The notes under the pieces: model-generated
Seen by the model: only the letters and a program-made list of their open reading frames with translations
Database searches by the model: none
Told to the model about the DNA's origin: nothing
Origin: Nepenthes gracilis
Taxonomy: Eukaryota > Streptophyta > Magnoliopsida > Caryophyllales > Nepenthaceae
DNA: 64,000 nt
Direction: 5' to 3'
Assembly (NCBI GenBank): GCA_033239525.1
Contig: BSYO01000005.1
Span: forward strand, 3,072,001 to 3,136,000
Shown: piece after piece, positions 1-64,000 of the stretch
How positions within the stretch are numbered: position 1 is the first letter of the stretch
How the letters are laid out: the number at the start of each line of letters is the position of its first letter
Made by a program: the position numbers and the translations under genes

Positions 1-624
1 TTTAAGAATGTACGAATATAAGCTTCCAATAATGTAGTAAAAAAAATAATGGCCGATAAATATCAGCCTATATTTCCATGCATGCATTCAATTTATCTGG
101 ATAGTGTTACTAGACTCTTAGCTATGAAAAAGAAGATAATTCATTCTGATGGACTCTTCGGAAGCTTCTATCCAAAAAGCTTTCTTGTTATTTAAGTTTA
201 TTACCTCTTTGAGGATATTTAATCAATTTTACTAAAATTAAACATGACATTCTTCTAAATTATTGAAAATATCCCAAAACCTTTAATTATTCATCTACGT
301 ATTTTTATAAAATATATAAATTTAGACTTCTTAGAATATTTACATATATTTAAGAACATATAGATTTAACCTTCTAAGAAAGTACTACTGATAAAAAAGA
401 TGTACCATCTGTATGATTGAGAGTTACCATAAAAGAAACTTGAATATCATGTCTATCTAGGCATGACCATCAAGTCAGGCATCAGGAAAAGCCACAGTGA
501 CAGTCGGATGACACGAAATGCTATATCTCAATGTGACACTAACTGCATAATTGGGTGTCACAAAAATGCAAGGCAGTGCAATGGGGTGAATAGGTGAAAA
601 TTATATTAAGGCTGCTTTTTTATT
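1..624. other. AT-rich intergenic DNA, no gene seen
   Basis: I see no convincing coding exon here. The last 60 bases contain a 'ggggtgaatagg' motif resembling the start of the dispersed repeat found twice in intron 4 of the formyltransferase gene (near 44865 and 46365). This may be a fragment of that family, cut by the adjacent solo LTR. Confidence 0.5.
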
Positions 625-629
625 ATGAT

Positions 630-1408
630 TGTTGGGGTTCAACACCCGGATACATCCGACCCGGCGCAGTAGAACAAACTCGAACCCACTGTCAAGTGTC
701 AGCCACCTAATTTGTGAACACAAGAAACAAGCAATGCACAACAATTATTAACGTAAAAAATCCTTTTCAATTAAGAAAAAAACTACGAGATAAATTATGA
801 ACAAATCTACTATAAATAGTACTAGTTACAAGAACCCATTTCGAAATTCCTTCACTCCGAACCCAAGTTAAGAATGGTTAAATATAACTCCCTTCAAAAA
901 AATCTGGCAACTCATAAGAGAAATACAATCAAGAAAAAGAGTAACCAAACGAAAATATATTTTCGAAAATCACCTCTAAAACGACGTATTCGACTTTGAC
1001 GAAGAACGGAACTCAAATCGGACCTCAATCGGACTCTAAACCTCTTCCTCTTCTCTCTTCTTCTCTCCTCTCTCACTGTACGGCGCCCCTTGTAGAAAAA
1101 TATTTCAAAATTCTTTGGAACCAATCCTAAAATCGCGTTCGTGCAATTTATAAACCCCGAGTGTCCATTGAGCGCCAAGCCTCTAGAATCGACACTCGAG
1201 CACCGATCGGGCACGAATCAGACGCACACTTTCTAGAATTTTCGCCTCTTCACCACTCGAGCAAGCCTCGAGCGCCCGACTTGATCCTTGCCTCCTAGCA
1301 ACTTGCCGCAAACGCGAACACTCCAATCCTCACACGAACCCCATGAGATCCTCCGATAACCTTCCATTTATTAGGACACCCACGAGGGAATGACCAAAAA
1401 ACCCAACA
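630..1408. mobile_element. Solo LTR, family 1, copy A (0.78 kb)
   Basis: The block starts TGTTGG and ends CCAACA. It is flanked by the 5-bp direct repeat ATGAT at 625-629 and 1409-1413, the signature of an integrated LTR. No internal retrotransposon sequence follows, so it is a solo LTR left by LTR-LTR recombination. A second copy in the same orientation lies at 30493-31263. TATA-like motifs occur on both strands (near 810 and near 1150), so transcription direction is uncertain. The small ORF at 912-1214 (minus strand) lies inside the LTR and is not a gene. Confidence 0.85.
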
Positions 1409-1413
1409 ATGAT

Positions 1414-2176
1414 TTCTGTTTCACTTGGTCAAATTGCATCCCATTATATGTAGGATATTTTGGAAATAAAAGGGATGAACATTTGAATAGGTGTGATTGT
1501 TCAAATAATAGTTATTATTCAAACAAATGTGTCTTTTCAAAAACGTTGAAAACAGATACGTAATTATAATGCAAAGAGATACCAAATGTTCTAGACAGAT
1601 ATATCCTTTCACCATATCCTCTATAAAAGGCACATTGATAGTTGATTTTTAGAGAAAATGAAAAACACAAAAAAGAATGTGGATGAAAGAGACTCACAAA
1701 TATCAGATCATTTTAGTAACTACTTATAGTAGAAAATAATTAATAAAAGTTAGATAATATTGTTTTCATTGAAGGATCAAGTTTGATTTCGTTAGTACAA
1801 AACGCAACCAAATAATACCTCATTGTATCATTGAGATGATTTGCATGAACACATTTACACTTTAAGGGGCAAATATTAAGTGACATTATAACATGCCTTA
1901 AAACTTTACATTTAGTGCCCTCTTTAATTCATCAGATGATTCTCAAAAGTCCCGATGTTTCCCAATATTATATTAAATCAACTAGGGTTGATGATAATGC
2001 ACCAATATCAACTGCTCCGAAGCTAAGTTGCTTTTTGAGAGAGAATCTCAATTCACCAACTATTCTAGCATCAGTCAACTCTTTGGTTCATGCATATCAT
2101 GGATGGATCTATGGTTTATTTAGTGCGGGTCAATTAACATGAGCAAGAAAAAAATGCAAACAAAAAAATAGATATA
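1414..2176. other. AT-rich DNA between solo LTR and large retrotransposon
   Basis: The ORFs here are short (60-75 codons) and match nothing I recognise. No splice-compatible exon of the nearby RING-CH pseudogene was found on the minus strand. Confidence 0.5.
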
Positions 2177-2181
2177 AATAT

Positions 2182-3019
2182 TGATGGGTCCCGGAACCCA
2201 ATGCCTAAAATTGCAATCGCAGGCCCAAAGGATCACATGAAAAAGCTGGCCCAAAAGGCCCACAAGCCTAATCAGGCCCAAATGACTAACCCATTTCCGA
2301 GCACCTGAAGAATCAAATTAAGCGACAAAGGCACTGGCGGTCCGAGAGGGCACTGTGGCCCATTCGAGAACGAGGACAGCCAGAAAGGCCAAAATAGCCA
2401 AGACGCCAGCTCAGATGACTTGCACGGCATACGCTACCACGAGCGACCAACGGCTTCTAACATGCCGTACCTGCAGGCCATGCGCCCCTGAGCGCCGTAT
2501 CTGCAGACTGTGACAGGTGTCCCTGTCACAGCCGCACCTACAGTAGTGGTGGGGATGGCAAGTGGCTCTGACGCACCAGCGCCACGTGTCGCCTCTCTAA
2601 CGCCATCACGCTCCTTATAAATACCCTATTCAAACTACTAGAGGAGGATTCTGAATTCCCATCTGTTTACGCTCGAACAAGAGAATCCCCGAGAGAAAAA
2701 GAAAGGCAAAGAGAAAAGAGTGAAGAGAGAAATCTGCCTCCTTACGTTGTAATTAAGCGAACAGCTTCCCAGGCACTCATTGTATCTTTTCATCGCAATA
2801 GTGAGATTTCTCGGACTGTCTGTCCGCTGCCGTGGTTTTTCACCCCTCATCGGATAACGGGGTTTTCCACGTAAACCTGCGTGCTCTCCCATTGCCCCCA
2901 CATTTCTTTTTCTCTGATCGGGCTCTGTTTACTTTGTGTTGTCCGTTTTTGTCTGTCCGCCCGCTCAAAAAGCCATTCGCGCTTCGACTAGCATACGGCC
3001 AGACTCCGCGAACGTAACA
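2182..3019 (+). repeat. 5' LTR of the Tat-like element
   Basis: It begins TGATGGGTCCCGG and ends CGTAACA. It carries a TATA box (CTTATAAATACCC) near 2614, preceded by a G-box-like CCACGTGTCGCC. It matches 21337-22167 along its length, except for a block at about 2420-2545 that differs strongly between the two LTRs. By eye the first 230 bases differ at roughly 6 percent of positions, and the downstream U5-like part is closer. Confidence 0.9.
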
Positions 3020-3040
3020 TTGGCGCCGTCTGTGGGAAGC
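3020..3040 (+). other. Primer-binding site
   Basis: TTGGCGCCGTCTGTGGGAA directly follows the 5' LTR. This is a commonly seen tRNA primer-binding sequence in plant Ty3/gypsy elements. It fixes the LTR end and the plus orientation of the element. Confidence 0.85.
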
Positions 3041-3129
3041 ACTGGCCTCAGCTACAAACCGGGCCAAGAATCCCCTCAAGCTCTCCCTGGCACCCCGTTT
3101 GATCCGGGTGAGGTGCCAAGGCAATTTTC

Positions 3130-3485
3130 CACTCTTCTACCGGAGGCGACCGGGACAGGAAGGCCGTCGCCAGATCTCCAAAATCGCGGATAGAGTCCGC
3201 GGCATCCCATAAAACCATATCCGCACGTCCCCTTTTAAAGTTAAAGGGAAGCACCGCACATGGTTGTCTCGCCTGTGCCCCGGAGGTTCGTGTGTTCCCC
3301 GAATGATCGAGGTGATCCACGGGATCACCGTTGCCGTCGTACACCTCCAGATTAGGCATCTTGAATTTTGGAGGGAGCGTCCTCGTCCTAATCTCCGTGG
3401 AAAATGGAGACTGGAGCGCGTTAGCCCCTCCTCCACTGCTCTCTCGCAACACCGGATTCCATCCTCTTTCCGGTCTACTCTCCAC
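3130..3485 (-). pseudogene. Inverted gag core fragment
   Basis: On the minus strand the segment encodes the conserved start of a Tat-type gag domain: PPKFKMPNLEVYDGNGDPVD, then in a second frame FPLTLKGDVRIWFYGMP, then RDFGDLATAFLSR. At least one frameshift separates these parts. Gag should lie on the plus strand, because LTRs, primer site, RNase H and integrase all read plus. This piece is therefore inverted, with a breakpoint near 3125-3140. Upstream in the gag reading direction (higher coordinates) it runs into the first arm of the palindromic array, which identifies the array arms as gag N-terminal sequence. The central gag motif occurs only here. Confidence 0.75.
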
Positions 3486-6400
3486 TAGAGGTGGGGCAAC
3501 CGCCTTATTCTCGTTCAGGTAGTGCCTTAACTCGTAAGGCTCCTGGACTGCACGACGCTCTGGGGTCGTGCGGGATCCTCTTGGGGGAGCATCTCATGGA
3601 ACCGCCTCCTTGTCATCGTGCTCGCGGCGGTTCCACTGGGCCTTAGAGTGGCGCTCGGGGATCTCAAGGATCTCCGAGGACCCAGTGGCCTCCAGCAGCA
3701 GCAGAGCACCATGGAAGGTCGAGGACCAACAAGGTCCTCGAGTCCGAGGCGAGAGCCCCGAGAGGCGCCACTCGAGGCCTGGGCGGAATCGGGCCGCGAG
3801 CACGACGACCGTGAGGCGGTTCCACGAGACGCTCCCCAAGAGGAGCCCGCACGCCTCAGAGGGTCGTCGTCGCCCAGAGCCTTACGAGTTAAGGCACTAC
3901 TCAACTAGAAGAAGGTGGCTGCCCCACTCGGAGTGGAGAGCAGACGAAAGAGGATGGAATCGGTGCTACGAGAGAGCAGGGAGGAGGGGCTAACGTGCTG
4001 AATCTCCGTGGGAAAACGAGATTACGACAAGAACGCTCCCTCCACTGCTCTCTCACAACACCGGATTCCATCCTCTTTCCGGTCCGCTCTCCACTCAAGG
4101 TGGGGCAGCCACCTTATTCTCGTTCAGGTAGTGCCTTAACTCGTAAGGCTCCGTACCGCACGGCGCCTGGGCCGCGCGGGCCTTCAAGGAGCATCTCGTG
4201 GGAACCGCCTCCTAATCGTTCGCCATGGGCGGTTCCGCCGGGCCTCAGAGTGGCGCTCTCTGGGATCTCGCTGACTCGGGACCTGTGGCCCACAACCTCC
4301 GTGGTGATCTGAGGGCCGAAGCCACCCGGGTCCCTGTCCGAGGCGAGATCCCCGAGAGGCTCCACTCTGAGGCCCAGCGGAGCCGCCGGGTGCACGACGA
4401 CCAGTAGGCGGTTCCACGAGATGCTCCCCTAAGAGGAGCCCGCACATCCCTAGAACGCCGTGCAGTCCAGGAGCCTTACGAGTTACTACACTACCTGAAC
4501 GAGAATAAGGCGGCTGCCCCACCTCGAGTAGAGAGCAGACCGGAAAGAGGATGGAATCCGGTGCTGCGAGAGAGCAGTGGAGGAGGGGCTAACGCGCTCC
4601 AGTCTCCGTTTTCCACGAAGATTAGGACGAGGACGCTCCCTTCTCGTGCAGTCCAGGAGCTTTACAAGTTAATGCACTACCTGAACGAGAATAAGGCGGC
4701 TGCCCCCATTCTCGAGGGAGAGCTTTAACTCGGAAAGAGGATGGAATCCTCGGGGCTGCGGCGCGAGAGCAGCTGGAGGAGGGGCTAACGCGCCACGGGG
4801 CTTTTCCACGAAGATTCCGACGAGGACGCCCTTCTCGCCGACCCAGAGCTTTACAAGTTAATGCACTACCTGAACGAGAATAAGGCGGCTGCCCCACCTC
4901 GAGTGGAGAGCAGACCGGAAAGAGGATGGAATCCGGTGCTGCGAGAGAGCAGTGGAGGAGGGGCTAACGCGCTCCAGTCTCCGTTTTCCACGAAGATTAG
5001 GACGAGGACGCTCCCTTCTCGTGCAGTCCAGGAGCTTTACAAGTTAATGCACTACCTGAACGAGAATAAGGCGGCTGCCCCACCTCGAGTGGAGAGCAGA
5101 CCGGAAAGAGGATGGAATCCGGTGCTGCGAGAGAGCAGTGGAGGAGGGGCTAACGCGCTCTGGCCATAATCTCCACGAAGATTAGACGAGGACGCCCTCC
5201 TCCATCGCCTCCGCCGGGCAAAGACCGATTCCATCCGCTTCCTGGGCCTCGCTCTCCACACGAGGGGTGCAGCGCCTTATTCTCATTCAAGTAGTGCATT
5301 AACTCGTATGGTCTCCCGGATCGACGGCGCCTGGGGGCCGTGGCGGGCCTCTTGGGAGCATCTCGTGGAACCGCCCCCGGTCATCGTGCTCGCGGGGGTT
5401 GGCTGGGCCTTAGCGTGGCGATCTCGAGATCTCGCGAACTGTGGCTTCCAGCAGCAGAGCACCACGAGGGTCGAGGACCAACCAGTCCTGGGCCTCGAGG
5501 CGAGAACCCCGAAAGGCGCCACTCGAGGCACAATGAAACCGCCGCGAGAACGACGACCAGAGGCGTCTCCACGAGATGCTCCTAAGAGGAGCTCGATGGC
5601 CTGCCTCAGAGCGCCAAGCTCCAGAGCCTTACGAGTTAACGAACTACCTCGAACGAGAATAAGCGGCTGCCCACTCGAGGGAGAGGGCATCGAAAGAGGA
5701 TGGAATCCGCACGCGAGAGAGCAAATGGGAGGAGGGGCTAACGGCCGCAGCCTCCGCTTTCCACGAGATTACGACGAGGACGCTCCTCCTCCACTGCTCT
5801 ATCGCAAAGACCGATTCCATCCTCTTCCGATCCGCACTCCACTCGAGGTGGGGCAGCCGCCTTCTTCACATTCGTGTAGTGCCTTAACTCGTAAGGCCCC
5901 GGATCGCACGGGAGCCTGGGCCGTGGCGGGCTCCTTTGGGAGCATCTGCGGGAACCGCCTCCCGGGCCATCGTGCTCGCGACGGTTCCATCTGGCAGAGT
6001 GGCGCATTCTCGAGGATCTCGCCTTGACAGGTGGCTTCCCAGCTTCACAGAGCACCACGGAGGGTCGAGGATCAACCAGTCCTCGTGTCCGAGGCGAGAA
6101 CCCCGAGAGGCGCCACTCGAGGCCCGGGGCCGGAACTGGGCCGCGAGCACGACGACCAGAGGCGATTCCACGAGATGCTCTCCAAGAGGAGAGCCCGCAC
6201 GGCCCCTGAGCGCCGTGCAATCCAGAGCCTCACGAAGTTAAGGCACTACCCGAACGTGAAGAAGGCTGCCCCACTTCGAGCGGGAGAGAAGACCGAAAGA
6301 GGACGGAATCGGCATCGCGAGAGAGCAAAGGAGGAGGGGCTAACGCGCCATAATCTCCGTGAGATTACGACGAGGATGCTCCTCCTCCATCCGCCTTCTC

Positions 6401-9400
6401 GCAAGACCGATTCCATCCTATTTCCGGTCTGCTCTCCAATCGAGGTGGGGCAGCGGCCTTATTCTCGTTCAGGTAGTTCAATAACTCGTAAGGCTCCTGG
6501 ACGGCACGGCGCTCTGGGGCCGTGCGGGATCCTCTTTGGGGAACATCTCGTGGAACCAACTCCAGGTAGTCGTGCTCGCGGCGGTTCCGCTGGGCCTCAG
6601 AGTGGCGCCTCACGGGGATCTCGCCTAGGACCCAAGTGGCTTCCAAAGAACAGAGCACCACGGAGGATCGAGGTCCAACTGTGTCCCTGTCCGAGGCGAG
6701 AGCCCCGAGAGGCGCCACTCTGAGGCCCAGCGGAACCGCCGCGAGCACGACGACTAGGAGGCGGTTCCACGAGATGCTCCGGCAAGAGGAGCCCGCACAG
6801 CCCTAGAACGCCGTGCAGTGCAGGAGCCTTACGAGTTAAGGCACTACCTGAACGAGAAGAAGGCGGCTGCCCCACCTCGAGTGGAGAGCCGACCGGAAAG
6901 AGGATGGAATTCGGTTCTGCGAGAGAGCAGTGGAGGAGGGAGCGTCCTCGTCGTAATCTCCGTGGAAAACGGAGACTGGAGGGCGTTAGCCCCTCCTCCA
7001 CTGCTCTCTGATTAACCGATTACATCCTCTTTCCTATCCGCTCTCCACTCGAGGTGGGGCAACCGCCTCTTCTCGCTCGTGCAAGGCCTTAACTCGTAAG
7101 ACTCCCGCACCGCACGATGCTCGAGGCAAAAGGGCTCCACTGGGGGGAGCATCTCGTGGTCAGATTGCTCAAGCTGCGGTTCTACTGGCCTCAGAGTGGG
7201 GCCTCTGGGATCTCGCCTGACCGAGGACCTTGTTATTCCTCAACCTCTGGGTGCTCGAGGACCAACCCAGTCCGGGGTCCGAGGCGAGATCCCCGAGAGG
7301 CCCCACTCTGAGGCCCAACGGAACCGCCGCGAGCACGACGACCAGGAGGCGATTCCATGAGATGCCCCCAAGAGGAGCCCGCATGCCCCCTGCAGCGCCG
7401 TGTAATCTAAGAGCCTTACGAGTTAAGGCCCTACTGAGATAAAGGTGGCTGCCCCACCTCGAGTGGAGAGGAACTGGAAAGAGGATGGAATCCTGCCACG
7501 CGAGAGAGCAGGAGGAGGAGGGAGCGCCTCCGCCCCAATTTCCGTGGAAAATTAAGACTGAGACGTTAGCCCACCTCCACCGCTCTCTCGCAAAGACCGA
7601 TTCCATCCTCTTTCGGGCCCGCTCCACTCGAGGTGGGGCAACCGCCTTATTCTCGCTTTCAGTAGTGCATTAACTCGTAAGACCCTGACGACACGCCGCG
7701 CCGGGCCGTGGCGGCTTTCTCTGGGAGCACTCGTGAATCGCCTCCCGGTCGCTCTGGCCGCGCGATTCCGCCAGCCTAGATGGCCCTCGGGGATCTCGCC
7801 GACCCGAGGACCAAGGTGGCCTCCAGCAGCAGAGCATCATGGAGGGTTGAGGACCAACCAGGTCCTCGGGTCCGAGGCGAGAGCCCCGAGAGGCGCCCCT
7901 ATGAGGCCCAGCGAAACTGCCGCGAGCACGACAACCAGGAGGCGATTCCACGAGATGCTCCCACAAAAGGAGCCCGCATGACACCAGAGCGCCATGCAGT
8001 CCAGGAGCCTTACGAGTTAAGGCACTACACCGATCGAGATTGGCAGGCGCCACCTCGAGTGGGAGAGCAGAAAAGAGAATGGAATCCGGTGCCGCGAGAG
8101 AGCAGCCAGAGGTAGCGCCCTCGCCCTAATCTCCCGGAAAAACGGAGATCGGAGCGCTGTTAGCTCCTCCTCCACCGGCTTCTCGCGCAGCACCGACTCC
8201 ATCCGCTTCCGGCCTACTTCCACTCGAGGAGGTGCACGCCATATCCTCGCTCAGTGTAGTGCATTAACTCAGAGATGCCTCCGATCGCACGGGCTGGGGC
8301 CAAGGGCTCCTCTTTGGGAGCATCTCGAGGAACCGCCTCGGTCGCCGTGTTTCGCGCGGTTCCACTGGCCGCAGAGTGGCGCCTGGGATCTCGCCGAACT
8401 CCGAGGAAGCGGGCTCCAGCAGCAGAGCACCACGGGAGGGTCGAGGACCAACCAGTCCTCCTGGCCCGAGGCGAGAGCCCGAGAGGCGCCACTCGAGGCC
8501 TGGCTGGAACCGGGCCGCGAGCACGACGACTCGTGAGGAGGTTCCACGAGATGCTACCCCAAGAGAGCCCGCACGGCCCCAAGAGCGTCGTGCAGCCCAA
8601 AGAGCCTTACGAGTTGGGCGCACTACCTTAACGAGAAGAAAGTGGCCGCCCCACTCGAGTGGAGAGCAGAATGGAAAGAGGATGGAATCCGTCCCGCGAG
8701 AGACCAGCGGGAGGAGGGAGCGGCCTCGCGCGAATCTCCGTGGAAACTTGAGATCGAGCGCGAGGACCCTCCTCCATCGCTCTCGCAAAGACCGATTCCA
8801 TCCTCTTTCCTCGCTCACTCTCCACTAGGGGCAGCCGCTCGCTTCTCATTCACAGTAGTGCCTTAACTAACAGTCAGTAAACCGGATCGCACGGGCGCCG
8901 AGGCCCGGTGTGGCCTCTGGGGCAGCATTCGTGAACCGCCCCGGTCGCCGTGGCTCGCGGCGGTTCCTACTCGGGCCTCGAGAGTGGCGCCTTCCGGCTC
9001 GACCGACCCGAGGACCCGGTCGGGTCCTCAACCGTGGTGTGCGGCCGCTGAGGCCACCGGGTCCGAGGCGACATCCCCGAGAGGCGCACTCGAGGCCAGG
9101 CCTGAACCGCCGTGAGCCCGACGACCAGGAGGCGGGTTCCACAAGACGCCTCCTAAGAGGATCCCGCACGCCTGGGAAGGCCGTGCGCCCAGAGCCTTAC
9201 GAGTTAGCACGCACTATCCAACAGAAGAAGACGGATGCCCCACCTCGAGAGTGGGAGAGCGACGGAACGGTAGATGGAATCCGTGATGCGAGAGAGCAGG
9301 GAAGAGGAGCTAACGTGTCTCAGCCTCCATTTTCCAAGGAGATTACGACGAGGCCGCTTCTCCTCCTCCATCGCTTCTGGGCAAAGACCGGGATTCCATC

Positions 9401-12400
9401 CTCTTTCTGCCCCGCTTCCACTGAGGTGGGGCAGCCGCCATATTCTCATTCAAGCTAGTGCCTTAACTCGCCGTAAGACTCGACCGCACACGGCGCCTGG
9501 GCCGTGGCTCCTCTCTTCGGGAGCATCTGTGGAACCAACTCCGGTCTTTGCCAGGCTGCAGCCTACTGGCCTCGCAGTGGCGCCTATGGGGAACTCTCCA
9601 ACCCGAGGACCTGTGGCCTCCAAAGCACAGCGCATCGCGGGAGGGTTGAGTACCAACCAGGTCCTCGGGTCCGAGGCGAGAGCCCATAGAGACACCACTC
9701 TAAGGCCCAACGGAACCGCCGCGAGCACGACGACCAGGACGTGGTTCCACGAGATGCTCCCCCAAGAGGAGCCCACACGACCCAAGAGCGCCGTGCAGTC
9801 CAGTAGCCTTACGAGTTAAGGCACTACACCGAACGAGAATAAGGTGGCGCCCACTCGAGGTGGAGAGCTGACCGGAAAGAGGATAGAATCCGCACTGGAG
9901 AGAGCAAAGGAGAAGGCTAATATGCCCCACCATTTTCCAAGGAGATTACGGGAGCGCAGCCAAATTTCTCCTCCATTCTTCTCTCGCAGACGGGATTCTA
10001 TCTCTTTCCAGTCAGCTCCACTCGAGGTGGGCAGCGCCTTATTCTCGCCGTATAGTGCATTAACTCGTAGCACTCGAGACAAGGCTGGCCTCAAGGGATC
10101 TTCTGGGAGATCTCGTGAAACCAACTCATCATCCCACTGCCAGTCCCCACTGGCCTCAAAGTAGCCCCTCTCGGGATGTCGCCGACTCCGAGGACCTGTG
10201 GCCTCCAAAGAAGAGCAGCACGAGGGTCGAGGACCAACCAGTCCTCGGTCCGAGGAGAGAGCCCAGAGAGGCGCCACTCGAGGCCTCACTGGGAAACCGC
10301 CGCGAGCACGACGACCTCGTGAGGCTGCCCCACGAGATGCTCCCAAGAGGAGCCCGCACGCCCTGTGAGCGCCGCGGCCCAAAGAGAGCCGAGTTAAGGC
10401 ACTAGCCGAATGAGAATAGGTGGCCGCCCCACTCGAGCGGGAGAGCGACCGGAAAGAGGATGGAATCCTGTGCAGCCGCAAAGAGAGCAGCCGGGAGGAG
10501 GAGCGGCCTGCCGTAATCTCCATTTGGAAAAAGGAGATTACGAGCACGCAGCCCTCTTCCATCGCTCTTCGCATCACCGGATTCCATCCTCGCCCGGTCC
10601 GCGCTCTCCGCTCAAGGTGGGGCAGCCGCTTTATTCCTGGGGCCTGGTGATAGTGCATTAACTCGTGAAGGCCTTCCGGATGGCACGACGCCTAGGGCTG
10701 CAAGGGATCCTCTAGGGGAGCATCTTGCGGAACCAACTCCCCGGTCATCGCTCACGGCGGTTCCACCGGGCCTCAAAGTGGCGCCTCGAGGATGTCGCCT
10801 CCGACCCGTGTGGCTTCGAAGAAGAATAACCACCAGAGCCGAGGACCAACCAAGTCCCTGTCCGAGGCAGAGCCTAGAGAGGCGCCACTGAGGCCTGCTG
10901 AATCGGCCACAGCACGACGACAAGGAGGCGGTTCCACAAGATGCCGCCCAGAGGAGCCCACACGGCCCAGGAATAAGAAGGCAGGGCCCAGAGCCGACGA
11001 GCTAAGGCACTACTCGAACGAATAAGGCGCCGCCCACATCGAGTGAGAGCGAAGATGAAAAGAGGATGGAATCCGGCTGGTCGAGAGAGCAATGGAGGAG
11101 CGGCTCGTCAGAATCTCCGAAAACTAGATCGGAGCGCGTTAGCCTTCTTCCACGCCTTCGCAAAGATCGGGATTCCATCCGCTCGTCCTCAAGGCCCACT
11201 CGAAAGGGCAGCCGCCTTCTTTCTCGTTGCAGTGCCTTAACTCGTAAGGCTCTGACCGCACGGCGCCTCGGGCCGTAGGCGGGCTCCTCGGGGAGCATCT
11301 CGTGAAACCGCCTCCCGGGTCTGGCGTGCTCTCGAGCGGCGCCTCGGCCTCAGAGGCGCCTCGGCTTTCGCCGGCTTGATTGTGGCTTCCAACCGCAGAG
11401 CACCGTGGTGAGAGTCGAGGGACCACCAAGGCCCCGGGTCCGAGGAGAGCCCAGAGGCGCCACTCGAGGCCAGCGGCGGAACTGGGAGCAGCACAACGAC
11501 TGTGAGGAGGTTCCACGAGATGCTCCCGAGAGGAGCCCGAACGCCCTCAGAGCTCCGGGCACCAGAGCCTTACGAGTTATGCACTACTCGAACGAGAATA
11601 CGGCCGCGCCACCTCGAGTGGGAGAGCGGATCGAAAGAGGATAGAACCGGCCGCGAGAGAGCAAAGGAGGGGCTAATGCGCCCCGTCTCGTTTTCCACGG
11701 AGATTAAGACGAGGACGCCCTCCTCCACCGCTTCTCTCACAACACTCGGCGAAAGACCGATTCCATCCGACTTCCGAACGCCACGCTTCTCCACTACCCG
11801 AGGGGAGAGAAGACTCAGGAAGATTCTCGAGAGAGTTCAGGAGCTGCTTAATCTCCGTGGGAAAACGGAGACTGAGCGTTAGCCCTCCTGGGGCTCGCGG
11901 TTCTCCTTCGGCGGGAGCATCTCCACTGAGGTGGGGAACCGCCTTATTCTCGCCGTGTTCAATAACGCAGTGCTCCTGCCCCGCCGGGGCCTCTGGGCAG
12001 TGGCGCTCTCGGGGCATCTCGAACCGACCCGAGGACTCGGGTCTGGGTCCTCAACCTCCGTGGTGCTCGCCGCTGAAGCCACTCGGGGGTCCCTGTCCGA
12101 GGCAAGATCCCCGAGAGGCGCCACTCGAGGCCTGGAACCGCCGCGAGCACGACGACTGTGAGGAGGTTCCACGAGACGCTTCCCAAAAGGAGCCCGCACG
12201 CCTCGCAGAGCGGCAAAAGGCATAAAGAGCCTTACGAGTTAAGGCACTACACCGAGAAGGCCCGCCCCACCTCGAGTGGAGAGCGGACCTAAAGAGGAGG
12301 AATCGGTGGCCGTGGAGAGAGCAAAGTGGAGGAGGGAGCGCTCGCCATAATCTCCATGGAAACGGAGATCGGAGCACGTTATCCCCTCCTCCGCTCTCTC

Positions 12401-14330
12401 GCAAAGACGGAATTCCATACTCTTCCTGGCCTCGCTTCTCCACTCAGGTGGGGCGCGCTTTCTTCTCGCTCGTGAGTGCCTTAACCGGGAAAGGCTCCTA
12501 AACCGCACGGGGCGCTGGGCCGCAAGCTCCTCTCGGGGAGATCTCGTGAACCGCCCGGTCGCCGTGCTCACGGCGGCTACGGGGCCTCAGAGTGGCGCCT
12601 CGGGCCTCGCCCCGACCCGGGTTGCTCTCAACCTCGTGGTGCTCGCGGGCACCTGGTTAACGGGTCCGAGGCGGGATCCGAGAGGCGCCACCAGGCCCAA
12701 GGAACTGGCCGCAGACGACGACTCGTGAGGCGGGTCCCACGAGATGCGCCCCAAGAGGAACACCCCAAGGGGTCGCAAGCCGTGCAGCCCAGAGCCTTAA
12801 CGCACCACCCAACGAGAAGAAGGCCGCCGCCCTCCGAGTGGGAGGCACGAAAAGAGGATGGAATCCTATGGCCGCGAGAGAGCAAGGAGGAGGGGCTAAC
12901 GCGGCCTGGCCTCCGCTTTCCACGGAGATTACGACGAGCCGCCTCCTCCATCGTTTCTCTCGCAAAGACCGTGATTCCATCCTCTTCCTGGCCTCGCTCT
13001 CCACTCGAGGTGGGGCAGCCGCCTTATTCTCGCTCAAGTAAAGGCCTTAACTCATAAGGCTACTCGACCGCACGGCGCCTCCGGGGCCGTGCGTGGGCTC
13101 CTCTTGGGAAGCATCTCGTGAACCACCTCCGGTCATGCTCGCGGCGGTTCCATTGGCCTCGCAGGGGCGCTCGGCTCCCGCCGACCCGAGGACTGGCTGG
13201 TCCTCAACCCTCCGCGGTGCTCGCTACCGAGGCCACCCTGGTCTCTGTCCGAGGCAAGATCCCCGAGAGGCGCCACTCAAGGTCCAATGGAATCGCCAAA
13301 CAGCAAGACGACCCAGAGGCGGTTCCACGAGATGCTCCCAAGAGGAACCCAGACGCCCAAAGAGCTGTTGTCGCCCGGGAGTCTTACGAGTAAGGCACTA
13401 CCCGAACAGAAGAAAGAAGCCGCCCCACCAAGTGGAGAGCAAAATTCGAAAAGAGGATGGAATCCCGGCCGCAAGAGAGCAGTGGAGGAGGGGCTAACGC
13501 ACTGGGCCTAAAGTTTTCCACGGAGATTACGACGAGGACGCCCCTCCTCCACCGCTTCTCTCGCAAAGACCGGATTTCCATCCTCTTTCCTGGCCTCTCC
13601 ACTCGAGGTGGGGCAGCCGCCTTATTCTCGTTCAGGTAGTGCCTTAACTCGTAAGGCTATGGGACCGCATGGCGCCTCGGGGCGTGCGGGCTCTTGGGAG
13701 CACCACGGAACCGCTCCTGGTCGTGTGGTGCTCGCGGCGGCTCACGGGCTTCGAGGGCGGCGCTCGGGGCGCCTCCGACCCGGGACCGTCCGTCCTCAAC
13801 TTCGTGGTGCTCTGCTGCTGAGGCCACCTCGGGTCCCTGGGTCCGAGGCGAACCCCGAGAGGCGCCACTCGAGGCCCACGGCCGCCTGGCCGCGAGCACG
13901 ACGACTGTGAGGCTGCCCACGAGATGCTCCCCAAGTGGAGCCCGCACGCCCGCAGCATCGCAGCCCAATAGCCTTACGAGTTAAGGCACTACCTGAACGA
14001 GAATAAGGGGGCCGCCCCACCTCGAGTGGAGAGCCGACCGAAAAGAGGGACGGAATCCTGGTCTTGAGAGAGCAAAGGAGGAGGGAGCGGCCTCGTCGTA
14101 ATCTCCGTGGAAAACGGAGACCGGAGTGCTTTATCCTCCTCCATTGCTCTCTCGCAGCGACGGATTCCATCCTTTTTCCGGCTTGCTCTCCCCTCGAAAG
14201 GGGCAGCGGCCTTATTCTCGCTCGGGTATTGCATTAACTCGTAAGGCTCGACCGCACCGGCGCCCTGGGGCCGCAAGGGATCCTCTTAGGGAGCATCTCG
14301 GGGTCCTCGCGAGGGACATAGGGGAAGTTC
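3370..14330. repeat. Palindromic tandem array, period about 595 bp, about 18 periods
   Basis: A GC-rich block in which one arm of roughly 250 bp alternates with its reverse complement. The marker GCCTTACGAGTTAAGGCAC occurs on plus near 3880, 4475, 5627, 6225, 6826, 7410, 8006, 8600, 9197, 9807, 10388, 10990, 11566, 12230, 12795, 13382 and 13972. Its reverse complement occurs near 3524, 4129, 5295, 5880, 6480, 7087, 7665, 8256, 8855, 9457, 10052, 10648, 11230, 11950, 12473, 13040, 13638 and 14228. Most same-orientation steps are 570-607 bp. Exceptions are a direct-repeat expansion near 4465-5170 and an irregular part near 11820-11960. Copies differ by many small indels. The overlapping ORFs of 100-280 codons on both strands are shadows of this symmetry and are not genes. 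Confidence 0.9.
4465..5170 (+). repeat. Direct tandem repeat, about 187 bp x 4, inside the palindromic array
   Basis: Here the alternation breaks and four head-to-tail copies follow one another. The marker CACTACCTGAACGAG recurs near 4487, 4675, 4864 and 5050. Copies one and three are almost identical, with one difference seen by eye over about 180 bp. Copy two is clearly more diverged. Each unit holds one arm start plus the central spacer. Confidence 0.8.
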
Positions 14331-14429
14331 CGCCCGAGGCCAGCCTTAAAGGGACAGCGCCTGGGACTTTCGACCGTTGAGACGGCGCCGCCAAATCACG
14401 ACGAGGACCAAAGCTACAACGGACGGCCG

Positions 14430-14830
14430 GGCAGGCCTCCACTGACCCCTTACATGTGGATGGCTCCTCCATGAAGGATAGGCCGCAAGGTGGATTGCCT
14501 TCACACACCTTTGAGAGGTTGGAGATAAAGTACTCGCTAACCCCGGGTTCTCGCCACAAACGCCACACGCACGAGGCCTTCTTTGTTTGGACTCCGACTG
14601 GTCAAGGAATGCTCGAGCGGCCAGAGATCATCTATAGTGACTCTGATTGGTCATCAATCGTCCGCGGAAGCCGACGTCAACAACGCGCACTGGCCCAAGT
14701 ATCTTTCAAGGTTAAGAGCATGTCACGGGTTTCAAGATGGCCGAGTTCATCCACATCCCGCGGGAGGAAAAAGCCAAGGCCGACACGCTCGCGCGAGCCA
14801 CGGCTTCAGGGGATCATGAACAGTACGCTA
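14430..14830 (+). pseudogene. Retrotransposon RNase H remnant (archaeal-type, Tat-like)
   Basis: The reading starts with LHVDGSSM, which carries the first catalytic aspartate of the RNase H fold. Pieces such as LEIKYSL, IIYSDSD, ADVNNAH and the end 'IHIPREE..KADTLARA' follow, spread over three frames. Several frameshifts and missing blocks show it is dead. It sits upstream of integrase, as expected in Ty3/gypsy pol, but reverse transcriptase and protease are not found before it. The array ends about 100 bp upstream. The end is cut by the nested solo LTR at 14845. Confidence 0.75.
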
Positions 14831-14844
14831 GGGGGATGCGAGAA

Positions 14845-17200
14845 TGTCACGAACCCGAACCAAGCAGGTCAATTTAAATAATTAATTATAATTTCTAAAA
14901 TCTAAAATCCCAAATAATTTTAAAACCAATAATACTAAGTCCCAAAAATTCGGGTGTGACAAACTAAAATATACACTCAACAAAAATAAAATCTTTACAG
15001 AACCTTATCGAACAACTGTCCGAACAATATAAATGTGACCTGCTCTACAATAGTCGTAAGGGAGGTAATAATCCAACCCAAAAATCATCATCAAACATAA
15101 CATAATATTCAAACTATTCCCGAAATATAGCAATAAGCTCATATTCGGCCAATTCCATAATCCAAATACATCAAATATCAATATTAATCGTAATAAAACT
15201 GAAACTCACCAAATCGGATGAATGTCTGACCGATCACGTCTTTACTTTTATACTGCATCCGAACCTTCTACTCTGAAGGGACAAAACAGAAAAATGAGCC
15301 TAATGCGCAACAAGTATCATATTTAATCAAAATGAGTCCAATAAATCAGATGAGAGGTCAATGAATGAAAATCCAATCAAATTCCAAGATAAATCCAAAT
15401 CGCCGATAAGACAAATCCAACCCAAATCCAAGATCCAAATTTCAAAATCCAATGGTAGTCTCGTACTCAAATCAAATATCCAAATCCAAACAAATGTCCA
15501 AATTTCAAAATAGTCCTCGTCGAGACGTGTATATATATATAAACATATATATAACCAAAACAGAGGTGATCCGAACCAATTCCAAAATCGATGTCAATCC
15601 GAGTCCAAATCCAAGTCCGAGTCCAAGTCCAATGCCCGATCAGCTTGTGATCTGTGGTAGAATCCGATAGTCGGATGATCCAACAGCGTGCGCAGAGACC
15701 GAAGCAGCACCGCGACAGATATTCTAAAGGTCCAAATCAAAACATATAATCAAAATCATTTATACGAGACATACCAAGCCCAATTATAGGCAAAATCGAC
15801 GAAACTCAATCCAAGTACAAAAATTCATATCCAAATCAAAGTCCAATTCCAATCAATGCAAAAATACAAATTATGCACCAAATCTGGATTCTCATTATTT
15901 AAAGATTAACTTGAGGAATGGTTACACATAATCCCGATAACCTTAGGCCAAAATCCATTATGCCGTGTACCCATAGATAAGGTTGCTCACTATATTTTAC
16001 CTTTGTGACTTTGGGTGCATTCTCAAGTTTGTCGGATATATTAGACGCCCAAATATATTCTAAGGTCAAATCAAATTATCCAAATGGGAAAGTGTCACTA
16101 CTTCAAGCCTTTCTCACGGGCATGAAAGGGATTTCCAACAATAAAAATAATCTCCCGTCGAGTCGGGCGAGAATCCAATAATCCAAATCCAAATCCAAAT
16201 GTAGCGACCACAACCCTCAAGACGTGTATGTGATCACACGGCCAATGCAAAGTTTTATGCTCATTTTTTTATACAAATATATTAATATAAAAATATACAA
16301 TGTCCAATAAATTATTCGGACTTTCAGAAAAATATTAAATTCTCTAAAATCATAAAACCCAATCCAACAACCCCCAAAACATCCAATAAACTATACATGC
16401 ATGTCTAGAATAAATTAAATGGGTGTACAAAATTCATGTATGTTAGTAAAAATTTCAAACAGTACCCAAAATATATCAGAAATTAAATTAGACCAAAGAG
16501 GGGGTTTACAGATACTTACCTGAACTTCATACTTAGCAGATCTGAAAAAAGGATGTCCCGAAATATCCGAATCGGCACACTCTCTCTGCCGTGAGCGCTG
16601 CCGCACGTGACCCTTGCCCATCCGATTTCTCTCTCCGAGACGGCCGGCTCGCCAGCCAAGGCTCGACCGCCTTCTCGCCGCTCAAGCCTGGCTGGCCGGG
16701 TTGGGCACGGCCTCCCGCACCACCCGGCCTAGTACGGCGCCGTAATGCGCCGCTGCCTCTCTCTCCTCCTCCGTGGCTTCGCCGCGTTCACTCCCGCAGC
16801 CTTTGCCACACACACACCGCCGCTCACCCACCAGTGGGTCATCAAGAGCCACCAAAGCTATCACCGACCACCATCGCAGCCGCCACCACCGCGCGCCACC
16901 GTTAAGAACGCTGCCGACAAACGCCGTCACCTCCTCGACGGTTTTCTCTTCGTGAAACCACCACCGGCCAAATTTCCAACCGCCGACAACCACCGGCATC
17001 GCCATCCTTGCCGCTCATCGCTATCGCCGGCTGCCATCGAACAACCGCCTTCCTCCCTCTTCTCCTTCTCTTCTCTCTCCTTCACCGACGAAACCCTAAA
17101 CCTCCTCTCTCTCCTCTATCTTCCTCTCTCCCCGATCTTATCTCCTGCAAATTTTCTTTTTTTTTTTTACTTATTTTCCAATCCTTATCCACCTTTATTT

Positions 17201-17232
<32 letters not shown>

Positions 17233-17462
17233 ATATTATATTATTATATATATATTATATATATATTTTCCATTTTAGTTTTCTTTTATTCCAAAATCCA
17301 AATCGATATCGGGTAATAATGCAGGCGCACCTCAGGTGTCATCCTGACTGATCCAAATCTCAATTCAAATTTCATAATATCTAATTCAATTTTTGTCATG
17401 CCCAAAATACCCAAAATTACAATTGATATTAAATTGGTCCAAATAAAATCCGGAATATTACA
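14845..17462. mobile_element. Nested solo LTR, 2.6 kb
   Basis: The block begins TGTCACGAACCC and ends GGAATATTACA. It is flanked by the perfect 5-bp duplication GAGAA at 14840-14844 and 17463-17467. It interrupts pol of the host element between RNase H and integrase. It contains CCAAATCCAAAT-type short repeats (15380-15620 and 16165-16200), a GC-rich stretch at 16560-17070 and an AT dinucleotide run near 17205-17270. The length would suit long-LTR gypsy groups, but the family is an inference. The ORFs at 16591-17316 and 16682-17005 lie inside it and look like low-complexity LTR sequence. Confidence 0.85.
17205..17270. repeat. AT-rich dinucleotide tract
   Basis: An (AT)n-like run inside the nested solo LTR, interrupted by short TTAT steps. 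Confidence 0.8.
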
Positions 17463-17465
17463 GAG

Positions 17466-18770
17466 AAGTCCTAGGCAGGTCCAGCATTGAAGACCCCGAG
17501 CAGGAGGTAATGCAAGTCGCGGACGGAAGCACCTGGATAACTCCCTACCTGAGGTTTTTATCTGATGGCTCGATGCCCGAGGATCTGAACGAGGCCAAGA
17601 AGATAAAGAAGACGGCGGGCTGGTACACAATCGTGGACGGCCAGCTGTATCGACGGGGCTTCTCAGCCCCTTACCTAAGGTGTCTCACCCCAGATGAGGC
17701 CGAGTACGCCCTACAGGAGGTGCATCTCGGAATATGTGGATCTCATATTGGGGGAAAGAACCTAGCTTTTAAACTTATGAGGCAAGGATACTACTGGCCA
17801 ACAATAAAGTACGATGCCATGGATTTTGTGCGCAAATGCGAAAGTTGCCAACTTCACAGCAACATGAGCCATCGCCCCCACACGGATCTCCGGGCGCTAC
17901 AATCCCCGTGGCCATTCGCCCAATGGGGGCTCGACATCCTCGGACCATTTTCCCTCGCTTCTGGACAAAGGAAGTTCCTGATTGTTGGAATAGACTACTT
18001 CACCGAATGGGTAGAAGTGATCACTGCTAGGATAACAAAAAACGCGCTGAGTTCCTCCGTGAGTATTGTATGCGAGTTTGGAGTACCGAGTGCATCGTGG
18101 TCGATACGGGATGCAGATTCACCGGAAGCGATTCACTAAGTAATCGCGAAGCCTCGAGAATCAACTTAGTACATATATCGCTGGCATACCCGCAGCCAAC
18201 GGGCAGGTAGAAGTGACAAACCGCACGATCCTACATGGGCCGAAAACCAGCCGGAGTCTTCCGAGGGCTCGTGGGTACATGAAGCGCCTCGGTCCTCTCG
18301 GTCATCACACAGACAACGCCTAGAGAACCCATAAGAGAAACCCCTTTCAGTCTTTGCTACGGGGTCGAAGCTGTCATCCCAATAGAAGTATGCCTCACAA
18401 GCCCCCGGGTTGGGTGCTTCAGCGCAACGGATAACAGCCAGAGGCTCTGAGAAAGCCTCGATGCCCTCGAGGAAGTTCGTGATCAGGCGAGGCTTAGGAT
18501 AGCGGCCTACCAACAACGGGTGGCCCGCTATTACAACAAGAAAGTAAATGCGCGACAATTCGAGGTCGAGGATCTCGTACTGAGAAGCGTGGAAGCCACG
18601 GAAAAAATCGCCGGCAGAAACAAGCTCTCACCAAATTGGAAAGGACCATTTTTTGTCTCGGCTATCCTTCGAGGAGGAGCTTATAAGTCGCGCACCCAAG
18701 AGGGCAAGTTGGTACCCCGGACTTGGAACGCCACCTTTGCTCACCGGTGAAATACTACCCGGTGAAAGAC
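17466..18770 (+). pseudogene. Retrotransposon integrase remnant
   Basis: The open frame 17510-18139 encodes the zinc-binding region (HLGICGSH ... CESC, the HHCC ligands) and the start of the catalytic core (WGLDILGPF with the first acidic residue, then GIDYFTEWVE). After a frameshift near 18040 the core continues in other frames (AYPQPTGQVEVTN-like, then EAVIPIEV near 18370). The C-terminal part is at 18520-18750 (ARYYNKKVNARQFEVEDLV ... GPF). The end motif VPRTWNA is typical of Tat-lineage pol. No chromodomain is visible. Multiple frameshifts and stops rule out function. Confidence 0.85.
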
Positions 18771-18774
18771 GGGG

Positions 18775-19020
18775 TCATCCGCGAAAGAAACAAAACTCCG
18801 GGCCGTCCTGAGCCAAAGAGGCTCCGGAAAAACTCTACTGTGGCCGAGCGGCCCTGCAGATCGGACCCCGCAGGTCAAAACCCAAAAACTCGGAGTGGTG
18901 AAAAAGCGGCCCCAGGTCGGACCCAGAGGTCACACAAAACTTCATTTGTGGACCGAGCGGCCCCAAAAGTCGAACCCCAGAGGTCAAAACTCCAAAAAAA
19001 AAAAAAAAAAAAGAGGGTTT
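18775..19020. repeat. Short GC-rich repeats and poly(A) run after pol
   Basis: Three loosely similar segments of roughly 60-70 bp share 'gagcggccc', 'tcggaccc' and 'aggtcaaaac'. They are followed by an A-run at about 18992-19011. They lie between the sense pol end and the 3' end of the antisense ORF. Confidence 0.6.
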
Positions 19021-19077
19021 CCTTTTTATTCATAAATACAATACAACAATGGAAAAGGAAAAACAAAGGCTAGCCTC

Positions 19078-20929
19078 GCCAGGGCCTTGGGGTAGAGCGA
19101 CCCCGGATTGCTCTTCTAAAGACGAAGAGTCCTCTCTGTGACTCGAAGTTTCCGGCTGGTCTGATGAGCAAGAACCTGCTGAGGAGCTTGGACCCGAGGA
19201 CCCAGGAAATGGCCTGCCACGAAGACCGTACACGTCCTCGGGGCGCGCGGCGCTTGCATTACGCGGATCCAGCACAGTAGCGGGGAACCGTGAGTACAAG
19301 AGCTGCATCAACCAGCGGCATAGGTGAATGTCGTCCAAGAACTTGGCCTCCAGCAGGGGGCTATGTCGGTGGCCTTCACCGAGGTCCTCAGCACCTCCTC
19401 CAATTGAAGGCTTCGTTCCAGAAGGAATCCGTATCGGGCCTCTAAGAGCCTCAGGGCTTCCTCAGATGAAACGTTCTTTGCGGTGGCCTCAGCAAGCGCC
19501 GCGTGAAGCCGCTGGTTCTCCTCCTAGACGGCCTTCGAAGACTCCACCACCGAACGAGACCGGGCGACTTCGCCCACTAGTTGGCTAAGGCCACTGATCA
19601 GATCCTGGAGCTGCAAAAGGAATCAAAGCCACTTAGAAGCAGTCAACAGAGGGCAAGGCAAATGAGAAGGTGGCAAAGTACCTGAGAAACCACAGGATCT
19701 TGAGTGGGGGCACTCTCCCTTGAGGTCTCGGGCATAAGCGGGTGCTCGCGGTACTGCGAACATCAAGCGGCCTCGGACGAAGGACCTTCGGGAATGGGGG
19801 CTCGCCACCTCTCCGGACGTCGGCCGGCTGGGATCTCTAAGATCGCGACCTCGGCCTCATCGCCGCTTAAGAATGTCAAAAATGTCATCTAGCGATAAAT
19901 GGACGGCCCTCCATCCCACAAGGCTCTACGATCTCGTCCAAGGTTGCCTCCCCCAAGGCATCAAAGGCTATAGGATCGTCAGAAGAAAACCAGCGAGGCA
20001 GGCGAGACCTCGGGATGGGCACCGATACCAGAGGAAGGAGGTGCGGCGACCCCGAACTGCATAGGAGGACCAGAAGCCAACCTCATGGCCTTTTTAACCA
20101 TGGGGCGAGAACTGAGTCATCGTCGATGAAGACTCACCCGGCGACGCTCGGTGCACCCCTGCGGGACCTCAATCATGGGCTCTTCTGAGGCCTCTCGGAT
20201 GGCTCTGGATAAGAGGACCCTCTCTTTTCCTTAGCTTCTTCTTCTTCTTCTTTGAAGCCCAATGGCAGAATCTCAGAACAGCGCCACCCACTTGGCCGCC
20301 GCCTTTTCGAGGGATAACCGAGATATTCTTCTTCCCCACGTTGAAGCTGCTAAGATTCGCCAGCACCAAGTCCGTAACCTCCCTGGCGGCTTCTCTTTCC
20401 TCGTTAGTAATGTCGGAGCCATATTTGCTCGCGACATTTCCCCATACGGATGAGAGCTGCCAGTCCTCAGCAGCCTTAAGAAAGAAGAACCTGTCCTTCC
20501 ACCTTTTGGTGGAATCCGGATTCCCACCACTCATCTCAGCAAACTCAGGGCGAGGGGTCATGGTGATCCAGTCGAGGTTATGAGTGAAGCGAAACATGAT
20601 CTTCACCATGACCGCCTCAAGAACTTTGTTTGTGGCAACGCGCGAATACGCACAAGGAAACCAAATACCATGATGGCGTTGGGGGGAGCCTCGCGAACGG
20701 GACGGCCAACTCCTTCATGGACGGTGGAGCTCGGAAGTGGGAAGAGGAAGCGAAGTCCACCTTTGAGGTGAACTTCAGAACAGCAATGTAACCTTAGGAG
20801 GATCGCACGCCCTCTCCGCGGCTCTTGGAACCACCATCGAATTGGACTCGGAATGCCATATTTCACCCTGATCTGCTCAAGATCTTGAGGAGAAAGGGAA
20901 GAGGCTATGTCATTAACGCCAGGAGCCAT
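19078..20929 (-). pseudogene. Antisense ORF of the retrotransposon, 'putative gypsy type transposon' type
   Basis: On the minus strand an ATG at 20929 starts MAPGVNDIASSLSPQDLEQI, followed by RVKYGIP and later KGGLRFLFPLP. In a second frame (20169-20609) come RPEFAEMSGG and KRWKDRFFFLKAAEDW. This order matches the N-terminal domain that databases call putative gypsy type transposon (PF04195, from memory). Frames break near 20605 and 20170, and the rest to 19078 is in pieces. Antisense ORFs between pol and the 3' LTR are known in Tat-lineage elements such as Grande and Retand. This explains the position and strand. The copy is decayed. Confidence 0.7.
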
Positions 20930-21138
20930 GGCAGCAAGGAACGAAAACGAAACGGCGTGGAGAATTTCAGAGGACGTCAAGGAAAAGGAGAAGAAAATGG
21001 AGGAATGAATGAAAGCGCGACAGAGAATTTAAAGAAAATTTCAAACAAGGGAAAAGGCGCCCTCATTATGGCCATCCCACGTGTCAGCTCCCCATACGCA
21101 GTAGGCGGGCGCAGGCCTTGGGGCTTCCCGAAATGACG

Positions 21139-21336
21139 TCACATCAATCAGATGTCACATTCAATGCTCCACGGGGAAGTGAAACGGCGGCGAAAGTCAG
21201 GTTTCAAATTTGCGAAAAGATCTCAGACATTTTTCGCTTCAGCAGAAGGTGAAGACCGCGGACTATCGCAATAGGAAGATGTTCACAAGGCATGTCAAAC
21301 GGCCGAGTCCTCGAACCGTTTGACATGGGGGGCTCG
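21139..21336 (+). other. 3' untranslated region and polypurine-like tract
   Basis: The region runs from the antisense ORF promoter side to the 3' LTR. GACATGGGGGGCTCG ends exactly at the LTR start and is the likely plus-strand priming tract. Confidence 0.6.
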
Positions 21337-22167
21337 TGATGGGTCCCGGAACCCAATGCCCAAAATTGCAATCGCAGGCCCAAAAGATCACATGGGAAAG
21401 CTGGCCTAAATGGCCCACAAGCCTAACCAGGCCCAAATGACTAACCCATTTCCGAGCACCTAAAGAATCAAATTAAGCGACAAAGGCACTGGCGGTCTGA
21501 GAGAGCACTGTGGCCCATTCGAGAACGAGGACGGCCGAGAAATGCCAAAATAGCTAAGACGCCACTCGGATAACACACGGCACTCTACGCCCTGACGACG
21601 ACCAACCTCTCGACACGCCGCACTGCGCAGTGTACGCGCCCGAGAGCCAGAATGTCTAAACCGTGCCAGTGTCCATATCGCGCCCGCTTTCTGAGTAGTG
21701 GTGGGGATGGCAGGCGGCTCTGACGCACCAGCGCCACGTGTCGCCTCTCTAACGGCATCACACCTTATAAATATCCCCTTCAAACTACTAGAGGAGGATT
21801 CTGAATTCCCATCTGTTTACGCTCGAGCAAGAGAATCCCCGAGAGAAAAAGAAAGGCAAAGAGAAAAGAGTGAAGAGAGAAATCTCTCCTTACGTTGTAA
21901 TTAAGCGGACAGCTTCCCAGGCACTCATTGTATCTTTTCATCGCAATAGTGAGATTTCTCGGACTGTTTGTCCGCTGCCGTGATTTTTCACCCCACATCG
22001 GATAACGGGATTTTTCACGTAAACCTGCCGTGCCTCCCATCGCCCCCACATTTCTTTTTCTCTGCTCGGGCTCTGTTTACTTTATGTTGCCCGTTTCTGT
22101 CCGTCCGCCCGCTCAAAAAGCCATTCGCGCTTCGACTAGCGTACGGCCAGACTCCGCGGGCGCAACA
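21337..22167 (+). repeat. 3' LTR of the Tat-like element
   Basis: It begins TGATGGGTCCCGG and ends GGCGCAACA, directly followed by the duplicated target AATAT. The TATA box is near 21763 (CTTATAAATATCCCC). It matches the 5' LTR except for the block at about 21570-21690. Confidence 0.9.
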
Positions 22168-22172
22168 AATAT

Positions 22173-22587
22173 ATTAATATTATCATATTTTTTTATTAAT
22201 CTTACTGAAATTTTCTTGTTAACACCACTAAAGAGACGAATGTGACAGACTTATTATTTTTTGAGATTAGCTATTTTTCAGCATTTTTTAACCAAAAATA
22301 ATAACATAATTATTTTAACTTCTATTATAAATAGTAAAACTATTGATTTGTTGATTTTTGGTTACTATTTTCACAAAAACACTTTGTCTATTGATTCTAC
22401 TAGAAAAAAATATACTGAATCTGCCCTGGTGCGTGATATGAGCAGTGTAAGAGTGCATGCTTGGTTACATGACAGCACTCTTGTTACATGCATATCTTAG
22501 AGAGAGGGGGAAGAGAGAGAGAGAGAGTATGTACTATTATCCGGAATTAAGTTCATATTAGAAGTGCACCAGAAATAACAAAAGAAC
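22173..22587. other. AT-rich flank with GA microsatellite
   Basis: A GAGA-rich run lies at about 22501-22529. No exon for the C-terminal part of the RING-CH protein was recognised here. Confidence 0.5.
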
Positions 22588-24840
22588 CTGAAGGCAGATC
22601 TCGCAGATAGTGTCACCCTTCTCATTGCACCACCATTGAATGCATCTAAGGTGCGCATACTGCAAGAAGTAAAGAAATATGATTGCCTTGGACACCCCTG
22701 AAAGCTATTGATTGAAAAAATGCCAGCTCAGTACAGGAGGATCTCATATCATGGAGTCAAGTGAGAGTTAGATACATAACCGGTGTTCTCTCTTCATTGC
22801 AAAGAAGTATTTCTATAGTTTGTGCCAGTGTATAAGCCACAGACTCACAATCAAGTAACCTTACCATTCTATCAAAGCTCGCACTCCACAAGCCATTATT
22901 GATTAAAAACCGAAGAAATATGGTGAGCAGATACCAGAAGAATAGAGTATATAAGGTTTCCCTTCAGATAACAACATAATATATCAACTTATCAAGCATC
23001 AAAGACAGCTATCCATAACTAGCAAGGATAAGTATTTGCCAGAGAATTAAGAGTCAATATGAGCAAAATAACAACTTAAGATGCACAATCTCATTCGCAA
23101 ATAACCACATAATAAATCAACCCCCTACCCCAAAGAAGGCAGATATGTAAACACTTATTCAATCTCATCATCCATGTCCAATGATGCCTATGCACTTAGG
23201 CACATGAACACAAAAGCTTGCAAACGTGTGGATGTACCATGGAATAAAATATCTATTGATATATATTGGTATCGAGGAGCCCAACACAAATATTTTCCTA
23301 ATATTTGGGACAATAATTCCCCCGAGTTTCGATTTGTAAAAAAATTTACATCTAACCAAATGATACAGCCACAACTGATAAAACTCTAACACACACACAT
23401 GTAGAAACGCCAGAGGGGATGAAGAGACTAAGGAAATCCCATCTTGAGCATCTATAAATGAAAACCCACTAATAACAACACGTACAAATTCTTAGTAATG
23501 AATGACAATAACATATGCGGAACAAAGTTGGAACCGTGTTTAACCTAATATGCCTAGATGATGTAGATGCCTCATAAGGACAAAAGAAAGGCAAAACCAA
23601 AGGATGCTATATTCCAAAATTAAGTGCATGAACGAAAGAAATCAGGAAAATGTCAAAAATGTTCTCAACTGGTCTCTTTTGGTAAATTTTATTCTCAACT
23701 TCTACTTTTTTCTCAATTGCATCCTTAACTTTTCTTTTGGCACCATTTTTATATTAGGCAAAAAATTTCAATAATTTTATTAGATTTCAGTACCATAGGA
23801 TACATAAGTGATGTAAGTTACCATTAATTTTTTACACTTACTATTGGATAAACTCATGCATTACAGAAATCAAGTAAATTTCAGCCTACTTTGATATAGC
23901 CGAAATCATAATCTTGGAGATTTATTTCACGTGTTGTTGAAATGTCTATTTGACTTTTCATTGGTAGAATGTACTTTGAGAGAAACGGCAACAATATGCA
24001 CAACATAAATGCACAAAATTAAGATAGAGAGAGATTCTCCCGAGAAGAATTTTAGTGTGAAATGTACTTGCAAATGGAAGATGGTAGCTCTATATATAGG
24101 CTTTCAACTTATGAGATTTGGCTAGTCAAGGGAGTTCAGCCATCACAAGACATACAAGTGAGCAATAAACTCAACTAGTGTAAAACACCGACCTTGGGCA
24201 CCCTTCCGACTTCCACAATTATAATACTTAGAATTTATCATATGACTCAGAATGTGCTCTATCTGGCATGAAATTTTGCCTGATATAAAATTAATACTAA
24301 AATACAAGTCAAGAACACAACTAAAAAAAAATAAAAGTTGACAATAAAATTGAAAAAAAGAGATCAGTGCATAATATTATTGACATTTTTTCCCAAGGGA
24401 AGTAAATAAACATGGGGAATGACTACAAGACAAATTGAAATTGCAACAATGACTCAGATCCCCTGCAGTTTAATAATCATAATATGCAATTTCAGGATTT
24501 TATTTAAAAATAAGGTACAACAATAAGGGTTAGGCTTGCTTTGGGAAAATTATTTTCGCCCCAAGAAAGCAAAAGACAGCATCAGATCGTAAAATCCAAT
24601 AACAATTGATAATTTAATACCTTACACTATAAACTAAAGCTACACAATGACATTCAAAGGAGAAAATTTTAGGATGGCATATTTTTATTTGTTTAGAGTA
24701 AACTGGCCTTCAAGCTACCTCAACGAGCACATGGAGTTTTCATGTTCAACTCTTCATCTTTATCGTGGCAAATCCTACATTCTACTAACTTACTTGAGGA
24801 TAACCCGACATCTGCATCCATTCTACGGGGAGAGAACTCA
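22588..24840 (-). pseudogene. RING-CH (MARCH-type) zinc finger protein pseudogene
   Basis: Two exons of a plant RING-variant E3 ligase are visible on the minus strand. The first (about 24840-24708) reads SSSKLVECRICHDKDEE and then NMKTPCAR, a TGA stop, and GSLK. The second (22659-22588, 24 codons) reads YAHLRCIQWWCNEKGDTICE then ICLQ, with a good acceptor and a GT donor. Family members normally have CxC(R or C)GSLK at the first site. Here one zinc-ligand cysteine has become arginine and the next codon is TGA at 24720-24722. The first exon also ends at GC rather than GT. I found no downstream exon with the usual 'PGYTAPP' continuation before the large retrotransposon, so the copy is also truncated in this window. 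The start codon is uncertain; an in-frame ATG gives MDADVGLSSS. Confidence 0.7.
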
Positions 24841-27100
24841 ATCACTAAAACTAAAATTTTTGCAGGCTCATCTCAGGGCAGCTGGATTTACCGCTCAAAG
24901 GCAGCTTTAAGGATTATATTTCAGAGGCATCCAATTCACAATCAACACAAAATGATCCTTCCTTAAAAAGTGTTCCCAAAAATTTGAAAGAAGAGATGGA
25001 ATCGATACTAAGACAATCCTTTCAGCAATTTCTTTGCCTCCATTAAAATATCAACCTGCATTTGAATGTAAACTGAATAGATAAAAAGAACAGCTGGCTG
25101 AAGAAATGGAGTTGAAGAACGAGAATCGTAAATGAAATACTAAGGGCCATGGAATAAAGAGACTTTCAGATACCGATATTTTTTAATATCATGATATATT
25201 AGATAATACTTAAAAAAAATCAGCTGATATATCCAGTATTTTTGGATATTTTGGCCAACATTTTCATGTTAAAATATGATCCACAGAAAAAAATTCATAC
25301 GATATGCTTCATACAAATATGAATTGTCCAATAGATCCAACAATGATATGGCCGTGAACAATACCAATATTTTATCCACAATAAAGGTGGATCAGGAACA
25401 CGTGGATCACCTTCTTTCCAAACAAAATGAATGGATGGATCTGCTAGAAAGGAGAAATAAGGCATAGTTAAAATGAGACGGTTGCTCAAGTGTACCCTAA
25501 CCGCCTGTTCCGTTTGCATGAGCGTCCCCAATGGAGTGGAAGTGGTACTTCAACCACATTTTCGCATGCACATGTTGAAATTTATATTGCTCGATGATGA
25601 AATTTTGGAATAAAACTGATGCGGAAGAGGTCGGAGGGAGAATGAACAGTAGGACCGCGGTGTAAAGTGCCGAGGTGTCGGCAGAAGACCTCGGAGGAAG
25701 CCGTGAACAGTGCAGCAGCAGTGGGCTACAGAAAAGCCGCTGTGCAGAATACCGAGGTAGTGGAGATGAGATAGAAAAGAAAAGAGGGGAAGGGGAGTCA
25801 GTCAGACAGAGGGAAAACGAGAGAACAGAGGAGAGGGAAGTGATAAGTTTTTCTTTCTTCATTTTTCTGTAGCTACCCACATTTCCTTGTAACAGTTTCT
25901 TCTACTATACGAGTAGAATGCTAACAGACCACATGCCAAAGAACAAGAGAAATATAATTAATTAAATTATATACATCCTATATAAATATCCTATGAAATG
26001 ATGTAACCACGAAATCGTGGTGGGGACGGGTCACCCGGGTGCTCCTGCGTTGGGCCCGCCATATTTGGTGGTGTGTCAGAGAGCTCGTGGAGAGGACCCG
26101 TAACAGAAACCTCCTACATTCTTCCCATTTGTATATTCAATGGGGGGAGCGGGTATACAAAGAGAATACAAATTGAACTTAAACAATCATTTGACTAACC
26201 ATGGAACACAAAATGAATTTAATGCGGGGAGTGAAAAGAGGGAAAAAAAAAATTGAAGAACCAGTGATCCAGAAAGATAAACTATAGCAAAGATAGCCGG
26301 AAGTCATGCAAAATCATAAAACATGACACAAATTAGAAAATGAGAAAGGAAAGCAAGTTAAAAACACAGCTAGCGGGAAGCAATAAATGGGTAAAATGAG
26401 AATAAAATAGAGAAATTCCGAATGAAGAACCCCAAATCAGGAACCCAGCTATAGCGAGAAATAAAACTGCTGAAGATATGTAAAGAGAGAAAACGAACAC
26501 ACATCAGAAGAAAAAAAAATCCAAAATAAACAAGAAAACAGAGAGAAAAAGAGCCCACCATCAATTAACTAAAACCCATCTGGGAGAGAAGATTTTCTGC
26601 TTATATATTGAAGACAGGAGAGGACAAGAGCGGTGGAAAGAGACTTGCAAGATGAAATTAGGTATTTTCTGGGCAGAAGTTCTTCACAAATTGAATTTCT
26701 CAGAAGAAAGTAAAGCATGGAAGTGCCTTTGTTATCCGTACTCCATCTCGCGGGCCGCAGCCCCATAAGCGAAAACAAAATTATTAAACGCGCACCCAAA
26801 AGCGCATTCTACCTCCTCCCTCAAAGAAAGTGGGAAATCACGCAGTCAAGCTCACGAACGCCTGGCAACGACTCCTACCATTTCTTGCCATTTTTCCCTC
26901 TCGTTTGGCCTGCCTTCTCTTTCTTTCAGGAAAAGTTTGTTATTATACGTCTGATTAAATTATTTAATTTAAAAAATTTTATTTTATTAATAAAATCAAA
27001 TTATAGTTATCGAAATCGCAAAAATTTACATATTTATAAAAAAAATTATAAAAAACATTTTTAATTTTAATTTATGAATTTAAATTTAACATAAAACTTA
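24841..27100. other. Intergenic DNA, no supported gene
   Basis: Short ORFs occur on both strands (for example 25497-25880 minus and 26717-27064 plus) without recognised motifs. The segment 25500-26110 is less AT-rich than its surroundings and may be an unrecognised repeat. Confidence 0.4.
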
Positions 27101-27109
27101 CGCCTCAAT

Positions 27110-27110
27110 G

Positions 27111-27170
<60 letters not shown>
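27110..27170. repeat. (TA)n microsatellite
   Basis: An uninterrupted TA dinucleotide run of about 55-60 bases. Confidence 0.95.
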
Positions 27171-27173
<3 letters not shown>

Positions 27174-27563
27174 TTTTTTTAAGACTTAGCCTCATTATTT
27201 ATTTTAAATAAATATAATATTCAATAACGTAATCTATATCTACGACATCATTAACAATCTCAAAGTTGCTCATACCAATTCGTATCAGCTTATAAAGATT
27301 AACATCAGTAAGTTGATTTAAAGTGTCACGTTGAATCTATATTCATGGATAGATAAAGAAAGCTAATTTCATCTAAAACTTTGTAATATAGTCAGCTTTT
27401 ATATCATCCCTTAGTCACTCTATCTTATATTAAATTTGATCATTTTATATGTATAGGCAGGCTAATGTTTGAAGAGGTAACAATTTTATTGTAAGTGGAA
27501 GGAGCCTTGCAGCCCATTTTGGATAAAAGAAAATGGATTTGGCAAGATAACTTGTAGTAAATT

Positions 27564-29247
27564 TGCTGCGAATCCCACATCGGAGAGGCAATTTCACAAA
27601 GACTGTCTTATAAATTAGGAGAATTATCCTCCCTTGGGGTGCACCTTTTGAGGAAGCTCGGACTCCAACCGCTTGTGGTTCCAATAATAGTACTTTCATT
27701 GAGACCAATCCTAATTCGAAGGTTCTGATTAAAAAGAATTACTTGTGGAGGGGCTGACCTACTACCAGTACACCAGGGCGAAGTGAAGTGTCGTAGAGTG
27801 AAAGCCGTCGAATGAAGTGCCGCCAAGTGCATCCGTCGAGGCCTACAGTTGTCAAAGGGAAGAAAAATGTTGTGAACTCCACATCGGAGAGGTAACTCCA
27901 TAAGGGCCGCCTTATAAGTTAGGAAAATTCTCTTCCCTCAGGGTGTACCTTTTGGTGAGGCTCAGGCCCTAATGGCTTGTGCTCCCAACAATGGTGCTTT
28001 CATTGAGTTCAATCTCGACCCCGAGAGAATTACCTACAAAGGGTTCTAACGGGAAATGGCTATCTGCGAATAGGCTAATCTGCTGGTGGTACGCCGGGTT
28101 GGAGTGAAGCGTTGCAAAGTGAAAACTGCCGAGTGAAGTACAGTCACTGAGATCTGCGGCTATTGAATAAGGGAGGAATGTTGTCGATCCCACATCGAGG
28201 AGGTAGCTCCACAATGGCTGCATTACCGGTGCGTTGAGGTGAAGTAAAGTGTTGTAGAGTGAAAACTATCGAATGAAGTGGCACCGAGTGTAACCGTCGA
28301 AGTCTGCGACTGTCAAAGAAGGGAGAAATGTTGTGAGTTCTACATCGGGGAGGTAGTTCCATAAGGACTATTTTATAAGTTTGGAGGATTCTCTTTCCTT
28401 GGGGTGTATCTTTTAAGGGAGGTTCGAGTTCCAACAGCTTATACTCTTAACAATGGTGTTTTCATTGAGATCGGCCACGACTCGGAGAGAGTTACCTGCG
28501 GAGGGTTTTGACCAAAAATGACTACTTGTCGAGGGACTAACTTGTTGCCGGTACGTCGAAGCGGAATGAAGTGTCGTAGAGTGAAAACTATCGAGTGAAG
28601 TGCTGAAAAGTGCAACTGTCAAGGTCTATGGTTACAAAGAAAGAGAAATATTGCCAGTCCCATATTGAGAAGATAGCTCCACAATAGTTACCTTATAAGT
28701 TGGGGGGATTCTCCTCCCTCAGTGTCACAGAATGAAAGCTGCCGAATGAAGTGCCGTTGAGTGCTGCAGTCGAGGTCTGCGGCTGTCGAAGAGGAAAAAA
28801 ATATTGCGAGTCCCACATCGGAGAGATAACTCCATAAAAACTACTTTATAAGTTAGAAGAATTCTCCTCCCTCATGGTGCACCTTTTAGGGGAAGTTTAG
28901 ACTCTAACGGTTTGTGCTCCCAACAATATTACTTTTATTGAGACCGACCCCAACCCGAAGAGGATTACCTGCGGAAAGTTCTGACCGAAAAAGACTATCT
29001 ATGGAGGGGCTAACATGCTGCCACTGTGCCTAAGGCGGGTGAAGCATTGCAGAGTGAAAGTTGTCGAATGGAGTGCCGCAGAGTACAGCCACCAAAATCT
29101 ACGACTGCCGAAAGGTAAAGGAATATTACGAATTTCACATCGAGGAGGTACCTCTACAAAGATTACTTTAAAAGTTTGAAAATTTCTCCTCCCTTATGAT
29201 GCACCTTTAAGAGGAGGATCTGACCCTAACGACTTGTGCTCGTAATA
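27564..29247 (+). mobile_element. Tandem TRIM array: seven short LTRs alternating with internal segments
   Basis: LTR-like units start near 27564, 27868, 28179, 28329, 28650, 28802 and 29124, marked by 'TCCCACATCGGAGAGG'. A complete LTR is 27868-27990 (123 bp, TGTTGTGAA to CCCAACA). It is followed at once by ATGGTGCTTTCATTGAG, a primer-binding-like site. The internal domain of about 190 bp ends in a purine-rich tract (GGGAAGAAAAA or GGGAGGAA) just before the next TG. This LTR / PBS / PPT layout without coding sequence is that of a terminal-repeat retrotransposon in miniature. Two periods are short (about 150 instead of 305-320) because an LTR end plus an internal start was deleted. The whole array is flanked by AAATT at 27559-27563 and 29248-29252. 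Confidence 0.8.
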
Positions 29248-29418
29248 AAATTATAAGCAAAATGTTAATAAAGTATCTTTTAGACACCATTAAAATAACT
29301 TTAGTGTTGTAGCTAAGATGGTCTGGGGGTGATCACGAGGCTCTCACCCATTAAACTAAAAAAAATTCAGTATGTGAAATTTATAATTTACATTATACTC
29401 TTAAATAGATTATTATTT

Positions 29419-30346
29419 TGTTACGTTCTGGTTCCGCGGATCCAGGCTCGTTGATAAGGAGTGTTGGATCCGCGGCGTCCAATCGGATGCAACACAAGTA
29501 TTTGAGGTGTTGGACACGAGATGAAGATTGAGACCGGATTTTTTACGTGGAAAACCTCCTTTTGAATGGAGAGGAAAAACCACGAGGCTCTGGGCCTGGA
29601 AAGTGCTTCACCATTTGGGTTAAAATCTTTACAAAGTACAATTGTGAGGGTTAATCCCTTCCCTGTCTCTTGTACAGTGTTTCTTCCTAGAGAACTATAC
29701 TCGCTGGGAGCCTTTTACTCTTTTTTGTGGAGTTAGTCTTGGGGAGAGAGTGTCCGGTTGAAGTCTCTGTCCTTCTCTCTTTTTTGTCCTCTGTGTCCGT
29801 CCCCTTCGAGAGGGGCCTTGCTGAGTATTTATAGTGGAAAACGGGTAGTTGGGGAGAAGACACGTGGCGTCCATCCGGCGGTCGAAGAGCTGGTCCACCG
29901 ACTCCCTTTAATGCTACTGACGTGTGGGGAGTGGCATGCGGACGGCGCCGTGCGCAAAGATTCGAATGTGTCGGGCGTCATGTCGACCGAATATCGGCCT
30001 TGATTTAACTAGGCGTCTCTACTCTTGAGCAGCGGCCGATGATAAGCTGCGGCCTTTTTTTGGAAACCCCAAGTAGCCTAGCTAGCATTCCCGATCATGA
30101 GCGAGCGTTCTCGTCCCGGTTGTGATGTTCCTCGTGAGTTTGTGGACCGTGAGATGGCGGCTCTTGGAGGGCCTTCAGGGAAAAGTCCAGCGTCTCTTCC
30201 CCGCTCTCTCGGGCGGTTTAAGACTTCTTGGGCTCTCGGCCCTAGGGGCTTACTTCTGGCCATCCGATTTCCTTAGCTTGTGAAAGTATCTCTGGCCTCT
30301 TATTTTCCTTCTAGGCCATGCTTTTATGTTTTCTATGTTGGTAACA
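29419..30346 (-). mobile_element. Solo LTR, 0.93 kb
   Basis: The ends are TGTTAC and GTAACA. They are flanked by the perfect duplication TATTT at 29414-29418 and 30347-30351. On the minus strand a TATA box (CTATAAATACTCAG, around 29821-29835) is followed by pyrimidine/purine-rich leader-like sequence, which suggests the LTR reads minus. No internal domain is present. The small ORFs inside are not genes. Confidence 0.85.
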
Positions 30347-30492
30347 TATTTATTAAATGTTCCAAGTACAGAATAGGAGCAAATCACATAGCCCACGGCA
30401 AAAAGTAGCAAAAAGGACTAAATTATGCAGCACCAAAACTACACAAGAATTCTCTTGGTAGATCATTCACACCGGCCGTCTTCCGTTATTTG

Positions 30493-31263
30493 TGTTAGAA
30501 TTCAACACCCGAATACACCCGATCTGGCACAGTGAAATAAACCCAAACCCCATCAACCGTTAGCCACCAAATTTGTGAGCAAAAAAAATAAAAAAATTAC
30601 AACAATTTTTAACATTGGAAACTCTTTTTAATCAAGGGAAAAAATACAAAATAAATTTCAAACAAATCCACTATAAATAGTGTCGGTTACAATAACCATT
30701 TTAAATCCCTTCACTCCGAACCCGAGTGAAAAATGGTTAAATACAACCTCCTCCCAACAAACCCAATAACTCACAATAGACATACAATGAGAAAAAGATG
30801 AACCAAACAAAAATATGTTTCCGAAAATCACCTTCAAAACGACGTACTTAATTTTGGCAAAGAACGGAACTCAAATCGGACAAACCGCACCCCGAACCTC
30901 TTCCTCTTCTCTTTTCTTCTCTCCTCTCTTACTATGCGGTGCCCCTTGTAGAGAAATATTTCAAAATTCTTCTTGGAACTAAACCCTAAAATCGTGCGTT
31001 CCCACCATTTTATAAGCCCCGAGCACGCTTAAGCGCCACTCGAGCGCCAAGTCTTTGGAATTGGCGTTCAAGTGCCGATCGACCACAGATCAGGCGCACT
31101 CCTTCTAGAATTTCCGCCTCTTCACCGCTCAAGCAAGCCTCGAGTGCCCGACTCGACCCCCGCCTCTTCGCCGCTCGCTACGTGTTGCACGATCCCGCGC
31201 AATCTTCTGATAACCTTCCGTTTATTGGGACACCCGCAAAGGAGTGACCAAAAAAATCCAACA
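30493..31263. mobile_element. Solo LTR, family 1, copy B (0.77 kb)
   Basis: It is the same family and orientation as 630-1408. It begins TGTTAGAATTCAACACCC and ends AATCCAACA. The flanks ATTTG (30488-30492) and GTTTG (31264-31268) match in four of five bases, so the duplication is probable but eroded. On the minus strand TTATAAAATGG is followed by AACCCTAAA-like sequence in reverse, a possible promoter. It lies about 330 bp beyond the 3' end of the PILS gene. Confidence 0.75.
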
Positions 31264-31596
31264 GTTTGTAGTTTTGTTCGCAAAGAAACAGAGGAACATG
31301 CCCACATAGGGAGAAAAGGAACCATAATAAAATGAGACTTCCTACTTTACACTCCTATGATTTCATTGTGCAAATTAAATAGCTAAAATTATGACAATAA
31401 ATTACAGTATTTTAGATCCATCTTATAATCATAACCGTCTAGATACCATAATTAATCCTTCACTGTTGAGAGTATGAAAAGATTCTAATAGCTCTTGAAT
31501 GAAATGGTACCAGGAAGATCAATCCCTTGGTAATCTGAATTAAGCACTCCTTATTCGGGTTTGAGTCATACCACTTTATGGATCTTGAAACGAGCC

Positions 31597-32958
31597 TCAG
31601 ATATAGAAGATCAGCAATCTAAAGTAGATGACAATGTACAGAGAAATGGAGATTACAGCAAACACATGCTGCCAAAAAAGAAGAGCTGAGGCCTCGCGAA
31701 CTGCATAACCGCGTAAGCTAGCAATTGCTCCCAACAAGATAGCACTCGGTGTTGTGTACTGAAGCAGAAGCACGAACCGGTATAGATCATCCCCCTGAAC
31801 CAGCAAATTCAATTTATCTGCCAAAAGAACTACCCCAATTCCAATCAATGGCAGTACCAGCAATCTCACAACAATAATGCCAATTGTAGTTCTTAACCCG
31901 AGCTTACATTTGCTCGGACCCTCAGCAAGAACTCCACCGAGAATAAGCATCACCGAGGGCACCATTGCACCCGCCATTATCTGTAGACTGTCTGTGATGA
32001 ACGAAAGTGGAGCATCTTCACCAAAAACAAAGGATTTGAGCCCCGGGACTATGCCCATAATGATAGCTAACAGAGAGGCAATTGTCGGAGGCTGAAGAAC
32101 ATGCTTGATTGGTGTCTGTTCAGCAACAATTCTAATCTTCCTCACCATCCTTGGCTCAGCAAGACATTTAATCGACCTTGGACTTCTCCCTCCACCCTCT
32201 TCCCCCTCCTCGAGATCAGGCACTGGATTTTGAGATATGTTTGATATGCTACTGAATACATTGGCAATAAAAGGTGTCTTCGAATGCTCGGTTTCCTTAT
32301 CCTCCATTCCTGGCCACTCCGCCTCATGCAGAAGCGGTCTACTTAGATCAGTATCAACCCTTGGCACTTCCTCCTCTATTTCATCCCCTTCACCGACAAT
32401 CTCAAAATACTCCATCGGAGGCTCCATCATATGATAAACAAGCGTGTAAACGAGTAATACAGCCACCCATTGGGCAAAAGACACATATGATACACCATTT
32501 GTATGACAATCTGGACCAAATATATTCTCTTTGCCATGGCATATTGAACTAACAATTGCAAGAGGCAAGTTTCCAGTGTTGCCAAACGCTGTCATAATGA
32601 CCGTGAACCGAGAATACTCCGGCGGCGGTCGACATATTAGTGACACCAAGTACCCCAACAAGCAACCAATGACTGTACTGATAAGTACATTGAATGGGAT
32701 GAACCACCAAAGTGCAAAGTTCTTGAGGGTAATGGATTGGCCGAGGTGGGTGAAAATCAAGCATGGCAAAAACAAAGCAAAAACGAGTTTGCTAAGAAGC
32801 TTGAATGTGGCTCTGGGGACAAGTTGAGTTTTAGGATGAGCAAGAACAACACCAATCAGAGTAAGAGAGATTAAATTTAACAGAGGAACAACAGCACTAA
32901 ATAAATTTTCCCCAGAATTCATCTTGCCATAAAGTTCTTGCAATAAGGATCCAGACAT
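31597..32958 (-). CDS. PILS: PIN-LIKES (PILS2/PILS6-type) auxin transport carrier
   Basis: Single uninterrupted frame of 453 residues. The PILS family sits in the ER membrane and moves auxin into the ER lumen, lowering nuclear auxin signalling. The order is: hydrophobic N-terminal half with LLNLISLTLIGVVLAHPKTQ, LVPRATFKLLSKLVFALFLP and FGNTGNLPLAIVSS; a long acidic cytosolic-type loop (about residues 180-290, including EEEVPRVDTDLSRPLLHEAE and a serine-rich stretch); then a hydrophobic C-terminal half with QPPTIASLLAI and TTPSAILLGAIASLRGY. This two-block layout with a variable loop is the membrane transport family pattern. The start at MSGSLLQEL was chosen because family members begin near there. 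The frame stays open 46 codons further to 33096, but that extension is probably leader sequence. It closely resembles Arabidopsis PILS2/PILS6 from memory; which paralogue is not certain. Confidence 0.93.
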   Translation of the reverse strand: MSGSLLQELYGKMNSGENLFSAVVPLLNLISLTLIGVVLAHPKTQLVPRATFKLLSKLVFALFLPCLIFTHLGQSITLKNFALWWFIPFNVLISTVIGCLLGYLVSLICRPPPEYSRFTVIMTAFGNTGNLPLAIVSSICHGKENIFGPDCHTNGVSYVSFAQWVAVLLVYTLVYHMMEPPMEYFEIVGEGDEIEEEVPRVDTDLSRPLLHEAEWPGMEDKETEHSKTPFIANVFSSISNISQNPVPDLEEGEEGGGRSPRSIKCLAEPRMVRKIRIVAEQTPIKHVLQPPTIASLLAIIMGIVPGLKSFVFGEDAPLSFITDSLQIMAGAMVPSVMLILGGVLAEGPSKCKLGLRTTIGIIVVRLLVLPLIGIGVVLLADKLNLLVQGDDLYRFVLLLQYTTPSAILLGAIASLRGYAVREASALLFWQHVFAVISISLYIVIYFRLLIFYI

Positions 32959-33480
32959 CTCCAAACCCAAATAGTTTATGAATCCTCCCACAAATTTCAC
33001 CGCACAAAACCCTAAATTAAAGAAAACACACACAAGCCCAAATAGCAAAATTGAATTTCGTGAAAATTTCAGAAATCCCAGAGCAAGAACTCGCATATAT
33101 TGTTATGTGGCAAAACAAAAGGCAGGACTTAAATCACATAAAAAGTCAGCCATGAAGAGCTGTAGGAAATACAGGAGCACTGATTTTTTCACGTAAAATA
33201 TCTGCTGCTTACGAGGAAACTCCCGGGAAATCGCGTAGTATAAACCTAACCAGAAAAAACACAAATTCCAAAAGGAAATTCAGACAGAAACAAAGGATTA
33301 TACTAGATGGGCACTAGCAAATCAATTCAGGCAGATGTTCTGAACAAGGGTTTTCAATTTTATTGAGAAATTTGAGATAGAAAAGGCAAGTGACTTACTC
33401 GAGACAGAGACTTTCAGGGGAGGAAGTAAACTCCTGCAACGTCAGGAACCTGCTTTGCCAATTATTGACGGTTGAATTGT
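32959..33480 (-). promoter_or_regulatory. Probable 5' leader and proximal promoter of the PILS gene
   Basis: The in-frame but family-atypical extension to 33096 and the sequence up to about 33480 lie directly upstream. A GT-type donor-like site and pyrimidine-rich stretches allow a 5' UTR intron, but I cannot place it. Confidence 0.3.
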
Positions 33481-33499
33481 TACTTTAATGTAAGAATAT

Positions 33500-36400
33500 T
33501 CCAGTAATGACTAACGAGGAGGTTTACTGAAACACAAACTAATACGTTTGGCTGGTCAGTAGCTATGGAAGTGTAAAAGAGTAACACGCAATTGGCAAGC
33601 CCAAACTTTATTTAACAAATAAGAAATATTATGATTGGTTTGTCCTTTACGAAATAAACTTATATAAACATTTAAAATTATTTTTAAATTTATTATTAAA
33701 ATTATAGTTTGACAAAGCCTCTAACGATACTTGTGATAAATTTTTAATAATGTAATGTGAACTAGTTTTCTTTTAAGTAAAAGAAAAACGAAGGAAAATG
33801 TCATTACTTATAAAAAAAAAAAAAGGAAAAATTAAACCAATTTTTTTAATAATAAATTATAAAATTACATGTCGTGGAATGCCCAATCATCTCTTCTGGT
33901 TTATAAGCAATAAGGAATCTCATGTTCAATAATGTTGCCATATCTGGCTTTCTATTCATAAATAAGGGTCTCTTATTTACCCAAATGTTTTTCCTAGGTT
34001 AGCATGCTCTAATAATTTTCAAATATAAACGTGGTGGTTCATGTAGGTCACACTATAACACAATACCATATTTTTATTAGGTATGATTTTTCAAAATATT
34101 ATTTTAATAATAATTAATTTAATTTAACTGATGGATTAGTAAGGATAATTAAGGTTTCGTGTCAAATATTTAAGTTTAGACTAAATAAATTAGTTTGAAT
34201 AGTGCCTATCCTACGCCTAACTAATACTAATACGTATTATGGATAGTAAATATGTGTTTGATGTCATATCCCCAATCCTAACATCGAACTTACTAATTCT
34301 TCAATTTATAATTAACTCAATTCAAATTTTTATCCTTAAAATTCAAAAATTTAATCGTTTATTAGATCGACATAAAAATTCCAAATAAATAACGGGATAT
34401 TAACGTATAAATTAAATACCATTAAACTGCTCAAAATAATGCAATAATTAAATTACAAGACCAGAATATAATACTAAAAGTAGCTCCAAATATCAATAAT
34501 TATTTGACTTTAAATTATATGTAAGGAAAAAGTATCTTAATTAATATCAGCGTAGCAAAATTATAAACTCAACTGATTATTTTAATATCATCCTCATCAT
34601 CATTGGTCTGATACAACATAAATTAAAATATATAATAATTTTAATACAAATCAAATATAAATTTAAATACAATTCATAACTAAATAAAATCTTTAAACCT
34701 CATCCGTTAAATCTTACAAGTAAATTTGAACTCGGTAATCTAAAAAGTAAACAAAAAAAAAGGCAATAGTAAATAAATTATTCAGTAAAACATATATATA
34801 ATTTTATATGTTGACACATCAACGAAATAAGTTAAAATTATGTCATAATATGAAATCCGAAATGCCGATAACATTATTTTCTATTAATTCATGCTAAACC
34901 AAATTATTAGTGATCAAATTTTATCAAAATCTATACAACATCACAAATCATGTCAAGATGTATAAATGTAAAAAATATGCTCAAATTAAATTAATATATA
35001 AAAAAGATTAAGGATCAGTGATGACTTTACTAACAAAGAACGAATATCGAAACTCGAGTTATAATTATTTTTATATAGTCAAATATTATTCGCTACTATT
35101 TAAGATCGTAAATAGACTGTCTATGTATAACCCCGTAAATAAGACGAATATAATTTTTCTGATCCGTAAATGATATATTCAAATTTTTATTTTCTAATAA
35201 TATATTTAAATATATTTTATTAATTTTCTACAATGGTACATACTTAGTTAAATTGAAAACTTTATTTGAATGTGAATATTTTAAAATTTTTCTTATACTG
35301 AAAAATACTTTATGTAAAATTTTTTTTCATATTTCTTTAAATATATGACATGTAATATAATTATGGACATATAAAAATAATAAGGTAGAAATTAAAGACA
35401 TTCGGTAGCTTAAGGGTATAATTTATGAATTTGTAAAAACTATTTTGCAAGAAATGCTAAAGAAATAGCAAGGTTCAATTAATTTTCCCTTAATTATAAA
35501 CATACTGCACAATTATGCAATAACTCAAAACATATAAAAATATATAATTAAAATTTTAAAGACATGCATTAACATTTAATAGAGAAATAAAGGCAAATAA
35601 GGACAATATTGTAGAAATTTAATATTTAAATATTATATGTATTGACTGAAAATATATATTTTATAAAATTATATAAAATAAAAGTAGATTTACATGTATG
35701 CAAAATATAATTAGTTTATATATAAAAATAACACATATATAAATACTTAAAATAAAAAATATTTAAAAATAATAGAAAAAATCAGCAACAATATAGCAAA
35801 AGGATTGGATATGCTTACACAGAGATCTCGTAATCGTCTTTAATTTCACATTTTCATTTTTTTTCCTATTTTTTTCTTTTTTTTTTCTTAAAAATTAGCT
35901 CAAGATAACTAAAAATAGCCAATGAGCCTATTTATAAAAAAATTAATACATGTCTATGCACTCAAACATGGATCAGACACCGAGGTATAGTCCATTCCAC
36001 ACACGAGTCTCCTCAGGTGCAAATATCCTGTTATATTGGATTGAACTCATATGAGGTACAGACATTCTAATCTAAATTAAGTATGAGTGCTTTGAAAACG
36101 TTCATTAGACACATGTTTATTATTTAAAATACGGATGAGTATGGATTAGGTATAAGATAGCTGCAGGTCAAGCACTATTTGGCTTAATTTATTCGGGTCC
36201 AAAACTTAAGATTTGATCCAAAATTTTTAATTAATTTTAAAAATCTATCAATTTAATTTAATTAATTATTATAAAAATAATCATTTAGAATTTATACCTT
36301 ATACCTGATAAACATCTCTAAGGTACTCATATGTATTTTTGGCAGAATGTTTCCATTTGATGTATACTTGATTGGTCCACATGTATATTTAGGATAAAAT

Positions 36401-38940
36401 GCTAACATTTGATATATGTTTAATTTGTATTTTTGACGTAATGTTTGTACTTGATGTAACTCTATTGGTGCACATGTGTGTTTGGGATAAAATGTTAGTA
36501 CTTGATACATATTTAAAGGGTGCTCGTGCGTGGTACTAATTGTGCTGTATTGCCTAATCTATATATAACCCGCACACCTATACTAGTTTTTTATAAGCAA
36601 ATTATTTAATAGATTTTGGGTCATTTCTGTTAGAAATTTGAGAGAAGAGAGAGAATGAGAAGATGAAAATAGAGAGAAAAAGAGAGAAAAAATGAAAAAG
36701 GGGGATCTAAAGTGAAATGAACGAACCTTTTACACAAAAAATTAAATAAAGACAAATGTATCCAAATATTTTTTTTATTTGTTAATTTATATTTTTGATC
36801 TTTTTAAATATTTTTTATTCCAAATATTAATACATATTATAATTTTGTATTTAAACTATTTAGTATTTTAGATGTTGTATGTATTGAATCCCATTCTCAC
36901 TTCATGAACGTTTATAAAATATATACTTTAAATCCATATAAATGACATATAAATGCTAAATTTATATAATATTACTCTTACATGTCTTTTAATTCTTTAA
37001 ATTTTAAATATGTACTTTTATATGACTTAATTTCTTATATAACTGCTTATATATGTTTTAGATTTGAAAGAATTTGATAAGATTACTTATACTATATTAA
37101 ATTTCTATATCTATCTACATAACAGTTTTCATACATTTATAAATCATACAATATAATTCATGTATTTTTATAATTTTTACTATATGTTATATATTTAGAG
37201 AAATATAAAAAAAACTTTATATAAGTTTTGATGAAGAAAAATTCTTTTTCAATATAAAAAATTAAGAAATATTTATATTTGAATAGAGTTTTTGATTTGA
37301 CTAAGTATATACAATTATAGAAAATTGACGGAATATATTTAAATATATTGTTGTATATTACTAGTAAATAAAAGGCCAAACCTATTATCACGAATCAGAA
37401 AAACGATATTTGATTTCGTCTATAAGAATTATATGTATACAACTTATCCATGGGTTATGAATATTAGCATATAATATTTAATTATGTAAAAATAATCATA
37501 TTTTAAATTTTAATTTTTATTATTTATTGGTGATTAATAATTAATTATTTTATATGTTGGCACGATTTTAGCATATTTTTATGTATTTATATGGGTTGAC
37601 ATGTTTGGTCATAAATATAACAAATTTTTAGTATAATTTATGTTATTGTATAGACTTTGGCATGAATGACCATTAGCATTTGACTTTAGTATAATTTATC
37701 AGAAAATAATGTTATTGGTATGTTGAACTTTCAATTATGATATAACTCTAACATTTTTGTTAGTATATATTCACATATAAAAATATATATATAGTTAAGC
37801 GATTAACTCACTTTTACCTTTAATTTTTACTAACTTTTCTGATTAGAGAGCTCGGATTAACTTTTAAGAAATCAATATTTGAATGAAGACTACTCGAGAT
37901 TAGATTTTAGGGTGTTGGGACAATTAAATATTTTGACTGTGTTATAATATTTCAGATTAGCCATAAACATTTCGCTTTATTTCCCTTGGTTTCTATTTTC
38001 AGCCTCTAGCCGATAATAATATTATGATAGTTATGTTTAAATTTGATTACAAAATTATGGGAGTTTAATTTTGATACTCTGATTTTAGTTGAGTATTTTT
38101 CTTACAAATAGTTCGAGGTCTTTTAATTGTTGATATTTGACCACTTTTGGGTATAACTTTTGGGTCATATGATTTGATTATTAAACATTATTTGCGTAGC
38201 TAATGGTAATTGATGCAAATTCACATTCCGTGTCAATTCGAGTTTAAATTAATTAAATAAATAATTAAAATTTGGAGTCTTAAGAGCAAATATTTGACTT
38301 CAACTAATCACAAATTATGAAATTTATGAAATCCGGCTTTTGAATGAGGACGTGACAGTTTTCCTGGCTTCGATGTTCTAATCGTAACATTAAATATCGT
38401 GGATTTAATGGGTTCCCATATGGTAATGAGGTTATGGAGATGGTTCCTCAAACAATATGTTTAGTTTGGAGTCAATCAACCCTTTGAGCTTCTTAGCTCG
38501 CTTAATCTTCCAACTAGTATTTGACTGGTCTAGCAATTCTCACTGCCGGACAACTTTATCACCATACTTGTCAAAAAGAGCCGTGTTTGACAAAAATATT
38601 ACATTGCGAACCTTCATGATGGAACTTCACCTTTATATTCACAGTCCCTCTTGAAAGCTTTAATTTGGATATTTTGATTTGAATCCTACTATATTATTGC
38701 TAGACTTATTAATATTAATATGTTATTTTTTTATTTATAGTTGTGGCAATGATGTTCGCTCAAATATGTTTTAGCAAACACTCGAAAAATTACTCATATG
38801 AGTTTGTATAACCGTAGTTTCCGTGAGTGATTATTCATTAATTTATCCGTTCCAGTTATAAATTTAAGGGCCGTTTTATTTTAATATAATTGGATATAAA
38901 TTCAATGTTAATGAATTAAACAATTTTTTATTTTTTAATA
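33500..38940. other. Very AT-rich intergenic DNA without recognised genes
   Basis: No ORF above about 80 codons and no recognisable protein motif on either strand. Apart from the minisatellite at 36290-36520, I see only A/T-rich sequence. Confidence 0.6.
36290..36520. repeat. Small minisatellite
   Basis: About four degenerate units of roughly 55-60 bp. Each has 'cacatgt(a/g)t(a/t)ttt(a/g)ggataaaatg' or a variant followed by 'tttgatatat' or 'acttgatac'. The minus-strand ORF here owes its repeated YQ(V/M)L(T/A)FYPK(H/Y)TC motif to this. Confidence 0.65.
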
Positions 38941-38947
38941 TTATATT

Positions 38948-39774
38948 TGATAGGTCATGTATCATTATGGGATGACTTAAACTCGAGCCCGTCTTGTCGA
39001 CGTGCTAGGAAGGGCTGAGGACCAACAAGCTCCTGTGAGGCGCGATGCCCAAAGGACGCAACTGTGCCGCCCAACTCGTATGAGCAAGTGAAGAAAAGCG
39101 ACAAGTAAGCCCAAAAGACCGGCCCTATGAACCAGCCAATCACAGCACATAGTACCTTCCAACTCAGCGGTCAGCAGCCTGACCATAGCTGAGCGCGCAT
39201 ATAGGAAACACTAGCTACGTCAGTAGAGGCAACCGGCATATGTGCCGAAAAGTGGTCCATGATTGCTTGAGCACCCCCAAAGGACAACTGTCATTGCTGG
39301 TGAACATACTGACAAGACCAGCCGCGGTTACATAACCGTCCCAAGAAAATAACTAACATCGACAGCTCCTACCATCTCCTGGACAGTAAGGCAAATTCTA
39401 ACAGGACAGTTGTCACCAACCTTGGCGACAAAAATTTGTAGAATCAACGACAACTTTATAAATACCCCTTCACCCCTACCAATGGAAATGGGGGAGAGGA
39501 AGAGAACAATCATGGCACTTGATTGTCTAGGAAAAACAAAGAGCTCTCTCTCACTCTCTCACAAAGCAATCAAATCTCACAGGGATCTATCTCTCTCTCT
39601 CTTCCTTTCCCACAGCCACTCCTCTTTGAGCGTAACCATCGGAGCCAAGACATTCGCCATCACTCTCATTTCCTTCACCCGTATATCATTACACTTTGTA
39701 TCATCTATCTTTCTTTATTCAGAAGGATTTCTAATTTAAGTATCGAAGTATAAATTAGGGAGTGAATCCCGTCA
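38948..39774 (+). mobile_element. Probable solo LTR, Tat-like, 0.83 kb
   Basis: Starts TGATAGG and ends AATCCCGTCA. The flanks ATATT (38943-38947) and ATTTT (39775-39779) match in four of five bases. A TATA box (TTTATAAATACCCC) near 39453 resembles that of the large element's LTR and is followed by a CT-rich leader. The U5-like end contains 'taagtatcgaagt', a pattern seen in plant gypsy LTRs. The ORFs at 39410-39753 fall in the transcribed LTR part and are not supported as genes. Confidence 0.5.
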
Positions 39775-39956
39775 ATTTTCTGACCTCTTATTTGTTAATT
39801 GTGTTGTATGAGACTCGATTATTAAAAATGATGACCAGACCTGCATGAACTCAACCCTTTATAAAAAATCGAGAGACTTTCTAATCTGTACAATAATCTG
39901 AATCTAGAAACGTATTAATACTGATATCATTAAATTTATGTAGAATAATTCAGAAC

Positions 39957-40940
39957 TGATGGGGATGCCAGTAACGGGTTGGCCGACAAAGGATAAAACG
40001 GCTCAATTCTGCCTGAACGGTCAATGCTGCTATTGATCGGGTGAAGAGAAACTAGACCGGCAAAAGCACAATAGCAAGATGGGCCAACAAAGTCCAAGAC
40101 GGTTAACGAATACGCTGATTGGAAAGGTTGCCAGCTGACCAGCAGAACACATGCAACCCAAGCACTAATTGGCCTATTTGTCCATTTCAGAATCACAACG
40201 GTCATCTGCCCTAATTTCTACATCTTCAAGAAGACAAGTTTCACTGTAATTGTCACTTCCAGAATCAGTGAATATCCCAGAAGAAAGGCACTAGAATCTG
40301 TGCGCTGTCTATTGAAAATCCTAATAGTTACAAAACGTATAAGGAAGAAGATCGGTTTCTGGGACCATTACAACCATGGGCAACGATCACGCCTGCGCCA
40401 AGAAAGGCAACGGTTTCAACAGAGCGAGCACCTCAAGCCCCTCTATATAAGGAAGGCAACCCATGCCTTGACTATAAAAGGTCATGGAAGCTCCCTTCAA
40501 AGACATGCTCGAAGCCTGCAAAAAACGCTCTCAATCACACTTACGTTTTCTCTTGCCTGCAAAAACTCTCAAACTCTCTTATACTCAAACACCCAACACT
40601 CTCTCTCTGCTACTAGTTCCCAACGGATTCAGTACTTAAATAATCTGCTTCTCACAAGCAACAGCAAAGCCACCCTTCCAACGAGTGCTCTCTTATTTGC
40701 AAACACTCACCAGCATTCATATTGCACCCATTGTATTCACCTTCTCATTTCGGAAGGTCAATTACTGATTTGAGCGTTAGAGTGTTTACGGTGGGACCCA
40801 ATCCTACCGTTACCTGATATCTTATTTAAATTGTGATATATAAGATCCAAAGCTAAGCGAATAAAAACCAAAACTAAATAGACTACTTGACCAGAATTTT
40901 TTCAAGCTTGGATCTATGATGCATCAACAATTACAAACGT
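39957..40940 (+). mobile_element. LTR-like fragment upstream of the formyltransferase gene
   Basis: It begins TGATGGGGATGCC, is GC-richer than its surroundings, and carries a TATA box (CTCTATATAAGG) near 40440. A stretch of CTC-rich leader follows, then 'gatttgagcgttagagtg' and a G/C palindrome, as in U5 of Tat-type LTRs. I could not find a matching target duplication, so the right end is approximate. The 157-codon ORF inside has no recognised domain. Confidence 0.45.
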
Positions 40941-41077
40941 TATCAGTGAGGTTAACTCGTTCGCTCAAGTTATACCCTATTTTGTAAGCTCCGACGCGGA
41001 GGGGATCGTTGAACTTGGATGTAACCCCTGCGGTCTGCGGAGATAAGCCGCCGGGGAAGTGAAAACATCACCAGACA

Positions 41078-44000
41078 ATGAGCGTGACGTTGATGCTGAG
41101 ACGCTGCTTCTGCTGTTTCAGCGCCTCTACTGCCTCCTCTTCCAACTCTACCAAGAAGAAGCCTCTCGTTTTCTTGGGCACTCCTCAGGTTGTCTCTCCC
41201 TCTTTCTACGTTGCTTCCAGTGGAGCTTTAGAATTATAATCGGCTTTCAAAGTCTCTTTCTGAAAGAGCCTTGCTCACTCTGCAGGTTTCTGTAAAAGTT
41301 CTAGATGCTCTTTTCGCTGCATCAGAGTCCTTGGACTCCATGTTTGAGGTACTCAACTGCTTTCTACCAAACTCATTTCTCAGCGTGTAGGACAAGTTCA
41401 TTATTATCATTGAAGATGCTTGTAAAATCAATCGTTGAGAAGAACTTGTATGCTATCGGAAAGTTAGGGCATTCGGTGGCATTTAGCTTCATTCGAACTG
41501 CAATTGCATCTCTGTGATGAATTCTGCCTACTATCTTTTGGCTCTGATTGGCACTGCTGTCGCGTTGTTTCCATCTAAATTGTCAGTTTGAACTTGTGAG
41601 GCATTGAGTGATTCTATCAGAACTCTTATTCCAGACTAGTTTTACTGTATGAGAAATTTAGGGGGTGAAAAGTAATAGGTTGGTCCTCTTATTGAAAGAT
41701 GTAACTTCATATTGGAGTTGTCCTACATATATATTTAATAATTTATTAAAATAGTCAAATATTATAATCTCGTGCCATGTTATTATATTTTATTAAAAAA
41801 TTATTTTCCTAATTGCCCATTTTTTATTAAAATAATGGCATTTAAATGATTGAGAAACTGATCATTTTCCTACCTTTTAAAAGACATAACTACCTGTCAT
41901 ATGTGTGCATTAAAAGAGTAGTTTTTCTGGCATAGTAAAAGTGCAGTTTTGTAAGAATAGTTGAAAGCACTCTTGCATTTATGAATTCATTTTGAGACCA
42001 AAAAAAAAATTAAGGTCCTTTTAACTCATTTTTCTGAACTCTCATCATTGTGAAGAGAAATGGACAAGGAAGAGAAATCAATTCTTGATTCTATGAAAAA
42101 AGAACGTTTGCATGGATTCAAGTATATCATTTATGATTTGTTCAGCACTATTGTTTGTGAAGTAACATGATAGTTCAACAATCCGCATAATGGTTTTAAT
42201 CTCATAAAGTTTTATACTTTCATACAAGAAGTTTTCAAGCTGAGGCTATATGTTTACACAAACTATAAAATTTGTGCAAATGGACTTAGTGGTGTTCCAC
42301 TACATAACAGATTTGAAAGAAGCGTAAAGAGGAAGATAGCGGTGTCAGAGGTGGTGAGGTTCAGAATAGTCAATCTGACGGATGGATGCCCACTAATGAT
42401 GGGATAATTAAAGATGATGTTGATGGTGCAGATTGGGGAAAGGGAAGTAGATGGTGTGGGAATTGTTGCTCGGAGTTCCTATGGAGATGTCGATGTCATT
42501 CTTTTGAAGATTTTTTTTGCATGATCCTTACAAGGATGAGGAGGTGAGTTGATTGCTGTAAGAGTGGCTGCACAAATAGAGAGTGGTGTGGAGGAAGTGT
42601 GCGTGGAGAGTGACTGTGCTGAAACTGTGACTGATGCTGCTAATAGAGTTTCCCATAAATTAGCTCATTATGGTTCTTCTATTAATCACATGGAGTTTGG
42701 ATTGGCTATGACCATATGGTAGTACATCAATTTGTAATCTCTGATCAGATTTCATCTTGATGAGAAGCATTAGTTTTTACTATCGGCGAAAAAAAGCATG
42801 ATTGCTGTGAATGTAAAATGGAAAAGTAGATTCCCAATTTCTAAAATTTTTGAGTGGCCCCATCTCTGGATTATCAAATGCAAACAAGCTTATAATTAAA
42901 CCTTCGAATCTATATTGTAGTTGAATTGTGTGTATTAAGTTTATTTAATCAATAACACCAAATAGTTGCACTTCATGGGTCCATATTTCATGCTGTATGA
43001 TATGAATATTGGTGTCAAAAAAGATCAGTTTGGCAAGGACTAGTACTGTGGTTCTTGTTTCTTCTTTTAGAAGTTGATGTTGCAAGTGGTAAATTATTTG
43101 TTGTAATAACCTTGAAAAAATAATGGCCTTTTTTCCTTAATTTGACATGAGTTAGGTTGCAGCAATAGTTACTCAACCACCCTCTGCAAGAGATAGGGGG
43201 AGGAAGGTGGTGCGGTCATCAGTTGCACAGTATTCTCTTGACAGAGGTTTCTCTTCTGAGCTCATTTTCACACCAGAGCATGCTAGAGAGGTAACTACAA
43301 TTAGGACTGCTTTTTTCTGTGAAGAATCATGACACTTCTTAAAGAGTACAATGCTTAAAAGTTCCAAGTTCATCGGCGATCTTATTTTTTGGTGCTGATA
43401 ATGAACTAAGACACAAAAACTTTGGATCTGTTTTGTTTAACTACATTTGTTTTATATCTGTTCTTGTTTTGGCTTATGTTGATTATGTCTCATTTGCATA
43501 TTGGGATTTAGATGTGACAGATTTTAGTTTCGGCATTGACTTTGAGAGGAGGTATGGAGGATCTTGTTGATGTAATAGTAGTTTGCAGTGAAGAGTTCTT
43601 CCTCACGTATTTAATTTAAATATCAGCAGCAACAAAGCCTTTCAAGTCCCCTATTATAATAAGGCTTCCTATTAAAAAATGAAAGAGTTTCCCCTGTAAC
43701 TAGTCTCCTGTATAAGCTTCTCCTCAATGTTTCACTTCAATTTTCACAGAGTGTACAATGCCCTTTTCTGTGACATTTTGAGTAAATCTGTTCTTACTAT
43801 TCCCTTTTGCAATCCTGAAATGGGGCTGAAGTGTCCGGTGCTCTTTTTCTGCAACATTTTGAGTAAATCCATTCTTCTTACGATTCCCTTTGCAACCCCA
43901 AAATGGGGCTCAAGTGCCACATGATAATATGGTTGGCTCTTAGAAGAAAGAATTATGACCCCTACAAAAAAAGATGCTTTACTGTCAGCATGACATTATT

Positions 44001-47000
44001 GCATGATTGAAGCATCGACTTGATTATACTGACCTACTTTTTAGGCTTTCTGTTGGCCCTTGATATAAATCTGTGCTTATATTGGGAGTTGGTTGTTGAG
44101 TTGATAGATCTTCCATGATCAGAATAATGATTTTGTCTGATACCAGTCATTAGCTTTTAACATTTTACGAAGCTTGGTTCTTTGGGGAGATATACTTTTT
44201 CCCAAGCTTCTCTCTGCCTGTTGTAGCACATGTAACTTAACTTCCTGAGTTGAGGAACTGAGGATTAGATGATGCATTTCAAGTTGTTGACAATAATTTT
44301 TATGTTTTTTGTCTCTGAATGAAGTTATTCTTTGATACATAACCTTGCTAGGAGGGATTGATTCTTGTGCATCCACTATCTCGTGTGATAATTTTTCTGA
44401 TTTAGCATGTGGGTCAGTGTGAGGTTTCTATTGGTGTATCTTTGCACGTGTCATGCAAATCGGTCATTTATTTTTCCAGGAACTCTCCTTGTATCAAACA
44501 ATTGTATTATGATGCTTTCCAGGAAATGTTCTTGTCCCAATTGAGATCTTTGCATCCAGAACTTTGCATTACAGCTGCATATGGGAATATTCTGCCCAGC
44601 AAGTTTCTGAAGATTCCAATACAAGGTTAGTTTGACAGATTTTTTCAGCAAATACCGTAATCACAGTTTGTTTTATGCCACTTACTACAAGTTGTTGCAT
44701 GTGTATATCCTACAGCTGCACCTATTAGCCAAGTAATAAATAGTTTGCTACATTTCATTGATTTGCTGTAAATAAGTGCTTTTCTGCACAGTTTGCTCAA
44801 GGTTCATTTGGCCAAAACCGTAAAAATGGCGTTTAGACCCACAAACACCTAGAAGGGAGTGAATAGGTGCTTTTATGCGAAAGCACAATTTAAAAATTAT
44901 CACAATTTGAATACATGTCAATGAATCACAGATCTATATGTTAGTCACCAATCAACCACCAAACATAAGTATATGAAATGATTTAAATACGGTAAATAAA
45001 TAGCACAAAATTTGGTGATGAACAAAACTTGTGAACACCTTGTTCTGAGAAAATCCTTCTCTCTATCAATTGCCAATTTGAGAAATTCACTATAATGAGG
45101 AAAAAAAACTTACAGATTGACAAATAGTCGTATTATCCCTAGGCTCTAACGGATTGACTTTGGATGAATGACTATCTAAGGCCCCTCATAATTTGCAACA
45201 CCGCAGCTATCAATGCACCCTTGGGTTCTCTCAGTGGTTTTTTAAATCACAAGCTCTTCAATGAACTTGGATGCTCCAGCTCAAACCAAAGTCCCCTATC
45301 CAGAATCGAAGGAACCGCTGACTAACTAACAAAATTTGAAACGATTTGAGAAGGGAATTGTAATATAAATGGACTCATCATCACTTTAAATTCAACCACA
45401 TATCTCACACAATTTCAGAATTATTGAATCAAATTTTTGCACCATCAAAGACTAAGACTAAGTGTTGAATTTGGGAAAAGGTCTATCTTTTTTCTCACTC
45501 GTCCTTCATGTTCTTCTCCTCTATATTTGCTGAGTGCCCAGACTTTGTTTGATAAGGATTGTGGGCAAAAATTGTTTCAAAACCCAGTCAGAGTAGTTTC
45601 CAATCAGAGTTGTGGTGGAGTGATTGTTCATCTTGAGTTGTCATCTCACAGTTTTGTAATCTATTGACTCTGGAAAATCAGCTTGGGCTGGAGGCTCACC
45701 GTTTTGTGTCCAGAGTGATGCACTTGAATATTTTTGCACTGCATACATCTAAAACCTGAAATACAACTCATACAACAATTGAATCAACAAATAATATCAC
45801 AGGAGATACCATCATTGCCAGATCTAACAGAAATAGTATTGGACATTTTAGAGTGCCTAGATGAGATCTAATGCTAGGAAAGATCTGTGGTTTGCTTATA
45901 GCTCTAGAAAAGATTCCTACTTCTGTCAATTGTTCTGTTTGATTTCAGGGATTTCCAATGCCTATTTTTAACACAAAGAATTCCAATAATCCACATGGTA
46001 GTTTGAATTAAAAAATCAGCATCAATATGCTTCTTTTTTATTTCATTTTTATAACTATTGCTCAATGAGAAAAGGGGTTAGATTACAGGAGAAAATGTAG
46101 GGAAATTTGGGTAATATTGGAAGAGGTGAGAAGTAGGGGTTAGGACCTGTGTTCCAAATGGACACAAAGTCAAGCATTAAAGAATCTTTTTGATTTTTCA
46201 GGAACATGGGGCTCAGCACACACTGTTCAATTTCAAGGGAAATATTTGTGTCTAACCTAATCTTTTTTGACTTCTGGCCATCCATTTCCATCGATTGTAT
46301 CTCTATTCTGCTGGTTTGTTAGTCTTTAAGAAAACGATGTTTAGACCTACGAATGCCTAAAATGCAGTGAATAGGTTTTTCCACCCAAAAGCACAAATAT
46401 AAAATTGTAACTTCGATATCAGATATATGGAAATTAAGGTTGTAGATGTTTAAATATTAATCATCACCATTCTCATGCATATGACATAAAATATTTTGCA
46501 GCAATAGAGAACAAGCAACATGGTAAAGGGAAACTCTTGAAAACCATGTGGACATTGAGTCACCAATTGAAAATCTATTATATGAGAAAAGTTGACTTAC
46601 AAACTAACAAGTTGATTAACATTGGATACATGATTATTTGAGACTCTCCTTAAGCCTTTAGCCTGGCAGCTACCCAGTCACCTATTCACCTTTTGGTTCC
46701 TCCATAGGGATGTCTGGTTGACCAACACAATGTCCCAAATCTATGTTTGAACCATACGCTGAAACTACATAGGCTTGTAGGCAAAGAGGTAAGGTTCATA
46801 ATACATGTGAGATCTCAAATCAATTAAACTTTCATTAACAAGAGGATGAAATGGTGGTTCTCTCAAATCTCACTAAATTGCACTCTTAGGCTCTCAACAA
46901 AGCTGTCTTAAATATCATAATCTGATGTGTCATGTGTTCAAAACAGGAGGAGGTCTAGCTTTAAAACTAGGAAGAAACCTCCAGCCAAAGCATTTGAGCG

Positions 47001-50000
47001 AAGTGTGAACTTGAGAGATTATATTTTCACCAAATGAAATAATGCAAGAAAATCATGCAATCGGTTTTGTGAAGACAGGTTTGAACAGTTGTCACCCTGC
47101 CATCATGCGAACTAGCTTTGGAATACTGCAACATGACCTACTGTCTCTTAGCCATCTTGCGGTTCAAGTGTGGAACTTGCAGCATAAGCTGCTTTAAAGC
47201 GTGCATCATGCGGATTGATACAAAACACACGTGGCTGACAACCTTCGGGACACAAACTGTACTGCAACAATGTTTTGTTGGAAGGAATCATCTCACAAAC
47301 CTCATGAAAAAAATATTCTGCCTAGAGCTCACGCAAGCCAAACAGAAAACAAAACCTTCCTACCACATTTAACCAAAAACAACCCCAAAACTAAGACCAA
47401 CACAGAAGACAATATAATAATTCAAGGGACTCAAGGTACAATACAGTGTCACAAAATTTGCTAACACTAATGATAGGCCTGGCGGTGATCATCTTTTTCT
47501 AAAAACAAATTTTGTATTTGGCTGCCCTTTGGCACTTTTAATTTATAAAAACTTTACTTTTACCCCTAAAAATGGGTCTTCACCTCTTCCTATGTTGTTT
47601 TTATTTCATTTGTTTGAAATTATTCCAGGCACAGTGAATATACACCCAAGTTTGCTGCCTCTGTACCGTGGGGCTGCTCCTGTTCAAAGAGCATTGCAGG
47701 TTCATTATTGTTTTATGATCTTAATAGTCACCTTTTTAAGGCTCCATTTGGTTGGATGGATTCACTTTTTTCTCTCTCTCTCAAAGAAAAATCTTCACAG
47801 CAAAAATATTTCTAAGAGGAAATAATATCTTCTTCCAAATTTATGTTTTTCAGTTTCAACTGAAATTTTTTTCCCTTATTGAATATGACGGTCATCTGTT
47901 TGGCAGTAGTGGTGGATGCTTTGGGTGGTTTGGAGGTCGTGATTGAAAGAATAATAGGTGGTACCAGCTGCTATTATGAATCTTATAGTTTTGGATAATA
48001 AGAGAAGTTATTAGATGCTTGTAGCTAGTTGGGATGAAATACTATAAGATAATGTATAAGTTGCATTTTAGGTAGGTCGTAACTAACCTTTAACTCACTA
48101 GCAACAGTTTTCACAATCTGAGACAGCAATTAGAATATTGACAACTGAAAATACAACTTATAGATAGTCTTCTTCGTATTTCATCATAACTACTAATACT
48201 GACTAGGCTATTAAACAACAGTGTTGTCAAAGGTATTAAACTTAATGAATGAACAATATTCAACAATAACTAATTTGTGATTCAAGAAAAGGTATTTATA
48301 GAAAGGAATTTTCTGACTTTATAACAATTTTTTATGGCATTGGTGCTTTGACAACCAAGGCAAGGCGCACGGTTTTTCAAGATAAAATGATTACTACTGT
48401 GACCATAAGAATTATATATATATATATATATATATTATAAATTCTATATGGCGTCTAAGCTAACATACTTTAAGACAAACATATAGTACAAGATAAACAT
48501 AAGGTACCAAATTACCAATTGTAGTCTAATTCAACCTAAGCAATTATGAAACAAAAACCAAATACTTAGTACCACCCTACTAAAGTAACCAAACAGCTAC
48601 TAGCCACATGAAACTGAGACTCTTAATTGCTATTCATTTCTTCTTCATATGTTTCCTTTATTTTTTTTTCATTTTTAGTGTTTACTTTTACTACTGAAAT
48701 TCCTATAGCACTAGCAGCCAGCAAGAAGGTTGCAAGTATATAACTACACGTATGTTAATGGATTGATCTAATGCAAACCTACCTAACTCAAAACAACATT
48801 CTTTGACCAGAGCGACATTTGAAGTTAATTAATTATAATATTAATATATCCCAAAGTATGCGCATTTTAATATACAAATTGATCTTTCCACTTCTGATAT
48901 ATGATTTATGATAATTTGTAGACTAATTGTATTATGTATATCACTTCAAAAAGTTTGTTAATAATTTATAACTCATATATGTCAATTTATTATTTTTGTG
49001 CTGTTTTCTAAATAAATTAAAACAGGGTAACAGGAAAATGTTCAAATAAGACATCTATAAATATAAATGAGGCCATATGTAACTGTAACATCATCTGTGG
49101 CGTGTTTAACAATTATAATCAGACTGTCTTTCAACAGAAAATATACCAGAACTATAAAATCAATTTAGCCAAATGCAAAACCGACGTGGCTCGATGTAAC
49201 ATAATTACTACCCAGTACCCATAAATCAATGCCCTTTTAATATGAATCTCAACTCTCAACTGAAACTTCTAAGGAAAGGGAGCTCGTGTCTTGCATGGGC
49301 CCCTAAAACTAGCATATCTAAGCAAGATAATGCAACTTCAGCTCAATGAAATATGAATGTTTCCTTTGGAAGATGATGGGGCACTAGAACCTCTTGATCT
49401 ATTGATACACGTGGGCTTGTTCACAGTCATAAAAAGAGAAGGGCTTGTTCAATCCCACAACTTTACCAATAGTATCTCATGTCAAAAAGCCGTTGCCAAA
49501 CACCCGATCCTTCTCCTCATCAGTATCTCATTCCATCCTGTGGTTAACCATTCATTAGGAATATCCATGTTAATCAAACGTGTGTGCCAATTGTATCGCT
49601 CTTATTGTACTACAGACTTTGTTGTGTATGCCTTGAACTCCTGTTAGCACCCTGAAGTTGAATCCCAATTCAATATATTTTGGTGAAGCCTGAAGTGGCC
49701 AATTTATGGAAGTTTATAGTGGTAGTGTACGCTGGAAGATTTAGATAAGCTGATGTGGGTTATTATGCAAGACTTTATTTTCTAAGTGTTTGTAATTGTT
49801 CTTTGGGGACTTTTGAAAGTTTGAGGCAGGTTTAGGGTTTGAAATTTCAGATCTTTGTATTTATTTTTTGGTTTAGTGGATTTGCGTTCCTCTTACTTGG
49901 TGGTTTTTCTCTCAATTTCAAAGGTTTCCCGTATAAATGTTGTGTTGATACTTTTCCTTTTCTTTTCTCTCTTCATTGTTGATAAGTAGATTCCTGGGTG

Positions 50001-53000
50001 TTTTCCTAATAGCATCAATGCTATATTATATTTCATAAACACCAAATAAGTTGTGATCGAGTGTAACAAGATGTGGCAACACATCAATGCACCATTAAAT
50101 CAATGGCTTACAACCAAAAAACAAAACCCAAACAAAGCAAAATTTTCATTCCGTCATCTTTTAGGAGCCTTGGCCTTGTTCCATATGCCAAGATATACGC
50201 CTGAGGCAAGTCGCCCCTCCTGAGGCTATCATTGGTGTTGATCCTGACACATAGGCTTTGCTTATGACTGCAGTGGGTAGCAGTAGAGATGGTGGCCTTG
50301 GAGGGATGATAAAAAAATTTGACTTCCTTCATAAGTGAGGAAAAGTCAATTTTCCCCTCACTCAAAAAAGGAGTGAATTTTCCCATCTTGAGTGGAAAAA
50401 CAGGAAAAAAAATTTCTTGCTCAAGCTGGATGATGGAAAATTATCATATCTGGTTCCTATCCTACTAATTAGATAGAAATCATTTTTACATATCTCCTCC
50501 TCTGAGTGCCTTACAGTGGCTCTCTCTATGGGTGGAGTGAGGGGCATCATATTTGAGACCTTGCTCCCTCCCAAGGCCGGCAAACAAAAACAAAAATTCA
50601 TCCTCCAAAAGTTTACTTATCAAACACAGGAAAATTTATATAGAGGTAAAAAGAACATTATAGGGAGAAAAAAATCTATCTGGTCAAATGGAGATCAAAT
50701 ATTTGTAAGAGAAAATTTCTTGTCTTGAAATCTAAGCATCTACATGTATGGATTGCACGCTAGGATGGTGTAAAGGAAACTGGAGTATCATTAGCATTTA
50801 CCGTTCGTGCGCTGGATGCTGGACCTGTCATTGCAAGGGAAAGAATTGAAGTTGATGATAATGTTAAGGTATATGCTGCTAATACAGAACAGTTTATCAG
50901 ACGTTCCATGTTATGCACTGAAGTTGAGCAATTAAGTCATACTGAGCTTAAAATGAATCGTTAAAAAGAGAGAAATTCAGAGGATGAGCTCCCTCAATTA
51001 GTTGGTGTCATAAAAAATTTGTGTAGGTTCATGAAGGCCTAACTTATTGGATTCTTCAATATGGATGTAGTTTGCCAAATTGTTCTCTTCTCTCTCTCTC
51101 TCTCTCTCTTTAAATCATGTTAATCAAACCTTATTTTCAGTATGTGAATGCAAATTCAACTTGTTCAGGCTGCATTTGGCCTGGATCAAGTAGTGATGCT
51201 ACTTGTGTATTTGGCTGGAATTTGTTTGGGTATCCATTTACTTTTTTCATGGATAGAAGATCTTTTTTTCACCAAATGTTAAGAGCCATTCATGCGCTTG
51301 TCTGACAAATGCTCATTTACTTATCTCTGTATAGGCACCAGATTTGCTGGACTCGCTATTTGATCTAGGTGCGTGTGCTATCATCTTGTGTCCCTTAAGG
51401 ATGTTGGTGTTGTATTCACTTGCTTTGCTAATGTTACCCGGCATCTTGATGTTTGTGGATTGCCAACTCTGTCATGCATTTTCTTTTATCGAGATGCACA
51501 GAATGAATATGAATACCATGCACATGATATTCTTCGAACATGATATATTCACCTTCTGAATGTGTCTGCATCCTAGGTGCAAGTTACACGCATCTAGTTT
51601 CTTTTATAGTTACATAAACTTTAGGTAGTAATGACTATCTGGCCCTAACTTGCTCATTATGTGGCATTTTGTTAACGATCTTTGTTCAGTTTGAACATTA
51701 TTGATTTTACTCTTTAATGATTCATTTATAATGTTGTTACTTGGTGGTAGGGGCTTTTTGTAGATCTTCGGGGCATGGGCTTGAGAATCTGCCCTTCCCG
51801 TTCCCACTTCCAAAAAAAGCAAGGTAATCTTAAAGAATATCTTTGAAAAGGGCAGCCCAGTGTACAAGATTCTCCCATTATAGGGTTTATAATGTGTCAA
51901 ATGTACACAATCTTACTTCTCCATCGTAAAAAGATTATTTTTGTGGTTTGAACCCAGACTTCTAAGCTCCAGAAAAAAATTTTCTGCCAAAAAAATCCTT
52001 CAGAAGCCTGCTTCCTATTTGCTTTAATAGGGGGAATATCCCAGCTAGGATAGCAATAGTATTTTTTGGCTACGAAATGTTGGTGGCTTTTCTGAGGGCT
52101 CAATTTAATTGCCCCTTCCTCTTTGTTCTGTTGCTGTAAAAGTGATATTTATGCTCCATCCGGAAGGTGGGTGGCCCATTAGCAATTCTTTCTGTAGTAG
52201 TTTTCTTTCTTGCACTTTTCCTGTTTCTTCTATGTCATTTGACTCCCATGTATCCTCATGAAACTAAAATATTCTTAATATCTGGAAGAATTAGTGGAGA
52301 TTCCAATGCTGATATGATGATTCTTGACCTTTCTAGGTTTAGTGTCTTTTCATAGTTTTCATTTGTTAGCAATTGACAATTTTTTAAGTTTTGATGGCTT
52401 TTGTATTCTCAGCCCTGATCTAATTTCATGATAATCATCTGGTTTCCTGTTTTTTAATGCTGCTGGTTGTTGTGGAGATTTAGATTAATGCTGTGCAAAT
52501 CTTGACCAATTAAGGATTTTGATAAATTTATCCATTTGAAAATAGTAGTAGCTGTTGATAGTTCCTCGTTTACTGCTTCAAATGTGACTTTTTGTGTGCC
52601 ACAACTGCATAAGTCACTTAGCATATTGGGTCAAAAGGGAAGAATAGTGGCAGGTTGCCTTTGCGTTGCAGAGAGGATAATCTAGTTCTCTCTCCTGTTT
52701 ATAAAATGTAGATAGAATAGAAGTCTGAAAAATTGTGTTTATGATTTATCGAATAAAAAAAATCTCTGTGAGTCTCTCTTGAATAAACAAGCTTTATTGT
52801 TTCTTTTTTCAGTTGAGAAAAAGAATTCATGCCCCCTTCAGATATCTCAATTGAAATACCCATTAGAGATACACTTGTGACTGATACAGGATCAAAGCTT
52901 TTGATACATGAGCTTCCCTCCATACTTGATGGATCAGCAAGGATTAGAGCACAACCTCAGGATGAGTCCAAAGCAACGGTGGCTCCTAAGGTATCAATTA

Positions 53001-54873
53001 CCATCTCTATGCCTATGCACTTGAAAATATGGAACTGATGGGTTGCTCTGATTGGATAACTGTGAAATGTGATAATCTCAAGGGTGCGTGTGAAATTTCT
53101 GAGTTTGTAGGCTATGGATCTGATCTCTCTCTCCTGTAAGTTTGCATCATGCACTCATTTATGCTGATTTCTCCATTCTTCCAAAGATTTTTGTTGTGAT
53201 TGTGATGAGAAAGAAAAAGAAGCGTAATTGGCCATGAATTTTGCTGCAATAGCAGCTTCCGTAATTCAGGAATGGTGTTGGGGCTTAAATAATCAGAAAT
53301 ATGTGATCGTGAACGATGAGTTATTTGCGGAGTAAACAAGGATATTTAGGTCCTAGATGGGAAAGAATGAAAAAGGAGGGGTGGAAACGGATATTCATCT
53401 ATGCTTTCACTGTCAAATAGTCGCAAAATTTGACTCTTTTAACCCCTCCAACATGATGTTTACGGAGTATCCAAAAGGGGGAAAAGAACTAATGTCCAAG
53501 ATTGAGTCAATAATTTATAGCAGCATATTCAGGTGTAATTGATTGATGAGCTACATATGAATGGTACACTCAAGTGAAGAGTGCTTTATGCAGATTGTTC
53601 CAGAGGAGGCATGGCTGTCCTTCGATCAAAAGGCAATTGTCCTACATAATAAGGTAAGGTTTGTTTGAGAGCTGTAATGGTCCTCTCAATTTAAAGGCAC
53701 CTATATCCATCCGAAAGCTAGCATTAGAAGTTGGATGGATGAATAATGGACATCAAATATCCATTTAGATCACTTGATACAATCTCAATTATTATCCACC
53801 CAACTCTTAATTCTATCGGCTGGGTGGATATGGGAGCTTCCCTCCTATGAGGACCTTAACAATACTCGACTTGATTACCTAGATTTTGACTCCGAAGCGT
53901 GACAACATTCCTAGGTCCGGGCATTTGCAGGGTGGCCTGGCACCCGTGTCAGGGTTCAAGTTGTGGACATGGCAAATTCTCAGCAGAATGTTATAGAACT
54001 TAAGATTATCTCAACAAGAGTTTCAGGCAATCTCAGTATTCCAGGTAGCGAAGCAGATGACGTGACTTTCATTGATGGTGCACTAGCATTTCCATGCAGC
54101 GCGCACACTGCATTAGAGGTGAGTGCTTCTACCTTCTGTTCTCTTCCCTGTCACTTCTGCTGTGATTAGAAAGAAAAAATTAAAAAAAGCTCTCCTCTCA
54201 GCCAAATGAAGATTGAAGGATAATTGATGATGTTTTTGGCTCATTAATTCCGTTGCTTGGAAAGTTCCTGCTCTTTTTTCACGCCACGGGCTAAAATGGG
54301 AAGTTGTTAGTGTACTCCCATTTTAATGCCCTCTCTTACCAATAACAAATATGATTTCATCAAGACAATTTGAATTATCAAGATTATAAAATAGATCCAA
54401 TTCATTTTATTATATTGTTATAGTTCTAGCCGATCAATTTGTTAAGAAGAAATTCTAGCCATTGAAAATGTGGATAAAAAATGGGACGACCTTAAAAATA
54501 GGATTCAATAAAATAAATTGCATTTCAATGATCCAGACCTTTTCTCGATTCCCTTTCTTTTGCCTACCCTTGATGTTAATCTTTTCACTCTATAAGAAGC
54601 CTCCTGATGGAATCATTCGGATCTATTTCCTAATCAAATTAAAACATCGAAGAAGCTGCATCATCTCCATGACAGAAGAAGCCCTGTCATTCAGATCGAC
54701 ATGAAAGATGGTTTCTTTTGCAATTCTATGTATTTGAATTCAGCTAAATGAGAGGCATGCTAATCGGTGCTGACATACACCAGGTTCTTGAAGTTCAGCT
54801 TCCAGGCAAAAAGGTGGTGAGTGCAGCTGCCTTTTGGAATGGCTTGCGGGGTCAAAAGCTGAAGAAGTTATAG
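41078..54873 (+). CDS. FMT: Methionyl-tRNA formyltransferase, organellar, 11 exons
   Basis: Transfers formyl from 10-formyl-THF to Met-tRNA for organellar translation initiation. Exons: 41078-41188, 41286-41348, 43156-43290, 44523-44625, 47629-47699, 50764-50868, 51335-51368, 52890-52990, 53594-53653, 53915-54118, 54784-54873. They join in phase to 1077 bp (358 residues plus stop), and every intron is GT-AG. The N-terminus MSVTLMLRRCFCCFSAST is transit-peptide-like. The N-terminal domain starts PLVFLGTPQVSVKVLDALF. Exons 4-6 carry ELCITAAYGNILPSKF, then NIHPSLLPLYRGAAPVQ (catalytic Asn and His) and RALDAGPVIARE (catalytic Asp). The C-terminal domain starts RAFAGWPGTRV, and the end is AAAFWNGLRGQKLKKL. 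Length is normal for the family. Introns 2, 4 and 5 are 1.8, 3.0 and 3.1 kb and hold repeats. It resembles the Arabidopsis PDE194-type protein. No lesion seen. Confidence 0.95.
42455..42722 (+). pseudogene. RNase H-like retroelement fragment in FMT intron 2
   Basis: After a frameshift two pieces read VGIVARSSYGDVDVIL and ELIAVRVAAQIESGVEEVCV, continuing ESDCAETVTDAANRVSHKLA. These match the plant RVT_3/RNase H pattern (gly-rich start, 'ESD' catalytic carboxylates, 'ANRVAHxLA' end) found at the end of LINE ORF2 and in free-standing copies. A stop follows at 42720-42722. Upstream RT is not present, so this is a short 3' fragment. Confidence 0.6.
44828..45920 (+). repeat. Dispersed repeat, copy 1, in FMT intron 4
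   Basis: It begins near 'gtttagacccacaaacacctagaagggagtgaatagg', a motif common in plant repeats. It shares layout and patches of sequence with 46335-47460 in the same orientation. No coding sequence or clear terminal repeats were found. Right boundary approximate. Confidence 0.5.
46335..47460 (+). repeat. Dispersed repeat, copy 2, in FMT intron 4
   Basis: Starts 'gatgtttagacctacgaatgcc' and continues 'gcagtgaatagg', parallel to copy 1. Both copies keep the order 'caatga..ac', 'gaaaac', 'gactcaccaatt-like' and 'tcaccttttggttcc'. Family not identified. Boundaries approximate. Confidence 0.45.
48415..48437. repeat. (TA)n microsatellite in FMT intron 5
   Basis: A short uninterrupted AT run. 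Confidence 0.85.
51084..51111. repeat. (TC)n microsatellite in FMT intron 6
   Basis: A CT dinucleotide run about 220 bp before exon 7. Confidence 0.85.
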
Positions 54874-56800
54874 CCAAGAAGGGAGGTGCTCACGCTGCAA
54901 CGGGTAGCTTGAGCTTGCAGAGAAGTGAGTAGATCCTCTTTCATTTCTTTGTCCAAAGATTGTTTTTGAATAATTAATTTATTGTTATTGCGTACTGTTT
55001 ATGAAATATCTGTCGTCTGAGTTGTCATTTTGGCATAATCCTAAAAAGTTGATTATGTTTTCGATGGCTTACTTTTTTTTGTTTTGAAATGAAGTTTCGT
55101 TTTACAGATTTACAAAAGCATCCTTAAATACTTCTGACAAAAATTCCATATATTATATATTTCTTTTTTGAAAATCACTCAAAATCTGAAATAGACACCA
55201 GTAGTTTGCTGTCATTAGGTCGTCGTTGCAGAAACTGACTTCCTTAAATCTTCAGTCGCCTTCAATTTTGTTTTGGCTGTAAAATGGTATGCATCTTTGA
55301 GATTTGTTAGGAGTCTTTGATTTTATTGCCATTTTATACTTCAAATAGTGAGAAATTTATCTTGAGAATATCAATGGATATTATTATGAGAATATATTAA
55401 AATGTAATAGTTATTTTTATCACCTTATGTGGTTGGAATTAGGAGTTGGGATATTTTGGGAACAACACAAGCACTCAACCAATGCCGTGAAAATGAACCC
55501 TTGAATCCTCTGTCAAATCGTCAGCTTCTAAAGGCCATAAGAGTATAAGAAATAAAATAATGCAACCATTTACAAAAATTGTGCTATAATGTGAAGATCT
55601 TAATCAATAAATAAATTACATGGCGAATTCTAAAGAAATTTACTATCATAATGCTAGTTATAAATATAATTCTCTCCGAAATTTTGCAACTAACTAAAGT
55701 GAATGACTAATGGAATATAATTTTAGTATACCTAATAATTTATTAGAGAAAATATACTAAGATAATTTCACGACTAATTAATAATACGTTTTAAAAATAA
55801 GACTAAATTTATGTAAAAATAAAACTCAAGTCAAACATTAATAGAATGTTGAACATCTTGATCTTTTCTATTTTTTCTTTTTTATTGTTGTGTGGAGTTT
55901 TTTTAATATTGAAAGTAATTTTGAATTTACCCTAAAATCATAATAAGATTTTTTATATCCCACGTGACCGCTTGAGTAGCTAGCTTATGGCCATTTCATG
56001 GTCACCACTGGAAAAAGTTCTTGGTCTAGACATTTAGGCGGTCAATTCAGAGTCTTTTTTTTAGAGATTCCTTCTAAAAATCCTCCCGATATTGGCACTT
56101 AAACAACTAATTTGTAGCCTTCTTGTGAAATCTCTTGAGAATAATTTCATTCAAATAAACCTCACATGATATTCAGCATGCAGCGTCGTTTAAGTAGCCC
56201 TTATGCAATCACTACACGGCCTTCAAATTACCCTTCATTGGGTAAAGGAAGTGATATAAAATTTAATAATAAGTTATCGGGTGAAATTCTTATTGGCGAA
56301 AGTATAATAAAAAATAAGGAGATTTGACATATTTTTCCTCAATTTGACTAGATTACATGTTGAAATTAAGGGCAATTGTTGTATGTGTGAGGCATTTACG
56401 TCTCGAATGGCCAGAAGCCAATCCGTCGAGTATAGACATAAAATTTGTGATTATTGATTGTGGAGTATTAGGGTGGCACCATTAATATTTTATTTATTTA
56501 AATAAGTTTATATAAAAATTACTATATCCTAAAGTAATTAAAAAAATATTTCTTAAAAATTTTATAATTTTGTATTATTTACTTAAAATTTACTGGGGTA
56601 CAAATTATAGTTTTTGTACTACCCAATTTTATAATGAGATGACCGCGATAGTCGTAATTTTTGTACAAATTAAATAATATGATATTTATTTTATTTTTAA
56701 AGATAACAATATTTTTATCTTATTTTACTAACGAAATATACAGCCAAATTTGAGGATAAACCCTGGGATCCCATGTTCATTAAGATCTAACAAAATTAAG
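54874..56800. other. FMT 3' region and AT-rich intergenic DNA
   Basis: The first few hundred bases are probably 3' UTR of the formyltransferase gene. No exon, ORF with motif or bounded repeat was recognised in the rest. Confidence 0.5.
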
Positions 56801-56801
56801 A

Positions 56802-57003
56802 GGGGCTTTATCTTTTAAAGAGATTGATACTATTTTTTTATTTGGATTATTTAATTTTAATTAAATGGTTGTAATTTAATTATTTTTTAAAAAAATTAAA
56901 AATTAGTTAAAATTAATTATTAAATTATAATTATTTATTTAAAAATAGATCATTTAAATTTAAAAAAGAAAAGTTTTTAACTTTTTAAAAGATAGATCTC
57001 CCC
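56802..57003. mobile_element. MITE-like repeat, copy 1
   Basis: About 200 bp with imperfect terminal inverted repeats: left GGGGCTTTATCTTTTAAA, right end the inverse of GGGGAGATCTATCTTTTAAA. It has a core of 'aaaattagttaaaattaatt' type shared with copies near 60257 and 62868. No coding capacity. Target duplication not resolved. Confidence 0.6.
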
Positions 57004-57411
57004 TAATAAGGCTGTTACTGGCCTTTGATGCAATCTTGACCCTGATTAATTCCAATTGGACAGGATCCACAAAATCGACTTGTTTAACTCTATTTTGTGT
57101 GTAATTTGGCCGATAGAGAAGCAAGTGCTAGATAAAAATGCAAATAAATTTCTTTAAATTAAGATTTTAATGAAACTTTATAACTTAAATTTTACACTCA
57201 CCAGTCTTAATTTTGAATCTACGTGCATCACTTAAGGTTTGGAATAGGAGGATAATGACGAAATTTTGTAACATAGAGAACAAGGTTAGGTCCATATTTC
57301 TACATTGCAATCTGTACATACCACCACATATATATTTTTTTATTATGAACAATTTGTCTTATTTAATTTGAGTCGGACTTTAGATATATGTTATATCATT
57401 TATAAAAAAGC

Positions 57412-59570
57412 ATTTTTTTTTTTTGGTAAGTAAGTATTTTGGATTAATGGGAGAAAAAGAGTATAAAAAGTATGTATATCTCCAAGTATTTTGACTTGAA
57501 GATAAAAACATAAAACGTTGGGGCAAACCCCGAGCGGACAGTACATCAGAATATACAATAATCCTCTCGGAGGACAGCGCTACCGAAAACGACAAAATAT
57601 GACATTTCCATCAAAAGCAAAACAGAATACAGCGTGCACAGCAGAGTGCACCAGCACTGGGACCAGCAGCACCATCTACGGCAATGCAGGTTGCAACTAA
57701 TACACGAAGGATTTTCCAGAGGGCAGAAAAAAAGCAGCGACCCGCCAGGCTGCATATCTGCCAACAGAACCCATTGACACATCTGATGCAACACGGCAAC
57801 AGCAAGAGGGAGATAGGTATCACCCATCCGGAGTGTCATGCCAAACCAGCAAAAACAGATGCCAGTCCCCACCCAACACCAACGGGCCAGGCAACATGCC
57901 TCAGCCCACCAAATCAGCGCTATACAGCAATTGGTTGCTATACAGAAGTTCCACCTACTAGTAGAAACCAATTGGCTGCTATACAGCAAAATTACCACAA
58001 AAACCAACAGCATGCCTCATATACTATTAAACCAGGGAGAAAACCATGGCCAAGGGAGGCCACATACAGCCCAGAGCTGCACCAATTCATTAGAGCAAGG
58101 CCGCACCACCCATCATATCCCCGATTCAGGAGTTCACATCCAACCCCAAACCAAGCTTCACAAACCTCCAATTCAGGAGCAGCAAATCATAACACTGAAG
58201 ATTCCAGCCGGGGCAGCAAGTAGCCAAACACAGCTCCCGCTACAGCATTTGTCAAGACTGAGGACGCCGGGCTTTCTTGGAAGCAGCTTTACGCCGTCGG
58301 CGTACATCCACCACACTTTCCCACCCGTTAATAGCCTGCCTAGCGAAAAGCTCATCCTCGTAACGTTGTCGGTCTTCATAATTCATACCACCAACAACAG
58401 AATTCATAGAGGATTTAGCAGAACCAATTTCACTACCAGATACCATAGTAGCAGCCTCTGTTGGATCAGAATTCACATCCGAGAAACCATAGACTGGGAC
58501 CGGTTCCTGAAGAGATCGATTGGCAAGCTCAGCTAGATCCATTTAGGACCATCAGATGGAACCATTGGGCGATTTTCGAAGAAGGAGCATCCGGGGTGTA
58601 TTTACAACGACGATCCGCGCGCTATAGACTCTGGAGTAGAATCGTCGACTCCAGAATTATGCGATTTACAAGAGCCGGATTTCTTCATCACCGCATTGAC
58701 CTCAACAGCCCCCAACCTTTCCCACCAATGGGTGGACATTCACGGCTAAAGCCAGCCTTTATGGGAACGCAAGCCGCCAAGGAAGGGGGCCAGCATCGAA
58801 TCGTTTACAAACGATTGGTGATCGATTGGGACAATCGCTTTAGAAGGCTCATCATCACAAGCCTCCACAATAAGGTCCATATGCATCGAATCCGAACCAC
58901 AATTCCCAATAGGGAGAGCCTCGATTAAAGGCCCTCCAATTTGATCGGGTGGCAAGATAATTGGGAGGCCCCATCGAAGAGCAAATGAGCTTCGCCATAG
59001 CGAGGAACATATTCGGGGGGCAAGAAGAAACCATATCTTCACTTACAGAGCATTCATCACCACAGAGCAACACTGTGCCATATCTTCCTTACCATGATCA
59101 AGAGAGGCCTCGACCATTCTACACGGGAGCCCCGCAATAGGAAATATTAGCCTCGGGAAACGGGGCCTTAGGCGGGACAATAGGCCTCTTCAATGCTTTG
59201 AAGGTTATTTTAGGCTTTGAGTGATGAGCATCAATCTCAACCACCTTGGAAGGTGCAAAGAAGAACGACATAATCCTAATTTTTGCCGGGTCGAGGATCA
59301 TCATGACACACGGCCACATGCACCCGATGCATAGAGGCGGTTTGAGGATCACACGGGATTGGTTTGCCAATCCTTGCAATCCAACTTAAGCCCAATGGAG
59401 TCCAGAATTCAATAGGGACATTAGTCGAGAAATCCACTAACATGAGAGAATCGATTCCAAGCTCAAGCCCGGAGACCATCTCTTGAGGAGGATAGGCGAC
59501 TTTTTGAAGGCCCATGGTCCTCTAGCGGTATACGAGTTGATCAAATCTTATTCTTCTTCACCATGGTTGA
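57412..59570 (-). mobile_element. LINE-derived remnant: ORF1-like part and 3' tail, no reverse transcriptase
   Basis: On the minus strand the 5' part (59515-59276) reads VDFSTNVPIEFWTPLGLSWI and ARIGKPIPCDPQTAS. This matches the DUF4283 region at the start of plant LINE ORF1. Broken frames continue (59379-59119 and 59042-58746). A frame at 58542-58252 ends in a basic tail (RRRRKAASKKARRPQS). After about 800 bp without coding, the 3' end 'CCAAAATACTTACTTACC' is followed by an A-run (T-run at 57412-57424 on plus), as in LINE 3' ends. Endonuclease and RT are absent between them. No target duplication was found. Plus-strand ORFs at 57684-58928 are shadows. Confidence 0.55.
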
Positions 59571-60256
59571 GTTCCAAAACACCAGAAATTCATAATTTTG
59601 TTTGGGTTAAATTCAACCCGATCCACACATTATAGATACAATAATATACAAATATATATATACTAACTCAATCATGCAATATAGAGTTAATCTATATATT
59701 TTGTTTCATATGATATAGATTTTAGTTTTGGGCTGATATATGTATTATGAATTGTTTGATGATTGGACAACAATAGAGGTTTGAATTGCTTTATGGATTT
59801 AGCATTATGATAGTATATTTCTTCTCATTTAATGGTTGAAATTTTAAAAAAAATTATAAGTGGATTATAAATTTGAATATATATATATATATTGGATAAT
59901 TGTATTGTTGAATCTTTATATATTGTTTTAGATAGTATGTAATCTAGTTTTTGCAAATTTGAATATGTATTGATTAATAACTCTAATAACTGAAAATTAC
60001 ACTAAATTATCATTTTTTAAAATTTCTATCTTTAAGAAGAGAACCAAAAAAAAAAAAAAAAAAGGAAGTTTTCAATTACCTATGGGTCTACATATATATC
60101 CTCAAAATACGGGATATTTTTACCAAATTTAAAGTCTAAAGGATTAAATTTTATTATAAATGATTAAAAATATGTGGTTGGGCTCGGATTTGGTTCCCCT
60201 AACCTATTATCACCTTTACAAAATACGCAACATTACTAAAATCCAAACGAATTAGA
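59571..60256. other. AT-rich intergenic DNA
   Basis: Contains a short TA run near 59878 and an A-run near 60046-60063. No gene seen. Confidence 0.5.
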
Positions 60257-60457
60257 AGGGTTCTATTTTATAAAATGATAGATACTATTTTTTCTCAATT
60301 TAGGTCATTTACTTTTAAATAAATTATTATAATTTAACTATTTTTTAAAAAATTTAAAAATTAGTTAAAATTAATTATTAAATTATAACTATTTATTTAA
60401 AAATAAATAGTTTAAATTTTAAAAAAATAATATTTATCTTTTTAAAAGATAAAACCT
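60257..60457. mobile_element. MITE-like repeat, copy 2
   Basis: It has the same core as copy 1 and similar inverted ends (AGGGTTCTATTTTATAAA against the inverse of AGGTTTTATCTTTTAAAA). It lies about 200 bp upstream of the HIPP start codon, so it is part of that promoter region. Confidence 0.6.
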
Positions 60458-60665
60458 GTTGATTAAAAACTCTTGTAATATTAAAAAAAAAATCCTTAAT
60501 TAATTAACCGGATGGCAAGCACCTCTACTTGCATATTAATTAATAGTAGTGGAGACCCTGTATAGCAGTTGTATATACTACCCCTTTAGCCAGTGATCAG
60601 TGGTCAGTGTTCTCTCCCTTGGATATCTCGATCTGTGCTTTTGCTTTCCAGGGAAAGGGAAGCAA

Positions 60666-61795
60666 ATGGGTGCACTCGACTGCCTCGCCGACTTATGCAC
60701 TGCGACCGGTGCGAGGAGCAAGCGCAAGCCTATGCAGGTAGGCAATAGCAGCTGATCATTCATTAAATATGTAGCATCAAAGCATAAGCTTTGATTCGTC
60801 TTAATTTGATTGATTTCTACTCTTTCTCCCGCTGCTGGTGCCCTTTGATAGCGTATTTTTGCATGTCTATATACTGAGAGATGGCATGTCGTTGCTTTTT
60901 GTTTTGCATGTTTAGACAGTTGAGATCAAAGTCAAAATGGACTGTGATGGCTGTGAAAGAAGAGTGAAAGATGCAGTCACCTCCATGAAAGGTTATTCTC
61001 TCGCCTCCTCTCTCTTTCTCTCTCTTCTCCGATTTCTTTTTTATTTTTTTTTGCTGGGATTTGAAGCGGAAGGAAAACAAAAATAAAATTAAGAACAAGT
61101 AACTTGCAGAAACCGTCTATGCCCAGTTCAAGTTTTGTCTACCGAGCTTACCTAATTTGCTAGCTGGGAAATGCTTTAAAAATACCGTTTTGAAATCATC
61201 GAATGGCGTGAGGATATTCAATTATTTATTTATTTTTATATAAATCTACAAATCTATTAATATTGTTTGATCAGCTAAGAACAGTATAATTTAGATAGAA
61301 TAGTTGAAAATTTGATAAAAGGTGTCTTTATAGAAAAGACTATTTTTCATCGAGTCTTATTTCTATCCTATCGAAGGCTTCCAGGCAGTGGCATTTTTCA
61401 TGGATTTGGGGAGCCAGCTCGCTAAAACAGCGATTGATTTAATCTTTTTTAATCACAACTGTTTTTCATGGATCCATGTCTGATGACAAATGCATGCAGG
61501 CGTGAAGTCGGTGGAGGTAATCAGAAAGCAAAGCAGGGTGACGGTGACCGGCAATGTGGATCCGAACAAGGTGCTGAAGAAGGTGAAAAGCACCGGTAAG
61601 ACGAGAGCTGAATTCTGGCCTTACGTCCAATACAATCTTGTTGCCTACCCGTACATCGCTGGAGCCTACGACAGAAAAGCTCCGGCTGGTTTCGTCCGGA
61701 ACGTCGCCCAGGCCCTGCCTGCTTACAGTGCGCCGGAGGAGACCATTACCACACTCTTCAGCGACGACAATCCCCACGCTTGCTCCATTATGTAA
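60666..61795 (+). CDS. HIPP: Heavy metal-associated isoprenylated plant protein (HIPP), 3 exons
   Basis: Exons 60666-60737, 60916-60991 and 61500-61795 join in phase to 147 residues plus stop, all with GT-AG introns. The protein starts MGALDCLADLCTATGARSKR. It then has one heavy-metal-associated domain, TVEIKVKMDCDGCERRVKDA, whose CDGC holds the two metal-binding cysteines. The domain continues through GVKSVEVIRKQSRVTVTGNV. A linker with WPYV and YPYIAGAYDRKAPAGFVRN follows. It ends NPHACSIM: CSIM is a CaaX box for isoprenylation, so the protein is probably membrane-tethered. HIPPs bind transition metals or cadmium and act as metallochaperones or stress-linked adaptors. The N-terminus and layout fit the HIPP20-27 group; I do not assign a number. 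No lesion seen. Confidence 0.95.
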
Positions 61796-62867
61796 AGCAA
61801 TATCCTGTTATATCTATATATATATTTGAATATTATTAAATAATATGATGCACATCTATCCATATATAAATATGGGATAGTGTTTAACATAGATTAATAA
61901 ATAAAATACATATCATTTTAAAATTATTTTAAAAAAATCTAAATAAGTAATTGTGATTTAAAAAATGATAATCATTATTTTTTGTTGAGAGATGATGAAC
62001 GTTTGCCTATGTGTTGCATGATTTATCTTATATTTAAAAAATCTAATTATCCAAAAACTTTTAAAATATAAGTAAATAATTTTTTAATCATTTTTTATAA
62101 TATGTAAATTTTAAAATACTTATATTATAAAATATTAAAAAATATAGCCATTTATAAGATAACTTATTGCTAAAAATATGCCCGAAAACCAACCAATAAC
62201 GAGGTTTTAAATGATAGAAGGCTAAGTATACTTGACCCCGTTATAAATATACATTCAGATAGATAAAATAACTCTATAATTAAAAAAATTACTAATAACT
62301 TTTAGGATAGTCCTGACCAAAAATGCACAGAGGATTGAGAGTCACAAAAACAGCCTATCCATAATATACGATCAATAATAAACTTAGCATGGTTAGTAAA
62401 AAAAATTAGCACGGTCAATAAAAAATTAAATTTTATTATTAAAAAAACTTATATATTCTTTCATATATATTTTTAGTGGGTCAATCTGACTCACTAGGGT
62501 TCCCCTAAATTGGTGACAAGAAGGTACAGCATACACAATTTAAGGGATATAACTGTAATGCCCATAATCAATGCAACTTAGTGATCGTAGATTGTTCTAA
62601 ATCTGACGGCGCCAAATAAGACTTATATATTAATTATCATATTATTTTCCGAGATTTCGGTGTTTGCTTGGGCAAAGCATTTGAAAACGCCGCCGCTAAT
62701 CACCATTAAAATAACAGCGAAGGTGACAGTCATCTGCAAATATAAAATGCCAGGAGTAATTTAAAATTGATGTGTCAGAGGCAATGGACGAGGGAGTAGT
62801 ATTAGTAGGGTTTATATAAGAGAGGATTCTATTGAAAAAGCAACCAGCTTTACGCCCTGTTAAAGCT
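61796..62867. other. HIPP 3' region and AT-rich intergenic DNA
   Basis: The 3' UTR probably occupies the first 200-300 bases. No further exon recognised. Confidence 0.5.
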
Positions 62868-63103
62868 TATTTAGGATTAAAGAAATTTTGTTTTTTTGTA
62901 AAGATAGAAATAATCAATCTTTATATTTTGACTATTTATTTTTAAATAAATAATTATTATATTTATTATTTTTTTTAAAAAAATTAAAAATTAGTTAAAA
63001 TTATTAATTTTAAAATAATTATATCATGATATTTTATTTAAAAACAGGTGATTAAAATTAAATAAAATAAATATTTCCATTTTCTTAAGAAATAGAGCTC
63101 CTC
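62868..63103. mobile_element. MITE-like repeat, copy 3 (most degenerate)
   Basis: It contains the same 'aattaaaaattagttaaaatta' type core as copies 1 and 2, with weaker inverted ends ('aagaaatttt..' and 'aagaaatagagctcc'). It is about 1.1 kb downstream of the HIPP stop codon. Confidence 0.5.
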
Positions 63104-64000
63104 AGGATCCATATTATTCATAATTTTATTGTTGAAAAAGGCATCAATTAAGATATTTTCCACCAATCAAAGCATTCAATATTTAAATGGAAAGTTGATC
63201 GACACCATAAATAATCGTGCATATATTTTTTGAGAACAATTCTAAACAATCATATTATTATTATTTGTTTTGTGTGATACAGTTGTAAGATCATAACATA
63301 TTTAAATCGCAAAAAAAAAAATTAAAAAAAAATCTGTAATGAACAGGTAAGAATATATACAATATAACAAATTTTAAGAATTTGTAATGTAAAATTTTGT
63401 ATGGTAAATTGTTTTTTAGTTATTTAAATTCTTGTAGTAGCAATGACCAAGAAACAGAAGTCACGAAGTGGGGGGTCAATGGCTTCGCCTATACTTAAAC
63501 TATAAATATAGAGAGAGAGAGAAGTAAATATTTATATTTAGAAAGTAATAATAATTAAGTTTGGTTAGTTAAATTATTCTTCTTAAAAAAGCGTGTTGTA
63601 TTTTTTTGAGAAAATTACTAGGCCTAGCTCGTACTATGCCTTCTTGTTAGTATTGATTTTATTTAATTTTCATTTTATATCAAGCCCATTTGAACCATTG
63701 GGCTGGGTCAAAAAGCCAACAATTGTTATTCAATTTTTTGCTTCGATCAACTCCAATTCGTGGGCTTGGGCCCAGTTCGATCAGCTTATAAATTAATGGG
63801 CCCAAAATTAAAGAACCTGTATTAGGCCCAATGCACCCATCTCCCTTTGCTTGTGCAATCTATATAGTTTTCATATATAAAAAGAAACATTTTTAAAAAA
63901 TAATAATAAAAAAATTCACTATCCCCACCTACTTATATGAAAATATGATTATAAAATTATTACGTATGAATTATGAGTATTAATTTTTTATGGCTATTAA
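63104..64000. other. AT-rich intergenic DNA
   Basis: A GA-rich run near 63511-63521 and a GC-richer patch at 63690-63840. No gene recognised. Confidence 0.5.

Follow-up and report, generated by a model that had tools for sequence, protein, structure and literature searches.

Structure of the host element

The window, the whole 64,000-nucleotide stretch of Nepenthes gracilis DNA analysed, contains a broken Ty3/gypsy LTR retrotransposon, within which the contig carries a long array of alternating arms. The features of the element are as follows (positions in the window).

2177..2181, no strand: target site duplication AATAT, left copy
2182..3019, + strand: 5' LTR, beginning TGATGGG (BLAST pair with 21337, and alignment)
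3020..3100, + strand: primer-binding-site-like start (TTGGCGCCGTCTGTGGGAA) and leader, read from the sequence
3100..3366, - strand: start of the gag core (MPNLEVYDGNGDP...), reversed relative to the element, with 4 frame breaks against P0002 and 2 against P0001
3375..14308, no strand: alternating (palindromic) array of 34 full arms and 1 truncated arm at the right end, with spacers S1 and S2 in both orientations
14310..14840, + strand: RNase H region, immediately 3' of the array, with 2 to 4 frame breaks depending on the relative
14845..17462, no strand: nested LTR-like insertion TGTCAC...TTACA with a 5-bp duplication, GAGAA
17463..18750, + strand: integrase, with 0 frame breaks in 17465-18090 and 6 in 18093-18329 against P0004
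21337..22167, + strand: 3' LTR (BLAST pair, and alignment)
22168..22172, no strand: target site duplication AATAT, right copy

The element has paired LTRs, TG...CA ends and a target duplication. In frame-tolerant alignments RNase H (14328-14811, P0050) precedes integrase (17465-18362, P0004), the order found in Ty3/gypsy elements, and an Integrase_H2C2 domain is found in the integrase region. Both flanks of the array are parts of this one element, with matching 5-bp target duplications. The array runs into RNase H, leaving no space between the two in which protease, reverse transcriptase or the remainder of gag could lie, and the gag core at its left edge opposes the element's own direction. 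It lies between the 5' LTR and RNase H, and not between pol and the 3' LTR as in Retand/Ogre elements. The Retand lineage has an antisense ORF with TRP28 (PF04195) between pol and the 3' LTR; of seven antisense fragments of 70 aa or more listed for this region, where frames are broken, the six scanned (all except 21204-21422) had no PF04195 match.

Layout of the array

Landmark mapping from 3375 to 14308 gives a repeated order of minus arm, S2, plus arm and S1, with arms of about 250 bp and a period of about 595 bp. Of the 34 full arms, 33 measure 233-268 bp and the other, an irregular one, 326 bp; they are separated by two unique spacers, S1 (about 52 bp) and S2 (about 38 bp). Parts of the array referred to below are:

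3427..3686, - strand: first (leftmost) arm, one of the cleanest
3687..3727, + strand: first S2 spacer
4459..5195, + strand: direct tandem of about 4 copies of 186 bp (half arm plus S1), mostly clean
6940..6991, - strand: clean S1 spacer, flipped, between a plus arm and a minus arm
11720..12045, - strand: irregular, rearranged arm with an extra S1 inside

Each arm corresponds to a coding segment from the N-terminal part of gag, which occurs once in a Nepenthes gracilis relative. The minus strand of 3691-3218 aligns to N. gracilis protein P0001 (residues 66-217, 119 identities), which bears out the derivation from gag proposed in an earlier note on this DNA. That note had also described about 18 periods of roughly 595 bp, each an arm followed by its own inverse. 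The period and the alternation were recovered here, while the copy number is unproven; the inversion is not continuous, since S1 and S2 intervene and 4459-5195 consists of direct copies, with 176- and 129-bp exact repeats, and is not palindromic.

S1 and S2 are each found both ways round, approximately half and half, with an orientation score gap of at least 20 in 16 of 18 S1 calls and 13 of 17 S2 calls (the S1 calls exclude copies at 3375, 4783, 4962 and 11838, the first of which was scored but not counted). The order of orientations looks random, with no periodicity (p 0.71) and with switches within chance (S1, 8, p 0.39; S2, 5, p 0.13). A higher-order palindrome in the spacer order had its best centre at 12046 with 7/7 mirrored, but p was 0.07 and it is not claimed; the S1 at 3375 was included in this test, and those at 4587 and 5148 were counted as one. 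Six of the seven mirrored arm pairs around this centre (the irregular one was dropped) are no more similar than other pairs. The inverted repeats around S1 are 6 bp long, in a 118-bp stretch where the longest inverted repeat is an unrelated one of 8 bp, and chance could suffice to explain them.

Strand-locked differences between copies

The arms differ from one another by roughly 16% and the differences are indel-rich. In the 33 arms counted, which do not include the irregular one at 11720, the truncated one on the right or the direct 186-bp copies, differences from the majority consensus fall on one strand: + strand T is lost or changed at 322/1352 positions versus 84/1387 for A, with T above A in 33/33 arms. 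Against a consensus built from the five cleanest arms the figures become 387/1469 versus 142/1501 and 30/33 arms. The excess of T over A is independent of arm direction. The same base pair has errors in 133/664 cases when it is + strand TC versus 26/689 when it is GA (36 of 41 sites higher, 1 lower), and for CTC the counts are 72/403 versus 8/422 (23 of 25 sites higher, none lower). No shuffling of orientation labels in 5000 reached the observed lock, and its sign is identical across all four quarters of the array. Grouped by trimer, error rates in plus and minus arms agree if both are read on the + strand (n 48, rho 0.50, p 3e-4) but not if reverse complements are compared (n 56, rho 0.04). 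With 5-mers in place of trimers the lock gains no support (n 44, rho 0.03 on the same strand; n 186, rho 0.19, p 0.008 as reverse complements), and site by site the two directions correlate weakly in error rate (rho 0.13, p 0.04). By base, the rates of loss or change are T 0.26, G 0.16, C 0.14 and A 0.10. Towards the right end of the array the error rate climbs (rho 0.49, p 0.004), which would fit a + strand read running through a growing length of its own complement.

Errors that follow the read strand and not the copy are the behaviour of nanopore miscalls, although the 5-mer test disagrees, and the differences between copies are likely nanopore calling errors. The two strands of such an array are alike in content, and a one-strand signature over 11 kb therefore points to about one contributing read; the length and sequence of the array would rest on very few reads, perhaps one. 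At a probable effective depth close to one, neither the count of 18 periods nor the apparent "divergence" between copies should be relied on, and the number of copies, their divergence and their presence in the germline are unproven.

The spectrum of differences was compared with other repeats in the window. The 528 arm pairs have 12485 indels versus 14514 substitutions, with a transition/transversion ratio of 1.0. The LTR pair has 14 indels to 41 substitutions outside a variable patch (transitions to transversions 32:9) and 26 to 52 over its whole length (40:12), and another repeat pair has 28 to 102 (83:19); LTR-pair indel counts vary with the aligner, and comparisons were kept within one aligner. 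Single-base deletions in the arms show no homopolymer excess (110/238 in runs of at least 2, versus 46% of bases). The noise could not be mapped usefully from raw CTG/CAG counts across the window, and a literature search for methylation-linked nanopore errors in plants had no match. Decay of methylated DNA by deamination was ruled out, as T has the highest rate of loss or change and indels are many.

Cleaner sequence is seen in five arms and in most of the 186-bp copies, and in these five arms the lock is weak (T 23/238 versus A 12/207). The array is thus not uniformly raw, and must have involved either more than one read or a degree of correction. Frame breaks are also found beyond the array, in the gag core, RNase H and integrase, and the damage is not confined to it.

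Origin of the array

The reading that we favour, with a probability of roughly one half (0.52), is that the array of gag segments reflects a probably real but unstable inverted expansion in the Ty3/gypsy element, entered into the assembly from roughly a single nanopore read. An inverted duplication may have arisen when a nascent strand turned back at S2 and at the short inverted repeats that bracket S1; further turn-rounds together with recombination between opposed arms would have lengthened the array and flipped the spacers. This turn-round mechanism is weakly based, as the S1 inverted repeats are only 6 bp long and the window does not contain the native sequence upstream of S2. Nanopore calling probably worsened along the self-complementary strand, and there may have been too few reads of the same length for correction. 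Passages of PMC12244726 give the N. gracilis assembly as Oxford Nanopore plus Hi-C. Inverted duplications are described as spoiling nanopore calls, with low accuracy and missed bases past the turn-round, in Spealman 2020 (PMC7229812); the loss along a self-complementary read would be the same, but the cases there are CNVs with one or few inverted duplications, whereas the present array has dozens of consecutive short arms. Systematic, strand-dependent substitution of repeat units is likewise described for nanopore telomere reads in passages of PMC9414165. However, the two telomere strands have different repeat units and the strands of the array have the same content, so that here one-sidedness points to few reads.

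Of the two explanations in the earlier note, a real amplified palindrome survives as a probable inverted expansion, its germline status being unproven, and a long-read artefact survives at the level of bases, where the indels behave as strand-locked miscalls, and not as the reading round of a fold-back molecule.

A germline array of about 18 near-identical palindromic units, made by self-templated turn-rounds at two short flip/flop hairpin loops and thereby forming a cellular parallel to rolling-hairpin amplification with gag coding sequence as its substrate, is possible but doubtful. In the rolling-hairpin replication of parvoviruses the terminal sequence occurs in flip and flop, that is, in both orientations, as the spacers do in the array. 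However, strict doubling of the parvovirus kind would make one spacer alternate regularly, and no such pattern is seen.

A single aberrant molecule, either somatic or produced by repeated self-priming while the DNA was handled, which was read once and incorporated in the contig, with at most a few units in the germline, is rather unlikely. Long palindromes are unstable, the one-strand signature covers all 11 kb, and the left part of the array, beside unique flank, is cleaner, as if ordinary reads reached a few units in. However, clean units also sit in mid-array (6382-6990), and the inverted gag core and the run of the array into RNase H show that the contig holds a rearranged allele in any case. 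In addition, passages of PMC12870357 give 0.61% as the upper limit for fold-back artefacts among ONT gDNA or cDNA reads; one of them allows for several fold-back breakpoints on one read, and those on fold-back artefacts make no mention of trains of short arms.

Stitching of different reads by an assembler walking round a collapsed hairpin graph would permit either spacer orientation, in line with the random-looking order, and the exact 176- and 129-bp repeats are also consistent with it. It is nevertheless improbable: reads of mixed strand should change the sign of the lock between segments, yet it stays the same in all quarters, and exact repeats in 3300-14400 do not exceed 48 bp once the 186-bp block is set aside, so that simple reuse of one read does not explain the array.

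An old germline array of about 18 diverged units, with 10-20% real differences, amplified as a dimer of plus arm and minus arm, is more improbable still. Arms of the same direction share variants far more than opposite arms (z 16.2), and clean arms differ mainly by substitutions (148 to 26 indels in six pairs without 4039m; 85 to 56 in four pairs with it), both of which fit this account. Sharing is also slightly above chance for same-direction arms two places apart (z 1.8) and below it for distant arms (z -2.3), a possible trace of real relatedness. However, within one direction there is no clear linkage of variants (z 1.2) and no neighbour effect (z 0.4), substitutions occurring in both directions show neither linkage (z 0.1) nor neighbour similarity (z 0.5), and the indel share and transition bias are unlike those of the other repeats in the window. 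Differences gather at + strand T in both arm types, and on this ground a dimer-based satellite with fixed plus-arm and minus-arm differences was rejected.

A hairpin-ended molecule read round and round would explain the alternation itself, but it is very improbable, as such reading gives each loop one orientation while both spacers flip, and as the flanks come from one element with matching target duplications. Missed SMRTbell adapters were rejected on account of the spacer flips and of the nanopore basis of the assembly given in passages of PMC12244726.

Comparison with known systems

Tat/Ogre/Retand LTR elements (passages of PMC7004042 and PMC11963269) resemble the present one in having an array within a Ty3/gypsy element with a long internal region. 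Their arrays are described downstream of gag-pol, whereas this one is gag coding sequence, on the 5' side and alternating; no inverted array is described in those passages. A literature search limited to titles and abstract starts found no alternating arrays in LTR elements, which does not prove their absence. ODIRA and hairpin-capped inverted amplification in yeast produce inverted copies by template switching at short inverted repeats (PMC10766183), as the turn-rounds proposed here would, but the yeast process is origin-dependent and yields interstitial triplications. If real, the locus would be a long alternating array in which both loops flip and flop inside one retrotransposon, within an element class whose arrays are described as 3'-sided tandem repeats.

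An alternating array also works as a built-in control, as both of its strands have the same content: a strand lock of apparent mutations indicates read errors and few contributing reads. This test needs the assembled sequence alone, and could be used to pick out comparable blocks in further nanopore assemblies.

The host element

The array lies within an LTR retrotransposon bounded on either side by the 5-bp duplication AATAT. Features of the element, and of one repeat pair outside it, are as follows (window coordinates).

2182-3019 and 21337-22167: LTRs (BLAST pair and alignment)
directly after the 5' LTR: short leader
3366 down to ~3100: gag core start, in reverse orientation to the element
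3375-14308: alternating array, between the inverted gag core start and RNase H
after the array, before the nested insertion: RNase H
14845-17462: nested LTR-like insertion, TGTCAC...TTACA ends, exact 5-bp duplication GAGAA
after the nested insertion: integrase
19033-21028, antisense: broken ORFs between integrase and the 3' LTR
638-1294 and 30501-31166: repeat pair outside the element, 78% identity, yardstick for natural divergence

The nested insertion, between RNase H and integrase, looks like a 2.6-kb solo LTR. In this layout the array-to-RNase H junction leaves no room for the remaining gag, protease and reverse transcriptase. The four top-scoring relatives of the integrase are N. gracilis proteins. 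By layout and by the antisense fragments before the 3' LTR, the element resembles the Tat group. TRP28 has been reported in 97% of Retand clusters (PMC11963269). It was not found in the six broken antisense fragments scanned, none of which gave a Pfam match above the cut-off, and the element is not assigned to Retand. One LTR patch (2445-2545 / 21590-21690) has diverged far beyond the remaining LTR, where substitutions are ~5-6.5%; by eye, a perfect inverted repeat of 10 bp can be seen in its 5' LTR copy.

Array structure

The alternation of arms and inverse arms described in the earlier note is confirmed by landmark mapping. Arms (~250-bp gag N-terminal coding segments) alternate in direction, the only exceptions being one irregular unit and the stretch 4459-5195, a direct, non-alternating 186-bp repeat; 34 full arms were extracted, one of them (11720-12045) irregular. 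Two unique spacers separate the arms, S1 (~52 bp) between the 3' ends of neighbours and S2 (~38 bp) between the 5' ends. As P0001, a gag-containing protein of N. gracilis, has the collinear order S2-arm-S1-gag core with each landmark peptide present once, plus orientations are taken as ancestral. Both spacers occur in both orientations: S1 is plus at 10 and minus at 8 of 18 junctions (score gap at least 20 in 16/18), and S2 plus at 10 and minus at 7 of 17 (at least 20 in 13/17), counting as minus the S2 at 7225, which is undecidable with a score gap of 1.

Differences among arms

Alternation provides a built-in control that ordinary repeats lack: each arm base pair appears on the + strand partly as T and partly as A, and mutations attach to the base pair, calling errors to the strand read. 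Against a majority consensus, differences fall at 322/1352 + strand Ts vs 84/1387 As, with T above A in 33/33 arms; against a clean consensus built from the five cleanest arms the counts are 387/1469 vs 142/1501 (30/33 arms). Strand dependence is also seen site by site in TC, TG, CTC and CTG contexts, in CTT in the paired test only, and not in CTA or TA. Its sign is constant in all quarters of the array, and 0/5000 label shuffles reached the observed value. Trimer error rates support it; 5-mer error rates give it no support. Arm differences thus track the reading strand. Errors rise from left to right, and the cleanest arms include the leftmost one. Both would be expected of a read running in the + direction.

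The N. gracilis assembly, taken as the source of the window, was built from Oxford Nanopore reads and Hi-C (PMC12244726). Inverted duplications are described as making nanopore calling less accurate, with bases missed, once a read has passed the turn-round (PMC7229812), and strand-specific miscalls as possible in nanopore repeats (PMC9414165).

Measured against the same clean consensus, 33 of the 34 full arms together differ by 763 substitutions, 219 insertions and 392 deletions. Arms show 0.86 indels per substitution and equal numbers of transversions and transitions (528 pairs); with the same aligner, the LTR pair gives 0.50 (0.34 outside the variable patch) and the other repeat pair of the window 0.27, with transition/transversion ratios of 3.3, 3.6 and 4.4, respectively. 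Arms of one direction show no clear linkage (z 1.2) and no neighbour effect (z 0.4); same-direction arms two places apart have a weak sharing excess (z 1.8), and more distant arms a deficit (z -2.3). Substitutions present in both directions show neither linkage (z 0.1) nor neighbour effect (z 0.5), and a mild same-direction preference (z 2.2). As these effects are absent or weak, there is little sign of relatedness of units by descent beyond the shared consensus.

Reality of the array

An alternating array has equal content on both strands, so neither should be systematically harder to read. That the strand dependence keeps a single sign across 11 kb thus argues for reads of one strand only and against an array stitched from many reads, the chance that n reads all share one strand being 2^(1-n). 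Most simply, the sequence would come from one read. Even one read must have come from a molecule whose arms alternate and whose spacers flip, and a real inverted expansion is therefore more likely than an artefact, array length and germline status lying outside this claim. The earlier note's alternative, a fold-back molecule read round and round, fails here, as hairpin reading does not yield alternating arms together with flipping spacers.

Cleaner arms and exact 186-bp copies argue against a purely raw record and suggest partial correction. Frame breaks outside the array also speak against a purely raw record, and their number varies with the relative, the integrase having six against its relative P0004 and two against the relative protein P0007; a third, P0005, puts two at 18048 and 18088. 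The six lie within ~240 bases (18093-18329), with none in the preceding 625; this patchy indel damage is akin to the array's.

Proposed formation

Short inverted repeats (GGAGGG/CCCTCC and TGGAGG/CCTCCA) flank S1 in the native order, although repeats of 6 bp could arise by chance. Were a strand to turn back at this point, it would copy the arm in inverted form, and a second turn at S2 would restore the original direction; repeated turns, with recombination between opposed arms, could make the array longer and invert the loops. The gag core at the left edge, being inverted, is consistent with one turn-back. Strict rolling-hairpin doubling predicts regular alternation of one loop, and none is observed in the spacer order.

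Outside the element, 31597-33096 (minus strand) holds an intact PIN-LIKES 2 gene (auxin transporter family), its protein matching that of Dionaea muscipula at 83% identity across 88% of its length.
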